A DNA stretch of 64,000 nucleotides. Origin: Chitinophaga deserti (GTDB taxonomy: Bacteria > Bacteroidota > Bacteroidia > Chitinophagales > Chitinophagaceae). This document shows positions 1-64,000 of this stretch, piece by piece (position 1 is the stretch's first letter; the number at the start of each line of letters is the position of its first letter). The notes under the pieces are model-generated. The model worked only from the letters and a program-made list of their open reading frames with translations, searched no databases and was not told the DNA's origin. The stretch covers positions 1 through 64,000 of the forward strand of contig NZ_QFFK01000002.1 in NCBI RefSeq assembly GCF_003149455.1, written 5' to 3'. The position numbers and the translations under genes are program-made.

Positions 1-24
1 CTGGGCTATCGCTATGCGCTCTGA
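1..24 (+). CDS. Possible last codons of a gene entering from the left edge
   Basis: Frame 1 reads Leu-Gly-Tyr-Arg-Tyr-Ala-Leu followed by TGA. The alternating aromatic pattern resembles the last strand of an outer-membrane beta-barrel, but seven codons cannot establish a gene. If real, it would converge on the sugar kinase gene, making the region from 25 to 309 a tail-to-tail intergenic region. Confidence 0.25.
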   Translation: MGYRYAL

Positions 25-100
25 ATCTGAATATTGGCTTTTTCTGCCCTGCGTCTTCTTCATAAAGGAAATTTAATTTAAACGTTATTAAATCCCTAAA

Positions 101-213
101 CTGTAAAGCCAATTTTGAAATAAGACACTATTGTAACTGTATTGCCTTAGTATTTGCGTGGTATTACCGTAGTATAAGCGTGGTATTGGTGTGGAATGAA
201 TACCGTATTGTAA
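101..213. repeat. Bipartite element plus degenerate 11-nt tandem array (array 1)
   Basis: CTGTAAAGC (101-109), ten bases, then ATAAGACACTAT (120-131) is followed by consecutive 11-base units at 137, 148, 159, 170, 181, 192 and 203. GTAT sits at unit positions 3-6 in six of seven units (for example TAGTATTTGCG, TGGTATTACCG, TAGTATAAGCG). The same bipartite element with identical spacing recurs at 27420-27450 beside another 11-nt array. No coding potential is visible. Function unknown. Confidence 0.65.
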
Positions 214-253
214 CAGCGATAAAGCAATTTTACAGTTACCAGCATTCTTACAG

Positions 254-289
254 AAAAAAGCGGTCCGGGTATAAACCAGGACCGCTTTT
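254..289 (-). terminator. Rho-independent terminator of the sugar kinase gene
   Basis: Inverted repeat with arms AAAAGCGGTCC (256-266) and GGACCGCTTTT (279-289). On the minus strand it ends in a U-rich tract just after the stop of the kinase gene. Confidence 0.8.
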
Positions 290-309
290 CATATTGAAAA
301 GAATTAAAA

Positions 310-1233
310 CTATACGAGATCGATATCGAAGTTTACCAGCTGCACGAATTGTTCGAGACGGTTGCTGATGTCTTCTTTAGAGATTTCACGCAGGCGGGCG
401 GCGCCGAATTTCTCTACGCAGAACGAAGCCATGGCAGAGCCTACGATAATTGCGGTTTTCATGTTTTCGAAAGAGATATCTTTCGTTTTGGCCAGGTGGC
501 CCATGAAGCCTCCGGCAAAGGTGTCACCGGCACCGGTGGGGTCGTACACTTCTTCCAGCGGCAAAGCAGGTGCGAAGAACACATGATTCTCGTGAAACAG
601 CATGGCACCATGTTCACCTTTCTTAATGATAAGGTAGCGGGGGCCCATAGTGAGCACTTTCTTTGCAGCTTTAACCAGGGAGTATTCACCGGTGAGCTGG
701 CGGGCTTCGCTGTCGTTGATCATCAGCACATCCACCATTTTGATGGTTTTGAGGAGGTCTTCCAGTGCCACATCCATCCAGAAGTTCATCGTATCCATTA
801 CGATAAGCTTGGGACGGGGGCTCATCTGGTTGATCACGCTCATTTGTACCTGCGGGGTGAGGTTACCGAGGATGAGGAACTCGCTACCCTGGTAGCTGGG
901 AGGAATAACCGGCTGAAAATCGGCCAGTACATTCAGGTCTGTTACGAGGGTATCGCGGGTGTTCATATCGAGATGATAACGGCCCGCCCAGTAAAAGGAT
1001 TTCTCGTCTTTCTTCACTTGTACACCTTCCAGTGCCACGCCTCTTTTGGCGAGGGCATCCAGTTCATCCTGCGGGAAATCCCCACCGATAACAGACACCT
1101 GGTTTACAGGCTGAACGAAGTTGGAAGCGGCCCAGGCAATAAATGATGCAGACCCGCCTACGATTTTATCCGATTTACCGAACGGCGTTTCGATATCGTC
1201 GAACGCCATGGTACCTACTACAGTAAGAGACAT
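310..1233 (-). CDS. PfkB/ribokinase-family sugar or nucleoside kinase
   Basis: Cytoplasmic ATP-dependent kinase of the PfkB family, which phosphorylates sugars or nucleosides; the substrate cannot be read from sequence. The C-terminal family signature DPTGAGDTFAGGF, holding the catalytic Asp and anion-hole glycines, lies near residue 240, and the N-terminal Gly-rich segment (IVGGSASFIAWAASNF) is present. The start at 1233 (MSLTVVGTMAFDD) is preferred because the family fold begins there; an in-frame ATG 33 bases upstream would add 11 unconserved residues. The resulting 307 residues are normal for the family. It lies 52 bases downstream of the MATE gene on the same strand, so the two may be cotranscribed, and a terminator follows the stop. 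Some Bacteroidota homologues are annotated as adenosine-kinase-like. Confidence 0.9.
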   Translation of the reverse strand: MSLTVVGTMAFDDIETPFGKSDKIVGGSASFIAWAASNFVQPVNQVSVIGGDFPQDELDALAKRGVALEGVQVKKDEKSFYWAGRYHLDMNTRDTLVTDLNVLADFQPVIPPSYQGSEFLILGNLTPQVQMSVINQMSPRPKLIVMDTMNFWMDVALEDLLKTIKMVDVLMINDSEARQLTGEYSLVKAAKKVLTMGPRYLIIKKGEHGAMLFHENHVFFAPALPLEEVYDPTGAGDTFAGGFMGHLAKTKDISFENMKTAIIVGSAMASFCVEKFGAARLREISKEDISNRLEQFVQLVNFDIDLV

Positions 1234-1285
1234 TAGTGCTTGAATTAGAGGTTTAAAACGCAGCAAATGTAATCCATTCGCTATT

Positions 1286-2701
1286 TTAAACCTTGATTTT
1301 CTTCCAGCGTCCTCTCCTGAAGAGGATAACCCCGGCTACCGCCATGGCAGATTCTGCCATCACAATGGCCCAGTATACGCCTTGTGGCCCCCAATCCAGC
1401 ACAATCGCCAGCAGGTACGCCAATGGTATCTGGAAAACCCAGAATCCCAGCAGGTTGATGATCGTAGGGGTACGGGTATCGCCCGCACCATTAAACGCCT
1501 GGATCATGACCATACCGAAGGCATAAAACAGGTAACCTACACTAACGATCCGTAATCCTTCCACGCCATTTGCCTGAACGGCCGGGTCAGTGGAAAAGAA
1601 TCCGATGATCCAGGGGGCCAGTGTAATAAAGAAGACTGAAACGCTACCCAGGAACACCATGTTCATAATGGCGGCCTTTTTAACGCTGATTGCCGCCCTT
1701 TCCGGCTCATTGGCGCCGAGGTTCTGTCCTACGAGTGTGGCCGCTGCATTAGCGAGGCCCCAGGCAGGCAAAATGGCGAAAATTATAGCACGGATGGCGA
1801 AGGTATAGCCGTCCAGCGCATCAACCCCGAAATGGGATATTATACGCGTTAGAAAGATCCAGCTGGCGCTGCTGATGAGGAACTGCATGGTACCACCCGT
1901 AGCAATAGAGGCCAGTTTACGAACGGTTTCCCAATGCGGGCGAATATGCTCCCACCTGATCCGTATCACCTTTTTGCCGCCAAACAGGTGATAGCACTGG
2001 TATACCACCCCGGTACCACGGCCAATTGTAGTTGCAATAGCCGCCCCTTCGATGCCCATAGCGGGCACAGGACCGAAACCATAGATGCAGATGGGGCAAA
2101 GGATAATATTGAGGATATTGGCCAGCCAGAGGCTTCGCATGGCTATACTGGCCTCTCCTGCCCCGCGGAAGATGCCGTTTATGAGAAACAGCATCATGAT
2201 TACTATATTGGAGCCCAGTGCAATCCGGGTAAAGCCATGGCCATACGCCACCATTTCTTCCCCTGCCCCCATAAGGCGGAGAATGTCAGCGGCATAGATG
2301 ATGCCGGCAATGCTAACGATCACTGAAAAGCCGAAGGCCAGGTATATAGATTGCATCGCGGCAATCGAAGCCCCTTCAGGATTCTTTTCCCCGATCCTGC
2401 GTGCCACAATGGCCGTGGTAGCCGTACTGATACCTACAGCCACGGCGTAAATAATAGCAAGTACCGATTCAGTAAGGCCCACCACTGAGATGGCTCCCTT
2501 GCCCAGGTGCCCAACAAAATAAGCGTCTACAAGTGCAAACATGGATTCCATGGTCATTTCCAGGATCATGGGAACAGCCAGGAGCACCAGAGCGCGGTTG
2601 ATGCTGCCTTCAGTATATACTTTCTCCTCTCCCCGGAGTGCTTCTTTGATTAATGTAAAATATCTACGGGTACGGGTTATAACCTGCGCCATTTTTCGCA
2701 T
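1286..2701 (-). CDS. MATE-family multidrug/toxin efflux transporter
   Basis: Inner-membrane antiporter that exports organic cations or other toxic compounds using an ion gradient. The translation shows about twelve hydrophobic segments in two similar halves, with MATE hallmarks such as VLLAVPMILEMTMESMFALVDAYFVGHLG near the N-terminus and the central NILLCPI/GIEGAAIATTIGRG region. The long open frame reaches 2794, but the first 31 codons look non-coding (Pro/Arg-rich, no membrane segment), so the ATG at 2701 (MRKMAQVITRTRRYF) or the one at 2692 is more likely. About 470 residues is normal for the family. It is upstream of, and probably cotranscribed with, the PfkB kinase. The substrate is unknown. 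Confidence 0.9.
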   Translation of the reverse strand: MRKMAQVITRTRRYFTLIKEALRGEEKVYTEGSINRALVLLAVPMILEMTMESMFALVDAYFVGHLGKGAISVVGLTESVLAIIYAVAVGISTATTAIVARRIGEKNPEGASIAAMQSIYLAFGFSVIVSIAGIIYAADILRLMGAGEEMVAYGHGFTRIALGSNIVIMMLFLINGIFRGAGEASIAMRSLWLANILNIILCPICIYGFGPVPAMGIEGAAIATTIGRGTGVVYQCYHLFGGKKVIRIRWEHIRPHWETVRKLASIATGGTMQFLISSASWIFLTRIISHFGVDALDGYTFAIRAIIFAILPAWGLANAAATLVGQNLGANEPERAAISVKKAAIMNMVFLGSVSVFFITLAPWIIGFFSTDPAVQANGVEGLRIVSVGYLFYAFGMVMIQAFNGAGDTRTPTIINLLGFWVFQIPLAYLLAIVLDWGPQGVYWAIVMAESAMAVAGVILFRRGRWKKIKV

Positions 2702-2989
2702 TTTAAATATTGATATAATAAGATAACGGGAATGCCCCGGGGAATGCGGGGCGTAATTAATTGTAACAAATCGCCGGCGCGGGGCTGGCGGCATTAGCCT
2801 TTCATATGCGAAATATTTGAAGGGCCCGAAATTAGCGGGAATTGCTGGTCATTAGGGCATTGTTTCCGTCCAATACAGTCAAAAAATGACCAATTCCATT
2901 CGTCAGGGCTTATTTAAAAACCGGGTGTAACTTTTCCGGGATGGTTCCCGTTTCATTCACAAACAGTTAAACGGACACCAAACTTATTA

Positions 2990-2997
2990 TATCTTTG
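2990..2997 (+). promoter_or_regulatory. Bacteroidota -7 box TATCTTTG
   Basis: Exact match to the Bacteroidota -7 consensus TAnnTTTG, 18 bases before the ATG at 3016. This supports 3016 rather than the upstream TTG (2995, inside the box) or the ATG at 3007. No clear -33 TTTG is visible. Confidence 0.6.
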
Positions 2998-3015
2998 ACG
3001 GAAATCATGCTTGTT

Positions 3016-3507
3016 ATGTTCAAAAAACAGATATGGAAGGGAATGGCTGCAGCTGCGATAATCAGTACTACCTTCGCCGCCTGCAGTAAAGACGATGCAC
3101 CCAAGAAAGTATACCGCTATCAGACCCTGGATCTGAAAGATAATAATAACACCAACAATGGCTTCATCACAATAGCCGAAACTTCTGATTCAACTTTCAA
3201 TATCTTCATGCAAATCAATAAGTCGGTAATGGACAGGCAGTATAAGTTCGTGGTATTCCGCGGCAATACCGCCTCAGCGCCCACCGATACGCTCATTAAA
3301 GTAGGTTCTATTCTCAGTGAAACTACCGGCGCCCCCGTACTGGCGAAGCTGCATGCAATCAAAGAAATTAAAGTAGACGCAACTACCAGCCGCAAATTCA
3401 ATTACGATAGTATCATTAACGTACTTGCGTTTGCCCGCATCTCTACCCCCGGCTCCCTCGGGCAGGATTCTACCCTTGCACTTGGCAACATCGGGAAGAG
3501 CAAATAA
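3016..3507 (+). CDS. Small lipoprotein, function unknown
   Basis: Predicted exported lipoprotein of 163 residues. It begins MFKKQIWKGMAAAAIISTTFAACSKDD, a charged n-region, a hydrophobic core and a lipobox ending in Cys22. The acidic residues after the Cys (SKDD) are common in Bacteroidota lipoproteins. The mature part is hydrophilic, rich in Thr, Ser and Asn, and probably beta-rich; I recognise no family. It is a single-gene unit with a -7 box directly upstream and a terminator directly downstream. It converges on the T9SS cassette, but nothing links the two functionally. Confidence 0.75.
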   Translation: MFKKQIWKGMAAAAIISTTFAACSKDDAPKKVYRYQTLDLKDNNNTNNGFITIAETSDSTFNIFMQINKSVMDRQYKFVVFRGNTASAPTDTLIKVGSILSETTGAPVLAKLHAIKEIKVDATTSRKFNYDSIINVLAFARISTPGSLGQDSTLALGNIGKSK

Positions 3508-3537
3508 GTGTACAATTTTTAGTTGATAGATGGATGT

Positions 3538-3571
3538 AAGCTGTTCCGCCTTTGCGGGGCAGCTTTTTTCT
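3538..3571 (+). terminator. Terminator of the small lipoprotein gene
   Basis: Stem AAGCTG..CCGC / GCGG..CAGCTT followed by TTTTTT, placed 30 bases after the stop codon. Confidence 0.85.
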
Positions 3572-3585
3572 TTGAGGCTATTCCT

Positions 3586-3614
3586 AAAAATAAAGCCGGC
3601 CAAATGGCCGGCTT
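3586..3614 (-). terminator. Terminator of the T9SS adhesin cassette
   Basis: Perfect stem AGCCGGCC / GGCCGGCT with an AAAT loop. On the minus strand it runs into TTTATTTTTA, about 75 bases beyond the stop of the PorE-like gene. Confidence 0.85.
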
Positions 3615-3690
3615 CCAGGTCGTATATGAATAGGATATGGTTCCAGGCGGGAAGGAATTCCCATGCAGAACAACTTTTACCGTATGGTTG

Positions 3691-5694
3691 TCAATTTCGT
3701 AAGACTTTAAACTCGGTGCGCCTGTTTTGCTGGCGGCCATCAGGATTATCAGACCCGTTGGGCAGCGTATTGGGCGCTACAGGGCGTGTTTCGCCATAAC
3801 CTTTACTCACAATCCTTTTTTGCTCTATGCCTTTGCTGATCAGATAATCCACGCAGGATTTGGCGCGGTTGTTAGACAGCTTGAGGTTGTAAGCATCAGT
3901 ACCCTTACTGTCGGTATGTGCACCCAGCTCAATCTCCATTTTCGGATTATCCAGCAGCAGGAAATACAACGAATCCAGGATGAGCTTAGACTCTGGCCGG
4001 AGGGTAGCCTTATTGTAATCGTAGAAGATATCGTTCAGTACGATAGGCTTATCGATTTCAAAGCGTTTCAGGCACACAGTTGGGTTCATCATGGAATCAA
4101 CCATTGTGAGCTGTTCGGAGTTGAAGGTGAAGTTCTTCGAGAAATAGTTATCCTTCTCGATCAGCACCTTATACTTCTTGTTCATCTCTATCTCAAATGT
4201 ATAGTTCCCGCCAAAGCCGGTGGTTTGGGTTTCCAGCACATTGCGCTGGGTACTGTCGAGCAGGGTGATTTTGGCACCTGCGAGGGGTTTGTTGGTTTCG
4301 CAGTCCAGCACCATACCGCCAGCCATTTTGGCTCTTCTTTTTACAGCGAAAATTTCGAGGCAGCAAACAGACTCCCGGTCGGAGCTGATAAAGCCTTTAT
4401 TAAGGGCATTATCCGGAGAAAGGCCGGTGTAATATTGATCGTCTTTGGCAGAGTTAATGGGGTAACCCATATTTTGGGGAGTGCTCCAGCCACCGAAATT
4501 ACCGGCGGATTTAGCGGAGTAGAAGTCTTGTCCGCCGAAGCCTACGCGGCCGTTGGAGCTGAATATAAGGGTTTGTTTCGCGGGGTCATAGAATGGGGCG
4601 CTCTCGTCACCGTCGGAATTAAGGGTTGCGCCAATATGCTGGGCTGCGCTAAGCGTTCCGCCACTACCAATGGAAGCATACCAGATATCGAATCCGCCTT
4701 TTCCGCCAGAGCGGTCGGATACGAAGAGGAAGTATTTACCGTCGGAGGAAACGGAGGGCTCTTTGGAACTATAGCCGGGTGCATTAATGGTTGCATCAAG
4801 CGGTTGAGGCTCACTCCATCCATTACCCGTACGGGTACTTCTGTAAATGGAGGACTTCTTCGAACCGTCTTTGCTATTCCATCTGGTCAGAAACAAAGTT
4901 TTACCATCTGGCGTGATAGCCGCAGCTCCTTGTTCAATGCCCTTATCAGTAGGGATCGCTACTTTTTCCCGGCTTTCATAATTCGCATTATCACCCATCG
5001 CTACATACAGTGTATTCACGAATGGGTTAGCTTTCTTCGCCAGCAGCAGGGAATCGGGCCGTGAAGAGGTAAAATACACCATACGGTCGGCCACAGGCAC
5101 AATGGCATAGTTGGCGCCCCCCTGGTTAATATTACCGGATACCTTTACTACTTCATACCGCGGAGGATACTTCATTTCTTCTATGGCAAACTCACAATTC
5201 TTTATCTCCATATCGGCTTTCTTCGAATACTCATCATACGATTTCTGTCCACGTCTGAAAGCAGAAAGCTGTTCCCATGCACGCTCGTAATCTTCACTTT
5301 TCTTTGCATTGGCCCGGATGGTAAGTCCGTACCAGTAGCGGGCATGCGGAAATAATGTGGAATCGAACTGAACTGCTTCGCCGTAATATTTTTCCGCATT
5401 ACCAAAATCGTTGTACATGCGGTAGGATTCCGCCAGGCGGTATACTACCTGCTCGTAGTCCTTCAGTTTCTGTTGTTTCTTTTTGCCACTATGCTCAACC
5501 TGGTAAGGCCGGTATTCACCGGGCTTAACATTGAAAGTGCCCAGTGCCTTGCTATAGTACTGCGCGGCGGAGTAATAGTCTTTCTGCTCGAAATACTGGT
5601 CAGCCGTGCGCTTGTAATCCGTAACATACTGTGCCTGCAGGTTGTATAAAACTCCTGTCAAAGCCAGGATACATATAAGGGTAAATTTTTTCAT
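3691..5694 (-). CDS. PorE-like TPR / beta-propeller / CRD / OmpA protein of the T9SS
   Basis: Cell-envelope protein with the domain order of PorE, the T9SS component thought to tether the machinery to peptidoglycan. After a signal peptide (MKKFTLICILALTGVLYNLQAQ) come TPR-like helices (about 25-160), a PD40/WD40-type propeller (about 190-440, with repeats such as TPDGKTLFLTRW and SSDGKYFLFVSDRSGG), a carboxypeptidase-regulatory-like domain (about 455-535, AGGMVLDCETNKPLAGAKITLLD) and a C-terminal OmpA domain (about 555-665, NLKLSNNRAKS motif). The ATG at 5694 gives a proper signal peptide; the open frame starts four codons earlier. It follows the PorP/SprF-like gene by 33 bases and is the last gene of the cassette. 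It may be a paralogue dedicated to the giant adhesin rather than the core PorE. Confidence 0.88.
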   Translation of the reverse strand: MKKFTLICILALTGVLYNLQAQYVTDYKRTADQYFEQKDYYSAAQYYSKALGTFNVKPGEYRPYQVEHSGKKKQQKLKDYEQVVYRLAESYRMYNDFGNAEKYYGEAVQFDSTLFPHARYWYGLTIRANAKKSEDYERAWEQLSAFRRGQKSYDEYSKKADMEIKNCEFAIEEMKYPPRYEVVKVSGNINQGGANYAIVPVADRMVYFTSSRPDSLLLAKKANPFVNTLYVAMGDNANYESREKVAIPTDKGIEQGAAAITPDGKTLFLTRWNSKDGSKKSSIYRSTRTGNGWSEPQPLDATINAPGYSSKEPSVSSDGKYFLFVSDRSGGKGGFDIWYASIGSGGTLSAAQHIGATLNSDGDESAPFYDPAKQTLIFSSNGRVGFGGQDFYSAKSAGNFGGWSTPQNMGYPINSAKDDQYYTGLSPDNALNKGFISSDRESVCCLEIFAVKRRAKMAGGMVLDCETNKPLAGAKITLLDSTQRNVLETQTTGFGGNYTFEIEMNKKYKVLIEKDNYFSKNFTFNSEQLTMVDSMMNPTVCLKRFEIDKPIVLNDIFYDYNKATLRPESKLILDSLYFLLLDNPKMEIELGAHTDSKGTDAYNLKLSNNRAKSCVDYLISKGIEQKRIVSKGYGETRPVAPNTLPNGSDNPDGRQQNRRTEFKVLRN

Positions 5695-5727
5695 AAGGCT
5701 CATCATTAGGTGTGACTGAACCGGGTA

Positions 5728-6738
5728 TTATAACCTGGGGCAGATGAAATATTCCGGTTGAAGTATTCTGCGTTTGCGGCCGATGAACGAAAGCGACACT
5801 TCGAAAGCGTTGCTGCCGCTGGCGAGCTTGCGGAGGTTGGAAGCGTTGGCATCATAGCTGAGGCCCAGCGTGAAATTCTTGTAGTGAAAACCTGCAAAAG
5901 GTATTACAGCATCTTTTAAGCGGTAATTAGCCCCGATGAGCAGATCAAATTCAAGGTTAACACGCACCTGGGAATATACACCTACAACGGTTTCCTCTGC
6001 ATTACCCTGGCGCATATAAAGTGCATGAGGGGTAAGGCCGATCATTTCTGACACTTTAATACGGGAGCCGCCGTGTACAGTGTAACGTACCGGCAGCGAT
6101 TTGGTCTCATCGTTTTCAGCAACAAAGGGATCCTGTGGCTGGGTGAGGTGCGCTCCGGCTATTCCGACAAAAGGATTGAATTTGTGATTGGGGTTACCAT
6201 CAAACAATAACAGCCCTACGTTGGCATCGAACACCGTTGAGGAAGAAGCCCGTAATGCTTCGCCTGAAGGGATATTTGGATCGAAGCCGCTAACGGGATT
6301 GTACTGGCTGCCCATTTGAAATTTAGACTGATCTACCCGGCGGCTGATTAAACCAGCCTGAACACCGGCCACGAGTTGCGTGGTTTGGTTCTTACCCATT
6401 TTAACACCACTGTACGAAACGGTAGCCATGGCATTAAAATAGTTAAAACCAGCCGAGCCTGCTCTGAGATTGAGTGCCGTAATACCAAGGCCCAGGTTCT
6501 TGCCGGTTGGCGCGTCAAAAGAAACGCCGCCGGTAGAATAAGGGTCTCCGAAGTTAGCCCATTGGTTGCGATAGTTCCCGGTAAGCCGCCAGTCCCCGTC
6601 AATCACACCTGCCATTGCCGGATTCAGGAATAGCGGATATGCATAATACTGGGAAAAGTGCGGATCAACCTGTGCACTGGCAGTTTGTTGTAAACATCCG
6701 CAAACTGCGAGCATGGCCACAAATATTTTATTCTTCAT
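5728..6738 (-). CDS. PorP/SprF-family type IX secretion outer-membrane protein
   Basis: Predicted outer-membrane beta-barrel of 336 residues with a signal peptide (MKNKIFVAMLAVCGCLQQTASAQ) followed directly by the family hallmark DPHFSQYYAYPLFLNPAMAG. SprF-like proteins are known to be needed for secretion or surface attachment of T9SS cargo with type B C-terminal domains, and their genes usually sit next to that cargo. That is the case here, because the giant type B-CTD protein is immediately upstream on the same strand. The gap of 94 bases contains a stem-loop but no obvious promoter, so cotranscription with processing is plausible. Specificity for the giant neighbour is inferred from context. 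Confidence 0.93.
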   Translation of the reverse strand: MKNKIFVAMLAVCGCLQQTASAQVDPHFSQYYAYPLFLNPAMAGVIDGDWRLTGNYRNQWANFGDPYSTGGVSFDAPTGKNLGLGITALNLRAGSAGFNYFNAMATVSYSGVKMGKNQTTQLVAGVQAGLISRRVDQSKFQMGSQYNPVSGFDPNIPSGEALRASSSTVFDANVGLLLFDGNPNHKFNPFVGIAGAHLTQPQDPFVAENDETKSLPVRYTVHGGSRIKVSEMIGLTPHALYMRQGNAEETVVGVYSQVRVNLEFDLLIGANYRLKDAVIPFAGFHYKNFTLGLSYDANASNLRKLASGSNAFEVSLSFIGRKRRILQPEYFICPRL

Positions 6739-6763
6739 AGGAACGTGTTTTTCGTTTTTGATA

Positions 6764-6796
6764 GCCGGAACGAAGTGCTTTCCACTTCGCTCCGGC
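6764..6796. other. Intercistronic stem-loop between the giant adhesin and porP-like genes
   Basis: Near-perfect hairpin: GCCGGA pairs with TCCGGC and CGAAGTG with CACTTCG around a five-base loop. On the minus strand, the direction of the operon, no U-tract follows, so it is unlikely to be a full terminator. It may protect an mRNA end or separate expression of the 16-kb upstream gene from the secretion gene. On the plus strand a T-rich run follows, but no plus-strand gene exists there. Confidence 0.6.
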
Positions 6797-6832
6797 AGTT
6801 TGTTTTTTTGGTTGCCTATTTTATTGCAGGTA

Positions 6833-9800
6833 TTACCTGATAATGGTAATGGTACCTCGTTTATTCACGGTAGTGCCATCCTGAAGCACTGCACGGAGTA
6901 CGTAGTTGTAAACGCCTACCGGTTGCTTCCTGCCGCTCATCGTTCCATCCCAGCCGCGTACACGCTCTTTCGACTCGAACACCAGCTGGCCCCATTGGTT
7001 GTACACCCTGAATTCCATTTGACGGATTGTGGTGCCATACACATAGAGGATGTCATTGGTACCATCGTTATTCGGCGTAAATGCGTTCGGAACGAAGATG
7101 AGGTTACCGGCAGGATTATCTGTGCTGCCGCCACCCTGGAACCATGCACTGTTCGCGCACTCGCTGGCGCCTATTGCCATCACCTGGAGGGTTACAACCT
7201 GATTAGGCTCAAGACCAGTTACCGTATGCGTTGTGCCTGTGAGGCCCGAGCTAGGTTGCGTGAAGGTGACGCCACCGTCTGTAGATACTCTGTAGCCCAA
7301 TGATCCCGGGATCGCATTCCATCCGAAGGTTACCGAAGTAGCAGTTTTGGATGCGATAGTTACCGTTGGTGCCGCAAGTACAGCATACACGTTGATAGTT
7401 ACCGGTGTGCGGGTTGCACTCATACATCCGCTGGCATTGGCAGCCGATACGTAGTAAGTGGTTGCCGCCGTGAGGGCCGGTGTAGTAAACACAGCACCAG
7501 TGAAGATCGGCGTACCGCCTGTTGCGGAGGTGTACCAGTTGAAGGTAGTACCCGCCTGGCTGGATGTTGCTGTAATTCTCACTGTACTGTCAGGACAGAT
7601 AGTATTCGCGGCAGCAGTTACTACCGGTACAACCGGTATACCACCCACATCCGCTCTTGCTAATGCTCTGCCCGGGCTGGTACAGCTTCCGCCAACAACT
7701 GCTTCCACATAAACTGTGAGGCTGCTGGTGAGGGCACCGGTAGTATAGGTAGGCATGTTGCCAGACTGGAGGAGTGTTCCGCCATTTGCGGCATCGTACC
7801 AGCGGTAAACAACACCTGCCACAGGATTCTGGATGGTGAAGGTGGCCGTGCTGCCGGAGCAGATGGTCACTGTACCACCGTTTGCCAGTACCGGAACAGA
7901 TGGTGCATCTGCCGGGATGAGGATCACCTGGGCACGTCCGTTGCTTGCGCAGCTACCACCCAGCAGTGTGGCTTCAACATATACAGTATCTCTCAATGTC
8001 AGACCAGCAGGTGTGGTGTAGCTGGCCCCTGTGAAGAGCAGGTTTCCACCACTCGGCGCATCGTACCAGCGGTACAGAAGGTCTGTGCGTGCATCCCGTA
8101 CTCTGCCTGTAGCGCGCAGACCGCGGCATACGGTTACCTCAGCATCAACCGGTGTCGGTACAGCCGGACCGGCAGTTGTTGTAACGGTCACACTAGTGCG
8201 GGCATTGCTGGCGCAATTAGCAGTATTCACCGCTTCAACATAGAAGATGTCTGTAGCAGTAAGTACAGGTGTGGTGAAGGATGCGCCTGTTCCCAGGAGG
8301 GTACCACCGGTTGCGGCGTCATACCATCTGTAGGTCAGGGCAGCCTGCGGGTTCGTTACATTGAGTACGGCAGTGTTGCCTACGCAAACTGTTTTCGCAG
8401 CAGCGTCCACCGTTACTGCCGGCGGAGCCGGACTGATGGTCACCATAACTGCTGCTCTTGTGGCGCTTGCGCAGGTGCCGTTATTGGATTCCACATAGAA
8501 GGACGTGGTTGCCGTGAGGCCTGTAGGAGCATAAGTGCTGCCAGTGAAGAGGAGTGATCCGCCATTAGCCGCATCATACCATCTGTAGGTAATGCCAGGT
8601 TGCGGAGACTGAACACTCAGGCTGATCGGGGTGCCGGCACAAACTGTGGTGTTACCCACAATTACAGGTACTGCAGGGCCAGCAGATGCGATCAGGATTA
8701 CCTGGGCGCGGTTACCACTTGCACAATTGCTTGTGTTCACTGCTTCTACATAAATCGTATCACGCATGGTCAGCGGTTGTGCCGATGTGTAGGTAGCTCC
8801 TGTGAAGAGCAGCATACCACCACTCGGTGCATCGTACCAGCGGTAAGTGATGCCTGCCAGCGGGTTGCTTACTGCAGCAGTGGGGCGGTTACCGGAGCAT
8901 ACCGTTACCTCACCGTTTGCTACCGCAGGAGTTGACGGAGCCGGAGTTACAGTTACCATTACCTGCGTGCGGTTATTGCTGGCGCAATTGCTTGCGTTCA
9001 CTGCTTCCACATAGAAGCTGCTGTTTGCAGTCAGCACAGGAGTGGTGAAGGTTACACCTGTACCCAGCAGCATACCACCCGTCGCAGTATTGTACCACCT
9101 GTAGGTAAGCGCAGCCTGCGGATTGGTTACAGTAAGTACGGCTGTGCTGCCTGCGCAGGCGGTTTTCGCTGTTGCGTCTACCGTTACTGATCCCGGAACA
9201 GGGTTCACCGTGATGGCTACAACTGTCCTGGTTATGCTGGCGCATGTGCCGTTATTGGATTCAACATAGAAAGTTGCAGAAGCGCTTATGGCATTCACTG
9301 CGAATGTGGTACCGGTTGCCAGCGGGGTACCGCCGGTTGCTGTACTGTACCAGGTGTAAGTGATGCCTGCTTGCGGTGTCTGGATGCTCAGGCGAACTGT
9401 ATCTCCTGCACAAACAGTAGTGGCACCTGTAACTACAGGCTGGGCCGGTGCCGCAGTGGCGATGAAGATCACCTGGGCGCGGCTGCCACTGGGGCAGTTG
9501 CCGGCATTCACTGCTTCCACGTATACGGTATCTCGCATGGTCAGCGGTTGTGCCGCGGTATAGGTTGCCCCTGTAAAGAGAACAGTTCCGCCATTCGGCA
9601 CATCGTACCAGCGATAGATCACGCCGGGTTGCGGGGTTACGCTTGCAGTGGGTCGGTTACCTGCGCATACCGTTACGGTAGCATTGGTCACCGTCGGAGT
9701 AACCGGCGCAGGTGTTACCGTTACGGTAACCTGTGTACGGTTATTGCTGGCGCAATTGCTGCTATTGACTGCTTCCACAAAGAAGCTGCTATTTGCCGTA

Positions 9801-12800
9801 AGCACCGGTGTTGTGAAGGACACACCAGTACCAAGGAGGGTACCGCCGGTGGCAGCGTTGTACCATCTGTAAGTAAGTGCAGCCTGAGGATTAGTAACGT
9901 TCAGTACTGCCGTGCTGCCAGCGCAGGCGGTTTTCGCAGTTGCGTCTACCGTTACACTACCCGGAACCGGATTCACCGTGATGGCTACTGCCGTTCTGGT
10001 AGTGCTGGCGCAGGTGCCGTTATTAGCTTCTACATAGAAGGAAGTAGATGCACTGATAGCATTTACCGTGAAGCTTGTTCCGGTTGCCAGCGGAGTGCCT
10101 CCGGTAGCAGTGCTGAACCAGCTGTAGGTGATGCCTGCCTGCGGCGTCTGAATGCTGAGGCGAACAGTATCGCCCGCACAAACTGTGGCATTTCCTATTA
10201 CAACAGGTTGTGCCGGAGCTGCCGTGGCGATGAAGATCACCTGCGCACGGTTACCACTCGCGCAATCACCTGCATTTACTGCTTCCACATACACAGTATC
10301 GCGCATGGTCAGCGGTGCGGCAGTTGTATAACTGTTGCCGGTAAACAGGAGGGCGCCTCCTATCGGAGCGTCGTACCAGCGATAGGTAATACCTGCCAGC
10401 GGATTGCTAATGCTAGCTGTAGGACGATTACCTGCGCAAACCGTTACCTCACCATTGGTAACCGTTGGTGTTACAGGACGTGCAGTAACTGTTACGCTAA
10501 CCTGCGTGCGTGTTGCGCTTACGCAATTGCTGCTGTTTACTGCCTGTACATAGAAATTCCTGTTGGTGTTCAGTACCGGTGTAGTGAGAGACGCACCTGT
10601 ACCTACGAGGTTTCCGCCGGTAGCGGCATCGTACCATCTGTAAGTCAGGTTAGCCTGCGGATTCATCACATTCAGGGTGGCTGTAGTGCCTATACAGATT
10701 GTTTTGGAAGTTGCATCAACCGTTACTGCCGGAGGAGCAGGGTTTACAGTTACCAGCACAGCCGCTCTGGTGGTGCTTACACAACCGCCTGTATTAAGGG
10801 CTTCTGCGTAGAAGGTAACATTGGAAGCATGACCTGTTGAAGTAAAGGTGCTGCCTGTTCCCAGGAGGTTACCACCAGCAGGTGCATTATACCACCTGTA
10901 GGTAACACCTGCCACAGGGTTCTGTATCGAAAGACGAACAGTATCACCGGGGCAGATTGATGTGTTGCCGGTAACAACCGGTACTATCGGATTTGCTGCG
11001 ACAGACACAGTAACTCTTGTGAGGGATGCACTGCCACAACCACTTGCATTCACAGCCTGAACGAAGAAGGTATCGGCTGCATTTACCGGTCCAATCGGGA
11101 AGTTAACGCCTGTAGACAGTAGTGTACCGCCCGGCTGGTCGTACCAGTTATAAGTAATGCCAGCTACAGGGCTCAGTACGCGGAGCGTATCACGACCGCC
11201 ACTGCACACTGCAACACTTGTTGCCTGTACAGCCGGAGCCGCTGGCAGCAGATTCACGTTTACAAAAGCACGTGCTCTTGCAGAACTGATGCAATTACCT
11301 GTACCGATGGCATCCACGTAGTAAGATACCGTATCAGTAATTGCGGGGGTTACAAATACAGGTCCGGTAAATACCGGTGCACCGCCCGTTGCTGCTGCAT
11401 ACCACCTGTAAGTAATACCAGCCTGCGGATTACGAACGCTTACGGTAGCTGTTTGATTGAGACATACCGCCGTAGTTGCATTAGTTACAACAGGTATTGC
11501 CGGAGGCTGATTCACATTCACTGTGGCTGCCACACGGCCTCCTGCGTTCGGGCATCCGCCTGCGGAGCGAACAGCTTCCACATAATAGATCGTGGTATTG
11601 GACAAGGCCGGAGTTACGAAGGTATTACCGGTAAAGAGCGGTGTACCACCCGTTACCACATTATACCAGCGGTAAACCACACCAGCTGCAGGAGACACAA
11701 CACGGAGAGTACCTGTAGTGCCGGAGCAGATGGAGATGCTGTCCAGTTCAAGTACCGGGTTCGGAGGCAGCGTTGCTACCGTTACGGTAACTGATGTACG
11801 TGCTACCGTTCCACAGGTACCGTTAAATGTTTCTACATAATAAGTAGTATTAGCCGTGAGTACAGGCGTAGTGAATACACTGTCGAGGCTGAGCGGTGTG
11901 CCACCGGTGGCAGTTGCGAACCAGCGGATAGCATGAGCCGGATTAGCCGGACGAGCCTTCAGCACAGCAGTATTGCCGGTGCAGATGGTAGTATCACCCG
12001 CGATAATTGCCGGTGCCGGTGGTACAGGCAATACATTCACTGTAGCCTGGGTACGGATCGGGTTAGCGCAATTTGTAGAGGCCCTGAAGCTTTCTGCATA
12101 ATAGGTAGTAGTAGTGGACAATACAGGAGTATTGAACACTTTACCTACGAACACTGGTGTTCCACCAGTAGCCTGAGTATACCAGCGTACTGTTGCACTG
12201 TCTGATGCAGTTGCAGTGAGTGTAGCCGATGTACCTGCACAGATGGTTACGTTGTTCGTTGTGATAACCGGAGATGCAAGCACCCTGTTAGCATAGTACA
12301 CATTGACGTTCATCAGTGCCCCTACCAGGCTGCGTACCCGGATCTGAACACTGGTATATGGTGCTCCAGGCGCAAAGAGAACAGCCTGCTGATTGGCACC
12401 ACCAAGTAACACAACGCGGAGCAGTGAGTTGTTCAGCGTTTTTGTATCACCGTTGGATACTCCATTATTGAACGAGGTAATCTCGATACGGCCCAGGGCA
12501 GTTGCATCCAGTAAGCCGGACGGGGTAGCGAAGCGAAGTTTCACGGTATCGCCTGCTGCTGCCAGCGTCTGGAAGTTAAGGTTATAAGTTACATCGCCTG
12601 CCACCCCTACAGGAATAGAGATGTTAGCGAAGTTGGTAGTATCGTTATCTACCGCATTATCAGGATTAGTCACTGCACAAAGCAGGCAAACGCCATTAAC
12701 AGTTGAAGTCGCAGCATTTGCGAAATCGCAACCCGGGTTGAAGTTACGGTCTACATTCACCGTTACAGAAGTACGGTTAGCGCTGGCGCATCCACCCACA

Positions 12801-15800
12801 GATACTGCTTCCACATAATAGGTAATGGTATTTGCCAGTTGCGGTGTTACGAACGATGTTCCGGTGAATATCGGTGTACCGCCAGACGCCTGTGTATACC
12901 ATTTATAGGTATATGCTGCATTAGGTGCTGAGATATTCAACGTTGCGGTTTGACCATAATTCACAAGCCCGCTCGGCGGGATGATGGTTACCACCGGAGA
13001 TGCAGGCAGTGCTTCCACCATTACCGTTACCGTACGGGGTGTAACACTTGTGCACTGGCCGCTAACAGCCACTACATAATACGTAGCGTTCGCACCAAGT
13101 GCAGGTGTATTGAATACAGAACCGGTGAACACGAGGTTCGTAAGGCCGGCATCACTGTACCATCTGAAGTCTACACCAGGTGTGGTGCTATTAGCAGACA
13201 GCGTAGCCGATGTACCGATGCAGACGCTCGCATTAGCAGGCGTTACATCAGGTACTGCCGGGCGCTCGCTAACATTCACCTGTACTCCTGTTCTGGTAGC
13301 ACTTGCACATCCACCGGCAGAAACTGCTTCCACATAGTAAACTACCGAGCTGTCGAGCGCAGCAGTTATGTATGTTGCACCGGTAAACAGGGCAGTACCG
13401 CCACTTTGCTGGGAGTACCATCTGAAGGTCGCTCCTGCAGGGCCGGTAGCTCTTAATGTTGCAGAAGTACCGTCGCAGGTAGTAACTGTGGCATTTTCAA
13501 CTGTGGGGGCCGCAGGAGGTACACCTACGGTTACAGTTGCGGATACCCTTCCACCTGCATTGGGACAACCTCCCGTTGAACGCACTGCTTCCACATAGTA
13601 TATGGTGGTGCCATTCAATGCAGGTGTTATGAAGGTGGTTCCTTCAAATAATGGTGAGCCGCCTGTCAGCGAAGCATACCAGCGGTAAACTACGCCTGCC
13701 ACAGGAGCCGTTACGCGCAGGGTGGCGTTGGCTCCTGCGCAGATGCCCAGACTATCAGCTTCCAGTACCGGAGCCGGTGCTGCCGTGCTCACAGTTACCG
13801 TTACCGAAGTACGGGCCGCAGATCCACATGTTCCATTGTATGCTTCTACATAATAAGTCGTATTGGCCGAAAGTGCTGCTGTAACAAACACACTGTCGAG
13901 GCTCAGCGGAGTACCGCCCGTTGCTGCCGCAAACCAGCGGATCGTGAGCGATGGGTCTGACGGACGGGCCTTCAGGATCGCATTGTTACCCGAGCAGATA
14001 GTGGTATCGCCTGCGATGATTGCAGGAGACGGTGGCACCGGTAACACATTCACCGTTACAGCAGTACGTACAGGATTCGCGCAATTCGTAGATGCGCGGA
14101 AGCTTTCGGCAAAATAAGTAGTTGTTGTATTAAGTACGGGCGTGGTAAACACTTTGCCTGTAAAGACAGGTGTGCCGCCAGTTGCCTGCGTATACCACCG
14201 TACCGTAGCGCTGTCAGAAGCTGTTGCGGTGAGCGTAGCCGTACTGCCGGCGCAGATGGTGCTGTCGCTGGTAGAGATACGCGGTGCAGCCAGTACTCTG
14301 TTTGCATAATAAACATTCACGTTCATCAACGCACCAACCAGGCTGCGAACCCGCAACTGGATGCGATTGTAAGTACCGCCCGGCGAAAAGAGCACCACTT
14401 GCTGATTGGCTCCGCCAAGCAGGTCTACACGTACCAGAGAATTATTCAACGCCCTGGTATCGTTATTGGAAGTAGTGCCGTTGAACGAAGTGATCTCCAG
14501 CCTGCCAAGCGCTGCAGCATCCAGAAGGCCTGTAGGTGTGGCAAAGCGCAGTTTCACTGTATCACCTGCCGCCGCGAGAGACGGGAAGGTCAGCGTGTAG
14601 GTTACATCGCCTGCAACACCAACGGGGATGGAGATGTTCGCGAAGTTAGTGGTATCATTATCTACCGCATTGTCTGGGTTATTCACTGCGCAAAGCAGAC
14701 AAACACCATTCACGGATGATGTTGCCGCATTGGCAAAATCACAACCGGGATTAAAGTCGCGGTTTACGTTCACCGTAACTGCCGTGCGTGTACTGCTGGC
14801 GCAGCCGCCTGCAGATACCGTTTCGGCATAGAAGGTAGTTGTATTTGTAAGTTGTGGCGTAGTGAAAGAGAGCCCGGTACTAACAGGACTTCCGCCGGTG
14901 GGCGCAAGGTACCAGTTGTAGGTAGCTCCAGCCTGAGGACCACTGATCGTCAGGGTAGCGGTTTGGCCATATTCCACAATACCTGATACAGGATTGATGG
15001 TAACAATCGGTGCAGCCGGTGCCGCTTCTACCAATACGCTTACAGTACGGGGAGTTGTGCTAACACATTGACCGCTTGCTGCAACAACGTAATAAGTGGT
15101 ATTAGCGGTAATAACCGGTGTATTGAATACTGGACCTGTGAATACAAGGTTTGTTAATCCTGCATCGCTGTACCATCTGAAGTCAACTCCGGCAGTGGTA
15201 GATGTAGCTGTAAGTGAGGCACTTCCTCCGATACAAACCGCAGCACTTGCCGGGGTTACATCCGGAGTGGCAGGCCGGGTTGTTACATTCACCTGTACCG
15301 CCGTTCTCGTTGCACTGGCGCAACCGCCAGCCGATACAGCATCTACATAATAAATCACTGAACTGTCAAGTACAGGTGTGGTAAATGCCGCACCGGTAAA
15401 TACAGATGTACCGCCTGTTGCAGAAGTATACCAATTGAAGGTGGCACCTGCAGGAGCGGTGGCTCTCAGGATGGCAGATGTACCTTCACAGGTTGTAACC
15501 GTTGTATTTTCAACGGTTGGCGCTGCGGGCGCTGCACCCATCTTCACAAAGGCCCTTGTTCTTACAGGATTCGCGCAATTTGTAGATGTTTTAACTGCTT
15601 CCACATAGAATACGGAATCAACAGATACCGGTCCGGTTGTGAAAGATGTTCCGGAAGCGATGGGAGTACCACCTGCTGGTACAGTATACCAGCGGAACTG
15701 TGTATTGGGTTTCGGGGTAACATTGAAGGTAGCGGTTCCGCCTGCGCAAATCGTTACCGTATCCGGAGTTACTTCCGGCACTGCTATAAGTCGTTGTGCA

Positions 15801-18800
15801 TAATGCACATTTACTGCGGAGATCAAAGTAGCTACACCGGAATTGAGGCGAATTTCCACCCTGTCGAACACCGCTGTAGGGGCAAAGGCAACAATGGCCT
15901 GTGTATTGCCAGCCAGCAGCCTCAGATTAACCAGGCTGTTGTTAAGCGCTACACGATCATTATTAAAGGTTGTTCCATTGTATGTCGCAATTTGCGTTCC
16001 GCCAAGGAGGGCAACATCAGCCAGTGATCCGGTGAATGATATCAGTAACCGTACACTATCTCCGGCATCACTCGAAGTCGGGAAGATGAGCGTTTGTTGT
16101 GCATAAGCACCCAACAGGCCTGCTACCACGTGCAGTGATGAGCTGGAAGTTGAGCTTGCATCCACCGCTGCTCCCTGGTTATCAACAAAACATCCGATAC
16201 AAATACCGTTCACATTGCTTACCTGTGTGGTAGCAATGTCGCATGGCACATCCGGATTGGTAATAGTCACATTTGCCACTACTGCAACACGTTGGGCACT
16301 GGCACAACCTGTAGCATTGGTTGCCTCCACATAATAGGTGGTGGTAGATTGCAGTGCGGGTGTTGTAAAGCTAGGACCAGTGAATACAGCAGTACCTCCA
16401 ACAGGCACTTCATACCATTTGTAAGTAAGCGCTGCATTCGGATTATCAACCGTAAAGGTTGCAGTACTTCCCTGAGGAATAGTAACTGAATTCGCAGTCA
16501 CCGTTACATCAGCCAGCCCAACTTCCACTACTACCGGTACCCGTGTTTCGCTGGGGCAATTGGTAGTACCGGAAACCGCTTCTGCATAATACACGGTGTT
16601 TGCCGTAATGGCCGGAGTTGTGAAAGATGCACCGGTAGACAGTGGCGTACCGCCTGTGGCAGTACTATACCAGCGCACGGTATTACCCGTGGGCACAGTG
16701 GCATTAAGTGTAGCAGTCTGACCGCTGCAGACGTTTACCGTATCTGCCGCAATTGTGGGACGGGCAGTTATTTGTTGTACATAGAATACATTGATTTCAT
16801 TCAGTGCGGATACTACGCCTGTAAGCCTGATTTCCACGTTATTGAATACCTGGCTTGGAACAAAAGACACCACACTTTGCGTACCGCCGTTCAACAATTG
16901 CAGGTTCACCAATCCGCTGTTCAGCGTTCTTACATCAGCAGCATTCTCTGTTGCACCCATCCTTGGACGAACAGATGTACCTGCCAGCAGGTTCAGATCA
17001 AGAAGGCCTGTGGTAGAACCAATTACTATACGCAGCGAATCTCCCTGCGTACTGGACTGAGGGAATGAGATGCGCTGGTAAACAGATCCGCCCAGCAGCC
17101 CTACCGGCAGGTGGAGTGATGAAGAAGTCTGCGGATTATCATCTACCGCGAGGCCCGCATCATCCACACCGCACAACAGGCAAAGCCCTAATGTACCGGT
17201 AGCAGTTGATAAAGTACCACGACCGCATGACAGATCAGGACTGGCCGGCCCTACCGTTACCGTAATCGGAACACTGGTACGGATGAAGCTTGTAAGACCA
17301 TCAGGCGTTGCGGCCTGTACATAATATGTTTTATCCTTCAGCAGCGCAGGCGTATTGAAAGTGGCACCTGTTGCAACAGGAACACCGCCGGTTGGAGTTT
17401 CGTACCAGCTGAACGTAGCCCCGGGGAATCGGATGGAAGCATTGAATGTGGTATCGTTACCGAATGGCACTGTGGCACTTGGCGGTACTACTGTTACCGG
17501 TACAAATGCTGCGGCTTCATAAATATTAAGGTTACTCAGCGCTGTCACCAATCCGTTCAGATCTATCCGCACACCATCGAATCCGCTGGTGGCCGGTAAA
17601 ACTACTTTGAATTTGCTCACGTTACCGGTAACATCCAGGCCTAATGCCTGAAGGTTTACCAGGTCGGCATCGAGCGTAACAGGATTACCGTTGGGTGTAG
17701 ATCCTGAATAAGTTTCTACCCGGATGCCCGAAAGCAGCTGGGCGCTCAGTATTTGATTCGGCACACCAAGGAAGAGCGCAATGCTGTCGCCTGCCTGGTA
17801 AGTACCGGGGAATTTAATCAGTTGGCCTACAGATCCGCCGGCACCTACCGTCATCACTACCTGCGATGCTGTAGTGGTATCCTGGTCTACCGCCAGGTTG
17901 GGATTAAGTACGCTGCAACCCAGACAGATACCACCAATAAGCGGACTTTGCTGCAGGTCGCCATACGTCCATAACGGACCGGGGCCACCATTAACGGTTA
18001 CGGTAGCAGATGTACGCGAGAAGCTTCGTTTGCCATCAGACGGGGTGAAGGCTTCCGCGAAATAAGTTTTGGTTCGGGTAAGTACAGGTGTTGTAAATGA
18101 TGCAGCATTGCCCACTGCAGTACCACCATTTTGTTCCTGGAACCAGGAATAGGTAGCACCCGGAGCGCGCACGCTGGCAGTCATAGAAGCTGTGGAGCCG
18201 GAAGGTATAACCGGCGCAGGAGGTGTAATTGTTAACGGCATGAATGCCACTGCTTCATACACACGCAGCCCGCTTAAACCAGCCAGAGCAGCGGAAGTAC
18301 CTATGCTCACACCATCGAAGGACTGGCCAACGGGGAAGGTAACCCTGAATTTACCAGTGCTGCCCACTCCAATGCCAAGCGGTTCAAGTCTTACCAGACC
18401 ACTGTTTAATGCAATAGCGTCGCCATTCGGCGTATCACCGGTGTAAGTCTGAGCCGTTAAGCCACCGAGTGCTGTTAAACTGAACAGCTGATCAGGCAAC
18501 TCAAGGAACAGTGCGATACTGTCGCCGGCCTGGTATACACCGGGGAAATGAATGATCTGTGAAATACTGCCCAGCGCGCCCAACGGCATGCTGATCAGTG
18601 AGGAAGTAGTAGTATCCTCATCCACCGCATTTGCTGCATCTGAAATATTGCAGCCTACACAAATACCGTTGATGGCAGGACCGTTCTGACGGTCACCATA
18701 TGTCCACAACGGACCAGGCCCTCCACCCACGTTAACAGTTGCCAGGGTACGCACATAGCTCTTTTTGCCGTCTGGCGTGCTGGCTTCTACATAGTATAAA

Positions 18801-21800
18801 GTTTGACGGGAAAGGTTAGGAGTATTGAATGTGGCGCCTGTGAATACAGACGTACCGCCGGCTGGTGAGGTAAACCAATCGAATGTTACCGGCGAAAGGC
18901 GGTTAGTGGCTGCAATAGTAGCGGAAGTGTTGAGCGGGATGGTTTGTACGGCAGGTGTTACCGTAACAGGCACCATCGCCGTTGCTTCAAATACCTGCAG
19001 GTTGCTCAAGCCTCCTACAACAGGTGCCAGAGAAATCTGCACAGCATTAAAGTCTGCTGTGGCGGGGAGGGTAACCCGGAATTTACCGGTGGGCCCTACC
19101 GCAATACCCAGTGCCTGGGCATTGGCGAGTGCAGCGCTATAAGCCGCTGCATCATTATTGGAAGTGCTGCCATTAAATGTTTCTATCCGGATGCTGTTCA
19201 GTAATTGCAGAGAAAGCAGCTGACCTGCCGGAATAGCCAGGTCAAAGATGATGCTGTCTCCCGTATGATAATTACCCGGGAAGCGGATCAGCTGGCCTGC
19301 GCTGGAAAGTACACCCAGCGGGATGCTGATGGTTGATGCTGTTGTTGTATCCTCATCTACAGCCAGTTGGGGACTTGTTACCGAGCAACCGAGGCAAACT
19401 CCACTCAGAACGGGGCTGGACTCTGTATCTCCATATGTCCAAAGTGGCCCGTCTGCTCCACCAACCGTTACAGGAACTGCGGTGCGTACATAACTGGTTA
19501 CACCACCCGCTGATGCTTCTACATAATATGTGGTACTGCGCGTGAGGTTAGGCGTATTGAAATTGGCGCTCGTACTAACCGGAGTACCTCCCGTGGGAGT
19601 AGTGTACCATGCAAAAGTTGCACCGGCAGGGCGTACCGTAGCAGCAAGATTTGCAGATGTTCCATAAGGCACAACTGCAGGGTTGGGAGTTACCCCAACC
19701 GGGATCATGGCCACTGCTTCATATATACGCAGGGTAGCCAGCTCAGCCAGTACTGCATTCAGGTTCACCTGCACAGCATCGAAAGATGTGGTGGCAGGAA
19801 TGCTTACTCTGAACTTAGGTGTGCCGCCCAGGCCAACACCCAGCGCCTGCACATGAATAAGGTCGGTGCCGAGGTTGATGGCGGCTCCCGCAGTTGCGGC
19901 ACCAAGGTATGGCTGCAGTGAAATATTAGTGAGGAGGGATTTCGTATAAAGTACGCCGGGCAACTCCAGATCCAGGATAATGCTGTCGCCCGCCTGATAA
20001 ATACCGGGGAAGCGGATCAACTGACCTACCGTGCTGGCAACGCCAACCGGTGAAGATAATGTGCTGAAGGTATTAGGGTTACCATCCACGGCATTGTTCG
20101 GATCAGTCACGGAGCAAAGCAGGCAAACGCCGCCCAGCTTCGGACTTTCTTCTTCAAAACCATACGTCCATAACGGACCAGCTCCGCCACCCAGGTTAAC
20201 GGTTGCGAGTGTGCGGTTAAAGCTTGTTTTCCCGTCAGGCGTACTTGCTGCTACATAGTATCGTGCTCTTGCAGTAAGGTTTGGTGTATTGAAAGTAGCC
20301 CCCGTAAATACCGGAGACCCGCCCGTTGGCGTGGTATACCAGTTGAAAGTAGCCGTAGAAAGTCTATTGGCTGCCGTGATAGTTGCAGAAGTATTATAGG
20401 GTACTGTTTGAGTGGCAGGATTCACTGTCACCGGAATGGTAGCAGTAGCTTCATACACCTGAAGGTTTGCCAAACCACCGATCAATGGAGATAGTGAAAT
20501 CTGTACCGCATCGAAATCAGTACCTGCCGGGAGCGTTACACGGAATTTACCGGTTGGCCCCACACCAATTCCTAATGCCTGTGCAGCAGCAAGCGATGCA
20601 TTGAAAGCAGCGGCATCATTGTTAGCTGTGCTGCCGTTGAAAGTTTCTATGCGGATGCTGCCCAGCAGCTGAAGCGAAAGCAACTGACCTGCCGGGATGC
20701 CGAGGTCGAGAATGATACTGTCTCCCGCATGATAATTACCCGGGAAGCGGATCAGCTGGCCGGCATTGGAAAGCACGCCTGCAGTAATATTGATAGTAGA
20801 TGCAGTAGTTGTATCCTGATCCACGGCCAAACCGGGATTTGTAACAGAGCAACCTACGCAAACTCCGCTGAGAACAGGACTTGTTTCAGTATCACCGAAT
20901 GTCCATAACGGACCATCAGTCCCCCCAACTCTTACAGGCACCGCAGTGCGCACGTAGCTTGTAACTCCGTTCGATGCAGCTTCCACATAATATGTGGTGC
21001 TGCGGGAAAGGTTAGGTGTATTGAATGTGGCACTGGTGCTTACAGGCGATCCGCCGGTAGGGGTAGTATACCAGGCAAAAGTAGCCCCTGCCGGGCGCAC
21101 GGTAGCACTGAGACTGGTAGATGTTCCATAAGGCACTACCGGTGCTGCGGGTGTTACTGCTACCGGGATCATGGCCACGGCTTCGTAAACACGCAGTGTG
21201 CCCAGTTCAGCCACCAATGCATTAAGGTTAACCTGCACGCCATCGAAAGAAGCTGTTGCAGGAATGCTTACACGGAATTTAGGTGTACCGCCAAGTCCTA
21301 CGCCAAGTGCCTGTACATGAATGAGATCGGTACCCAGACTTACTGCGGCGCCTGCCGGAGAGGCACCCAGATATGGCTGCAGGGATATATTGGTAAGAAG
21401 CGATTTGGTATAAACAACACCGGGTAGTTCGAGGTCGAGTACGATACTGTCGCCCGCCTGATAAATACCGGGGAACTTAATGAGCTGTCCAACAGTGCTA
21501 AGCAGCCCTACAGGAGAAGAAATAGTGCTGAAAGTATTTGGATCGGCATCTATTGCATTGGCAGGGTCTGCCACTGTGCAAAGGGCGCATACGCCACCCA
21601 GTTTCGGACTTTCTTCCTGATCGCCATAGCTCCAGAGCAGACCGGGGCCGCCTCCTACGTCTACCGTAGTACCGGTACGGAGGATGCTGGTAAGACCATC
21701 AGAAGTGGTGGTTGCTTCTACATAATAATCATGAACACCACGGGTTAACACGGGTGCATAGGTAGCGCCGGTGTGTAGTAGGGTTCCACCGGTGGGAGCA

Positions 21801-22624
21801 TCGTACCAGCGGAAGGTAGCTGCGCCAAGGCGGTGGGTGGCTGTCATGGAAGCTGCCTGACCGGCAGGACTGATTATAGGATCGGCGGAAGGAGTTATTG
21901 TAACTGGTACCACAGCGGCAGCCTGGAACAATTGCATATCGTAGCTGAGGCTTACGAGGCCGCCAAAGGTAATGGCAATCTGATCGAACTGTTGGGTGAT
22001 GGGGATCACCGCTCTTCTTTTGCCGGTGGAGCCAACGCCCAGGAGCTGAACATTCACTGCGGTGCCGAGGCGTACATCCTGACGAACGGTGCTGCCACCG
22101 CCGAGGTATGTTCTTACCCGCACGTTATTTAGTACGGAAGCATCTACGAGTCCCGAAGTGGTGAGTGCGAAATCGACCACGAGACTATCGCCCGCTTCAT
22201 AGGTTCCGGGGAATACGATCCGTTGTCCCATTTCTGCAACGAGGCCCAGTGCCATATTATATAATGCGGCGGTGTTGGGATCGTTATCGATGGAGTTTCC
22301 GGGATCGGTGATGGTGCAACCGATACAGGTAATGGAGGTGATGTTGGATGCAGTGGTGCCGCGGGAATAAATGGGTCCTGCGGCAAAGAAATTACGTACA
22401 GCCGGTACGTTTAGCCAGGAAAACCTGGCATCATCATGCAACATCGGGGATTTCCCAAACCAATCTTCCAGGTTAGGTACAGGGGATTGTTCCGGATACC
22501 ACCAATATTGATTATATGCTGCGGGGGTGGCAGCGCGCGCGTTCCCGGCTGTACCGAGCATGAAAGCTGCGGAGAGCACGAATAAGAAGCGCAATAAGCA
22601 ATTCGGAGTAACATTACAACTCAT
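6833..22624 (-). CDS. Giant T9SS-secreted surface protein with discoidin-like, Ig-like and FN3 modules and a type B CTD
   Basis: Predicted cell-surface adhesin or gliding-type filament of 5263 residues. The signal peptide ends near residue 31 (GNARA-A). Eleven discoidin-like modules follow (GVCxxC..AVDxDxxTxS..FPGxYxAGDSI); their CxxC pairs are encoded near 22320, 21585, 20860, 20120, 19390, 18660, 17930, 17175, 16195, 14697 and 12684. Each is followed by CHU_C-type Ig-like modules (RWYxxxTGGTxLxTG..TYYVEA) in the numbers 1,1,1,1,1,1,1,2,4,6,19, about 38 in all. An FN3-like domain (about 5085-5160) and a gliding-motility-associated type B C-terminal domain follow (about 5173-5263, VPNAFTPNNDGTNDIL..VYNQWGQLVFES..GWDG). 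It is the first gene of the cassette, with the PorP/SprF-like and PorE-like genes downstream. The ligand is unknown; the discoidin-like modules suggest carbohydrate binding. The frame is uninterrupted despite the repeats. Confidence 0.93.
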   Translation of the reverse strand: MSCNVTPNCLLRFLFVLSAAFMLGTAGNARAATPAAYNQYWWYPEQSPVPNLEDWFGKSPMLHDDARFSWLNVPAVRNFFAAGPIYSRGTTASNITSITCIGCTITDPGNSIDNDPNTAALYNMALGLVAEMGQRIVFPGTYEAGDSLVVDFALTTSGLVDASVLNNVRVRTYLGGGSTVRQDVRLGTAVNVQLLGVGSTGKRRAVIPITQQFDQIAITFGGLVSLSYDMQLFQAAAVVPVTITPSADPIISPAGQAASMTATHRLGAATFRWYDAPTGGTLLHTGATYAPVLTRGVHDYYVEATTTSDGLTSILRTGTTVDVGGGPGLLWSYGDQEESPKLGGVCALCTVADPANAIDADPNTFSTISSPVGLLSTVGQLIKFPGIYQAGDSIVLDLELPGVVYTKSLLTNISLQPYLGASPAGAAVSLGTDLIHVQALGVGLGGTPKFRVSIPATASFDGVQVNLNALVAELGTLRVYEAVAMIPVAVTPAAPVVPYGTSTSLSATVRPAGATFAWYTTPTGGSPVSTSATFNTPNLSRSTTYYVEAASNGVTSYVRTAVPVRVGGTDGPLWTFGDTETSPVLSGVCVGCSVTNPGLAVDQDTTTASTINITAGVLSNAGQLIRFPGNYHAGDSIILDLGIPAGQLLSLQLLGSIRIETFNGSTANNDAAAFNASLAAAQALGIGVGPTGKFRVTLPAGTDFDAVQISLSPLIGGLANLQVYEATATIPVTVNPATQTVPYNTSATITAANRLSTATFNWYTTPTGGSPVFTGATFNTPNLTARARYYVAASTPDGKTSFNRTLATVNLGGGAGPLWTYGFEEESPKLGGVCLLCSVTDPNNAVDGNPNTFSTLSSPVGVASTVGQLIRFPGIYQAGDSIILDLELPGVLYTKSLLTNISLQPYLGAATAGAAINLGTDLIHVQALGVGLGGTPKFRVSIPATTSFDAVQVNLNAVLAELATLRIYEAVAMIPVGVTPNPAVVPYGTSANLAATVRPAGATFAWYTTPTGGTPVSTSANFNTPNLTRSTTYYVEASAGGVTSYVRTAVPVTVGGADGPLWTYGDTESSPVLSGVCLGCSVTSPQLAVDEDTTTASTISIPLGVLSSAGQLIRFPGNYHTGDSIIFDLAIPAGQLLSLQLLNSIRIETFNGSTSNNDAAAYSAALANAQALGIAVGPTGKFRVTLPATADFNAVQISLAPVVGGLSNLQVFEATAMVPVTVTPAVQTIPLNTSATIAATNRLSPVTFDWFTSPAGGTSVFTGATFNTPNLSRQTLYYVEASTPDGKKSYVRTLATVNVGGGPGPLWTYGDRQNGPAINGICVGCNISDAANAVDEDTTTSSLISMPLGALGSISQIIHFPGVYQAGDSIALFLELPDQLFSLTALGGLTAQTYTGDTPNGDAIALNSGLVRLEPLGIGVGSTGKFRVTFPVGQSFDGVSIGTSAALAGLSGLRVYEAVAFMPLTITPPAPVIPSGSTASMTASVRAPGATYSWFQEQNGGTAVGNAASFTTPVLTRTKTYFAEAFTPSDGKRSFSRTSATVTVNGGPGPLWTYGDLQQSPLIGGICLGCSVLNPNLAVDQDTTTASQVVMTVGAGGSVGQLIKFPGTYQAGDSIALFLGVPNQILSAQLLSGIRVETYSGSTPNGNPVTLDADLVNLQALGLDVTGNVSKFKVVLPATSGFDGVRIDLNGLVTALSNLNIYEAAAFVPVTVVPPSATVPFGNDTTFNASIRFPGATFSWYETPTGGVPVATGATFNTPALLKDKTYYVQAATPDGLTSFIRTSVPITVTVGPASPDLSCGRGTLSTATGTLGLCLLCGVDDAGLAVDDNPQTSSSLHLPVGLLGGSVYQRISFPQSSTQGDSLRIVIGSTTGLLDLNLLAGTSVRPRMGATENAADVRTLNSGLVNLQLLNGGTQSVVSFVPSQVFNNVEIRLTGVVSALNEINVFYVQQITARPTIAADTVNVCSGQTATLNATVPTGNTVRWYSTATGGTPLSTGASFTTPAITANTVYYAEAVSGTTNCPSETRVPVVVEVGLADVTVTANSVTIPQGSTATFTVDNPNAALTYKWYEVPVGGTAVFTGPSFTTPALQSTTTYYVEATNATGCASAQRVAVVANVTITNPDVPCDIATTQVSNVNGICIGCFVDNQGAAVDASSTSSSSLHVVAGLLGAYAQQTLIFPTSSDAGDSVRLLISFTGSLADVALLGGTQIATYNGTTFNNDRVALNNSLVNLRLLAGNTQAIVAFAPTAVFDRVEIRLNSGVATLISAVNVHYAQRLIAVPEVTPDTVTICAGGTATFNVTPKPNTQFRWYTVPAGGTPIASGTSFTTGPVSVDSVFYVEAVKTSTNCANPVRTRAFVKMGAAPAAPTVENTTVTTCEGTSAILRATAPAGATFNWYTSATGGTSVFTGAAFTTPVLDSSVIYYVDAVSAGGCASATRTAVQVNVTTRPATPDVTPASAAVCIGGSASLTATSTTAGVDFRWYSDAGLTNLVFTGPVFNTPVITANTTYYVVAASGQCVSTTPRTVSVLVEAAPAAPIVTINPVSGIVEYGQTATLTISGPQAGATYNWYLAPTGGSPVSTGLSFTTPQLTNTTTFYAETVSAGGCASSTRTAVTVNVNRDFNPGCDFANAATSSVNGVCLLCAVNNPDNAVDNDTTNFANISIPVGVAGDVTYTLTFPSLAAAGDTVKLRFATPTGLLDAAALGRLEITSFNGTTSNNDTRALNNSLVRVDLLGGANQQVVLFSPGGTYNRIQLRVRSLVGALMNVNVYYANRVLAAPRISTSDSTICAGSTATLTATASDSATVRWYTQATGGTPVFTGKVFTTPVLNTTTTYFAESFRASTNCANPVRTAVTVNVLPVPPSPAIIAGDTTICSGNNAILKARPSDPSLTIRWFAAATGGTPLSLDSVFVTAALSANTTYYVEAYNGTCGSAARTSVTVTVSTAAPAPVLEADSLGICAGANATLRVTAPVAGVVYRWYASLTGGSPLFEGTTFITPALNGTTIYYVEAVRSTGGCPNAGGRVSATVTVGVPPAAPTVENATVTTCDGTSATLRATGPAGATFRWYSQQSGGTALFTGATYITAALDSSVVYYVEAVSAGGCASATRTGVQVNVSERPAVPDVTPANASVCIGTSATLSANSTTPGVDFRWYSDAGLTNLVFTGSVFNTPALGANATYYVVAVSGQCTSVTPRTVTVMVEALPASPVVTIIPPSGLVNYGQTATLNISAPNAAYTYKWYTQASGGTPIFTGTSFVTPQLANTITYYVEAVSVGGCASANRTSVTVNVDRNFNPGCDFANAATSTVNGVCLLCAVTNPDNAVDNDTTNFANISIPVGVAGDVTYNLNFQTLAAAGDTVKLRFATPSGLLDATALGRIEITSFNNGVSNGDTKTLNNSLLRVVLLGGANQQAVLFAPGAPYTSVQIRVRSLVGALMNVNVYYANRVLASPVITTNNVTICAGTSATLTATASDSATVRWYTQATGGTPVFVGKVFNTPVLSTTTTYYAESFRASTNCANPIRTQATVNVLPVPPAPAIIAGDTTICTGNTAVLKARPANPAHAIRWFATATGGTPLSLDSVFTTPVLTANTTYYVETFNGTCGTVARTSVTVTVATLPPNPVLELDSISICSGTTGTLRVVSPAAGVVYRWYNVVTGGTPLFTGNTFVTPALSNTTIYYVEAVRSAGGCPNAGGRVAATVNVNQPPAIPVVTNATTAVCLNQTATVSVRNPQAGITYRWYAAATGGAPVFTGPVFVTPAITDTVSYYVDAIGTGNCISSARARAFVNVNLLPAAPAVQATSVAVCSGGRDTLRVLSPVAGITYNWYDQPGGTLLSTGVNFPIGPVNAADTFFVQAVNASGCGSASLTRVTVSVAANPIVPVVTGNTSICPGDTVRLSIQNPVAGVTYRWYNAPAGGNLLGTGSTFTSTGHASNVTFYAEALNTGGCVSTTRAAVLVTVNPAPPAVTVDATSKTICIGTTATLNVMNPQANLTYRWYDAATGGNLVGTGASLTTPVLNTNRNFYVQAVNSSNCVSATRTQVSVTVTARPVTPTVTNGEVTVCAGNRPTASISNPLAGITYRWYDAPIGGALLFTGNSYTTAAPLTMRDTVYVEAVNAGDCASGNRAQVIFIATAAPAQPVVIGNATVCAGDTVRLSIQTPQAGITYSWFSTATGGTPLATGTSFTVNAISASTSFYVEANNGTCASTTRTAVAITVNPVPGSVTVDATAKTACAGSTAVLNVTNPQAALTYRWYNAATGGTLLGTGVSFTTPVLTANSSFFVEAVNSSNCASNNRTQVTVTVTPAPVTPTVTNATVTVCAGNRPTASVTPQPGVIYRWYDVPNGGTVLFTGATYTAAQPLTMRDTVYVEAVNAGNCPSGSRAQVIFIATAAPAQPVVTGATTVCAGDTVRLSIQTPQAGITYTWYSTATGGTPLATGTTFAVNAISASATFYVESNNGTCASITRTVVAITVNPVPGSVTVDATAKTACAGSTAVLTVTNPQAALTYRWYNTATGGMLLGTGVTFTTPVLTANSSFYVEAVNASNCASNNRTQVMVTVTPAPSTPAVANGEVTVCSGNRPTAAVSNPLAGITYRWYDAPSGGMLLFTGATYTSAQPLTMRDTIYVEAVNTSNCASGNRAQVILIASAGPAVPVIVGNTTVCAGTPISLSVQSPQPGITYRWYDAANGGSLLFTGSTYAPTGLTATTSFYVESNNGTCASATRAAVMVTISPAPPAVTVDAAAKTVCVGNTAVLNVTNPQAALTYRWYDAATGGTLLGTGASFTTPVLTATDIFYVEAVNTANCASNARTSVTVTTTAGPAVPTPVDAEVTVCRGLRATGRVRDARTDLLYRWYDAPSGGNLLFTGASYTTPAGLTLRDTVYVEATLLGGSCASNGRAQVILIPADAPSVPVLANGGTVTICSGSTATFTIQNPVAGVVYRWYDAANGGTLLQSGNMPTYTTGALTSSLTVYVEAVVGGSCTSPGRALARADVGGIPVVPVVTAAANTICPDSTVRITATSSQAGTTFNWYTSATGGTPIFTGAVFTTPALTAATTYYVSAANASGCMSATRTPVTINVYAVLAAPTVTIASKTATSVTFGWNAIPGSLGYRVSTDGGVTFTQPSSGLTGTTHTVTGLEPNQVVTLQVMAIGASECANSAWFQGGGSTDNPAGNLIFVPNAFTPNNDGTNDILYVYGTTIRQMEFRVYNQWGQLVFESKERVRGWDGTMSGRKQPVGVYNYVLRAVLQDGTTVNKRGTITIIR
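7900..11010 (-). repeat. Four tandem copies of a ~770-bp three-Ig-module super-repeat
   Basis: Within the last Ig block the modules recur as a triplet: a GDTVRLSIQ type, a VTVDATAKT type and a CAGNRPTA type whose C-terminal part reads DTVYVEA. Equivalent bases in the third module type fall at 7994, 8764, 9535 and 10303, a period of 768-771 bp (256-257 residues). Copies differ by many silent changes, so the duplication is not recent. The outer limits are approximate. Confidence 0.8.
11500..15530 (-). repeat. Two copies of a ~2.01-kb unit (discoidin-like plus six Ig modules)
   Basis: The tenth and eleventh discoidin-like modules are almost identical (both GCDFANAATS.VNGVCLLC) and share the same order of flanking Ig types. 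CAAAGCAG in the CxxC codons lies at 12678 and 14691, an offset of 2013 bp (671 codons). The outer limits are approximate. Confidence 0.8.
18715..21655 (-). repeat. Tandem duplication of a 1464-bp two-module unit
   Basis: Modules 2+3 and 4+5 of the giant protein are pairwise near-identical (for example the shared SLLTNISLQPYLGA and GDSIILDLELPGV). Matching bases at 21625/20161 and 20891/19427 both give an offset of exactly 1464 bp (488 codons), pointing to one tandem duplication of a two-module block. Confidence 0.85.
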
Positions 22625-23294
22625 ACGACAATGGTTTGGGTTTATAAGCTTGTGTTGATCGGTTCGGACACATCAGGAAATCCTTCTTTTGGTTGGAAGC
22701 AGGGTTTCCCGGACTAGCAAAGGCTATGATAAAGGAGAATGTCTGTCAAAAGATACAGGATTGAGTACCGGTCTTTTTAGTTTTTGATAGGATGCATTCA
22801 TCGGTTTATTCATGGATTCTCGAAGCGATTGTAGCGCTAAATTAAATGGCCCGGGAGATGAATCGATATGCCATTCTTATCCATTCCGTTCAGAAACTAC
22901 TATGTCGTTCATTCATTCAATAGTTGTTCATTTTGTTCATTTTTTAATTATTTGAACAATCGCTATTCATTAATTGTATCGGGGTTATTCATTAGAAATG
23001 TCACGCAGAGGTCAAATGATATGGTTTATGCATTCACCCGTTCATCCTTTATTCATATTCTCCTCTCTCATTATCAATATAGTTAGGAACACAGATTAAT
23101 TTTAGAAATACTGAATTATTTAATATTCTATAAGAAACTGATTTTCAATAATATACTAACAAAATACCACTATGATCCCTACCGTTCATTTTGTTCATTT
23201 GTTAAAAACCAAAATCCAAACGTTCATTTCACTACGTATTTATTCATTTCAATCAGGGTCCCAGTATACCATAATCCATTAATTGTATACCCTT
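22625..23294. promoter_or_regulatory. Divergent intergenic region with clustered TTCATT direct repeats
   Basis: This 670-bp region separates the giant adhesin gene (minus) from the STAND NTPase gene (plus). Its right half is AT-rich and holds ten exact TTCATT hexamers on the plus strand (22908, 22912, 22927, 22936, 22966, 22988, 23185, 23194, 23223, 23243), plus near-matches. A 17-base sequence, GTTCATTTTGTTCATTT, occurs twice (22926-22942 and 23184-23200), each with two GTTCATT units 9 bases apart. The same-strand orientation and clustering look like an operator array for one or both divergent genes. No good -7 box was found. Confidence 0.55.
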
Positions 23295-25868
23295 ATGATA
23301 GATCTGTCCTACGACTTTATTATCACCTTACAAGCAGAGGTACTAAGGCATTTCGGCGTCGAGAATTTACAGCCTAATCAATGTAAGCATCTGACGCAGG
23401 CTATTCTTAACCATACCGGCAAACTGGTGAGCGAAACCACACTCAAACGTGTGTTCGGATTCGCCGTCACCCAACACAGCTTCTCGCGCTACACGCTCAA
23501 CACATTAGCGCAGTATTGCCGTTACCGTGACTGGGAAGATTTCCAGTCCCAGCTCTACAAAAAGCAATTCCAGTTCAAACAACCCGTGCAGGAAAACTCG
23601 AAATGGGAAGACGTTCGCCGCAAAGCCACCGCCGTATCCCATTACACCATCCTCACTCTCCGCAACCGCTGCGGCATGCCATTTGAAAAAACCATGCCCC
23701 GCCAGTATTGCCAGCAACACATTGAGAAATTCCTCGAATCAAAATATTCCGCCACCTTCCTCATAGCCCCCGCAGGCTGGGGAAAGTCCACCGCCCTCGT
23801 TCACGCCGCAGAACATTACTGGTTCAGCCGCACACCCGCCTGCCCGCAGGATATCTGCTGGTTCATCAACGCTCATGCTACCGGAAGCCTCCTCCTCAAA
23901 GGATTCTCCCTTTCTTCATGGCTCGACAATCAGCTGAACCTCGGCAATGGCGACAACTTCCGGGAATACTTCTCTGCCAAACCGGAAGAGCGTTCCGGTA
24001 AACTCATCCTCATTATAGACGGGTTCGACGAAATTGCCCTCAGTGCCGATAAACTGAAGCTCTTATATAATAAACTGGAAGATTTCGTGTACTCCAACGA
24101 TCTGCACCCCTGGGTGAAGGTCATCCTCTCCATCCGGTCGAGCACCTGGAGTGATGTGTTCCATCAATCTCACCAGTACCCTGCTTTCCGTAAGTTCTGG
24201 TACCTCGGTTCCGAAATGGATGAAGAAACCAATACCAATATCCCGGCGTTAACAGATCAGGAAGTGAAATCAGTATTGTATAACTTTGATTTCGACCCCG
24301 CTACAGTACGCCTCTTCTCCGATAATTTCATCCAGCGCCTCCGTCACCCCTACTATCTCCAGCTCTTCTGCCAGCTGAGTAATACGCCGGACCAATCGTT
24401 CGTAGACGAAAACCTTAGTCTTTTCGAAATCATCTCCCGCTTTATTCAGAACCGCGTATTCCATTCACCCGCAAATTCCTTTAAGATGCAGCTCATCGAA
24501 AAGCTGCTGGTATTGCTGGATATGGGAAGAGCCGGTTTATATACAGACAAAAGCAGCCTGCTCAACCAGAATGCCGATTATTTCCCGGCTTACAAGGAAC
24601 TGCTGGCTGATAATATATTAGTGGAAGAGAATCTCAGTCAGGAAATCATGTTCAACGTGAAAGTCCGTTTTGCACATAATTTCCTCCTGGAATATTTCAC
24701 GGCCATGAATTATGTGAACAGCCACAGCCAAACCGTGTCTGCCCGGCTGCTGGAAAAAGTGCTGGCAGATTTTCCCCAGAGCCCCTTCCGCATCTCCGTA
24801 TTCAAATGGCTGTTGCGCTACGCCATCACCCGTAGCCAGGTAGATGGTATCCGAGATTTCTTCCGTTTGCCGCTGGCCACCAGCGAGAAAGCGCATTTGC
24901 TGGAGTATGTGGTACTGCACTACCAGCAGGAAGGCACCCATCAGGAACAACTTTCCGCTATTTTCCCTCCGGGTTACTTCCGCAAAAATCCGTTCGGCCA
25001 GTTTATTGCCGACGATTTCATGCATTTCAAAAAGCGGAAAGTGCTTAACACCTTACTGAGCATGGCTGAGTCGGCCGATGATAAGCTGAAGATCCGCTGC
25101 AATTTATTTGTAATGGCCCTGATGCAGCTGGATGCCGAACAATGTGAGATTGAGCTGTCTAATATCCGGAAGCTGTGTTCCGGCGAAAAGGCAGGAGATA
25201 TGTGGATTACCCCCTACGAAGCGTTCCTGTTTATATATGAATACCTGAAATTCGGGCAAACCAATCCCGAAATGCGTGATAAGCTGTATCACTACGCATC
25301 CTGCTGGAACTTCTCTAACCACAAAACCTTCACTACCGGAGAAGAAGCCGTGTACCGGGCGCTCTGTTTCATCTTCCTCCTGCTGGGCGACTATCATCAA
25401 TTGCTGTTATTCACCAGCCGGCTGTTTGAACAGCATCCGAGTATCCTTTTCAACCGTACAGACCCCTTCCGGCTCATGATGCTTTGCTGGAAAGCACAGG
25501 CCCACCTCAGCACCGGGGATACGGAACCTGCACGCCGCATCAGTACGCACGTGGAAAATGTGCTGAAACATTACCCTGCCGAGTTCTACAACGGCAAGCA
25601 CCTCGAAACCCTGCAGAAAATAGTGGCTGCCCAGATCCATTTGCACGATCAGGAGTTTAACAAAGCCATCCGCGCAGCGGAATCTGCAATGGATATGGCC
25701 CACAAACTCGATTTCAAAATCTTCGCGCTGCTGAACTACAGCATCCTCGACCGGATTTATCACCAACTTAAAATGGATAAGCAGAAAAAGGATGCCCGGC
25801 AGAAAATGATCGTCATCCGCCAGAGCACTTCATTTATTCAAACACTGCCCGGCCTTGTAGAACATTAA
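23295..25868 (+). CDS. STAND/NACHT-like NTPase with N-terminal HTH-like domain and helical-repeat C-terminus
   Basis: Large cytoplasmic P-loop protein of 857 residues. An N-terminal helical domain (about 1-88: KLVSETTLKRVFGF..SRYTLNTLAQYC..DWEDF) resembles a short module seen at the start of many Bacteroidota proteins and may be DNA- or protein-binding. Then come Walker A APAGWGKST (158-166), a NACHT-style Walker B LILIIDGFDE (237-246) and a sensor-like Arg (ILSIRSS, about 277-283). The rest, about 300-857, is helical and TPR-like with no signal peptide or membrane segment. The ATG at 23295 is preferred over the TTG four codons upstream. Such architectures act either as signal-responsive regulators (MalT-like) or as anti-phage NLR-like sensors. 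Its position divergent from the adhesin favours regulation, but no toxic effector domain is visible either way. Confidence 0.8.
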   Translation: MIDLSYDFIITLQAEVLRHFGVENLQPNQCKHLTQAILNHTGKLVSETTLKRVFGFAVTQHSFSRYTLNTLAQYCRYRDWEDFQSQLYKKQFQFKQPVQENSKWEDVRRKATAVSHYTILTLRNRCGMPFEKTMPRQYCQQHIEKFLESKYSATFLIAPAGWGKSTALVHAAEHYWFSRTPACPQDICWFINAHATGSLLLKGFSLSSWLDNQLNLGNGDNFREYFSAKPEERSGKLILIIDGFDEIALSADKLKLLYNKLEDFVYSNDLHPWVKVILSIRSSTWSDVFHQSHQYPAFRKFWYLGSEMDEETNTNIPALTDQEVKSVLYNFDFDPATVRLFSDNFIQRLRHPYYLQLFCQLSNTPDQSFVDENLSLFEIISRFIQNRVFHSPANSFKMQLIEKLLVLLDMGRAGLYTDKSSLLNQNADYFPAYKELLADNILVEENLSQEIMFNVKVRFAHNFLLEYFTAMNYVNSHSQTVSARLLEKVLADFPQSPFRISVFKWLLRYAITRSQVDGIRDFFRLPLATSEKAHLLEYVVLHYQQEGTHQEQLSAIFPPGYFRKNPFGQFIADDFMHFKKRKVLNTLLSMAESADDKLKIRCNLFVMALMQLDAEQCEIELSNIRKLCSGEKAGDMWITPYEAFLFIYEYLKFGQTNPEMRDKLYHYASCWNFSNHKTFTTGEEAVYRALCFIFLLLGDYHQLLLFTSRLFEQHPSILFNRTDPFRLMMLCWKAQAHLSTGDTEPARRISTHVENVLKHYPAEFYNGKHLETLQKIVAAQIHLHDQEFNKAIRAAESAMDMAHKLDFKIFALLNYSILDRIYHQLKMDKQKKDARQKMIVIRQSTSFIQTLPGLVEH

Positions 25869-25891
25869 CGGGTTGTACCACAGATTTGGCA

Positions 25892-25899
25892 TAATTTTG
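25892..25899 (+). promoter_or_regulatory. Bacteroidota -7 box TAATTTTG
   Basis: Exact TAnnTTTG match 15 bases before the ATG at 25915, with a TTG at 25873-25875 as a possible -33 element (spacing 16). It lies just after the STAND gene, so the transglutaminase-like gene probably has its own promoter. Confidence 0.6.
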
Positions 25900-25914
25900 C
25901 GGTACTTATCCGAA

Positions 25915-26823
25915 ATGCCCATCGATCAGAGCAAATACACAACTTTTCAGCACTTCCTCATGAACCTGCTGAGCCTGTTGATCATACTGCCCCTGGCTCC
26001 CTATCTCAACCGGTTCATGCCTGTTATTCAGGTAGGCAGCTGGCATATCGATCTCTTCGTTTCCGCACTGATCGTATTCCTTTTTACCCGCCTGCTCCTC
26101 TGGATATTCCGGCCACTTATTATTCCTGCTTTCGTATTGATGGCAGGTGTCCTCATTTTCAACCAGTTCACCGGCAAGTACTCTTTTGCAAATGTGCTGA
26201 ACGATTATCAGGGGATGGTACAGGGCAACTGGGGAACAAAAGGCAACAAACAGCTCGACATCCTCAGCTTTTACCCCCGCAAGGTGGAAACCTATGTCGA
26301 TAAAACCGTGCGCGGTATCCGGGAAAGAACCAATTACAAGGATTCCATTGTCCGGAACTTTTCTGTGGAACATTCTCTGGATTATTATGACGCATACTTC
26401 CCCAAGTACGGCCGCATCGTCCGTTACCTCTCGCTTTACCGCTATATTCGTGAACATTTCAAATACGTGAACGATTCCCAGCGCGACGAATACTTTGCCA
26501 CCCCCATGGAAACCATCCTTAACGGAATGGGAGGCGATTGTGACGATCATAGCATCCTCATGGCCTCCTGCCTGGAATCCATTGGCGCACGTATGCGCAT
26601 CGTACTCATACGCGGCCATGCCTATCCGGAACTGTATTGCGGGAATAAAGATGACTTCGAAACCATGAAGCAGGCAATTATCCTGTTATTCAACAATCCG
26701 CCTGTTAAAGAGTTATATTATCATGAAATGAAAGGCGAGTACTGGATCAACATGGATTATACCGCCCGGAACCCCGGTGGCAGATACCTGAACGATAAGG
26801 TATATGCCCTTATTGAGTTGTAA
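25915..26823 (+). CDS. Membrane-anchored transglutaminase-like protein
   Basis: Protein of 302 residues with two or three N-terminal membrane segments (about 12-85) and a transglutaminase-like cysteine-protease fold behind them. The catalytic pattern is visible: Cys in GGDCDDHSILMASCL, His in LIRGHAYPELYC and Asp in YWINMDYTARN. Such domains in bacteria usually act as peptidases or amidases; the substrate is unknown. The ATG at 25915 sits 15 bases after a perfect -7 box. The open frame extends to a TTG at 25873, but that codon lies upstream of the promoter box. It lies between the STAND gene and dps, all on the plus strand. Confidence 0.82.
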   Translation: MPIDQSKYTTFQHFLMNLLSLLIILPLAPYLNRFMPVIQVGSWHIDLFVSALIVFLFTRLLLWIFRPLIIPAFVLMAGVLIFNQFTGKYSFANVLNDYQGMVQGNWGTKGNKQLDILSFYPRKVETYVDKTVRGIRERTNYKDSIVRNFSVEHSLDYYDAYFPKYGRIVRYLSLYRYIREHFKYVNDSQRDEYFATPMETILNGMGGDCDDHSILMASCLESIGARMRIVLIRGHAYPELYCGNKDDFETMKQAIILLFNNPPVKELYYHEMKGEYWINMDYTARNPGGRYLNDKVYALIEL

Positions 26824-26842
26824 CCATTAACAAATATTAAAA

Positions 26843-26849
26843 TACTTTG
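26843..26849 (+). promoter_or_regulatory. Possible -7 box in front of dps
   Basis: TACTTTG is one base short of the TAnnTTTG consensus and ends 4 bases before the ATG, so transcription from it would give an almost leaderless mRNA. A TTG at 26818-26820 could be the -33 element. Confidence 0.35.
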
Positions 26850-26853
26850 CATC

Positions 26854-27327
26854 ATGAAAGCAAACATTGGCATCAGCGAAAACCATTTGAAGGCAGTAGC
26901 AGAAAAATTACAGGTAGTATTAGCGGATGAACAGGTGCTTTACACCAAAACCCGGAATTATCACTGGAACGTAGTGGGCGACAACTTCTCCGAAATGCAC
27001 ATCTTCTTTGAGAAACAATACGACGAACTGGCAGAGATCGTAGACGAAGTAGCCGAGCGTATCCGTATGCTGGGCCACTACAGTACCGGGCGCCTTGTGG
27101 ACTTCCTGAAGCTGACCAACCTGCTGGAACCTGAGTATTCCAACGTACAAAGCGAGCAGATCAAAAACCTGCTGGACGACCATGAAACCATCATCCGTCA
27201 CCTCCGCGAACTCATTACAGAGTTTGCTGAAAAGCAAAAAGACCTCGGCTCCAGCGACTTCGTGACCGGCCTTCTCCGCCAGCACGAAAAAATGGCCTGG
27301 ATGCTCCGTTCGTACCTTGATAAATAA
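26854..27327 (+). CDS. dps: Dps/ferritin-like DNA-protection protein
   Basis: Cytoplasmic dodecameric mini-ferritin of 157 residues, normal for the family. It oxidises Fe(II), mainly with hydrogen peroxide, stores iron and can protect DNA. The ferroxidase-site motif is clear: TRNYHWNVVG with the conserved His, followed by the FFEKQYDELAEIVDEVAERIRMLG helix carrying the Asp and Glu ligands. It lacks the Lys-rich N-terminal tail some Dps proteins use for DNA binding. It has a strong terminator 18 bases after the stop. The lone-gene arrangement is typical of stress-induced dps. Confidence 0.93.
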   Translation: MKANIGISENHLKAVAEKLQVVLADEQVLYTKTRNYHWNVVGDNFSEMHIFFEKQYDELAEIVDEVAERIRMLGHYSTGRLVDFLKLTNLLEPEYSNVQSEQIKNLLDDHETIIRHLRELITEFAEKQKDLGSSDFVTGLLRQHEKMAWMLRSYLDK

Positions 27328-27344
27328 GTAATCTTTGTAAACAT

Positions 27345-27386
27345 AAAAAAGGAACCGTCGCACTTGTTTGAGACGGTTCCTTTTTT
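27345..27386 (+). terminator. Terminator of dps
   Basis: Stem GGAACCGTC / GACGGTTCC followed by TTTTTT. Loop, stem and tail (CACTTGTTTGAGACGG..TTTTTTATGCTC) closely match the terminator after the tRNA array at 57916-57948. Confidence 0.92.
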
Positions 27387-27419
27387 ATGCTCCTATAATT
27401 GCATATTCACTACCCTACC

Positions 27420-27569
27420 CTGTAAAGCTTTTTTCAATATAAGACACTATAAGTTCAGGCTATCCAAATTGTCTGCTAATTGTCATGTGAGATACCTTTG
27501 AGTTACCTTTGAGCCACCTATAAGCCACCTTTAAGCTACCCTAAAGGAGGGTGGCTTATAGGTAACTTA
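27420..27569. repeat. Bipartite element plus 11-nt array with inverted half (array 2)
   Basis: CTGTAAAGC (27420-27428) and ATAAGACACTAT (27439-27450) are spaced by ten bases exactly as at 101-131. Five 11-base units follow (27488 TGAGATACCTT, 27499 TGAGTTACCTT, 27510 TGAGCCACCTA, 27521 TAAGCCACCTT, 27532 TAAGCTACCCT). Two units then appear in inverted orientation (27548-27558 and 27559-27569), giving a perfect 14-bp inverted repeat ACCTATAAGCCACC (27516-27529 / 27550-27563). The region lies between the convergent dps and OmpA-like genes. No gene is seen in 27387-27670. Confidence 0.7.
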
Positions 27570-27670
27570 TATCTGCATCATACCTGGGTTGTAGATAATT
27601 TATGTTACATTTTTCTATTTTGTAGGCCTTAGGTTACAAGGAATGTAAAGGGAGGCAAACCAGTGGCAAA

Positions 27671-27703
27671 GAAAAAGGCCGCCTCAGACTAGTGAGACGG
27701 CCC
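27671..27703 (-). terminator. Terminator of the double-OmpA gene
   Basis: Arms GGCCGCCTCA and TGAGACGGCC flank a short loop. Read on the minus strand the stem is followed by TTTTTC, 26 bases after the stop codon. Confidence 0.85.
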
Positions 27704-27728
27704 TTCGGTTTTTATGCCTGCTTGCCAA

Positions 27729-29225
27729 TTATTGCCTGTAAATGATGATCTCCACCCGCCGGTTCCGCCTCCGCCCCTCGGGAGTATCATTCGGGAACAC
27801 CGGGCGGTGCTCACCCTCACCTTTAACCTGCAGGATGTAATCCCCCAGTCCTTTATTGCGCAGGTACTCTGCCAGGGAAGCTGCGCGCTTTTGCGAAAGG
27901 GCCAGATTATAATCGTCTTCCCCTGCATTATCAGTATGCCCGATCAGCGCGAGGGTAGTGCCTTCAATGCGGGGAATCTTCCCTACCAGACTGTCGAGCG
28001 ATTTAAAAAGGGCCGGATTGAGTTCGTGACGGTCAAATCTGAACAATACGTCCGGAATGATCAGCGTATCTGGCTGTAGAGACGGTTTTGCGACAAGAGG
28101 CGCCATGGGTGCAGTATTTGTATCTTTGACACAAAAGGCAATCTTCACGAAATTGCGCCCTTCCCGCCCATCTTCCCCATCAGGATTATAAGGCGGGGCC
28201 TTACCTGCCGCCGTTACATCGATCTCCTCCTTGTTGAATCCGTATTTATTTACGAGTACTTCCCTGACTCTTTCCGCCTGAATAACGGATATCGATTTGT
28301 TGTACAGGCCGTCCTGTGGATAGTAAAACCCGGTAACTTCCACCCGTTGCCCCGTTTCCGGTTCATAGGCACGAATAATGGAATCTACCCGGGCCGCAGC
28401 CACAGGGTCTGCAGTGCGGCCGGCTGCCGTGAAAATATCTGCTCCCGGTACCCCGATATCTATACATTTCAATTTACGGTGCAGCCTGACGTGGACAGAA
28501 TCGTCCCGAGGCCCAAAGAACTCGTCGGGTATGGTATGCCGGTCGATGCGGGTACGGAGTGTATCCATCACCAAAGCTGCTCCTGAACAAAGCGGGCCCG
28601 GTTCCAGTGGTTCAATACTGAGGGAATCTATATACAGGTATTCATTTTCCCCGCTTACCCTTGATTCCCTTTTCGCCATCACTCCCATGAGCAGATGCTG
28701 CCAGTTGCCCCCGGCGGTAAACTCTCTTTCCATCACCCAAAAGTTGGATTTGGGGAACTTCTTTTTGATATCAGGCTCACTCAGCTTCAATGTAGGCGGT
28801 ATATTGGCAATGGCCTCGCCGTAATACCGGTAAGTGTATTTATCGGACAGGTAAAAATCCAGTTCAGGAGATGCAGCATTGGTACCTACAATGGCATAAA
28901 TGCGGTAGCGCTTACCTATTTCAAGCGGGCACAGGAGCTTTGTTTGTGCATAGTTCCGTGCAAATGACTCGCTGCCCGCCAATAGCCGTATCATCTGATT
29001 GCCCGCTCCATTCTTGTTTGTGTGAAAATTATAAGTCATTTTCAGGGTAGTGGGGGCCACATTTTCCCAGCCCACCGGGGCGCATGGCGCTCTGTACTCC
29101 CTGCAGATATTAATCTCTTCGAAACTGGGATTCGGGACCAGGTTCTGGGCCAGCGCCCCCTGGTGGAATGGCAGGAGGGCAGGTAGTAAGCGTAACAGGG
29201 CAGACAGTCGCATTTTTCGCTTCAT
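27729..29225 (-). CDS. Secreted protein with N-terminal jelly-roll-like region and two OmpA-like domains
   Basis: Envelope protein of 498 residues. A signal peptide (to about residue 27, GALAQ) is followed by NLVPNPSFEE, a start typical of carbohydrate-binding-like beta-sandwich regions in Bacteroidota. Two OmpA-like segments follow. The first (about 265-375) is degenerate (VDSIIRAYEPETGQRVEVTGFYYPQDG..SVIQAERVREVL). The second (about 390-495) is canonical, with FRFDRHELNP, LIGHTDNAGEDDYNLALSQKRAASL and RRRNRRVEI, and should bind peptidoglycan. The ATG at 29213 (MRLSALL) is an alternative start. It is transcribed alone, with a terminator downstream, convergent with dps. The role is probably structural tethering of the outer membrane to the wall. 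Confidence 0.85.
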   Translation of the reverse strand: MKRKMRLSALLRLLPALLPFHQGALAQNLVPNPSFEEINICREYRAPCAPVGWENVAPTTLKMTYNFHTNKNGAGNQMIRLLAGSESFARNYAQTKLLCPLEIGKRYRIYAIVGTNAASPELDFYLSDKYTYRYYGEAIANIPPTLKLSEPDIKKKFPKSNFWVMEREFTAGGNWQHLLMGVMAKRESRVSGENEYLYIDSLSIEPLEPGPLCSGAALVMDTLRTRIDRHTIPDEFFGPRDDSVHVRLHRKLKCIDIGVPGADIFTAAGRTADPVAAARVDSIIRAYEPETGQRVEVTGFYYPQDGLYNKSISVIQAERVREVLVNKYGFNKEEIDVTAAGKAPPYNPDGEDGREGRNFVKIAFCVKDTNTAPMAPLVAKPSLQPDTLIIPDVLFRFDRHELNPALFKSLDSLVGKIPRIEGTTLALIGHTDNAGEDDYNLALSQKRAASLAEYLRNKGLGDYILQVKGEGEHRPVFPNDTPEGRRRNRRVEIIIYRQ

Positions 29226-29433
29226 CAGCTTCCTATTAACTGAAAATCACTGCAAATATTATCCTCCTGCCTCATATATGACACAAATATGTTATACCCT
29301 TTCAATCTTAGGATTTCCCTAACATGCACCTCCCGTACCTTTATATCCTACAAACAATCTCCGGCCATTTTACGTTAAACCTACTGCACTCACACATTTG
29401 TAACCCTGTCTATTATTCATTTTTAAATCTTAA

Positions 29434-30189
29434 ATGATGGAACAGTTATTTTCCGGGAAAGTGGCATTGGTAACCGGCGCAGGCTCCGGCATTGGAGAGG
29501 CTACGGCACTCCTGTATGCGAAGCATGGCGCTAAAGTAATCGTTTCGGATATTAACGTGGAGCATGGCAACAGCGTGGTGGAAAAGATCCGTACAAACGG
29601 GGGCGATGCACAGTTTGTTGCCTGTGATGTCAGTAAATCCGAAGAATGCGAAAAGCTTGTGAATGAAACCCTCAGGCATTACGGCCGTCTCGACTATGCC
29701 TGCAACAATGCCGGCATCGGTGGAGAAGCCGCACCGGTAGGTGATATGAGCACTGGTGGGTGGGACAAGGTAATTGCCATTAACCTCTCCAGTGTTTTCT
29801 ATTGTATGAAATACCAGCTGCCTGCCATGCTGAAAAATGGCGGTGGTGCCATCGTGAATATGGCTTCCATTCTGGGCCAGGTGGGCTTCGCCCATTCCGC
29901 AGGCTATGCAGCAGCCAAGCATGGCGTGGTAGGCCTCACACAAACTGCCGGTGCCGAATACTCCTCACAGGGAGTTCGTATTAATGCGGTAGGCCCCGGT
30001 TTCATTGATACCCCACTGCTCCAGCAAATGGATAAAGCTGCGAAAGCGATGCTGGTTTCCAATCATCCTATCGGCCGCCTGGGCAGGGCGGAAGAAGTGG
30101 CTGAACTCGTTATCTGGCTTAGTTCCGACAAAGCATCTTTCGTTACCGGCTCCTATTACCCGGTAGACGGGGCGTACCTCGCCGTATAA
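29434..30189 (+). CDS. Short-chain dehydrogenase/reductase (SDR) family oxidoreductase
   Basis: Cytoplasmic NAD(P)-dependent oxidoreductase of classical SDR type, 251 residues. The cofactor motif TGAGSGIG (about 15-22), NNAG (about 90-93) and the catalytic Ser-Tyr-Lys set (NMASILG.., then GYAAAKHG) are all present, as is the C-terminal VTGSYYPVDGAY typical of 3-oxoacyl-ACP-reductase-like or sugar/alcohol dehydrogenases. Asp in VSDIN after the second beta-strand favours NAD(H). Two adjacent ATG codons (29434, 29437) open the frame. It is a single-gene unit ending at a strong terminator. The substrate cannot be assigned. Confidence 0.92.
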   Translation: MMEQLFSGKVALVTGAGSGIGEATALLYAKHGAKVIVSDINVEHGNSVVEKIRTNGGDAQFVACDVSKSEECEKLVNETLRHYGRLDYACNNAGIGGEAAPVGDMSTGGWDKVIAINLSSVFYCMKYQLPAMLKNGGGAIVNMASILGQVGFAHSAGYAAAKHGVVGLTQTAGAEYSSQGVRINAVGPGFIDTPLLQQMDKAAKAMLVSNHPIGRLGRAEEVAELVIWLSSDKASFVTGSYYPVDGAYLAV

Positions 30190-30206
30190 ATTTATCAGGA
30201 CAGGGC

Positions 30207-30244
30207 AGGACAGTTGCGGCTACGCGGCTGTCCTGTTCTTTTTC
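30207..30244 (+). terminator. Terminator of the SDR gene
   Basis: Arms CAGGACAG and CTGTCCTG flank a GC-rich loop and are followed by TTCTTTTT. The region from here to the next gene at 30466 shows only a near-consensus promoter box (TATTTTTC at 30430-30437). Confidence 0.85.
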
Positions 30245-30465
30245 CCTACCGCCCATCTCCCACAATCCCCGCTCCTCCATTATCCACCCTTCCGCTTAAA
30301 CGTTTGTCTGTTTAATAACGTCTATCAAAGTGAACGGACCACGGAATTTCAAGTCCGAAAAGGGCATTACCATTTATCCCGTAAATCCTGCACAGGTGTA
30401 AAAGCCACGACAGGCGGGCGATGGAGTCGTATTTTTCGGCATCAACCTATAGATATTATACCTAG

Positions 30466-33174
30466 ATGAGAATCACGCCAAAAAGCAGCATAGGTGCCGC
30501 TATCGGTATCCTTTGCTGGCTCGGATGTATGTTCACCTTTGAGGAAGCTTACGCACAGCAGCCCCCATCGAATAAGGACACGGAAACCGGTGCCATCAGC
30601 GGAAAAGTGCAACAGAACGGCAGTAAAGAACCGATCCCTTTCGCTTCCATAGCCCTGCTGAACGAAGACGATTCTACCGTTATCAACGGCGTTGCCGCCG
30701 ATGAGAAGGGAACGTTTGTCCTAAAGCCGGTACCTTATGGCAGTTATCTCATCAGGGTAGCCACCATGGGCTTCACCCCTTATTTCACCAAAGTAAAACT
30801 CAACGGGGAAAGACCCCATTGGGAGCTGGGGACCATCATCCTCGAAACCGGAACCCGAAGCCTCAAAGAAGTGGAAGTGGTGGGACAGAAGAAGATGTTC
30901 ACCATGAACAAGGATTCCATCATCTTCACCCCCGACGAAAACTTCCTCCCAGGAGGTACCGGTATGGAGCTGCTCGAATATGTTCCCGGTGTTACCATCG
31001 ATGCGAACAATAATATCACTATGGAAGGGAAAGACCAGGTGCGGTTTTATGTAGATAATAAGCCTGTGGCGCAAACCGGCATGGATGCCAACAGCTACCT
31101 CAACAACCTGCCTTCCTTTATGATTGAGAGGATAGAAGTGCTGAAAGTACCACCCGATGCAGTAGATGCTGAACAGGCGTTAGTGGAAGGCCGCAACAAT
31201 ATCCGGTATATCAACATCATTACCCGCAAAGTGAAGTTCCGTGGATATTCCGCAGCAGTAACCGCAGGGGTCGACAGCCGCCGTAACCTCAATGCTAAAA
31301 TGCGGTACAACCTCAACCTCGCACCCTTCCAGGTCACATATTTCAACAACGGCCAGTATAATTCCGACTCCAGCTATCTGCAGCGTGTCTACTTTCCGAA
31401 AACTGCGGGAGGCGACAGCTCCTATCTTTCCCAGAAAAACTTCCGCACCAGCTATAACTTCAACCACAACCTCAACACCCGGTATGAAAGGAAATTCACT
31501 GATAAGGAATTCCTCCGTGGTGCTGTAACCCTCGGCTGGACGGGCGATGGCAGTAACAGTAATAACAATTCCATCAATAGCAACGCTTCCCATAAACCTA
31601 CCATGCTCAAAAACCAGGAAAATGAAAACAGGCGGAATGGCTATCGTGCCGTTACTGACTGGAACTATTCCAAAGAGTATGAGGAGCGTAATAAAAAACT
31701 GGAAGCAGGCTTCAACTTCACCAAGGCAGGTGGTACAGGAAGAGGGTATAATGATTACCTCTATCCGCTGACAGATGATACCTCTCTCCAGAAAAATGAC
31801 CAAAGCAACGGTAACTATAGTATGCGGACCAACATTCACTTCCGCCAGCCGCTGGAAAAAGGTAAATATTATGATCTCAGTGGCGATGCATCCCTTAGCG
31901 GTTCTACCAACGAGAATATTGCGAAGCGCAAAAATGTGAACGATCATGAGCTGCTCGATGCTCCCCGCCTCAGCACCGACTATACTTCATTTAATCAGAA
32001 CTACGCGGTTAATGCCAGCACGGGTAAGTCTAACCCCAAGCTGGGATACAATTTCACAGGCAGGTTCTCCTACAACAGCCAGCAATCGCGGGAAACATTT
32101 GCAGGTAACGAGTTCAACAATAAAACGTATGAAGTGAGGAGTTCTGTGGGTCTTAACTACAGTCCCTGGAAAGACCACAGGGCTAACCTGCGCTTCAATC
32201 CGGGAATCCAGTTCTTTAACCAGGAGGCACTGCTGGATTCTCTCCGCAGCCGTGTGCCCTTCAAGTACACGAACTTTGCCCCCGGGATGAACTTCACATA
32301 CGATTACAAGCAGCAGCAGCTGTCGTTTAACTACTCCCGGAATATGGACCGGCCTACGCCCGACCAGCTGAACCCCTTCGTAAATACTACCGACAGCTTC
32401 AATATACGTACCGGCAACCCTAACCTGCGCCCGTCTTTTACAAAAGACTACCGCGCGGAGTACAGCATCCAGGTTAAATCGCATTCCATGAAAGTAGGTG
32501 TGGAAAAGCAGGATGCCGATGATATCATTTCGCGGTACACACAGGTACAGTACATCAACGATACCACTATCATCAATAAGAGCACATTCGTGAACCTGGC
32601 CTCCCGCCGGGATCATAATGCATACATAACACTTACTTCCCACTTCTTCAAGCCTACCAACAATAACAAAGGCGCCCTGCAGCTGAATATCAACGGAGGC
32701 CTTCGTTATTACGATACTAAAACCGATGGTGGGGAAGACGGGCAGGGGGCAGTGAGCGATAAATTCGCACATGTTTCCGGGTGGACGAGCCACCTCAATG
32801 TCTGGACGAGCTACCGCATCCGGGTGTTCTCCATTTCTGCGAACTTCCGTTATAACGGCCCGCGGTATTATGCCCAGGGCAAACAGGAAGCCCGTTTCGG
32901 GAGTGGCCTGAAAGGACAGCTGAACCTGTTTCAGCGGAAGCTTAACGTAGCGTTTTCCGTGGAAAACATTTTCGGATCTAGCGTAAGGAACTTCTATGAG
33001 CTTACGAAAGACTACGAGCAATTTTCCAACAACCGCCGCAATGTGCGATACCTCAGCCTCAATGTTACATACAACATCCGCAAGTTCACCAAGCTGGGCA
33101 AGAAAGGTCCGAAAGAATTCGAACTGGGAACGGAAGAGGAAGAGGGAGGCGATCGCGGAAGACGCCGTCCATAA
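30466..33174 (+). CDS. TonB-receptor-like outer-membrane beta-barrel protein
   Basis: Outer-membrane protein of 902 residues. After a signal peptide (cleavage near AYAQ, about residue 31) comes a carboxypeptidase-regulatory-like beta domain (about 42-125, GAISGKVQQNGSKEPIPFASIALL). A plug-like region follows (about 130-260, LKEVEVVGQKKMF..LLEYVPGVTID..RIEVLKVPP), then a large barrel with alternating aromatic strands, matching the Bacteroidota outer membrane beta-barrel family related to TonB receptors. The C-terminus is odd: after the last strand an acidic and then basic tail (EFELGTEEEEGGDRGRRRP) extends beyond where barrels usually end in an aromatic residue. No SusD partner or enzyme is adjacent, so the ligand is unknown. 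The gene has its own terminator. Confidence 0.87.
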   Translation: MRITPKSSIGAAIGILCWLGCMFTFEEAYAQQPPSNKDTETGAISGKVQQNGSKEPIPFASIALLNEDDSTVINGVAADEKGTFVLKPVPYGSYLIRVATMGFTPYFTKVKLNGERPHWELGTIILETGTRSLKEVEVVGQKKMFTMNKDSIIFTPDENFLPGGTGMELLEYVPGVTIDANNNITMEGKDQVRFYVDNKPVAQTGMDANSYLNNLPSFMIERIEVLKVPPDAVDAEQALVEGRNNIRYINIITRKVKFRGYSAAVTAGVDSRRNLNAKMRYNLNLAPFQVTYFNNGQYNSDSSYLQRVYFPKTAGGDSSYLSQKNFRTSYNFNHNLNTRYERKFTDKEFLRGAVTLGWTGDGSNSNNNSINSNASHKPTMLKNQENENRRNGYRAVTDWNYSKEYEERNKKLEAGFNFTKAGGTGRGYNDYLYPLTDDTSLQKNDQSNGNYSMRTNIHFRQPLEKGKYYDLSGDASLSGSTNENIAKRKNVNDHELLDAPRLSTDYTSFNQNYAVNASTGKSNPKLGYNFTGRFSYNSQQSRETFAGNEFNNKTYEVRSSVGLNYSPWKDHRANLRFNPGIQFFNQEALLDSLRSRVPFKYTNFAPGMNFTYDYKQQQLSFNYSRNMDRPTPDQLNPFVNTTDSFNIRTGNPNLRPSFTKDYRAEYSIQVKSHSMKVGVEKQDADDIISRYTQVQYINDTTIINKSTFVNLASRRDHNAYITLTSHFFKPTNNNKGALQLNINGGLRYYDTKTDGGEDGQGAVSDKFAHVSGWTSHLNVWTSYRIRVFSISANFRYNGPRYYAQGKQEARFGSGLKGQLNLFQRKLNVAFSVENIFGSSVRNFYELTKDYEQFSNNRRNVRYLSLNVTYNIRKFTKLGKKGPKEFELGTEEEEGGDRGRRRP

Positions 33175-33188
33175 AATTCTTTAACCAC

Positions 33189-33238
33189 GAAGCGCCGGCA
33201 TATTTGCATTCTGCAAACGTGCCGGCGCTTCTTCTTTT
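33189..33238 (+). terminator. Terminator of the beta-barrel gene
   Basis: Perfect 12-bp arms GAAGCGCCGGCA (33189-33200) and TGCCGGCGCTTC (33220-33231) are followed by TTCTTTT. A second small stem (TTTGCA / TGCAAA) sits in the loop. Confidence 0.85.
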
Positions 33239-33256
33239 ACAGAATGACTGGTGGGA

Positions 33257-34597
33257 TTAAAGTACCATTCTGGATTTCAGTTCCAGGTATTTATTTACCA
33301 CATTCACCGTCAGGTGTTCCGGAGCAGTAAGGAGGCTCATGATTCCTGCATGCGCCAGTTCCCGCACGATCTGTTTCTTTTCGTGTGCAAACTTTTGGGC
33401 TATCACCTGCATATAAATATCTTCTGTTTCCTCCATCCGCTTTTCGTTTACCGTTTTCAGTTCCGTGTTCTCGAAAAACACAACGAGCAGAATATGGTAT
33501 TTGGCGAGTTGCTTCAGGTAAGGTAACTGCCGCTGCATTCCGGAGAGCGACTCAAAGTTGGTGAATAACATCAGGAAGGAGCGCTGAGACAATGAAGCCC
33601 GCAGGTGTACACCCAGGCGCTCATAATCAGTTTCCATCCAGTCTGTACTTTGAGCATAAAGCTGATCCAGTATTTTGCTGAGCTGTATTTTCTTGTTACT
33701 GGCAGGGAGTACTTCGGTTTGCTTACCCGTAAAAGTAATCAGTCCGGATTTATCCCCTTTCTGCATGGCCACATTACTGAAAACGAGTGTGGCGTTAATG
33801 GCATAGTCGAGCAGGGTAAGGCCGCCAAATGGCATCTTCATGGTGCGGCCTTTATCGATCACACAATACACGAGTTGGGAACGTTCTTCTGTATAGCTGT
33901 TCACCATCAGGTTACCACGGCGTGCGGTAGCTTTCCAGTTGAGGGTGCGCACATCATCACCACGGATGTATTCTTTAATGTGATCAAACTCCATGCTGTG
34001 CCCTATCACCCGGCGGCGGTGCACGCCCAGTTCGTTCAGTTTATGCTTGATGGAAAAAAGCTCAAAGTTGCGGAGCTGCATATAGGAAGGATACACCTTT
34101 ACCGTTTGGGCAAGCGGCTGCGTAATACGGCGGCATACGAAACCAAAAGCGCTCCAGACATATACATGCATATCCCCGAATGCATATTCTCCTCTTTCTA
34201 CCGGGCGCAGCGTCATCCGTAGCTGCGCATCGCCTCCGGCACTGAGCCTGAACGGCAAAGTATAATCTCTCCGCTGAAACTGCACAGGCAGTTCATCCAT
34301 CACTTCGCCCCATACAGGAAAGCCGTACCTGCTTTGCAGCAGGTATTGCACAGGGTTTTCGTCGCCATTGCTGAAACGGTCGGCCATTACCCGGCTGGCC
34401 TGTATTGGCTTGCGCGGCGCATACAGGATGAAGATATCCACCAGCAATAATGCCAGCCATACCGCTGAGCCTATCAAACCCAGCAGGTAAGCAACCGGGA
34501 GGAAGAACCCGATGATGAATACAATTACCAGTATCCCCAGTGCGAGATACAGGCGGTTGCGAAAGAACAGCGATTGATAAAAACGGAGTAACTGCAT
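33257..34597 (-). CDS. DUF58 domain protein of the MoxR operon
   Basis: Membrane-associated protein of 446 residues, last gene of a five-gene operon. Two N-terminal membrane helices (about 15-60) precede an outer beta-rich region and a C-terminal DUF58/von Willebrand A-like domain, with the DUF58 signature RGDDVRTLNWKATARRGNLMV (about 213-233) and the YTEERSQLVYCVIDKGRTM segment resembling a metal-site-bearing strand. DUF58 proteins are almost always encoded next to MoxR ATPases and are thought to be their substrates or partners in envelope maturation. It begins 1 base after the MoxR stop codon, so translational coupling is likely. Confidence 0.9.
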   Translation of the reverse strand: MQLLRFYQSLFFRNRLYLALGILVIVFIIGFFLPVAYLLGLIGSAVWLALLLVDIFILYAPRKPIQASRVMADRFSNGDENPVQYLLQSRYGFPVWGEVMDELPVQFQRRDYTLPFRLSAGGDAQLRMTLRPVERGEYAFGDMHVYVWSAFGFVCRRITQPLAQTVKVYPSYMQLRNFELFSIKHKLNELGVHRRRVIGHSMEFDHIKEYIRGDDVRTLNWKATARRGNLMVNSYTEERSQLVYCVIDKGRTMKMPFGGLTLLDYAINATLVFSNVAMQKGDKSGLITFTGKQTEVLPASNKKIQLSKILDQLYAQSTDWMETDYERLGVHLRASLSQRSFLMLFTNFESLSGMQRQLPYLKQLAKYHILLVVFFENTELKTVNEKRMEETEDIYMQVIAQKFAHEKKQIVRELAHAGIMSLLTAPEHLTVNVVNKYLELKSRMVL

Positions 34598-34598
34598 G

Positions 34599-35579
34599 TT
34601 ATCTGGGTACTTCTACAGCTTTGAGAATTTCACCGATTACTTCATCAGGTGTAATACCTTCCATTTCACGCTCTGGTGTGAGGATGATACGGTGGCGTAA
34701 TACATGCGGAAGGATGTACACCACATCATCGGGCGTTACGAAATCGCGGCGGTTCATTACTGCCACGGCTTTGGCGCAGTTCATGACTGCAATGGAAGCA
34801 CGGGGCGATGCGCCGAGGTAAATACCGGGGTTGTTGCGTGTCTGGTTTACCAAAGCTGCCACATAACTGAGCAGTTTTTCTTCCATGATGATGGTACGCA
34901 CTTTCTGCTGCAGGCGTATAACGGTAGATGCGCTCACCACCGGCTTCATATGTTGTACGGCCGCATGATCGCCCCCCTGTTCATTTGCCGACTGTAGAAT
35001 GCCTATTTCATCCTGCAGGGAAGGGTACTTCACCTCCACTTTGAAAAGGAAACGGTCGAGCTGGGCTTCCGGCAGGCGGTAGGTACCTTCCTGCTCAATG
35101 GGGTTCTGTGTGGCCACTACCATAAAAGGAGCATCCAACTGGTGCGATACACCATCGTTGGTGATTTGCCTTTCTTCCATTACCTCAAACAATGCTGCCT
35201 GTGTTTTGGCCGGGGCGCGGTTGATCTCATCTATCAGGATGATATTGCCGAAAATGGGACCTTTCTTGTATTCGAATTCCTTGCTTTGCGGGTTGAAGAT
35301 GGAAGTTCCCAGCACGTCGGCCGGCATAAGATCAGGGGTAAACTGAATACGGGAAAATTTAGCGTCGATAGTGCCTGCCAGTAATTTGGCTGCCAGTGTT
35401 TTAGCTACTCCCGGTACGCCTTCCACCAGGATATGCCCGTTGGCCAGCATTCCCGTCATCAGCAAGTCTATCAGCTGATGCTGCCCTACAATTACTTTGG
35501 CGATCTCGCTGCGGATAGCTGCAACGGCCTCATGGAGGTCGGCCAGATCGGTACGCGGCTCAAAGGTGTTAATATCCAT
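34599..35579 (-). CDS. MoxR-family AAA+ ATPase
   Basis: Cytoplasmic AAA+ chaperone-like ATPase of 326 residues. Walker A VEGVPGVAKT (about 53-62), Walker B IILIDEINRAPAKTQAALFEVMEE (about 113-136) and sensor region VVATQNPIEQEGTYRLPEAQLDRF (about 153-176) are all textbook MoxR. Family members help mature metal- or vWA-domain proteins encoded beside them, here probably DUF58. It overlaps the upstream DUF4350 stop by one base (TAATG) and ends next to the DUF58 start, so the operon is tightly coupled. Confidence 0.95.
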   Translation of the reverse strand: MDINTFEPRTDLADLHEAVAAIRSEIAKVIVGQHQLIDLLMTGMLANGHILVEGVPGVAKTLAAKLLAGTIDAKFSRIQFTPDLMPADVLGTSIFNPQSKEFEYKKGPIFGNIILIDEINRAPAKTQAALFEVMEERQITNDGVSHQLDAPFMVVATQNPIEQEGTYRLPEAQLDRFLFKVEVKYPSLQDEIGILQSANEQGGDHAAVQHMKPVVSASTVIRLQQKVRTIIMEEKLLSYVAALVNQTRNNPGIYLGASPRASIAVMNCAKAVAVMNRRDFVTPDDVVYILPHVLRHRIILTPEREMEGITPDEVIGEILKAVEVPR

Positions 35580-36829
35580 TATTTCGAATTTTGATAGAAT
35601 TGATTGATGCTGTTATAAAAGTTATGTAAATATTCATCATCGACATGTCCGCCCAGGCGCACGTCCATCACCATCTGCATCATGCCTTCGATGAACTCCC
35701 GCGGATGTCCTGATTTACGGGAAAGTCCTGTAATAAACTCGGCATTGATCTGTGCGGTATTCAGGAAGTAATGCTGGCGGATATATTCCAGCAGGTGCTG
35801 GGCCATTTTCTGAGCCAGGTTGGTATTGTTATGATGCAGGTAATACAGGCGGCCGAGGGTTTCTGCGAAGTCAAGCGAGTTATTACGGAGCTTCGGCATA
35901 TCAGGGATAATGCGCTGGCGGCGTTTGCTTTCGCTGAAGATGTATAGTCCCAGCAACAGAATGCTCAGCCAAAGTGCCCATTTTAAGGGCGGGTGTTTGA
36001 GCATCACCTGCATGTCGGAGAAGTTATCAGAAGTACGTGGCGATTTCTGGTATTTGTAGAACTCATCCCAGTACACATGATCGGCATGCATACGCAGGTA
36101 AGCCATTTGCCAGCCCAGGGCCTGCACATTATCATTCTCCAGCAGCCAGGAGTTGGTCCATGCCATTGGATTGAGCAATATGAATACCTGTCCTTCCCCG
36201 TATTGTATGCGGAAGAAGTTAGGCTGATGCTGTGCATTATTGCCCAGTACCGTGATAACGGCGGTATCGCTTTCCTCCAGTAGCAGATGGCCGTTCATTG
36301 GGAGGCCTTTCCCGGAAAATACCGTATCGGGAGCAAAGGCTGGATTCACGAAACGCTGTACGGCAGATGAAGGTTCTACTTCGAAAGTTGACTCTGATGT
36401 TTTGAAACCAAAGGTTTTCTCCAGCAAAGAATCGGTGCTTTCAACGACCAGTACAAGCTGATTACCGTTGTATACGTAAGATGCCATGTCTTCCGCATCT
36501 TTTTCTGTGAGGTGAAGCTGAGTGGCTACTGCGATGTAAACAGAATTATTGCCTTCGAGGTTTTTGGTTTTGCGGTAGGTATAAGCGAAAGGGCGTGTTA
36601 CCCTGCGTGGCTGGCGGCCGTTGAAATAACCGTCGAGCAGGGAATAAGCGGCTTTACAGCCATAGGCAGTTTCGTTTTTATTACCATAATGCACTGCTGA
36701 ACGGATATAGCGCGCGTCCTGCCCTTTGCTGAGTACGGGGGCAGCAAAATGCCCGATCCCCATCAGCATCAGTACAAACAGCACTACGATGATCAATATC
36801 AGCCCTATGATGATGTTGCGGTTTCTCAC
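35579..36829 (-). CDS. DUF4350 domain membrane protein
   Basis: Protein of 416 residues with one N-terminal transmembrane helix (IIIGLILIIVVLFVLMLMGI), an extracytoplasmic DUF4350 / GATase-like region (about 55-260, VATQLHLTEKDAEDMASYVYNGNQLVLV) and a second helix near 280-300 (WALWLSILLLGLYIF) before a cytoplasmic helical tail. DUF4350 genes regularly accompany MoxR, DUF58 and DUF4129 genes; the function is unknown. The start is GTG (36829) overlapping the DUF4129 stop as GTGA. Confidence 0.88.
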   Translation of the reverse strand: MRNRNIIIGLILIIVVLFVLMLMGIGHFAAPVLSKGQDARYIRSAVHYGNKNETAYGCKAAYSLLDGYFNGRQPRRVTRPFAYTYRKTKNLEGNNSVYIAVATQLHLTEKDAEDMASYVYNGNQLVLVVESTDSLLEKTFGFKTSESTFEVEPSSAVQRFVNPAFAPDTVFSGKGLPMNGHLLLEESDTAVITVLGNNAQHQPNFFRIQYGEGQVFILLNPMAWTNSWLLENDNVQALGWQMAYLRMHADHVYWDEFYKYQKSPRTSDNFSDMQVMLKHPPLKWALWLSILLLGLYIFSESKRRQRIIPDMPKLRNNSLDFAETLGRLYYLHHNNTNLAQKMAQHLLEYIRQHYFLNTAQINAEFITGLSRKSGHPREFIEGMMQMVMDVRLGGHVDDEYLHNFYNSINQFYQNSK

Positions 36830-37746
36830 TGCGGTTGATTGGATAAGGAATGTTTAAAATCGTCGAAAGCTGCGTATACCCGGCCGAACTGTAATTCGCT
36901 GAGCGGCATCTTCCCGTACCACACATATTCATATTGCAGTGTGATGGCGGCAAATGACTGATGAAAAGCGGTACGCCCCAGCTCACGGAGGTAATCCATG
37001 TTCGTTTTATCTTTTGTTCTGGTGATCAGTCCGGCGCTTTCCAGGAGCTGAAGGGTATGCAGGTATCGTAAACGCACTGCCTCCCGCAGCTGCCCCGCAC
37101 TTCGTGCCATGCGGGCCATCTCTTCCAGATCCGCTTCTGTAACTTCTTCTACTGACTCGCCGGCCAGAACCTTCTTCTTAGACCGCCATCTGAAAACGGG
37201 GATGTCGTTCTTATTCATGAAGAGGATGATTGCCACAATCAGCAGCAGGCCCAGTGAACTAAAAAATGCAATGCGGATGTTATGAAAATTCTCTGCTGCC
37301 CATGCTGCAATATTCTTCAGCCATTGCGGCCTTCTGTCTCCCGTAGGTTTAAAAGGCGGATATTGGAAATCTTTATCGTTCCGGATTTTTGCCAGTGCTG
37401 CAGAATCGGGATTACGCGGGGTGAGGCGCATCTGCGAACTTTCATCAAACCCATCAACTGGCTGGCGGTCGTATAGGGAATGCGGGATTAAACCATGCCG
37501 CATTTTATCTGCCATCGTCATATCTTCTTCATCCATTACCACATCTTCCCCATCCGTTGCGTTTAGCATTCCTGTATCGATGGCAGATTCTGCCATATCA
37601 TCATTGGGTAATGCAATATTATCTGCATCAGAAGAGTCGAGCATCCGGTATTCCATCGTATCGGCCTGCCGGGATGGTTGTTGTCCCAGAGCATTGCCAC
37701 CGGCTGCCAGCAGTAAGAGGAGCAGCGCTGTCTTCAACATATTCAT
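36826..37746 (-). CDS. DUF4129 domain membrane protein
   Basis: Protein of 306 residues with a signal peptide (to about residue 22, GNALGQ), an acidic disordered stretch (about 40-80) and one transmembrane helix (about 155-175, IAFFSSLGLLLIVAIILFM). The C-terminal DUF4129 domain (about 215-300) carries REAVRLRYLHTLQLLESAGLI and KTNMDYLREL. DUF4129 is common at the end of transglutaminase or MoxR-associated membrane proteins. It overlaps SpoIIM upstream and DUF4350 downstream by four bases each. Function unknown. Confidence 0.88.
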   Translation of the reverse strand: MNMLKTALLLLLLAAGGNALGQQPSRQADTMEYRMLDSSDADNIALPNDDMAESAIDTGMLNATDGEDVVMDEEDMTMADKMRHGLIPHSLYDRQPVDGFDESSQMRLTPRNPDSAALAKIRNDKDFQYPPFKPTGDRRPQWLKNIAAWAAENFHNIRIAFFSSLGLLLIVAIILFMNKNDIPVFRWRSKKKVLAGESVEEVTEADLEEMARMARSAGQLREAVRLRYLHTLQLLESAGLITRTKDKTNMDYLRELGRTAFHQSFAAITLQYEYVWYGKMPLSELQFGRVYAAFDDFKHSLSNQPQ

Positions 37747-38729
37747 GCGGCGGCTGGTTTAATCAGTTTGCTGTCCATATCGAGGCGGTAACCCATTTTC
37801 TCCACACGGATGGGATACCATACAAAATACCAGAACATAAATAAAGCCGAAGCTGCAAGGATGAAGATGCTGAGTGCCATGGGCATTCCGGTATGCCGGG
37901 TCACAAAGCTTTCGAGGAAGGCAGCCACTATAAAAATGGGCACTAATGCCGTGATGATCTTTACGCCTTCCAGTGCTCCCCGCTTGAGGGATTCCTTCCT
38001 GGAATAGGTACCGGGAAACAGGAGGCTGTTGCCCATAATTACCCCGGCACTACCTGCAATTACGATAGAAGAGATCTCCAGCGTACCATGTATCCAGATT
38101 ACCAGAACGGATTGCAGCCCTAGTCCTTTCGCAAAAAACATATACTGGAACGAACCCAGCATGATACCGTTTTTGAACAGCACCCATAATGTGCCTGCCG
38201 AAAAAAGTATCCCGCTTACGAAGCAGAACATGGAAACACGGATGTTATTGAATCCGATCCGGAGCCACATCAGCCAGGGATTTTCATCTTTATATACCCC
38301 GAAAGGATCACCGGCGGCAATGTTCTCTTCCGTCATATTCACATAATCATCGCCCAGCACACCACGGATAAATGTATCGTCGTGCGCCGATGAAAATGCG
38401 GCCAGTATGCAAAACAGCAGGAAATAGCAAAACGTAAAGAGGAAAATACGATGATGCTTCCGGATAAGCAGCGGCAGCTGATATCGGAAAAAGTTACGGA
38501 AGCGGTCCTTGTCGCCCTGATGGTCGCGATATATACGCTGGAAAATGGCGGCGGCCATCCCATTAATATACCCGGTCACCTTACTATGTGCGTAAAATGT
38601 TTTGGCGTAGGCAAGATCGTCTACGAGGGAAGTAAACCGTTCTGCCATCACATCCGGGTCTTCGGTGGGCTCTTCCCGGATTTTCTTCCAGCGGACAAGG
38701 TTACGTTTAATGAATGAAGATTCTCTCAT
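37743..38729 (-). CDS. SpoIIM/DUF95-family integral membrane protein
   Basis: Inner-membrane protein of 328 residues with a cytoplasmic N-terminal helical region (1-95) and about five to six hydrophobic segments. The family signature HGTLEISSIVIAGSAG lies at about 215-230. In sporulating Firmicutes SpoIIM acts in septal peptidoglycan remodelling; in Bacteroidota this homologue heads the MoxR/DUF58 operon and its role is unknown. It is the promoter-proximal gene, divergent from the RDD gene with only 57 bases between starts. Confidence 0.9.
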   Translation of the reverse strand: MRESSFIKRNLVRWKKIREEPTEDPDVMAERFTSLVDDLAYAKTFYAHSKVTGYINGMAAAIFQRIYRDHQGDKDRFRNFFRYQLPLLIRKHHRIFLFTFCYFLLFCILAAFSSAHDDTFIRGVLGDDYVNMTEENIAAGDPFGVYKDENPWLMWLRIGFNNIRVSMFCFVSGILFSAGTLWVLFKNGIMLGSFQYMFFAKGLGLQSVLVIWIHGTLEISSIVIAGSAGVIMGNSLLFPGTYSRKESLKRGALEGVKIITALVPIFIVAAFLESFVTRHTGMPMALSIFILAASALFMFWYFVWYPIRVEKMGYRLDMDSKLIKPAAA

Positions 38730-38775
38730 GCGGTACCGGAGATAAAAAATAACGGAGTGAAAATATAATAAATTT

Positions 38776-38783
38776 TAAATTTG
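38776..38783 (+). promoter_or_regulatory. -7-like box TAAATTTG before the RDD gene
   Basis: Exact TAnnTTTG match ending 3 bases before the ATG at 38787. If used, the mRNA would be nearly leaderless. It lies in the 57-bp divergent gap that must also hold the promoter of the SpoIIM operon. Confidence 0.4.
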
Positions 38784-38786
38784 ATT

Positions 38787-39575
38787 ATGCCTAATATTAA
38801 AATCCCTACCGTATTCAACATAGACCTTGAGTTTGAGGCTGCCGATATGGGCAGGCGCCTTGTGGCTTACCTGCTCGACCTGCTGATCAGGGGGGCGTAT
38901 GTTTTAGTGGCACTTTACCTGATTAATAAAGCAGATTTCGATTCCCAGACCAATAATGTGGTATTAACCCTGGTGATCGGCATCCCAATATCCTTATATT
39001 ATCTCATATCCGAACTGCTGATGCGGGGCCAGAGCCTCGGTAAGCGGATCATGGATGTGAAAGTGGTGAGCCTCATGGGCAATGTTCCCAGCATCAGCCA
39101 GGTACTGCTACGCTGGATGTTCCGCCTGATCGAGTCCCCGCTGCTGTCGATGCTCCTCATCGGCGCTATCCTTTCCGAAACATCGCCTTTTACGGCGCTG
39201 ATGGTACTTATCATCGGGATGATTCCAATTGTGATGGTGTTACGCTCCCCCCTCAACCAGCGCCTTGGAGATATGGCCGCAGGCACCATCTTAGTGCGTA
39301 CCCGGCAGCGGCACAGTCTGGAGGATACCATTTTCCGGGAAATTGCTCAGGATAATTACCAGGCCACCTTCCCCCAGATCCTTCGCCTGTCTGACCGTGA
39401 CCTGAGCAAGATAAAATCAGTGATTGACAGTACGCAGCGGAGTAAAGATTACGTAATGGCAGAACGTATCTCCTTCAAAATCAAAGAAGTACTGCAAATT
39501 CAAACAGAAATGCCTGCGCTGGAGTTCCTGGAAACGCTGCTGAACGACTATAACTACCTTGTTACCCGGAAATAA
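38787..39575 (+). CDS. RDD-family membrane protein
   Basis: Inner-membrane protein of 262 residues. The RDD hallmark Arg is in AADMGRRLVAYLLDLLIRGAYV (about 20-41). Membrane helices follow at about 30-50, 60-85 and 115-160, with QSLGKRIMDVKVVSL typical of the second half of the domain (about 85-100). The C-terminal 90 residues are soluble and helical. RDD proteins may act as ion or small-molecule transporters; here the gene is divergent from the SpoIIM/MoxR operon, a linkage frequent in Bacteroidota, suggesting a shared envelope process. The ATG at 38787 is chosen over the TTG at 38781 that lies within the -7 box. Confidence 0.9.
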   Translation: MPNIKIPTVFNIDLEFEAADMGRRLVAYLLDLLIRGAYVLVALYLINKADFDSQTNNVVLTLVIGIPISLYYLISELLMRGQSLGKRIMDVKVVSLMGNVPSISQVLLRWMFRLIESPLLSMLLIGAILSETSPFTALMVLIIGMIPIVMVLRSPLNQRLGDMAAGTILVRTRQRHSLEDTIFREIAQDNYQATFPQILRLSDRDLSKIKSVIDSTQRSKDYVMAERISFKIKEVLQIQTEMPALEFLETLLNDYNYLVTRK

Positions 39576-40206
39576 TTCTTTTTCCACCGACCCAACCTCC
39601 GGACAAAAATGGGATGTCTATACCATCATAGCGTCCTTGTCCACCCATGATTCACATATCAAAAATCCGGTACAACCGTTACCGGAAGAATTTTCCGCCT
39701 GGCTGGAAGGCTGCAGGCGGCAGGATCGTTTGAGCCAGGAGCGCTTGTACCGGCATTTTTACGACCGCATGATGATGGTTGTAAAGCGGACATTTCAGGA
39801 TCAGGACGCAGCTGTCACCATACTCAACAATGGTTTTCTGAGAGCATTTACCAGGATAACACAATTTAACGGGACCGGGAGTTTTGAGGGCTGGCTCCGC
39901 CGCATTATGCATCATTCAGCGGCCGATTACTTCCGTCAAAACAAGCTGCGGCTGCAGGCTGAAACATCTTTACCTCCGGAAACGGAGGTACATGATAAAA
40001 ACGAGCCCACAGCATACCGGGAGCTGCTGCAACTGCTGCGCTTTTTACCACCGGCCACACGGATGGCGATAACCCTGTTTGTTATCGAGGGGTATTCCCA
40101 TAAAGAAATTGCCGCGATGCTGGGTATCAGCACCGGAACATCCAAATGGCATGTTTCCGAGGGAAAGCGGTTATTAAAAGAATTTTTGATCAAACGCAAT
40201 GCGTAA
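39559..40206 (+). CDS. ECF-type RNA polymerase sigma factor
   Basis: Sigma-70 family factor. Region 2 is at about 48-120 of the longest frame (LEGCRRQDRLSQERLYRHFYDRM..GFLRAFTRITQF..SFEGWLRRIMHHSAADYFR). Region 4 is at about 155-210 (LRFLPPATRMAITLFVIEGYSHKEIAAMLGIS..SKWHVSEGKRLLK). The start is uncertain: the frame opens with TTG at 39559, overlapping the RDD gene by 17 bases, but another TTG at 39637 would give about 189 residues, closer to the family norm; no in-frame ATG exists before region 2. Its last 8 bases overlap the next gene, whose product has an N-terminal cytoplasmic segment and a membrane helix and is therefore the likely anti-sigma partner. Confidence 0.88.
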   Translation: MLPGNNSFSTDPTSGQKWDVYTIIASLSTHDSHIKNPVQPLPEEFSAWLEGCRRQDRLSQERLYRHFYDRMMMVVKRTFQDQDAAVTILNNGFLRAFTRITQFNGTGSFEGWLRRIMHHSAADYFRQNKLRLQAETSLPPETEVHDKNEPTAYRELLQLLRFLPPATRMAITLFVIEGYSHKEIAAMLGISTGTSKWHVSEGKRLLKEFLIKRNA

Positions 40207-41764
40207 CCGTCTGCCAGATATTGAACAAATGCTAAAAGCGGCCGCTGCAAGCCAGGTAGCGCCTGTTGCAGACCTTTCTGAAAAAGAAGCGTCCTGGGGT
40301 CAGCTGTGTGCCGCATTGGACACGATTTCTGATAATACGGGGGCTAAACCGGATCAGGCATCAGATCCGCATTCTGGAGGAGGTAACTTGCTGATGTTGG
40401 TAGAATCCGTGGTACTGGCAGGCCTTACCGCTGCAACTATATGGCTGCAGACAGGGCATTACAACCCTAAGGCAGGTTTGACTCAAAACATACAGGCAGT
40501 GGGTGAGGAAATTCCTGTACCACGGCTAGCCAAAGTAAGCAGTGCTCCGGAAGAAGCAAATACTTACAATGCGCGCATCAATATTACGGATTCCGTGTAC
40601 ACTTACTTCCCGGTTTCGGGCCAGTTGCACAAAACGCCGCTTCAATTGCCATTCCTGGTAGTTGGAAATCCGGTGAATAAATCCGGTAACTATGTGTCAA
40701 CGCATATTACGGCTACTGAAACCACTGGATTGTCAGCAGATAATTCAGGTAATACGCTGAACTTGCAGACAACGGTTACCCGTAATTATCACGCTCATTT
40801 TCATAGACAGACTCTGGTCCCCGCCGGATCCGGACTTCCCGGTCAGGAGAAAAGCAACAGCATACGGCAAGAAAATAGTAAAGCTTATGCAGGGATCCCG
40901 TTGAACCCAACAAGCCTGCCTGCCGATTCTGATACCTTGTTCACGGACAATCAGCATTCTTCCGGTAGCTTTTCAGCCGGAAATTCCACTAACATGCATA
41001 TTGGAAAGCAAGCCGTCAAAGGAGCCGGCTGGCAACTCTCCGCTATAAACCGCAGGCCTTCACTGCAACTCCCTTCTATTATCCCACCCTATTATCCCCT
41101 TTTTACCCCACGCACTACCAATGATTGGATTCCAGTACCGGGTAGCATCAGCATTCGTGCTATGGGAACTTTTGCTTCGGGGAACACATTCGGAGGCGGA
41201 TTGATGGCTGAATATACACTTCCACTCAGGGAACACCTGTTGCTCCGCCCCTTTGCCGGAGTACAATTTCTGACGGGCAGTTCAGCTGATTTTAACTTCC
41301 GGTACTTTAAACTCAATCCCCCCGACACAGGGGCTTTCATTAAGGCAGACAGTGGTACCACCCGTTATACGGTACGTAATACGGCCTATATTGTTGCCGG
41401 TGCCCAGGTGGTGAAGGAATGGCGTAATTGGGAAATATCGTCGGGCATCAGCCTGCAATACCGCGCTTACCAGGCCGGAAAGGAAACCACATTAATACTT
41501 TCCACCACCCCTATTCCTGTAAACGCAGATGTTAAAGGAACACCCGTATTCCGAAAGTCTATGACGCCGGGACAGGCAACGTTGGGTTGGCACGCCGGCA
41601 TAGATTACAGGATCACATCACTCTTGCGTGTTGGCCTGCAGTATAATATCCGTCTGCTGGAAAGCGGCGCCAGTGGCGAACTGAATAGCCCTGCACCATC
41701 CTATCCCGGAAAGCATTCGATATCCCTGCATCTTCGATATTACTTCCGGAAAAAAGGGCGCTGA
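40199..41764 (+). CDS. Membrane-anchored protein with C-terminal beta-barrel-like domain, probable anti-sigma partner
   Basis: Protein of 521 residues with no signal peptide. A cytoplasmic N-terminal segment (1-60, MRNRLPDIEQMLKAAAASQ..SEKEASWGQL) resembles short anti-sigma regions. One transmembrane helix follows (about 62-82, NLLMLVESVVLAGLTAATIW), then a long Ser/Thr/Asn-rich extracytoplasmic linker (about 85-300). A C-terminal domain (about 310-521) with alternating strands (ISIRAMGTFASGNTFGGGLMAEYTL..LLRPFAGVQFLTG..HSISLHLRYYF) looks like an outer-membrane beta-barrel. It overlaps the sigma gene by 8 bases, implying coupled expression. One chain apparently spanning inner membrane, periplasm and outer membrane is unusual. 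Confidence 0.75.
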   Translation: MRNRLPDIEQMLKAAAASQVAPVADLSEKEASWGQLCAALDTISDNTGAKPDQASDPHSGGGNLLMLVESVVLAGLTAATIWLQTGHYNPKAGLTQNIQAVGEEIPVPRLAKVSSAPEEANTYNARINITDSVYTYFPVSGQLHKTPLQLPFLVVGNPVNKSGNYVSTHITATETTGLSADNSGNTLNLQTTVTRNYHAHFHRQTLVPAGSGLPGQEKSNSIRQENSKAYAGIPLNPTSLPADSDTLFTDNQHSSGSFSAGNSTNMHIGKQAVKGAGWQLSAINRRPSLQLPSIIPPYYPLFTPRTTNDWIPVPGSISIRAMGTFASGNTFGGGLMAEYTLPLREHLLLRPFAGVQFLTGSSADFNFRYFKLNPPDTGAFIKADSGTTRYTVRNTAYIVAGAQVVKEWRNWEISSGISLQYRAYQAGKETTLILSTTPIPVNADVKGTPVFRKSMTPGQATLGWHAGIDYRITSLLRVGLQYNIRLLESGASGELNSPAPSYPGKHSISLHLRYYFRKKGR

Positions 41765-41818
41765 CCCAACTTTCATTACCGTTCTCCACGTCTATAAGGT
41801 TATTAAAACCTTTTCTCC

Positions 41819-42085
41819 ATGAAAAAATCCATGCTTTTACCCTGCATGCTGTTTGCCTGTATGGGTGCCCTGATGGCCTTCGGTGGCAGCGGAAACATTT
41901 CCGGTAAAACCCGACCGGTAACCATGTATGAGAAAGACTCTTTCCCGCGCGACTCTTTCCCCTGCGACACGTTTCCCCCGGATTCCTGCCCCGACACGTT
42001 TTACCTCCGCACACCTGTCATAGCTGCAGTAATCAGCGCGGAGCTGCAAACACCGGTGTTTGAAAGTATTCCGGCAACGCATTAA
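41819..42085 (+). CDS. Small secreted Asp/Phe/Pro/Cys-repeat peptide
   Basis: Predicted exported protein of 88 residues that I do not recognise. The signal-like N-terminus MKKSMLLPCMLFACMGALMAFGG is followed at about 40-60 by imperfect tetrapeptide repeats DSFP, DSFP, DTFP, DSCP, DTF with interspersed Cys, then a short hydrophobic C-terminus. It lies 54 bases after the beta-barrel gene and before a terminator, so it is probably the third gene of the sigma-factor operon. Opposite-strand frames in this interval have no recognisable content. Confidence 0.55.
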   Translation: MKKSMLLPCMLFACMGALMAFGGSGNISGKTRPVTMYEKDSFPRDSFPCDTFPPDSCPDTFYLRTPVIAAVISAELQTPVFESIPATH

Positions 42086-42108
42086 CAGCGCAATTTCCAA
42101 AAGTAAAA

Positions 42109-42142
42109 ACGGGCCGGGAACAAAAGTTCCGGCCCGTTTTTC
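42109..42142. terminator. Bidirectional terminator between the sigma operon and nagA
   Basis: Arms ACGGGCCGGGAAC (42109-42121) and GTTCCGGCCCGT (42126-42137) with an AAAA loop, T-runs on the plus side and A-runs on the other. It serves the convergent genes on both sides. Confidence 0.92.
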
Positions 42143-42172
42143 GTTTCATTCCTATAATGGAGTAACCTAATA

Positions 42173-43273
42173 TCAGAAAGTGAATTGCCCGTCGAGATAC
42201 ACGCCGCCGTTGTTTCCTGCTTCATCTAACAGGGTAAGGTTAGCGCGGTATCCTGCACGGATGGCGCCAATATCCTTGTATCCCATTACTTTGGCAGGGT
42301 AAACCGTTGCCATCCGCACTGCTTCCTCCAGCGCAATGCCGGCATGCTGCACACAGTTGCGGATACCTTCCGCCATCGTAATAGCCGACCCGGAAAGGGT
42401 TCCGTCCGGCAACGTAAACCGGTCGTTCTGCCGCACATGCGGATAAGCTCCTTCGCTTTTCTCAACAGCGTCGGTAATAAGGAATAGTCTTTCTCCCATT
42501 ATCTTTTTGCTGATGGCAAGTGCTTCGTAGCTGACGTGAATACCATCGGGTATTATGCTGGCGAATGCGCCGGACTGATAAACTGCTCCGGGCAGGCCAA
42601 CATCCCGGTGATGGAACGGGCTCATGGCATTGAAAAGATGGGTGGCGGTACGGATACCTGCACCAAACCCCGCCATGGCTTCTGTAAAAGTGGCATTGCT
42701 ATGGCCTGCTGAAATTACTACACCATGATCAAGCAGGAGCTGCAGGATATCAGGCGTACACATTTCAGGAGCGAGGGTCATCATTTTCACCGTGCCGTCC
42801 GCACGCTTGAGGAGAGCTTCCACTTCTTTACGCTCCGGCTTCCGGATGCAGTCTGCAATGTGAGCGCCACGCTTCACCGGGTTGATGTATGGGCCTTCGA
42901 GATGCAGGCCCAGCACAGCAGGGTGCGGGTTATTTTTAACCACATCCATTGCAGCCTCGAAAACATCCAGCTTATTGGTGGCAAGGGTGATGAGGAAGCC
43001 TGTAGTTCCTGTTTTTACAAGTCCGGCAGCCATTTCGTATAAAGCAGCGGAGGAGGGGGCGTCTGAAAACAGAACACCTCCTCCTCCGTAAATCTGCAGG
43101 TCCAGCAATCCCGGCACAATGGTCATGCCGGGGTGATGGATAATATAATAATCAGATGGAATGCTGTTTTCGTTGACCAGTCCCAGTATTCTTCCGTTCT
43201 CCAGCAGCAGGGCCTCGCCTGTGATGTCTTTAGTTCCCGTCAGGATACGGGCCTGTGTGAGCGCTAACAGCAT
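42173..43273 (-). CDS. nagA: N-acetylglucosamine-6-phosphate deacetylase
   Basis: Cytoplasmic amidohydrolase of 366 residues converting GlcNAc-6-phosphate to glucosamine-6-phosphate and acetate. Recognised by GLLDLQIYGGGG near the N-terminus, the metal-binding Glu region LGLHLEGPYINPVKRGAH (about 122-139), the His motifs VVISAGHSNA and THLFNAMSPFHHR, and the catalytic Asp in FLITDAVE. The usual GFID-H-H motif is replaced by GLLDLQIYGGG, as in many NagA proteins that bind a single metal. It lies 21 bases downstream of the SusD gene on the same strand, suggesting that the locus feeds amino sugars into metabolism. Confidence 0.95.
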   Translation of the reverse strand: MLLALTQARILTGTKDITGEALLLENGRILGLVNENSIPSDYYIIHHPGMTIVPGLLDLQIYGGGGVLFSDAPSSAALYEMAAGLVKTGTTGFLITLATNKLDVFEAAMDVVKNNPHPAVLGLHLEGPYINPVKRGAHIADCIRKPERKEVEALLKRADGTVKMMTLAPEMCTPDILQLLLDHGVVISAGHSNATFTEAMAGFGAGIRTATHLFNAMSPFHHRDVGLPGAVYQSGAFASIIPDGIHVSYEALAISKKIMGERLFLITDAVEKSEGAYPHVRQNDRFTLPDGTLSGSAITMAEGIRNCVQHAGIALEEAVRMATVYPAKVMGYKDIGAIRAGYRANLTLLDEAGNNGGVYLDGQFTF

Positions 43274-43294
43274 TGTTGAAACGTTTGGTTTGGA

Positions 43295-45013
43295 TTACCA
43301 ATCCTTGTTCTGCACCAGCTTGTAGCCTCTGTCTGAATAGACTTTGATCTGGTCAGATGGGATTGGATCCAAATATACGCGTGCGTTGTCAAATTTCCTG
43401 TGTGCGAGGACAGAAACTGAGGGAATTATGTAGCCTTCGTCTGCACCCGTGAGCGTAACGTCTACTAACCACGATGTACCATTAGGCTTCAGCCATTCGG
43501 AACGCTTGATCCAGGCGCCACGGTTGATATTAGGACGCAGCTCTGTATCGAGATAGTGCAGTTTCTTCCACCGGCGGAGATCATCGAGGCGGAAGCCTTC
43601 CATACTCAGTTCTACACGCCGCTCCCGGCGAATCTCCCAGAGGATTCCCGAAACATCGGCATCACGAGCCGGATCGTCGTACACCGCCCCACCTACAGCT
43701 GCTTCGGTACCATTAACCTGTAACGGAGGTACCCCTGCACGTGCGCGCAGCACATTGATGGATGCATCCAGTTCTGCCTGCGTAATATTCCCCGTTTCGG
43801 CACAGGCTTCCGCATAATTCATCAATACTTCTCCATAACGGATTACGGGAGCATCCGAATCATTAGTATTACTTGCGGCATTGGGCTTATCGCGCAGCGC
43901 ATCATTGAGGAATTTCCAGGTGGCATATCCCGAAGTAGAAACACCGAGGTTGTTGTAACGGCCTTTGGAACCCATGGGGCGCAATTCCGGATTGATGGTC
44001 TGGCTCAAACGCAGATCACGGTTGGCAAGTACATCAGTTATGGTTTTATCACCCTGATACCTGGGGGAGAGTGAAATGGGGAGACCATCGTTGCAGAGAT
44101 AGGTTTCCACCAGATCCTTACTTACACCGGTTTGCCCTTCTGCATTTACATAGCTCATCATAGAATGGGTAACCATGCTGGTTACATAAGAGCGGTACAT
44201 GATGATCTCTTTATTGCCTGCGAGATCAAGTGCGTTGAAGGATTCGCGGTATGGATGTGAGAAGGAATATCCACCACCATCGATCACCTGTTTGGCGGCC
44301 CATTTGGCCTTACCCAGGTATTCTGCTGCTTTGGCGGCGTTATTCAGGTGATACTTCTGCCATGTGCCTTCAAACAGCATGTACCTCGACATAAAGGAAA
44401 GTACCACCCATTTGGTGACGTTCAGCCCTTTTTCTCCATCCACCGCTCTTACATTGGCAGCAGCGAAATCAAGGTCTTCCAGTACTTTATCCATTACCAG
44501 CGTTCTGTTGTCGCGGGGCTTGAACAGTTCTGCCAGCTCAGTAACATCCAGTGCCCGGTCGAAGTACGGTACATCACCATAACTGTTCACCAGGTTGGAA
44601 TATGCGATGGCGCGGAAAAAACGGGCAACGCCTACCCAATGGTTTTTGGTAGCAGCGTCAAGCTTGTCCATGGCGCTTACCCTGGCAAGCATATAATTCG
44701 CATCTCGCACTTTCGTGAAGCTCCATCCGCTACTGCTTACAGGTACCTGTTTAGTAAAAGCATTTGGTGTAGTGGGCGAAAAATCATCGTTCAGGCCTTG
44801 CCCGAGATAGAAATAATTCCGCCAGGTATAACCTGTTCCGAAACCGGAAAAGTAATCCGGATAAAAGCGGTATGCGAAGGCCCGCACATTGGTTTCACTG
44901 GTCCAGAACGTATCATCTGTCAGTTGATCCTTAGGCAGCCTGGTGAGAAAATCCTTGTTGCAACCAGCCACGAGGGTGGCTGCAAGCGCGAGGGTGAATA
45001 TTTTAAGTTTCAT
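43295..45013 (-). CDS. SusD/RagB-family nutrient-binding lipoprotein
   Basis: Surface lipoprotein of 572 residues that captures glycans for the SusC transporter. The signal peptide and lipobox (MKLKIFTLALAATLVAGCNKDFL, Cys18) are followed by the SusD-typical LPKDQLTDDTFWTSETNVRAFAYRFY. TPR-like helices follow, and the C-terminal signature includes ILWEIRRERRVELSMEGFRLDDLRRWKKL (about 465-495). It starts 22 bases after susC and shares its operon with nagA. The ligand is not readable from sequence. Confidence 0.95.
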   Translation of the reverse strand: MKLKIFTLALAATLVAGCNKDFLTRLPKDQLTDDTFWTSETNVRAFAYRFYPDYFSGFGTGYTWRNYFYLGQGLNDDFSPTTPNAFTKQVPVSSSGWSFTKVRDANYMLARVSAMDKLDAATKNHWVGVARFFRAIAYSNLVNSYGDVPYFDRALDVTELAELFKPRDNRTLVMDKVLEDLDFAAANVRAVDGEKGLNVTKWVVLSFMSRYMLFEGTWQKYHLNNAAKAAEYLGKAKWAAKQVIDGGGYSFSHPYRESFNALDLAGNKEIIMYRSYVTSMVTHSMMSYVNAEGQTGVSKDLVETYLCNDGLPISLSPRYQGDKTITDVLANRDLRLSQTINPELRPMGSKGRYNNLGVSTSGYATWKFLNDALRDKPNAASNTNDSDAPVIRYGEVLMNYAEACAETGNITQAELDASINVLRARAGVPPLQVNGTEAAVGGAVYDDPARDADVSGILWEIRRERRVELSMEGFRLDDLRRWKKLHYLDTELRPNINRGAWIKRSEWLKPNGTSWLVDVTLTGADEGYIIPSVSVLAHRKFDNARVYLDPIPSDQIKVYSDRGYKLVQNKDW

Positions 45014-45034
45014 ATCCTGTCAGATTTGAGCGAA

Positions 45035-48000
45035 TTAGAAAGTAAGTTGAACACCGGCGGAATATTCCTTACGATAAGGATATACCCGCCCGAAAGTAGC
45101 CCTGTCGGTTTGTTCCGTGGTATAATCGATTTCCGGATCAATGGGGATATCGAGCTTATCGAACGTAACCAGGTTTTCACCAGTCAGGAATACTCTGGCT
45201 GATTTAAATCGGGCTTTACTGATCAGCGACTGTGGCAGACGGTATCCAATCGTGAGGTTTTTCACACGGAGATAACTCATATCCAGCAGATAACGCGTTT
45301 GCCGGTTGAAGTTGTAAATGCTTTCGTTCTGAGCATGGTTGGTAGGGCGAGGATAGTAAGCACCGGTATTAGCAGGCGTCCAGTAATCCATCTGATACTG
45401 GAACCAGGCTTCCGTGTCACGGAATCCGGGGATGGCAATGGGACCGCCAGCCCAGTAATCACGCTTGCCTACACCCTGCAGGAAAACGCTCAGCTCAATC
45501 CCTTTCCAGTCTGCCCCTACACGAAGGCTATACTGATAGCGCGGGGTTGAATTACCGATCACATAGAGATCGCCGGAGTCATCAACTGTTTCTCCACCCC
45601 AGTCTACCTTACCATCGCCATTGCGATCTACATACTTAACATCGCCAGGGCCGTAATAGAACCAGGCGCTGCCTTTCTGAAGAGCCGACTGATCAGGGAT
45701 ACCGCCTTTAGGCTCCCAGCGGCCATTGGCACCTACGGTGAAATCACTTTCCTGGAAAATACGGTCAGTTTCGTATCCCCAGATCTCTCCGATCATTTTA
45801 CCCTGGTAGTTACCATACACGTTTCTGGAAGGATTGATGTACTTGGTGAGCTGCTCGCGGAAATCGGTTATGGATGCCATGATATTAATACCCAGGCCAT
45901 TTTCGAAACGTTCGCTCCAGTCAATAGCCAGCTCCCATCCTTTGGTTTCCAGTGTGCCATAGTTCAGCTGCGGAGCACCGGTACCGAGGGTAGCAGGTAC
46001 GGCTACGGTGGGCCCGATCATATCGTTGGTTTTCCTTGAATACCAGTCGAAGGTTACACCCAGCCTGTTGTCGAGAAAGCGGGCATCTGCACCAAAGTCA
46101 AGCGTGGTAATTGTTTCCCAGGTCAGTGATTCTGAAATGAGGCCCGGAACGGTAAAGGTCAGCATGTTGTTGCCGCCAACCAGCCAGCCGGAATTGGTGG
46201 AGGAAATGGTAGGGATAAACCTGGAATAAGAGCTGCCCAGCTTCTGGTTACCCACTGCTCCGTAAGAAGCGCGGAGCTTCAGGAAAGACAAGGTAGGCTG
46301 CAAGCCCTTCAGGAAATTTTCTTCTGTAGCCACCCAGCCTGCAGAAACAGAGGGGAAGAAAGCCCACTGGTCTTTCCGGGGGAACCAGGAAGAACCATCG
46401 TAACGGGCGTTTACTTCAAAGAGATATTTGTTTCTGTAATCGTAGTTGATACGGCCGAAGTAACCATTCGTAGCCCAATGTCCTGCATTACCGCCTACAA
46501 ACTGGTCTCCAATTGCCAGGGGAATTTCTCCGAGGTTCTGGTCAAGCATCCCTTTCCTTTCGGAAGAATGCATGCCCCGCTGATACAGATCCGCATCCAT
46601 ACCTGCGAGTACTTTGAAGTGGTGGTTCTCTTTCAGATCGTAGGAATAGGTAGCAAATGCGCGGACGGTATGCATGTTATTGTAACTGGAAATATATCTC
46701 ACCAGATTGTTGGCCGCAGGCTGGAAGTTGTCTTTATACGTCAGCGAGCCAGACCAGAAGTCGATACCCGATGTGCCGCCACCCACTTCGTGGCTACGGG
46801 TATTGGTTGAAGAATAGGTATAATCCACATCCAGCGTCATGCCTTTAAACGGACGGATGGTGGTACCGATCTGCACCCTTTGGAAGGCGGAAGATAGCTT
46901 ATCCATGTTAGCCTGTTGCAGTTCGGTAACCGCACTGCGGAAAGGCTTGCCCTGGTATGTTCCGTAAGGGTATGTGCGCGACCAGCGGTACAGGTAGTAC
47001 CATGGGCCGTAAGTAGCCGCAGTAAAATTAAACGGCGTGCGCAATTCTGTCTGGGAGAACATCATTTTACCCCGGATATCCATCCAGTCGTTTACGGTGG
47101 AGTTGATATTGAGAGAAGCATTGTATCTGTCGAACCGGTCAGTTTTAAAATTCAGCATACCGGTTTGGTTGAGATAACCCAGACCCAGATGATATTGCGT
47201 TTTCTCGCCACCGCCGCTGAAAGAAAGGTCATGTTTCTGGAGGAAGGCATATTTCCGCAGGTATTTCTTAGCGGGATCCCATTGCCGGTAAGGATAAAAC
47301 TCACCGTTCTTAATCTCGAAATCGCGGCCTTCCACCATTTCATCATCCAGGTTCTTATCACCGTATTGTTGCTGCCATTCGCGGATCTTGCGGATGCTGC
47401 CGGTATCATGTCGCATACCTACCAACATTGGGAGTGAAACCAGGTTGGGGTTCTGCTGGGTACGTCTTGTTGTTGCCAGAACGGTTTCCACCCATTGCGC
47501 TGCATCTGCCAGTTCCGGCATTTGCGTAGGCTTGCTCCAGGAGAGTGTATTGGAATAATTAATGGCTGATGGTGCGCCTTTTTTGCCGCTCTTGGTGGTA
47601 ATAAGCACAACACCCCATGCGGCGCGTGCACCATAGATGGACGTGGAAGCTGCATCTTTCAGTACGGAGATAGACTCAATGTCCTGCGGGTTCACCATCT
47701 GCAGACTGGGGATTTCCACGTTATCTACCAGGATGAGGGGTTGCGTACCGGTACCGCCGTTATTGAGTGATCCTGTCATACCGCGCAGGCGGATGTTAGG
47801 GTTACGGCCGAGGTCACCACTTGAAGAAGTAATGGTTAAGCCGGGAACAACGCCCTGAAGGCCGCGGCCTACATCAGATATAGGGCGTGCTTCCAGTGAG
47901 CGTTTCACATCTACAGTAGATACAGCACCGGTGAGGTTTGCCTTCTTCTGAGAGCCATAACCTACAATTACTACGTCTTCCAGCTTACGATTGTCAGCTT

Positions 48001-48670
48001 TCAGCACGATGGAGAGTGCAGCATTACCGGCTACAGTATGCTCCTGCTGGATTGCGCCAATAGAACTGAAAACGATCACTTCACCAGTGGAAGCCTGGAG
48101 GTTGAAAGCTCCCGAACCATCCGTATAAACACCGCGCGTAGAACCCTTTACGCGGACAGATACACCCGGCATAGGGCCGCCCGTTTCATCCAATACCTTA
48201 CCCCGTACGGGCTTCAGCGTGTCCGCCACTACGGCGGGCTTCTGCTGAACCACAGGAGCGCCATCGGGCTGAGGCACGATCATAATGGTGTTCTCCGAAT
48301 AACGGTATTCCAATCCCGTTTGGGTAAGCAGGGAGTGCAGCGTGGCGCTCACACTACGGGTGCCCATAGGCATAAATACCCGCTGATGGCGCAGCACTTT
48401 CTCTGTCGCAAAGGCAACACGGAAACCGGAGAGTTTCTCCACCTGTACCAGCGCTCTTTCCAGCGTGATATTGGTGGCTTCCATTGTGATTTTCTTATCA
48501 TCCAGTGCCTGGCCCTTTAAAGGAGAAGCTACCAGAAATTGTAGCCCCATTGCCATGAACAGGATGAGTGAGAGACTAAACCTCATAACAAAACGCATTT
48601 GCGTGGAATAAACCGCTTTGTACAGTAACGGCATAAGCCGGCCAGTAGCAAAAACCGCTGATTTTTGCAT
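45035..48670 (-). CDS. SusC/RagA-family TonB-linked outer-membrane transporter with STN domain
   Basis: TonB-dependent oligosaccharide importer of about 1211 residues. The long signal region (MRFSLSLILFMAMGLQFLVASPLKGQA) is followed by an STN domain (about 60-130), a CarboxypepD_reg-like domain (about 150-228, VRGKVLDETGGPMPGVSVRVKGS), the TonB-box region (LEDVVIVGYGSQKKANLTGAV) and a plug with RGMTGSLNNGG..PLILVDN and SISVLKDAASTSIYGARAAWGVVLITTKSG. The 22-stranded barrel ends in AGVQLTF. The STN domain signals to FecR-type anti-sigma factors, and a FecR gene is directly upstream. The ATG at 48670 (MQKSAVFATGRLMPLL) is preferred to the TTG at 48679. Confidence 0.95.
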   Translation of the reverse strand: MQKSAVFATGRLMPLLYKAVYSTQMRFVMRFSLSLILFMAMGLQFLVASPLKGQALDDKKITMEATNITLERALVQVEKLSGFRVAFATEKVLRHQRVFMPMGTRSVSATLHSLLTQTGLEYRYSENTIMIVPQPDGAPVVQQKPAVVADTLKPVRGKVLDETGGPMPGVSVRVKGSTRGVYTDGSGAFNLQASTGEVIVFSSIGAIQQEHTVAGNAALSIVLKADNRKLEDVVIVGYGSQKKANLTGAVSTVDVKRSLEARPISDVGRGLQGVVPGLTITSSSGDLGRNPNIRLRGMTGSLNNGGTGTQPLILVDNVEIPSLQMVNPQDIESISVLKDAASTSIYGARAAWGVVLITTKSGKKGAPSAINYSNTLSWSKPTQMPELADAAQWVETVLATTRRTQQNPNLVSLPMLVGMRHDTGSIRKIREWQQQYGDKNLDDEMVEGRDFEIKNGEFYPYRQWDPAKKYLRKYAFLQKHDLSFSGGGEKTQYHLGLGYLNQTGMLNFKTDRFDRYNASLNINSTVNDWMDIRGKMMFSQTELRTPFNFTAATYGPWYYLYRWSRTYPYGTYQGKPFRSAVTELQQANMDKLSSAFQRVQIGTTIRPFKGMTLDVDYTYSSTNTRSHEVGGGTSGIDFWSGSLTYKDNFQPAANNLVRYISSYNNMHTVRAFATYSYDLKENHHFKVLAGMDADLYQRGMHSSERKGMLDQNLGEIPLAIGDQFVGGNAGHWATNGYFGRINYDYRNKYLFEVNARYDGSSWFPRKDQWAFFPSVSAGWVATEENFLKGLQPTLSFLKLRASYGAVGNQKLGSSYSRFIPTISSTNSGWLVGGNNMLTFTVPGLISESLTWETITTLDFGADARFLDNRLGVTFDWYSRKTNDMIGPTVAVPATLGTGAPQLNYGTLETKGWELAIDWSERFENGLGINIMASITDFREQLTKYINPSRNVYGNYQGKMIGEIWGYETDRIFQESDFTVGANGRWEPKGGIPDQSALQKGSAWFYYGPGDVKYVDRNGDGKVDWGGETVDDSGDLYVIGNSTPRYQYSLRVGADWKGIELSVFLQGVGKRDYWAGGPIAIPGFRDTEAWFQYQMDYWTPANTGAYYPRPTNHAQNESIYNFNRQTRYLLDMSYLRVKNLTIGYRLPQSLISKARFKSARVFLTGENLVTFDKLDIPIDPEIDYTTEQTDRATFGRVYPYRKEYSAGVQLTF

Positions 48671-48732
48671 AACTTGCAATAGTTTAAAATGATGAAGAAT
48701 CAGCCTTTCAGGCTGTTTACGTTTTAGACCTT

Positions 48733-48767
48733 CCCCTCCCGACCTGCCACAGTACGGAGGGGTTTTT
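48733..48767 (+). terminator. Terminator-like hairpin between fecR and susC, oriented against them
   Basis: CCCCTCC / GGAGGGG arms followed by TTTTT on the plus strand, while the flanking genes run on the minus strand, where no U-tract follows the stem. It may stop antisense transcripts or form a stem-loop in the fecR-susC mRNA. A smaller stem, CAGCCT / AGGCTG, lies at 48703-48717. Confidence 0.5.
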
Positions 48768-48865
48768 CGTTACAGGCCCGGGCACGGGGGCCTGGGCAAG
48801 ATCCGATTCATGATGAATGATTTTGGTTACCGATCGATATTAGCTTTCTTTCTTATCCCGATTTG

Positions 48866-49870
48866 TTAGCTGGCAGGGGCGTCTTCTTCGTCACGACAGC
48901 CTTCTCCGCTGATTATCACCGTGTTGCCACGATGGGTATAGGTTGCATTGCGCACAGTGCATAATACAAACAGCACCTGATCCAACGTTTCCGTTCCTTC
49001 AAATGTGGCGCGTATCCTGCAATTGCGCAGCTCGTTGTTGGCGAATTCTATTTTTACCTGGTATTGTTCTGAGATCTGTTGGGCAATGTCGCCGAAAGGA
49101 ACGGAATTGAAATCCATACCTTTTTTCAGCCACGCCACACTTTCTTCTGCTTTCACCGGGCGGGTTTCCGCTACGGATGCCACGTTTTCATACACGATCT
49201 GCTGATCCTGCCCGAGGATGCCCAGCAGCCTGTTGCTTTCCTGTTCTTCAATTTTCACCTTCCCGCGGCTAACGGTTACAGTTACATGCTCCTGCCCGGG
49301 ATAGGCTTTGATGGAAAAGGCCGTACCCAATACCGTGGTCAGCAATTTGCCGGACCGTATACGGAAGGGCTTACCGGGCTGCTCCCGCACGTCGAAGTAC
49401 CCTTCGCCCGTGAGTGTCACTACCCGCTCGCCGTCACTGAACACTGAGGGATATAAGAGGGTGCTGCCCTCCCGAAGTACCACGGTACTACTGTCAGGCA
49501 GCAGGATGAAACGTTTGGTGTCGGGCTGTGCAGGCACTTCTGCCAGAACAGGCCCGGAAATGGCAGTGGTGGCTGAAGGGCGGCTCATCCACATAAATGT
49601 GCCGATACCGGCAAGGGGTATAATCACCGCCGCGGCCTTCCACCAGTTGCTCCAGCCATTATTGCGGAACAACTTTTCCTTCCTGCGCTGCATTTCCTTA
49701 AAATCCTGCATGAGCGAAGCCGTAAGCTCCTCGTCTGCCTCCCATTTCATATCAGCGGCATCTGGATGACGAAAGTTTTCGTACCACGCTTCCAGCGCTT
49801 CCAGCTCTTCCGGCGTACATGTGCCAGCCTGATATTTTTCCAATAATTGCCTGATGTCGGTCACGCTCAT
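48866..49870 (-). CDS. FecR-family anti-sigma factor
   Basis: Inner-membrane regulator of 334 residues that holds or activates a cognate ECF sigma factor in response to the SusC-type transporter. The cytoplasmic N-terminal segment (1-85, MSVTDIRQLLEKYQAGTCTPEELEALEAWY) is followed by one transmembrane helix (about 75-95, WWKAAAVIIPLAGIGTFMW), the FecR domain (about 120-225, FILLPDSSTVVLREGSTLLYP..LTGEGYFDV..GTAFSIKAYP) and a C-terminal DUF4974 domain (about 250-325, FNSVPFGDIAQQISEQYQVKIEF). It lies upstream of susC/susD on the same strand and is divergent from the sigma gene at about 50.1 kb, whereas these pairs are usually codirectional. Confidence 0.95.
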   Translation of the reverse strand: MSVTDIRQLLEKYQAGTCTPEELEALEAWYENFRHPDAADMKWEADEELTASLMQDFKEMQRRKEKLFRNNGWSNWWKAAAVIIPLAGIGTFMWMSRPSATTAISGPVLAEVPAQPDTKRFILLPDSSTVVLREGSTLLYPSVFSDGERVVTLTGEGYFDVREQPGKPFRIRSGKLLTTVLGTAFSIKAYPGQEHVTVTVSRGKVKIEEQESNRLLGILGQDQQIVYENVASVAETRPVKAEESVAWLKKGMDFNSVPFGDIAQQISEQYQVKIEFANNELRNCRIRATFEGTETLDQVLFVLCTVRNATYTHRGNTVIISGEGCRDEEDAPAS

Positions 49871-50097
49871 AAAAGTGATTTGATGCGTCGGTTACCGTAT
49901 AGGACAAACAATAAAACATCTGCCGTTATCCGCTTTAAAAAAATATTTTTCCCGGGTTTCACTTTGTAATTAGCGCTTATTTTTACTTACATTTAACTTG
50001 CGCTAAACCCTCCGCTTCTATTCCACACACATCGCAACATAGCGACACTCTTCTCCTGGACCGTTGGAAACACGGCGACCAGTCAGCGTTTGAGACG

Positions 50098-50604
50098 TTG
50101 TACGAGAGGTATGCAGTGATGTTATTAAAGAAAGCGTATGAGAAAACCGGCGACCGTGAAATGGCCCGGGAATTTGTACAGGAAGTATTCCTGGAACTGC
50201 TGGAAAGAAAAGACCGGCTCGAAATTCACACCTCTTTCAAGGCATATATCTTCACCGCTTTACGCAACCGGGTACTAAACTACATCCACCGCCAGTCTAT
50301 CCATCACAAATACGAGATATTCCAGGAAACGCGCCCAGCCGCACAGGGTAACGATGTGGAATCCTACCTGTCTCATAAAGAACTGGCGCACCAGTTGTCG
50401 GATGCTATTCAGCAACTGCCGGATAAATGCCGCCAGGTGTTCCTCCTCAGCCGTTCGGAAGAACTCAGTAACAAAGAGATTGCCGAGCGCTCTGGTATTT
50501 CCGTTAACACGGTAGAGCAGCATATGCGCAAAGCCTTACGTATGCTCCGCAGTGGCCTGCAACGCACTATCTTGCTGGCCGGGGCGTGGCTTTTTCCGTG
50601 GTAA
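50098..50604 (+). CDS. ECF sigma factor of the Bacteroidota FecR-linked family, true start upstream
   Basis: Sigma-70 factor paired with the divergent FecR. Region 2 (FVQEVFLELLERKDRLEIHTSFKAYIFTALRNRVLNY) and region 4 (AIQQLPDKCRQVFLLSRSEELSNKEIAERSGISVNTVEQHMRKALRMLR) are clear. TTG at 50098 is the first canonical start codon, yet the same frame upstream encodes a typical sigma N-terminus (LLDRWKHGDQSAFET, 50053-50097) with no stop for a long distance and no ATG, GTG or TTG. Translation probably starts at a rare codon, CTG at 50056 or ATT at 50020, the latter about 20 bases after a TAACTTG box (49994-50000). The C-terminal 38 bases overlap the convergent GH9 gene. Confidence 0.88.
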   Translation: MYERYAVMLLKKAYEKTGDREMAREFVQEVFLELLERKDRLEIHTSFKAYIFTALRNRVLNYIHRQSIHHKYEIFQETRPAAQGNDVESYLSHKELAHQLSDAIQQLPDKCRQVFLLSRSEELSNKEIAERSGISVNTVEQHMRKALRMLRSGLQRTILLAGAWLFPW

Positions 50605-52420
50605 GCCCTTCATTTTCCTTTAATGCAAGCAGGTATATCAATACAGCCGTACCATCCATGGTAGGCTCATTGGTACTATAATCCCCGTAATCGTCGTGGT
50701 ACACCACCAGGCTGCTTTGAAACGCAGCGTACTCATCTTCCTCCGCCAGCTTTATTCCAATCAGATTACCGTAAATGGTGCCATACACCGGCCCGTCTAC
50801 CAGCCCGCCGTCTATCGGATATTTACAAATATGCGTAAAGGCGGAGTGCGGGTCTACAGGGGTATCTCCTGCTGCAGGAAGCCCATACACCATGCTCGTA
50901 CCCCAGGGGTTACAGCCGAAGAGCCAGTCTACATTAGCCTGCGCCAGTTCTGCATACTGCCTGCTTGCTGTGAGCTGGCCATACCAGTAACATTGTATCG
51001 CAAAAGCTGTGGTGAGGTTATTACTGCACCAGATGAACGGCACCCCGCGATAGAACGCATTCTTTTCCGCTTTACGCTTCACCTTTTCAATACCATCGGC
51101 AAGATATTGCGTCAACTCCTTACGGGCATCTCCAGAGGTGCGTTTGGCCAGTTCGAAATGACCGGGGTTCACGAAAGGATACCATTGATAGTGATTAGCA
51201 GTGTCTTTACCCAACCATGGCGTAACCGGTTCCATAGCGGCATACTTCCTCCCATCCCTGAAAAATTTCATATCGCGGGAAACTCCGAATAGCTCTGCCG
51301 CGGCAAGCTCCATATCATCGGTCCAGTTGTCTTCTGCATAAATGTAGGGAGACATGACAGATGCAGTTTGCTGCACACCGGGCTTTTCCACACCCAGCTT
51401 GTAAGCGGAATAGGCTTTCCGCAGCAGGGAATCTGCATAAGCAGCATCCGTTTTCCGGAGAAGGGTATGCCCCAGTGCAAAGGCACTCGCGAACTTACCG
51501 GCGGTAGATGCCACACCGGTACTGCGGTTCATCTTTTTATATTTCACACCCTGCACCTGCGGCTCACCGGAGCAGAAGTACACCGGCCGCTCAAAGCCCC
51601 GCCCGTAAAAAGAATCAAGTTTAGGAAGACGCATTCCCCGATGATCACGGTCGTCTGCTATCTGGTTAAACAACCAGTCCGACTGCGGATGCATGCGCAT
51701 AAGCCAGTCCAGCCCCCAACGGGCCTCGTCAATAACGTCCGGGGTATTGTTAGCTCCTGAAAGCCCGGATGCGGCATGCTGGTCGCCAAATACACCGGGA
51801 AAGTCGCGGTATGCGGCCAGCAGGTGATATACGGTATTTGCGGAAGTGGTGGAATACTGGAGATAATCACTGGCATCATGCCAGCCGCCGATGGCGTTTA
51901 TACGCGTACTGTCGGGCATGGGCCCGTAAAGGGTATAACCATCGAAGGTATGGCAGGAATCTTTGAGGAAAGGATTGAAGCCGCAGCGCTGCTGGCGGAG
52001 GTAACGGAGGCAGAAGTCGGCCGCACCTTTATACACATCAGTACCTATGCGAAAGGCGGGAGACTTTGCGGAAGAAGTTTTGATGTAGTAAGTACCCGGC
52101 GTCCGAAAGGAAGAGAAATCAAGGCGGTACGATTCCCCGAAAGGGCCATATGCCCCGAATGACTTGCCCGCTTTGCCGGTATAAACGGTTTTACCATTTG
52201 AAGCATCTATCAGCCTGAATTCCTTTACCGTTACTCCACCGGGACCACCCCATACCGCCACCTTAATACCGGCAGGCAGGTAACCGATCTGGTTGATACG
52301 TACTACAGCGGGTACGGTATGCAAAGAAAAAGCGGACGACGCATGGATGTTTCCGCTGCGCGATCCGCCAGATATTAAAATAAGTGGAATACTGATTAGA
52401 AAAAGGGTAATACGCTTCAT
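50567..52420 (-). CDS. Glycoside hydrolase family 9 (cellulase/glucosaminidase type)
   Basis: Secreted glycosidase of 617 residues. After a signal peptide comes the N-terminal Ig-like domain of GH9 (CelD_N, RINQIGYLPAGIKVAVWGG, about 40-125), then an (alpha/alpha)6 catalytic domain. Catalytic features are GGWHDASDYLQYS, equivalent to GGWxDAGD with the base Asp pair (about 185-197), NPWGTSMVYGL, PHSAFTH and the C-terminal acid Glu in DYGDYSTNEPTMDGTAVLIY (about 577-597). GH9 includes endoglucanases and exo-beta-glucosaminidases. A nagA-containing SusCD locus next door makes an amino-sugar polymer a reasonable alternative substrate to beta-glucan. It overlaps the sigma gene tail-to-tail by 38 bases. 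Confidence 0.9.
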   Translation of the reverse strand: MKRITLFLISIPLILISGGSRSGNIHASSAFSLHTVPAVVRINQIGYLPAGIKVAVWGGPGGVTVKEFRLIDASNGKTVYTGKAGKSFGAYGPFGESYRLDFSSFRTPGTYYIKTSSAKSPAFRIGTDVYKGAADFCLRYLRQQRCGFNPFLKDSCHTFDGYTLYGPMPDSTRINAIGGWHDASDYLQYSTTSANTVYHLLAAYRDFPGVFGDQHAASGLSGANNTPDVIDEARWGLDWLMRMHPQSDWLFNQIADDRDHRGMRLPKLDSFYGRGFERPVYFCSGEPQVQGVKYKKMNRSTGVASTAGKFASAFALGHTLLRKTDAAYADSLLRKAYSAYKLGVEKPGVQQTASVMSPYIYAEDNWTDDMELAAAELFGVSRDMKFFRDGRKYAAMEPVTPWLGKDTANHYQWYPFVNPGHFELAKRTSGDARKELTQYLADGIEKVKRKAEKNAFYRGVPFIWCSNNLTTAFAIQCYWYGQLTASRQYAELAQANVDWLFGCNPWGTSMVYGLPAAGDTPVDPHSAFTHICKYPIDGGLVDGPVYGTIYGNLIGIKLAEEDEYAAFQSSLVVYHDDYGDYSTNEPTMDGTAVLIYLLALKENEGLTTEKATPRPAR

Positions 52421-52471
52421 GGCAGCCGGCTGTGTTTATCTAAATATAGACAATCATACCGGTATAAGCCG

Positions 52472-53212
52472 TTACGCCGTAGGGCGGAGCACACGGCTCG
52501 AAACGAGGTACCCGCGGTCGGGACTGTAAATAAAGAGACAGGTTCCGTTACGGATGCTGCCGATGATCTTCTTATGCATGTTCACCGGAACGGCAGGGCA
52601 ACCAAGGCTTCTGCCAATATACCCCTGGGCTCGGCCCAGTTTATCATTTACATAATCTGCTGCATGCATCACGATACCGCGCTCCATGGCTTTATCATTA
52701 ATGCCCAGCTCGGTACCTTCCAGCCGGAGGGAGTAGCCATGCGCACCCTGGTAGGTATCGCCGGTTACATAGAAACCAAGACTGCTCTTAAAGCTCTCGG
52801 GCCTGTTGGAAAACGATGTCGCCATTGTTTTACCGGAGTTCCGGCCATGAGATACCAGTGTGTTATACAGTACTTTCCCTTCCTCCAGGTCAAGCACAAA
52901 TAAGCGCTTTTGGGTAGAAGGCAAACTGAAATCGATAATGGAAATAATATTGTCTTTCCGGATCTTCCCTTCCTGTACGAGTTTGTTATAACCCGTCATT
53001 GCCCGGTCAAATGCTTCGCGCGAAAGCCCTGCTTCGGCAAGCCCCATATTGGCATACATCATGCTCCCGGCAGACGCTGCTGCGCTTACCGGTTTCACTA
53101 CCCCCGTGTGCTTTTTTCCTATGGAAGATACCTTTAGGCTAAATAGAGAAGTAAGGAGTACAAAAGGAAGTATGTATGCTTTTTTGCTTAAACGTTTTTT
53201 CATCCACCTCAT
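52472..53212 (-). CDS. Murein L,D-transpeptidase catalytic-domain (YkuD_2) protein
   Basis: Exported protein of about 246 residues with a Lys/Arg-rich N-terminus and a hydrophobic anchor (KKAYILPFVLLTSLFSLKVSS). The YkuD_2-type L,D-transpeptidase domain follows. The catalytic set is visible: His in RGIVMHAADYV and Cys in GYIGRSLGCPAVPVN. Such enzymes form 3-3 peptidoglycan cross-links or attach proteins to the wall. The frame begins with GTG at 53224; ATG codons at 53212 and 53203 are both plausible. It is a single gene, with 51 bases between its stop and the GH9 start downstream. Confidence 0.88.
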   Translation of the reverse strand: MRWMKKRLSKKAYILPFVLLTSLFSLKVSSIGKKHTGVVKPVSAAASAGSMMYANMGLAEAGLSREAFDRAMTGYNKLVQEGKIRKDNIISIIDFSLPSTQKRLFVLDLEEGKVLYNTLVSHGRNSGKTMATSFSNRPESFKSSLGFYVTGDTYQGAHGYSLRLEGTELGINDKAMERGIVMHAADYVNDKLGRAQGYIGRSLGCPAVPVNMHKKIIGSIRNGTCLFIYSPDRGYLVSSRVLRPTA

Positions 53213-53348
53213 TTTAAGTCTCACAAATGTTTGTTCAAAAATGGTTTTTCAAAATCGGCTAGTTACAAAAATACTAAATTTTCACCATTCGTATTGTTGT
53301 TAATATCACTGAATTGTCGGAAAGTAGTCAAAAAATAAGTATTGAAAA

Positions 53349-53756
53349 TCAATTCTTTGTAAATGTCAGAAATTCCGCACTGGAAACGTTATCATCCGTC
53401 AGCCGGATCTCCCTGCCCGTTACGGAAATCACCTTCCAGTTGTCGGAAAGCTCCCCCAGTGGCTTATTTGCGTCAGTCTTAGGCCCGAAATCTATGTTAA
53501 AACGGGTATTGTTGTTCATGGACCAGGTGCCCGTTTTACTGGCTCCGCTTTTCAGGGCAGTTGCCTGCCCATCTGCACCAAAACTGAAGGTATAACCTGA
53601 AAAATCCCCCGTTTCATCTGATCCCCGCTCCGAAAAGGTGCTTACCCTCCAGGTTCCGGAAGTAATACCCGCAGGGGAATTATCGTCGTTACGATCTGAT
53701 GAACAGGCTGTTAGCAGTGCAAATGCCATTGGTAATAAGGTGGAAATGATACGCAT
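53349..53756 (-). CDS. Small lipocalin-like lipoprotein
   Basis: Predicted lipoprotein of 135 residues: MRIISTLLPMAFALLTACSSDRND with a clear lipobox (Cys18). The mature part looks like a small lipocalin-type beta-barrel, with SGTWRVSTFSERG near its start, regular strands (GYTFSFGADGQATA, KTGTWSMNNNTRFNIDFG, NWKVISVTGREIRLTDD) and a final FLTFTKN. Similar lipoproteins are common in Bacteroidota and their ligands are unknown. It is a single-gene unit on the minus strand, divergent from the LytTR gene. Confidence 0.75.
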   Translation of the reverse strand: MRIISTLLPMAFALLTACSSDRNDDNSPAGITSGTWRVSTFSERGSDETGDFSGYTFSFGADGQATALKSGASKTGTWSMNNNTRFNIDFGPKTDANKPLGELSDNWKVISVTGREIRLTDDNVSSAEFLTFTKN

Positions 53757-53908
53757 AATTCAGGTGTTTTCGATTGGGTACGTATTTTCCGGCTCCCGGG
53801 TTGCTGAATTCACCGGTTCATCGGTTATTAAATGTAAGCAGTTACGAAAAATAAGTAGTTTACCGGGTACACGGCATTTGTCAATCGCTTTATTTTGCTT
53901 GCATAATA

Positions 53909-54340
53909 ATGCGTAATCCCATGCTTACTTTTCAAACCCCAGTCCCCGATATCCGGGACATCGCGCAAATGCTGGAACAACTGTTGAAAAAACAGGCTTA
54001 CAAAGAACGGTTCGCCATCAAAAGGGGGCAAACCATCATCTCCGTGCCTGTCCAGGACATTGCTTACTTCTTCTCCCGCGACAAGATCAGTTATATCAAA
54101 ACGCACGATGGCAAAGAATATTATTTGTCCATGTCGCTCGGGGAGATCGAAAAATGTGTTTCTCCTGATTACTTCTTCCGCGCCACCCGCCAGCTTATTG
54201 TGAGCTACCCGGCCATTATCCGCATCAATGTATGGTGGAACGGCAAGCTTAAGCTGGACCTCCGGCCCGAACATCCGGCCACTGAAATCATCATCAGCCG
54301 TGAAAAAGTGGCTGGCTTTAAAGCCTGGCTGGGAGAGTAG
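53909..54340 (+). CDS. LytTR-type DNA-binding protein without receiver domain
   Basis: Transcriptional regulator of 143 residues consisting mostly of one LytTR DNA-binding domain (about 40-140: FAIKRGQTIISVPVQDIAYFFSRDKISYIKTHDGKEYYLSMSLGEIEK..FFRATRQLIVSYPAIIRI). The usual N-terminal phosphoreceiver domain is missing, so it is not a standard LytR response regulator. ATG codons at 53909 and 53921 are both possible; a near-consensus -7 box (TTATTTTG, 53890-53897) lies just upstream. The adjacent lipoprotein (divergent) or S41 peptidase (convergent) could be targets, but nothing in the sequence proves it. Confidence 0.85.
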   Translation: MRNPMLTFQTPVPDIRDIAQMLEQLLKKQAYKERFAIKRGQTIISVPVQDIAYFFSRDKISYIKTHDGKEYYLSMSLGEIEKCVSPDYFFRATRQLIVSYPAIIRINVWWNGKLKLDLRPEHPATEIIISREKVAGFKAWLGE

Positions 54341-54350
54341 TAAAATACAA

Positions 54351-54386
54351 AGAGGGGATGACGCTAGCCGGCGCCATCCCCTCTTT
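54351..54386. terminator. Bidirectional terminator between LytTR and S41 genes
   Basis: Arms AGAGGGGATG and CATCCCCTCT flank a GC-rich loop, with T-rich sequence on both sides, between two convergent genes. Confidence 0.85.
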
Positions 54387-54398
54387 CCTTAACCGGAG

Positions 54399-55808
54399 TT
54401 ATTTACCGGATAATATCTCCATAGCTTTCTCCAGTACCACATCCCGCTTTACCAATATATCGTTCGCGGAAGGCAGCACGGTAACATCTGCCGGCACGCC
54501 ACCCGTAACGTTTGCCGTACCCGCTTCCATGTAATACCCAAGGAGCGGCACCGCCATGGTTAGTTTCGTATTAGGCAATGTCACGATTGCGAAGCCTCCG
54601 CTGGTATTACCTTTTCGGCCGGCACCTCCTTCTTCCCCGATGGTTTTAATACCAAGGCCCCGGGCTGCTGCTGCAAACTCCCCGCTCACGGAAAAGCTGC
54701 GCCCGTTCTGCAGAATACACACTTTACCATGAAACCCGTTTTGGGCGGAAGGCTGCTGCATACCCAATCCTTCTTTGGCAGTAAATAAATACTCATCTCC
54801 CTGCTTCACCACATATTGTTTCAAAAATTCCAGTTCCGGAGGGAAGGTGGCATGCGCAGCAAAAGAATAAGGCCCCACACCTGCAACGGTCAGTTTCTGA
54901 TAATAGGAGAAAGGCCGGCTGGCGAGGTACGACAGCAGCTGAAGCCCCAGTTTATCTGTCCCTCCTTCATTATCCCGTAAATCAATGATAAGGCGTTCGG
55001 CTCCCTTACTCCGGATCTCTGCAAACGCCGCAGGCAGGAAGCCCGGCATTCCATGAAAACCACTGATGCGGAGAAGGGCAGTTTTGGGTGCCGGCCAAGC
55101 TAATTTGAAAGCAGGAGTATCCGGTGCAGGGTTCCTATAAAGCTGGTCTGCATTTATAGCCGGGATGGTAACTGTCACCCGCTTACCCATCACTTCTTTA
55201 TACTGAATTTCAAATGCCGACTTAGGCCCGAAAAAAGTAGCATAGTATCCCGGGAAGAATTGATCCAGCTCCCGGAGCTTTGCACTGTTGCTGCTGCCAT
55301 CAGCTAGAATATTGGCCGATAGTTTTGTGATTATTTCTTCCATACTGCGCCCGTTCACCCGGAGTACTTCGGCACCGGCTTCTATGCTTCCGGCAATAAC
55401 GAAAGCTCTCCCTTCTCTGAAATAAAGGCGTAGCGGGAAAAGGCCGGTCTGGTAAAAGGCATACCAGTCATCTGGCCGGCCCTGGCGGTGGAGCTTCGTA
55501 TGCCCATCCTGCACTTTAGCCAGCAAGGGATACAGATACCGGAAAAACTCCAGTTCAGTCATCTCTTTCCGGATACCGGCACCGGCTTTATCGAGCGCAG
55601 CATCCATGGCAGTGCGGGGGGTATAGCGGTACAGGCCTGCGTGGGCTTCCACAAGAGCGCTGCGGAAAATCTGAAAATCTTCCTGCAGTTGCCCGGGGCT
55701 ATATACAGGCGCCGGAACCGGCTTTTTGAGGCTGTCGATAAGTAGCGGGGTTGCTTTTACCACGGTGGCCGCCAGCATACAGGCGGCAATGATCCAATTT
55801 CTGCGCAT
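54399..55808 (-). CDS. S41-family (tail-specific-like) serine peptidase
   Basis: Exported peptidase of 469 residues with signal peptide (MRRNWIIAACMLAATVVKATP). An N-terminal helical region (about 40-115, LQEDFQIFRSALVEAHAGLYRYTP..VQDGHTKL) is typical of Bacteroidota S41 proteins. A PDZ-like part follows (about 135-185, AGSIEAGAEVLRVNGRSMEEI), then the S41 domain (about 235-450). The domain carries LIIDLRDNEGGTDKLG and the nucleophile segment ILQNGRSFSVSGEFAAAARG, with Ser in the expected place. The natural substrate is unknown. It lies 59 bases downstream of the membrane AraC gene on the same strand. Confidence 0.9.
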   Translation of the reverse strand: MRRNWIIAACMLAATVVKATPLLIDSLKKPVPAPVYSPGQLQEDFQIFRSALVEAHAGLYRYTPRTAMDAALDKAGAGIRKEMTELEFFRYLYPLLAKVQDGHTKLHRQGRPDDWYAFYQTGLFPLRLYFREGRAFVIAGSIEAGAEVLRVNGRSMEEIITKLSANILADGSSNSAKLRELDQFFPGYYATFFGPKSAFEIQYKEVMGKRVTVTIPAINADQLYRNPAPDTPAFKLAWPAPKTALLRISGFHGMPGFLPAAFAEIRSKGAERLIIDLRDNEGGTDKLGLQLLSYLASRPFSYYQKLTVAGVGPYSFAAHATFPPELEFLKQYVVKQGDEYLFTAKEGLGMQQPSAQNGFHGKVCILQNGRSFSVSGEFAAAARGLGIKTIGEEGGAGRKGNTSGGFAIVTLPNTKLTMAVPLLGYYMEAGTANVTGGVPADVTVLPSANDILVKRDVVLEKAMEILSGK

Positions 55809-55867
55809 TTTCTTTTTTTATACAAAACTAGCTGCCATGGCGCGTTCTGTCGACCGTGCCCATGGGC

Positions 55868-56998
55868 TCATACCTCTAATTGCAGGGATTGTTGCCATGC
55901 CGATGGGGTAGTACCGGTCATTTTCCGGAAAGCGGCATTAAAAGTGGCTTTGCTCTGGAAACCGCATTCCATGGCAATGCCCAGGATGCTGAGGTGTTGT
56001 TTATCCGGATCGGCCAGCATACGCTTCACTTCCTCTACCCGGTAGCCGTTCACGAATTCAAAATAAGTACCGCCCGATTGTTCGTTGATAACCTGTGAAA
56101 GATGATGTTTCTGAACACCCAGCATTTCGGCCAGCGAGGCATGTGTAAGTTCCGGATCGAGGTAAGGGCGCTGATCATGCATGAGGAGGCATAACTTTCC
56201 ATAAAGGGCTGCCGGAGCAGTAAGCCCTGATTTCCTGTATTTCTTTTCCTCCGTTTGCTCTTCTTCGGTAAACAGCTCCGGCACCGTCTGGCACTTCCAG
56301 GCCAGCCAGTATACGAGTGCAACTATAGCGGCGTAATTGTAATGATAGAAGTGCGTGATGCCGGGAATATTCCACTTACGGCCAAAGAACCCCAGTGCAG
56401 AGATCCCCAGGATAAGGAGCAAAGCCCCCAGGAAGCGGCGCAACCATTGCATGCGTAGTGTCTGTACAGGATGCGGGCTTGCAGGCAGACTGCGTTCCCA
56501 CTGTTTTAACCTGACAACCGAGGCCAGCAGGTAAAAGGTGATCAGGCAGAGGTTAGCCTGATTCACCCATCCGAAATCCTGCCGGGAAAGTCCGTCGAAG
56601 TCCTGCAGCAGCCTCCGCTTTACTTCTGCGGTTTGCAGGAACCATGGAGCCAGTATCACAGATGCCGTAAAGAAAGGAACAGCGTGCAAAGCATCGGTCC
56701 ATCGGAAACGGGGACCGTCACCCGTCATTTTCCGGGTAAAAAGATATACGAGTGGGCCTACCAGTGTCAGGTTCAGCCATGATACCCGGCTGAGGTGGGG
56801 GAAGGTGAGAAAGAAATCGCGGTTATCGAATGCGTTCAGCAGCGCCTGGAATGATACCAGTACCATCAGTGCCAGCAGCAGCATGGAAGGGGCAGCCTGG
56901 CGGCGGCGGGATAGCAGGAGCGCTGCAAACACTGCGGTATTGATGAGGCCTGCTACCACGAAATACCGGAAGAGCAGGGCGGGTTGGATGGATTGCAT
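55868..56998 (-). CDS. AraC-family regulator with N-terminal multi-pass membrane domain
   Basis: Membrane-bound transcription factor of 376 residues. The first about 250 residues contain six or seven hydrophobic segments (for example LLLALMVLVSFQALLNAF, FTASVILAPWFL, FLGALLLILGISALGFFG and YAAIVALVYWLAW). The C-terminus is an AraC/XylS helix-turn-helix pair (about 275-376: LTHASLAEMLGVQKHHLSQVINEQSGGTYFEFVNGYRVEEVKRML..ILGIAMECGFQSKATFNAAFRKMTGTTPSAW). This architecture is frequent in Bacteroidota and is thought to sense envelope signals. The downstream S41 peptidase gene, 59 bases away, is probably in the same operon. Confidence 0.93.
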   Translation of the reverse strand: MQSIQPALLFRYFVVAGLINTAVFAALLLSRRRQAAPSMLLLALMVLVSFQALLNAFDNRDFFLTFPHLSRVSWLNLTLVGPLVYLFTRKMTGDGPRFRWTDALHAVPFFTASVILAPWFLQTAEVKRRLLQDFDGLSRQDFGWVNQANLCLITFYLLASVVRLKQWERSLPASPHPVQTLRMQWLRRFLGALLLILGISALGFFGRKWNIPGITHFYHYNYAAIVALVYWLAWKCQTVPELFTEEEQTEEKKYRKSGLTAPAALYGKLCLLMHDQRPYLDPELTHASLAEMLGVQKHHLSQVINEQSGGTYFEFVNGYRVEEVKRMLADPDKQHLSILGIAMECGFQSKATFNAAFRKMTGTTPSAWQQSLQLEV

Positions 56999-57131
56999 AG
57001 CAGGGGTTTTGCTATAAAATGATCAATTGAATTCGTCCTAAAGACGCGCATGGATGCGGGAAGTTGCATACTTCCGCACGAAACTTTCGCGCGGAAGATG
57101 CGCACCGCTTTTAAATATCCAAAATTCGTTT

Positions 57132-57139
57132 CATCTTTG
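57132..57139 (+). promoter_or_regulatory. Near-consensus -7 box CATCTTTG
   Basis: Seven of eight positions match TAnnTTTG, 25 bases before the ATG at 57165 of a 30-codon ORF that ends in front of a strong terminator. Confidence 0.45.
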
Positions 57140-57164
57140 CATCATCAAATAAATAACCGCAGTC

Positions 57165-57257
57165 ATGCAACTCAGTTTTCAACATACAGGCATTCAACAT
57201 CCGGCACGCTTTTCAGCGGCGGAGGGCCTTTATGCGGAGCAGGTTATGCATGGATAA
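57165..57257 (+). CDS. Candidate 30-residue small protein or sRNA-borne ORF
   Basis: A short frame reads MQLSFQHTGIQHPARFSAAE and ten more residues to TAA (57255-57257). It lies between a near-consensus -7 box and a strong terminator (57286-57314), so a transcript of about 170 bases is likely. The peptide has no signal or membrane segment and no family I recognise. It may be a small protein, a leader peptide without a downstream gene, or an incidental ORF inside a small RNA. Confidence 0.4.
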   Translation: MQLSFQHTGIQHPARFSAAEGLYAEQVMHG

Positions 57258-57285
57258 TACGATAAAAAGAATCCAATATAACTGA

Positions 57286-57314
57286 GGCCCCGCAAGCAAT
57301 TGCGGGGCCTTTTT
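57286..57314 (+). terminator. Terminator after the 30-codon ORF
   Basis: Perfect arms GGCCCCGCAA (57286-57295) and TTGCGGGGCC (57300-57309) followed by TTTTT. Confidence 0.92.
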
Positions 57315-57365
57315 AATTTTCACGGCTAATGCTATACATAAGAATTAGACATACACAATGGACAA

Positions 57366-57468
57366 ATGGGGATGATTCTTCATCCGCACGACAAACGTAG
57401 CTTGTCACCTTTAAACGGTGACAGGTTTTCCGGCCCGGTCGTGCAGCATGCGCGGCCGGGCCTTTTTT
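57366..57468 (+). ncRNA. Candidate structured small RNA with terminator
   Basis: Three consecutive hairpins with short linkers: GGATGA / TCATCC near 57371-57384, TGTCACC / GGTGACA near 57408-57424, and a long GGCCCGG / CCGGGCC stem followed by TTTTTT (57433-57467). The last looks like an intrinsic terminator, yet no gene precedes it on this strand. The first tRNA starts only 3 bases after the T-run, so the region could also be the leader and attenuator of the tRNA transcript. No matching known RNA family is recognised. Confidence 0.4.
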
Positions 57469-57470
57469 AT

Positions 57471-57541
57471 GGTGCCTGTAGTTCAGTGGCAGAACGTCCG
57501 GTTGTGGTCCGGATAGCGAGGGTTCGATTCCCCCTGGCACC
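57471..57541 (+). tRNA. tRNA-His (GTG), atypical
   Basis: D-arm GTTC / GAAC and anticodon arm TCCGG-TTGTGGT-CCGGA give anticodon GTG. G at 57471 (position -1) and C73 are the two bases specific for histidine tRNA. Oddities: the acceptor stem GTGCCTG / CTGGCAC has a T-T mismatch, and the T-arm (GAGGG-TTCGATT-CCCC) is one base short or has an A-C mismatch. The CCA end is not fully encoded. It is nearly identical to the Pro-type element at 57782-57851 outside the acceptor stem and anticodon. Confidence 0.65.
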
Positions 57542-57567
57542 CAAATGGAGGCCTGCACTTAGGGGTG

Positions 57568-57637
57568 TATTGTCGTATAGTGGTATTACGCCCGGCAGAG
57601 GGCCGGGAAACGCAGGTTCGATTCCTGCCGGCGTTCA
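57568..57637 (+). tRNA. tRNA-like element, probably not decoding
   Basis: A perfect T-arm GCAGG-TTCGATT-CCTGC and a D-arm-like segment GTA..TAC are present. The anticodon region CCCGGC-AGAGG-GCCGGG, however, folds into a six-pair stem with a five-base loop. If forced into a seven-base loop the would-be anticodon is GAG with A instead of the near-universal U33. No 5' partner for the 3' acceptor strand CGGCGTT is visible. It sits in the tRNA array between the His and Glu-type elements. Possible pseudogene or tRNA-mimic RNA. Confidence 0.4.
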
Positions 57638-57659
57638 TTTTTGTTGACCCTTTTTATAT

Positions 57660-57732
57660 AGCGCCATGGTATAACGGTAGTATCCCGGTCTTTCATCACC
57701 GGACGTGGAGGGTTCGAGTCCCCCTGGCGGCA
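57660..57732 (+). tRNA. tRNA-Glu-like (TTC), atypical
   Basis: Anticodon stem CCGGT / ACCGG encloses CTTTCATC, which contains TTC after U33 but has eight bases instead of seven. D-arm GTAT..GTAT pairs weakly with two G-T wobbles. T-arm GAGGG-TTCGAGT-CCCCC has an A-C mismatch. The acceptor stem AGCGCCA / TGGCGGC is mismatched at the two outer positions. Either a degenerate tRNA-Glu or a specialised RNA. Confidence 0.5.
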
Positions 57733-57781
57733 CTAATCATGGACCTCCTATATCAGGTCCACCATTGTTTGATGCCCCGTT

Positions 57782-57851
57782 ACACCAGCAGTTCAGCGGC
57801 AGAACGTCCGGTTTGGGTCCGGAAGGCGAGGGTTCGATTCCCCCTGGTGTT
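57782..57851 (+). tRNA. tRNA-Pro-like (TGG), paralogue of the His element
   Basis: Acceptor stem ACACCAG / CTGGTGT is perfect. D-arm GTTC / GAAC and anticodon arm TCCGG-TTTGGGT-CCGGA give anticodon TGG. Position 8 is C rather than the universal U. The T-arm is short in the same way as in the His element. Over 58 bases (D-arm to start of the 3' acceptor strand) it matches the His element at 53 positions, so the two derive from one ancestor with switched anticodon and acceptor stem. Confidence 0.6.
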
Positions 57852-57915
57852 CGCTTTTCTTAGCCTATACCTGTGAATGGTTAGTTTCATCCTGTTAACC
57901 CAACCCCGGAAGCCC

Positions 57916-57948
57916 GGGCCGTCTCACTTGCTTGAGATGGCCCTTTTT
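57916..57948 (+). terminator. Terminator of the tRNA array
   Basis: Arms GGGCCGTCTCA and TGAGATGGCCC followed by TTTTT. Sequence and downstream tail (CACTTGCTTGAGATGG, CATGCTCTTAAT) closely resemble the dps terminator at 27345-27386. Confidence 0.9.
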
Positions 57949-58030
57949 CATGCTCTTAATAAGGCACAACTACCCCTTCCCAACCCATTATATGACAACA
58001 TTCAGTGGCATTCCGGGCCATAAAGAAGGT

Positions 58031-58217
58031 TAAAGTATGTATAACTAAGGGCTAAGGAGTATATAAGTTATCCATTAGCTAAGTATACCTTTCCTGTACC
58101 TAAACTATAGCTATCCTATACTGGGACTGGCTTTCAGGTGGTTTTATATACATTATACCTTCTTTAAGTATACTTTAAACCTACTTTAAGGATACTTTAT
58201 GCCCCTTTTAACCACCG
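58031..58217. repeat. Seventeen-unit degenerate 11-nt array (array 3)
   Basis: Seventeen consecutive 11-base units run without phase change, starting at 58031. Units 1-9 nearly all begin with TA (58042 TAACTAAGGGC, 58064 TAAGTTATCCA, 58108 TAGCTATCCTA). Units 13-17 begin with TTTA (58163 TTTAAGTATAC, 58174 TTTAAACCTAC, 58185 TTTAAGGATAC). The array lies between the tRNA-array terminator and the GH31 terminator, two tail-to-tail transcription units. A degenerate match to the bipartite element (ATATGACAACAT, 57990-58001) precedes it. The 460-bp gap 57852-58312 holds no gene. Confidence 0.7.
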
Positions 58218-58257
58218 GGTTAATATGGTTGAAGCGGGAGCCTGAAGAGAATGAAAT

Positions 58258-58290
58258 AAAAAGGCCGCCCCATGTAAATGGAGCGGCGTC
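58258..58290 (-). terminator. Terminator of the GH31 locus
   Basis: Arms GCCGCCCCAT and ATGGAGCGGC with a GTAA loop; on the minus strand the stem is followed by CCTTTTTATT. Confidence 0.88.
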
Positions 58291-58312
58291 TTTACTTTCC
58301 TTACTAAAGGAA

Positions 58313-60757
58313 TTATTCCACGTTTATAGTTATGGACTGATTATCGTTGGCCAGCGTCAACGTTTTTACAACGCATTTCACGACAGGATTGGCCACACCC
58401 TGCGGATCGAAGCGCGATACCGGCTGTACTGCTACCCAGCTTCCCGCATCCAGTTTTCTTTCTGCCCCGTTTACCTTCGCAACATCTTTCCCAAATCCAT
58501 GCAATACGAGTTGTATATGCCGGAAGTGAGAAGCCGTGCCGCTGACGGGCTTCTCCAATGTAAGATTCCCATCAGCAGGCCGGTAATCGATCACGCGCCG
58601 GTAGCTCGCGCCTTTTTCATAAGCATATGTTTCACCATCATCTTCATAATATTCAAACCTGTTGTTGCGGTTGCCTTTATAAACATGCAGGAACAGCGTG
58701 TCCGAAGGTTTTTCCGCCGTGGTTTGCACCAGCGACTGCATGGGGATAATACTGCTCTCCCGGATATATACCGGAAGGGTATGCATCCCCAGCGTCAGCA
58801 TTTTCTCCTGTCCGCCGGTGGCAACAGTATCGTTGTAGAGATTATACCAGGTGCCGGGCGGCAGATATACGGGGGCGTAAGGCTGCTTACTGTCGAAAGG
58901 GGCCACCATAATACCATCGCCCAGGAGAAACTGGTTCTGGAACCGGGGATCGTATACGAGCGGGTCGTGCGTCCAGCCTATGGCGAGGGTTCGCATCAGC
59001 GGCATACCTGTTACGGAGGCTTCATGAAAACCGGAATAGAGGTAAGGCAGCAGGCGGTAGCGCAGGTTGATGTAGTTCCGCGCAATCTCCAGCACTTCTT
59101 CCCCGAAAGCCCATGGCTCCGCAGATTTGGTGTTGATGCCGGTATGACTGCGGCAGTACGGTAAAAACGCCCCCAGCTGAATCCAGCGGGCATAAAGTGC
59201 AGGAGAGCCATTACCCGTAAACCCGCCGATGTCCATACCCGAAAAAGCCACACCGCTGAGGCCAAGACTGTTCATAAGCCGTACACCCAGCAGCATATGA
59301 TCATCTTCCGCACGGTTATCACCGGTCCAGATGGCGGTATAACGCTGCAGGCCGGCGTATCCTGCGCGGGTAAGGAGGAAGGGCCGCCTGCCCTGCATGG
59401 ATGCGCGGGCGCCCTCATAACTGGCCTGCACCATGGCAAGTCCGTATACATTATGCGCCTGGCGGTGCGTGGCCGACCTTCCTTCAAAATCGAACAGCAC
59501 ATTGTCGGGCATATTCTGCCCCCAGGTAGCAATCTCATTCATATCGTTCCACAATCCATCCACACCGGCTGCCGTAAAACTCTTCACCTGCTCTTTCCAC
59601 CAGTTGCGGCCTTTCGGACCCGTGAAGTCAGGAAAGTGGCACCAGCCTGGCCATACCTGGCCGGTGTAATATTGTCCGTCGGAATATTTGATGAAAATAT
59701 CTTCCTTCTTACCGCTTTCATAAGCATGGTATCCTGCTTCGGTTTTAATACCGGGGTCAACGATCACGGTAGTACGGAAGCCCATTTTACGCAGCCGGGC
59801 ATTCATACCTGCAGGATCGGGGAAGCGTAGCTTATTCCAGGTAAATAATTTGTACGCGTCCATGTAGTGGATATCGAGCGTAATACCATCTGCAGGTATC
59901 TGCTTTTCCCGCATGGTTTGTGCGATCCGCATTACTTCCGCCTCCGGGTAGTAGCTATAACGGTTTTGCTGATAACCCAGGCTCCATAACGGCGGCATGT
60001 GCATACGCCCCGTTAGCCAGGTATATGCAGTGATGATGCCCGATACTTCGGGGTGGTGGATGAAGTAATAATTCATTTCACCGCTGTTGGCAGAAAAAGA
60101 AGCGAAGCGGTTGTTGCTGGCGCCGAAGTTGAAATTCGTGCGGTAGCTGTTATCGAAAAACAGGCCGTAGCTTTTGCCGTGATGGATGCCGATGTAAAAA
60201 GGAATGGTGGCGTAGATGGGGTCCTGGTTAACGGTGTACCCGAATGCATCGGTGTTCCAGTTGGTGTAGGAGCTGCCCCGCCTGTCGAGGTTACCGGTTT
60301 TTTCTCCAAGCCCTATAAACCGTTCCCCATCCTGCATGGTTTTATAGGCAGTTACCTCTTCCCCTATCCATGAGGTGCCAAGGCCCGGTTCATCTGCCTG
60401 TAATACTTCACCGCTTTTTGTGAGGAAGGTGATGGAAAAAGGCTGCTTACCGATGCGCGTTACGAGCGAATCGGTTTCCAGCTTAATCTCATCAGCATTC
60501 TGGGTAATGACGGGCGCAAAGTTTTTAGGAGTGGCTACCACTGCGTAGGAAAAATCTTTCTCCAATGCCTGCCTGTTCATCCGTACACGAACCACGTTAT
60601 GCGACCATGCCGTTACTTCCGCACTGGCATTAGCTGCCTTGATGCGGATGGTTTGACCCGTGATCTTCACATCGGTCACATTCCCTGGGGTTACCACCTG
60701 CTGCGCCGCTGCAGTAACGGCTGTCAGGAGGCAAAAGCAAATCATTCTGCCGGTCAT
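58313..60757 (-). CDS. Glycoside hydrolase family 31 (alpha-glucosidase-type)
   Basis: Secreted or periplasmic alpha-glycosidase of about 814 residues. The start at 60757 gives a signal peptide (MTGRMICFCLLTAVTAAAQ); the frame extends 15 codons upstream without purpose. An N-terminal beta-sandwich domain (about 25-230) precedes the (beta/alpha)8 catalytic barrel. The barrel carries the nucleophile Asp in DGLWNDMNEIATW (about 395-407), the acid/base Asp in AIWTGDNRAEDDH (about 475-487) and GLSGVAFSGMDIGGFTG. C-terminal beta domains follow, one a DUF5110-like segment (RFEYYEDDGETYAYEKG). It is the last gene of a susC-susD-GH31 locus, suggesting alpha-glucan (starch, maltodextrin or related) use. 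Confidence 0.95.
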   Translation of the reverse strand: MTGRMICFCLLTAVTAAAQQVVTPGNVTDVKITGQTIRIKAANASAEVTAWSHNVVRVRMNRQALEKDFSYAVVATPKNFAPVITQNADEIKLETDSLVTRIGKQPFSITFLTKSGEVLQADEPGLGTSWIGEEVTAYKTMQDGERFIGLGEKTGNLDRRGSSYTNWNTDAFGYTVNQDPIYATIPFYIGIHHGKSYGLFFDNSYRTNFNFGASNNRFASFSANSGEMNYYFIHHPEVSGIITAYTWLTGRMHMPPLWSLGYQQNRYSYYPEAEVMRIAQTMREKQIPADGITLDIHYMDAYKLFTWNKLRFPDPAGMNARLRKMGFRTTVIVDPGIKTEAGYHAYESGKKEDIFIKYSDGQYYTGQVWPGWCHFPDFTGPKGRNWWKEQVKSFTAAGVDGLWNDMNEIATWGQNMPDNVLFDFEGRSATHRQAHNVYGLAMVQASYEGARASMQGRRPFLLTRAGYAGLQRYTAIWTGDNRAEDDHMLLGVRLMNSLGLSGVAFSGMDIGGFTGNGSPALYARWIQLGAFLPYCRSHTGINTKSAEPWAFGEEVLEIARNYINLRYRLLPYLYSGFHEASVTGMPLMRTLAIGWTHDPLVYDPRFQNQFLLGDGIMVAPFDSKQPYAPVYLPPGTWYNLYNDTVATGGQEKMLTLGMHTLPVYIRESSIIPMQSLVQTTAEKPSDTLFLHVYKGNRNNRFEYYEDDGETYAYEKGASYRRVIDYRPADGNLTLEKPVSGTASHFRHIQLVLHGFGKDVAKVNGAERKLDAGSWVAVQPVSRFDPQGVANPVVKCVVKTLTLANDNQSITINVE

Positions 60758-60838
60758 ATCGTGCTTGTTTTTGTGCAAAAAGAATCCAGCAGAGGGCGGC
60801 ATTACCGCCCCCTGCCTGGATATTTTCCTGTTCAGTCT

Positions 60839-62392
60839 TTACTTGGTATATCCCGGATTCTGTTTCAGATTGGGGTTAACAGCCAGATCATTTACAGGTA
60901 TGGGAAACAGGAGATTTTTAGGATCATCGCTTGGCTTGAGCTGCCACGGCTCCAGGAACTTACCGAACCGGATGAGATCCTGCCGGCGCCATCCTTCCCA
61001 ATACAATTCACGGCCGCGTTCATCCAGCAGGTTAGCCAGTGTAAGGGTAACGAATGGTGTAGCTCCACGTTTTACACGCAGCTGGTTAACAATGGCCAGG
61101 CCGGCACCGCTGCCGGTACGCAGCAGGGCTTCCGCTTTCATGAGCATTACATCGCCCAGCCTGAAAAACACCCAGTCGTTACTTCCGTTGTTGCTGTTAT
61201 GACCACCGTCGGTCACCATATCCGGCGGATATTTTACCACACGGATGCCTTTGATCTCCAGGTCGGTTCCGGCTTCGGAAAGCTTCAGATCGCGGGTAAA
61301 GGCGAGGTTGTTGCCTTTACGGTCTTTCAGCGCATTCCCGTTCTTGTCAAACTGCTGGCCGATCAGGAAGCCAACACGGGTGCCGCTTACATCCGTCACA
61401 CCAGCATATGCAACACCACGGCGGGTGTCGGTAGCTTCAAACTTATCGTAGAAATCAGATGTGGTGGCGAAACCATTCCAGCCACTGGGCAGTTGATGGT
61501 AGTGCAAGGTGGGCGCCCAATGGCAAAAGGCAGCATTACCCGCGCGGATGGTACTCAGGCCGGGACCATTCTGCTGCGTGAAAATATTTTCGGTACCAAT
61601 TACATCGTTATTATACGCCAGGTTATCAAAGTAATTATTTGCCAGGCTGTACCTGCCGGAACCAATGATCTGATCGGCCAGGGTTATCACCTGCTGCATG
61701 TCTGCAGCATCAAACGTGGGAGCCGCCCGGTTCAGGAAAGCGCCTTTGTTGAGATAACATTTCATGAGCAGCGTACGGCCTGCGTCTTTATTGGCCGTCC
61801 ATGCCTTTACCGCGCCTGCACGCTCAGGCAGGTCGGGAATGATGGCATTCAGCTCGGCGATAATGAAAGCGATCGCATCTGATGCACTCAGCACTTTAGG
61901 AGGAAGCAGCAGGTTTTCATTAGGCTCCCGGTAAGGTACCTGCCCCCATCCGTCGAGTGTTGAAAACATACAGAGTGCGCGGATAAAGCGTGCCTCGGCA
62001 GCCTGCTGTTTGGATGGCTGGAAGTTCAGTACGTTGGTAGCCGAAAACTGCAGCAGCAGCAGGTTGGTAAACGTAGCCTGGATCATGGAATGCTCAGGCG
62101 TCCAGGTATGGAGCTTCAGGGAACGCCATACACCATTATCGTCCCAGTCGCCACCGCGTGTGGGTGCAACCGCCTCGTCTGACGGCATTTCCTGCAGGGC
62201 CCAGAAGTTAGACTGGTCCTGGTAGGGCAGCTGCATATCGTTATAAGCATTAATCAGCAGCGAGTTTACTTTGATCACTTTTTCAGCCTGAGACCGTTCC
62301 AGTGTGGAACCCAGTTTTTCATCGAGCTTGGTACAGCCACCAAGTGCAAGGGCCGACAGGGCGAGGATGGATACTTTTTTATGTAAATGCAT
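60839..62392 (-). CDS. SusD/RagB-family nutrient-binding lipoprotein
   Basis: Surface glycan-binding lipoprotein of 517 residues. Signal and lipobox MHLHKKVSILALSALALGGCTKLDEKL (Cys20) precede TPR-like helices (AEARFIRALCMFSTLDGWGQVPYRE, about 132-156) and the C-terminal SusD region (LLDERGRELYWEGWRRQDLIRFGKFLEPW, about 458-486; final IPVNDLAVNPNLKQNPGY). The genes run susC, then 24 bases, then susD, then 81 bases, then GH31, all on the minus strand. Confidence 0.95.
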   Translation of the reverse strand: MHLHKKVSILALSALALGGCTKLDEKLGSTLERSQAEKVIKVNSLLINAYNDMQLPYQDQSNFWALQEMPSDEAVAPTRGGDWDDNGVWRSLKLHTWTPEHSMIQATFTNLLLLQFSATNVLNFQPSKQQAAEARFIRALCMFSTLDGWGQVPYREPNENLLLPPKVLSASDAIAFIIAELNAIIPDLPERAGAVKAWTANKDAGRTLLMKCYLNKGAFLNRAAPTFDAADMQQVITLADQIIGSGRYSLANNYFDNLAYNNDVIGTENIFTQQNGPGLSTIRAGNAAFCHWAPTLHYHQLPSGWNGFATTSDFYDKFEATDTRRGVAYAGVTDVSGTRVGFLIGQQFDKNGNALKDRKGNNLAFTRDLKLSEAGTDLEIKGIRVVKYPPDMVTDGGHNSNNGSNDWVFFRLGDVMLMKAEALLRTGSGAGLAIVNQLRVKRGATPFVTLTLANLLDERGRELYWEGWRRQDLIRFGKFLEPWQLKPSDDPKNLLFPIPVNDLAVNPNLKQNPGYTK

Positions 62393-62416
62393 GATAATCT
62401 GTTTTAAGGAACTGAA

Positions 62417-64000
62417 TTAGAAGGAAACACCAATACTCATCATAATGCTCCGGGCAGTAGGGTACGGGATGTACTCGATACCGAAGGAGTTTACACCATT
62501 CACATTTTTATCCGTATTCACCTCAGGGTCGAAGCCGGTGTATTTGGTGATCACGAAAAGGTTTTGTCCTGTGAGGGAAAGACTCAGGTTCCTGAAGTTC
62601 TTACCCACATCCCCGAAGGAATAGCTGATGGTAGCATTCGTCAGTTTCAGGAAGTTGCCGCTTTCGAGATAGCGGGTAGAAGTAGCGATGGGGTTGGAAG
62701 TGCTTTCGTTATTACCCATCAGCTCTTTGGCAATGTTGCGCGAAGAAAGGTTGTTGACAGTGAGTACGGTGTTGGCGGTGTTGTTATAGATCTTATGACC
62801 AAATGCTCCATTAAAGTTCACCCCGAAATACCATTTCTTAATGCTGAGATCGGTAGTGATGCCAAGGAGGGTACGTGGGTTGGGATCGCCGCTGTAAAAC
62901 ATTTTTGTATCACCGCCTTCATATTCGCTGATACCGTCTTTATTCAGCCCGTTCCATTTCCGGATGTAAAACACGTTAAGCGGATAGCCATTGGCAAAGC
63001 GCTGCACGGTAGCTCCGGAAACACCCTGACCACTGATGGCACCTGTCAGCACATCCGGACCTTCATAATTCTGCAGTTCGTTTTTCATGAATGCTGCATT
63101 CACACCCAGGTTCCATAACACATCTTTACCGCGCACGATTTCTCCGCGCAATGCCAGCTCCACACCTTTGTTAAGGATCTCACCGGGCATATTACGCCAT
63201 ACATTGGCTGCAGGGCCGGGGCCGGTGGCGATGAAGTTGAACAACAGATCAGAAGTCTTTTTATGGAAGTAATCCACGCTGCCGGAAACACGGCCGCTGA
63301 GAATGGAGAAGTCTACACCGGCATTCAGCTGAGCGGATTTTTCCCATTTAAGATCAGGGTTAGCTGCGTTGATCTGGCGCGAGCCTCCACCACCTGTGAG
63401 CATAAACTGCTCCTGTGCAGCCCCTGCAGGGAATTCCTGGTTACCCGTGATACCCCAGCCCGCGCGGATGGCCAGCTGCTGTATAAACGAATTGCCTTTC
63501 AGGAAATCTTCTTCAGAAAGGTTCCACTTGGCGGCGAAAGAAGGGAAGTAGCCATAACGGTTGTTCTCCCCGAATTTATTAGAGCCGTCTGCACGAATAG
63601 TTGCTGTCAGCAGGTATTTATCGTGCAGGTTAGCGGTAACGCGGCCAAAAATGGATTGCAGTTCAGATTTAGGCTGTACGTTGGCAGAAATGAAAGTATT
63701 GCTCTGCAAGGGATCCTGCAGAATGCTTGTGTAAGGCAGCGCATCGGTACTGAAACCTCTTGCGCCAATATCGGTGGTCTTGTACTGGAAATCCTGGTAT
63801 TCGTACCCTACCACTGCTCCCAGGTGGAAGGCCTCCGTAATCTGCTTATTGTAGTTGAGGGTATGGGAAAACAGTTTGGTGATCAGTTCCGCATTGCCAT
63901 AATAAGCCTGTCCGAGGTCTTTCACACCATTAATATTGATCCACGATTGAATCTGTGTACGGCGGATACCTGTTTGGCGGTTGATCGAGAACAGGAAGCG
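62417..64000 (-). CDS. SusC/RagA-family TonB-linked outer-membrane transporter, C-terminal part
   Basis: The frame continues without a stop to the right edge, so only the C-terminal barrel (about 527 residues) is in the window. The visible part is typical SusC: AVVGYEYQDFQY, FGRVTANLHDKYLLTATIRADGSNKFGENNRYGYFPSFAAKWNLSEEDFL, VSGSVDYFHKKTSDLLF, the terminal ARSIMMSIGVSF strand and the FDPEVNTDKN motif. The GTG at 63925 is internal, not the start. The STN, regulatory and plug domains would lie beyond 64000. Confidence 0.95.
   Translation of the reverse strand, partial: RFLFSINRQTGIRRTQIQSWININGVKDLGQAYYGNAELITKLFSHTLNYNKQITEAFHLGAVVGYEYQDFQYKTTDIGARGFSTDALPYTSILQDPLQSNTFISANVQPKSELQSIFGRVTANLHDKYLLTATIRADGSNKFGENNRYGYFPSFAAKWNLSEEDFLKGNSFIQQLAIRAGWGITGNQEFPAGAAQEQFMLTGGGGSRQINAANPDLKWEKSAQLNAGVDFSILSGRVSGSVDYFHKKTSDLLFNFIATGPGPAANVWRNMPGEILNKGVELALRGEIVRGKDVLWNLGVNAAFMKNELQNYEGPDVLTGAISGQGVSGATVQRFANGYPLNVFYIRKWNGLNKDGISEYEGGDTKMFYSGDPNPRTLLGITTDLSIKKWYFGVNFNGAFGHKIYNNTANTVLTVNNLSSRNIAKELMGNNESTSNPIATSTRYLESGNFLKLTNATISYSFGDVGKNFRNLSLSLTGQNLFVITKYTGFDPEVNTDKNVNGVNSFGIEYIPYPTARSIMMSIGVSF

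Follow-up and report, generated by a model that had tools for sequence, protein, structure and literature searches.

Periodicity and surroundings of the array at 58031–58217

The window analysed here, 64,000 bases of Chitinophaga deserti (contig NZ_QFFK01000002.1, positions 1 to 64,000), contains an intergenic stretch at 58031–58217 that had been predicted to consist of 17 uninterrupted, in-phase units of 11 bases. The period itself is real: lag-11 identity is 0.506, whereas 2000 dinucleotide shuffles give 0.275 (z 6.6), and none of the 2000 reached the maximum found over lags 4–40. Since identity at lag 22 (0.515) is as strong as at lag 11, the stretch is in part organized as 22-nt dimers. 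The supposed unbroken run is actually two periodic blocks, at about 58023–58118 and 58140–58210. The left one carries units of the family designated H below, read on the minus strand (over 58031–58120, identity 0.52 at lag 11 and 0.54 at lag 22, equalled by 0 of 2000 shuffles), and the right one carries H units on the plus strand, TATACCTTCTT, TAAGTATACTT, TAAACCTACTT and TAAGGATACTT (lag 11 0.60, lag 22 0.71). The centre between these inverted blocks (58119–58139), which spans about two units, has no clear 11-nt period; the lag-22 match is at background around 58100–58122, dropping to 8–9 of 33, and over 58108–58162 the lag-11 signal is weak (p 0.052). The inverted likeness of the two halves of 58031–58217 gave an alignment score of 41, the best of 500 shuffles being 30, and 15 further places in the C. 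deserti genome match the array (E ≤ 1e-3).

To the left lies a tRNA cluster on the plus strand (57471–57852; His, Leu, one without an assigned anticodon, and Pro, by tRNA scan), followed at its 3' side by a terminator-like hairpin (57916–57943, plus strand). To the right are a second such hairpin (58264–58287, minus strand) and the gene to which it belongs, specifying a glycoside hydrolase of family 31 (GH31; 58313–60802, minus strand, by Pfam), which served as the anchor for orthologous places. Both hairpins were found by a standard terminator scan. Within the cluster, the tRNA-like gene at 57660–57733 received an odd four-base anticodon call (ttca) from ARAGORN and an Rfam score of 31.5 against a gathering score of 29; this tRNA may be degenerate or odd.

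Over the whole window, scanned at lags 5–30, lag 11 gives exactly three places, with scores of 82, 81 and 78, the next best being 54. Similar arrays had been proposed at 137–213 and 27488–27569, and lag-11 identity confirms both (0.591, z 5.6, with 0.636 at lag 22, and 0.648, z 7.4, respectively). The second array, at 27477–27575 and of family D by alignment, consists of ACCTTTGAGNN units followed by an inverted arm (scoring 14, where 20 shuffles reached at most 9) and lies between a ferritin-like gene (plus strand) and an OmpA-family gene (minus strand), both assigned by Pfam. The third, of alternating GTATTACCGTA-like units (137–213), stands at the window edge and is followed by a minus-strand PfkB-family gene (Pfam), whose 3' end faces it. 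The standard terminator scan found nothing near 27488, where a visible hairpin (27351–27386) has a loop exceeding the limit of the tool. The stem GGCCGTCTC/GAGACGGCC is common to the terminator-like hairpins at 27351–27386, 27673–27713 and 57916–57943 and is a repeated terminator sequence of the C. deserti genome. Elsewhere in the window, 6833–22624 on the minus strand is a single ORF of 5263 codons, the size of a large modular synthetase.

Genome-wide census and gene context

The C. deserti genome comprises 6.33 Mb in 23 contigs, and the counts of arrays, gaps, anatomy, phasing and duplications given below come from a sample of 1.26 Mb. At threshold T58 this sample contains 33 arrays at lag 11 and 15 at lag 22; with multiples of 3 set aside, the remaining lags in the range 4–35 have at most one each. 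When the scan is confined to intergenic DNA (141,878 bases), 31 arrays appear at lag 11, 13 at lag 22 and 4 at lag 33, and no other lag between 4 and 40 gives more than one; the multiples-of-3 signals of the unrestricted scan therefore derive from coding DNA. The further copies that one would have expected elsewhere in the genome thus exist, as a genome-wide class.

At T56 there are 37 arrays, and for 35 the gene context is known: 23 convergent, 12 co-directional and none divergent. When only gaps 150 bases or longer are counted (gene calls from a simple custom script and ARAGORN), an array is present in 20 of the 44 convergent gaps and 11 of the 140 co-directional ones, and in none of the 72 divergent ones (convergent against the rest, Fisher 1.7e-10). 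Four divergent gaps are occupied at the low threshold T48, but there most lags give 1–16 chance matches. The arrays had been said to lie always between tail-to-tail transcription units; this is so for the two window arrays with both neighbours known, if the tRNA cluster is taken as the left neighbour at 58031 (137–213 being at the window edge), but not in the genome sample, where 12 of 35 are co-directional. The accompanying claim of terminators on one or both sides fits the array at 58031, which has two by standard scan; at 27488 that scan gives none beside the hairpin visible at 27351–27386; in the genome sample a terminator-like hairpin stands between flanking gene and array in 28 of 35 cases, by a custom finder run without a shuffled control. 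From these hairpins it follows that most arrays probably sit outside transcription units.

Could the arrays be neutral tandem repeats, arising from a mutational bias to 11-nt duplications (for example through one-turn nuclease or primer-length steps) and kept in spacers alone? They are indeed located where little else is constrained, and E. coli SbcCD, described as cutting long hairpins at steps of about 10 bp (PMC6265447), is a possible ruler, which by analogy could serve hairpin copies only. Against this, 119 kb of array-free gaps contain 3 tandem duplications with a unit of 11 nt, fewer than with 9 nt (14) or 10 nt (8), and 1.10 Mb of coding DNA contains 3 of 11 nt and 15 of 10 nt; only in the occupied gaps is there an excess (43 vs 6). 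A general 11-nt slippage tendency was rejected on these grounds. Local duplication would also leave the scattered homologous copies described below unexplained, and we consider the neutral origin very unlikely.

Families and phasing of the units

Units are alike within one array and differ between arrays. An all-against-all comparison of the arrays with single linkage yielded groups of 29, 8, 2 and 3, the group of 29 being partly chained via flanks and via locus L279, which holds two array kinds. We read these groups as probable families A/B, C, D, E, F and H (the letters are our own) plus singletons. For one representative of each of 19 labels, the score for a common 11-mer was 2.93 as against 2.75 expected (p 0.087). 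Ten of 171 label pairs were alike at p ≤ 0.05, with 8.6 expected, and the closest were labels split from one family; the 19 labels include such splits (E/E2/E3, H/H2, A/B), and it is these that give the lowest p-values. A shared super-consensus, which across all 46 arrays, with matches in runs of N left out, reached 2.5 bits against 1.88 (best null 2.15), was dropped in view of the p of 0.087 for the 19 representatives. The feature common to the families is the 11-nt length, and their unit sequences are no more alike than chance. The arrays are neither a microsatellite nor a coding repeat, and spacing is kept while sequence changes, both as originally proposed: unrelated units share one length. 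With no shared unit sequence, a single sequence-specific binding protein is disfavoured.

A bending array, which had also been suggested, is not supported. When the columns of 53 arrays were permuted with the 11-nt period kept, the real arrays had mean ranks of 0.497 for GC, 0.469 for AA/TT/TA/AT, 0.507 on the Brukner scale and 0.527 for an Olson-like roll (expected 0.5, s.e. 0.04), equal to those of permuted ones. The sole value above expectation, 0.635 for the Bolshoy roll, is largely due to the H family. Bending or helical phasing was rejected on this test, the Bolshoy scale excepted, and the length of 11 is explained neither by helical phasing (in 53 arrays) nor by a shared unit (in 19 labels).

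This result bears on whether the arrays are topological or nucleoid sites, that is, phased DNA of about 80–190 bp that would load gyrase or a nucleoid protein between converging units, where positive supercoils gather. The BIME-2 sites of E. coli are loading sites of this kind. Location is in favour, since the arrays lie downstream of genes and fill 20 of the 44 convergent gaps of at least 150 bases, and gyrase sites in E. coli are likewise reported to be enriched downstream of transcribed operons (PMC6379681). According to the same source, those sites have a motif of 130 bp in which GC is phased with a 10.75-bp period. The arrays are like them in having lengths near 130 bp, a period near one turn and a position downstream of transcription units, and unlike them in that neither GC nor A/T phasing exceeds that of any 11-mer (mean GC percentile 0.497 relative to column-permuted arrays). 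Moreover, the downstream enrichment in E. coli is described there as not encoded in the sequence (PMC6379681), and 24 of the 44 convergent gaps are without an array. We regard such a function as unlikely.

A separate sequence, TACTGTAAAGGGTTTG, forms a near-palindrome together with its flank (AAACCCTTTACAGTAAAGGGTTT). It occurs in excess in Chitinophaga, for the most part at a distance from the 11-nt arrays. With at most one mismatch it has 52 matches in 22 of 40 genomes, the reversed pattern having 10, and with at most two mismatches it has 19 matches in the C. deserti genome. It was considered as a core motif of the arrays, several H arrays being adjoined by it, and rejected, as most of the loci inspected lack an array; near arrays, control patterns were locally enriched as well. 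In three species (G000:C12:364066 [L170], L131 and L143) TACTGTAAAGGGTTTG or a close variant is found in the neighbourhood of TTATCCACA-like sequences, TTATCCACA being the DnaA box, and these sites are possibly near the replication origin.

Inverted arms

Inverted arms scoring at least 13 occur in 13 of 33 arrays, 12 of which exceed all of 20 shuffles, and the arms are themselves composed of 11-mers; the other 20 have no clear arms. Family A/B has five unit variants (CCTTCAGT, CCTTCGGT, CCTTCTAC, CCTTCATC and CCTCCATC). Each of these has its counterpart in the opposite arm, and within a hairpin copy the arms agree even where copies diverge from one another. The distance from the last left-arm to the first right-arm motif, taken in eight A/B hairpins, is 35 (three), 36 (one) or 46 bases (four), a step of 35 plus 0, 1 or 11. 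With a lax aligner, the lengths of gaps between members of a family peak modestly at 11, with 31 cases; length 10 has 19 and length 12 has 8. In the D copy at L278, from C. pinensis isolate 3, the same changes are present throughout the units. We read the agreement between arms and the uniform unit changes as pointing to concerted change in whole units.

Arms of this kind might act as RNA, folding into a hairpin at the 3' end of each of the two transcripts and so backing up termination or protecting the mRNA 3' end. Their pairing is strong in the 13 arrays, the folding z is below −3 in 12 of 33, and the 3'-end location and the paired changes in both arms agree with such a role. The 20 armless arrays nevertheless have the same period, for which RNA pairing would give them no reason. 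Since a terminator-like hairpin precedes the array in 28 of 35 cases (by the uncontrolled finder), most arrays would be transcribed by read-through only. Finally, an Rfam scan of the window at gathering score returned four tRNAs and nothing else, hence no known structured RNA. A role at the RNA level appears quite unlikely to us.

Dispersal and turnover

Members of a given family lie dispersed over the genome and are 75–95% identical. The sub-family A1 occupies 12 places in C. deserti, the query included, with 86–100% identity over at least 100 bp, and was matched in 4 of 30 genomes searched, among them C. deserti itself. In C. pinensis isolate 3 it has 14 places (90–95%), and family D has 13 further places there (75–89%). 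The two A1 copies that we compared share 125 bp with ragged ends and, in this one pair, no evident target duplication.

C. pinensis isolate 3 supplies the best named match to the GH31 protein (97% identical) among the matches listed, which may omit very near records, and DNA identity around that gene is 87–91%. Eight orthologous gaps were compared with this sister strain; they are a non-random set, consisting of the 58031 array, L278 and L279 (sister-strain matches to its array), and five picked for variety out of 33. Three keep the array, two hold another family, and three are otherwise changed or ambiguous. The kept arrays are those at 27477 (95% over 1301 bases), at C12:417058 (84% over 1100) and at L164/L279 (95%). 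Comparison of the sequences showed swaps at the 58031 gap and at C12:468820, each with H in C. deserti and D in C. pinensis isolate 3. The remaining three were judged from alignment rows only: C12:123194 is 88% identical over the slot, with A-type matches of 95–97% over 36–38 bases inside it; at C1:135515 the flanks align, and 253 bases in C. deserti and 172 in C. pinensis isolate 3 do not; and C12:211093 is 74% identical over the slot. At the last the inverted-arm rows typical of most A1 copies are missing, and for this reason the A1 hairpin is probably absent from that slot in C. pinensis isolate 3.

The idea of a rapidly evolving repeat family therefore holds in the form of several families that are swapped between sister strains; such turnover is not universal, since three of the eight orthologous arrays are simply conserved. 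That a slot can stay filled while its sequence is exchanged, as at 58031 and C12:468820, is also what one would expect of topological sites. In the sister strain, the conserved H array of L279 is accompanied by about 375 additional bases (L279:1637–2012) that include a C-type array; about 176 of these bases match a C-type place in the C. deserti genome at 79.5%.

Range in other genomes

With low-complexity matches left out, relatives of the same genus yielded seven lag-11 arrays at T58 in 69 kb of intergenic DNA, with further unit sequences, the other lags giving a mean of 0.31 and a maximum of 2. At T54, two of nine matches (both in L128) resemble A/T-rich noise. Other genera and other families together yielded one lag-11 array in 79 kb, where about 17 would be expected at the C. 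deserti density; other lags had means of 0.25 and 1.0 and maxima of 3 and 4, respectively. These genera have gyrase too, and the near absence of the class from them (1 in 79 kb) further weakens the case for topological sites. For 31 Chitinophaga-like loci with the GH31 gene, scanning each locus in full at T54 or above gave an array in L178 alone, and among 49 GH31-gene loci of other genera L246 and L250 have one lag-11 match each. The gap orthologous to 58031 in genome G006 (L012, about 75% identity) is 124 bases long and has no array.

Relation to known elements

We were unable to find a description of this 11-nt array class in the open-licence literature, judged by titles and abstracts. The foldback transposon Tm1 is described as having inverted arms of tandem short direct repeats, with a unit of about 14 bp in varying number, around a centre (PMC3169594). 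The arrays resemble eukaryotic Foldback transposons in being dispersed and non-coding and, in 13 of 33 cases, in having arms of tandem short units around a centre. They differ in being bacterial, in their size of 80–190 bp, in an 11-nt length fixed across unrelated families and in the lack of clear arms in 20 of 33, and no transposase, terminal motif or target duplication was identified (Y1 search; one A1 pair). The likeness is one of anatomy, and makes the arrays candidate members of that group only.

REP sequences are described as palindromes of 20–40 bp with a GTAG or CGTC tag, and REP, BIME and REPIN elements as short, dispersed and intergenic, with a preference for convergent and co-directional gaps (PMC3733652). 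The arrays, too, are short, dispersed, palindromic and intergenic, and share this preference; unlike REPs, they have arms made of tandem 11-mers, families that differ in sequence, and copies of about 90–130 bp in D and A/B. A RAYT/REPIN origin was rejected, as the Y1 transposase domain (PF01797) has 0 matches in the C. deserti genome; it is present in 2 of 15 same-genus relatives searched. We know of no transposase for the CGTC REPs, and the absence of Y1 consequently bears on the GTAG class alone. Prokaryotic satellites are described as non-coding tandem arrays scattered in a genome (PMC6749651), from which the present arrays are set apart by one prevailing unit length across intergenic DNA, combined with unit sequences that vary from family to family.

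The best explanation, to which we give about an even chance, is that the arrays are foldback-like miniature dispersed repeats of Chitinophaga, about 80–190 bp long, which change in whole 11-base units. Each element would be a tandem series of 11-nt units, in many cases arranged as a pair of inverted arms flanking a short centre. Some activity would move or copy arrays around the genome; they would grow, shrink and be corrected in whole units by unequal exchange and by template switching between arms; and they would last in the spacers beyond terminators because nothing is interrupted there. With low confidence, we suggest that 11 is held in all families because the acting factor needs sites one helical turn apart and hardly reads the sequence; one-turn site spacing, or a one-turn copying step, as the origin of 11 is speculation.

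It is also possible, if doubtful, that the element class is defined by unit length alone. A dedicated, nearly sequence-blind ruler of one helical turn would then copy, bind or mobilise DNA in 11-nt steps, so making and maintaining families of unrelated sequence, and the convergent spacers would be slots refilled with another family after loss.

Tandem repeat families are usually defined by sequence; here the length is common and the sequence is not, which suggests that some process or constraint gauges a length of about one helical turn. In the sample, arrays are present in nearly half of the longer convergent gaps. They form a countable class with natural replicates, in places that have been kept, swapped or changed, on which one may ask whether the spacers of Chitinophaga are havens for selfish repeats or hold working elements of the chromosome.
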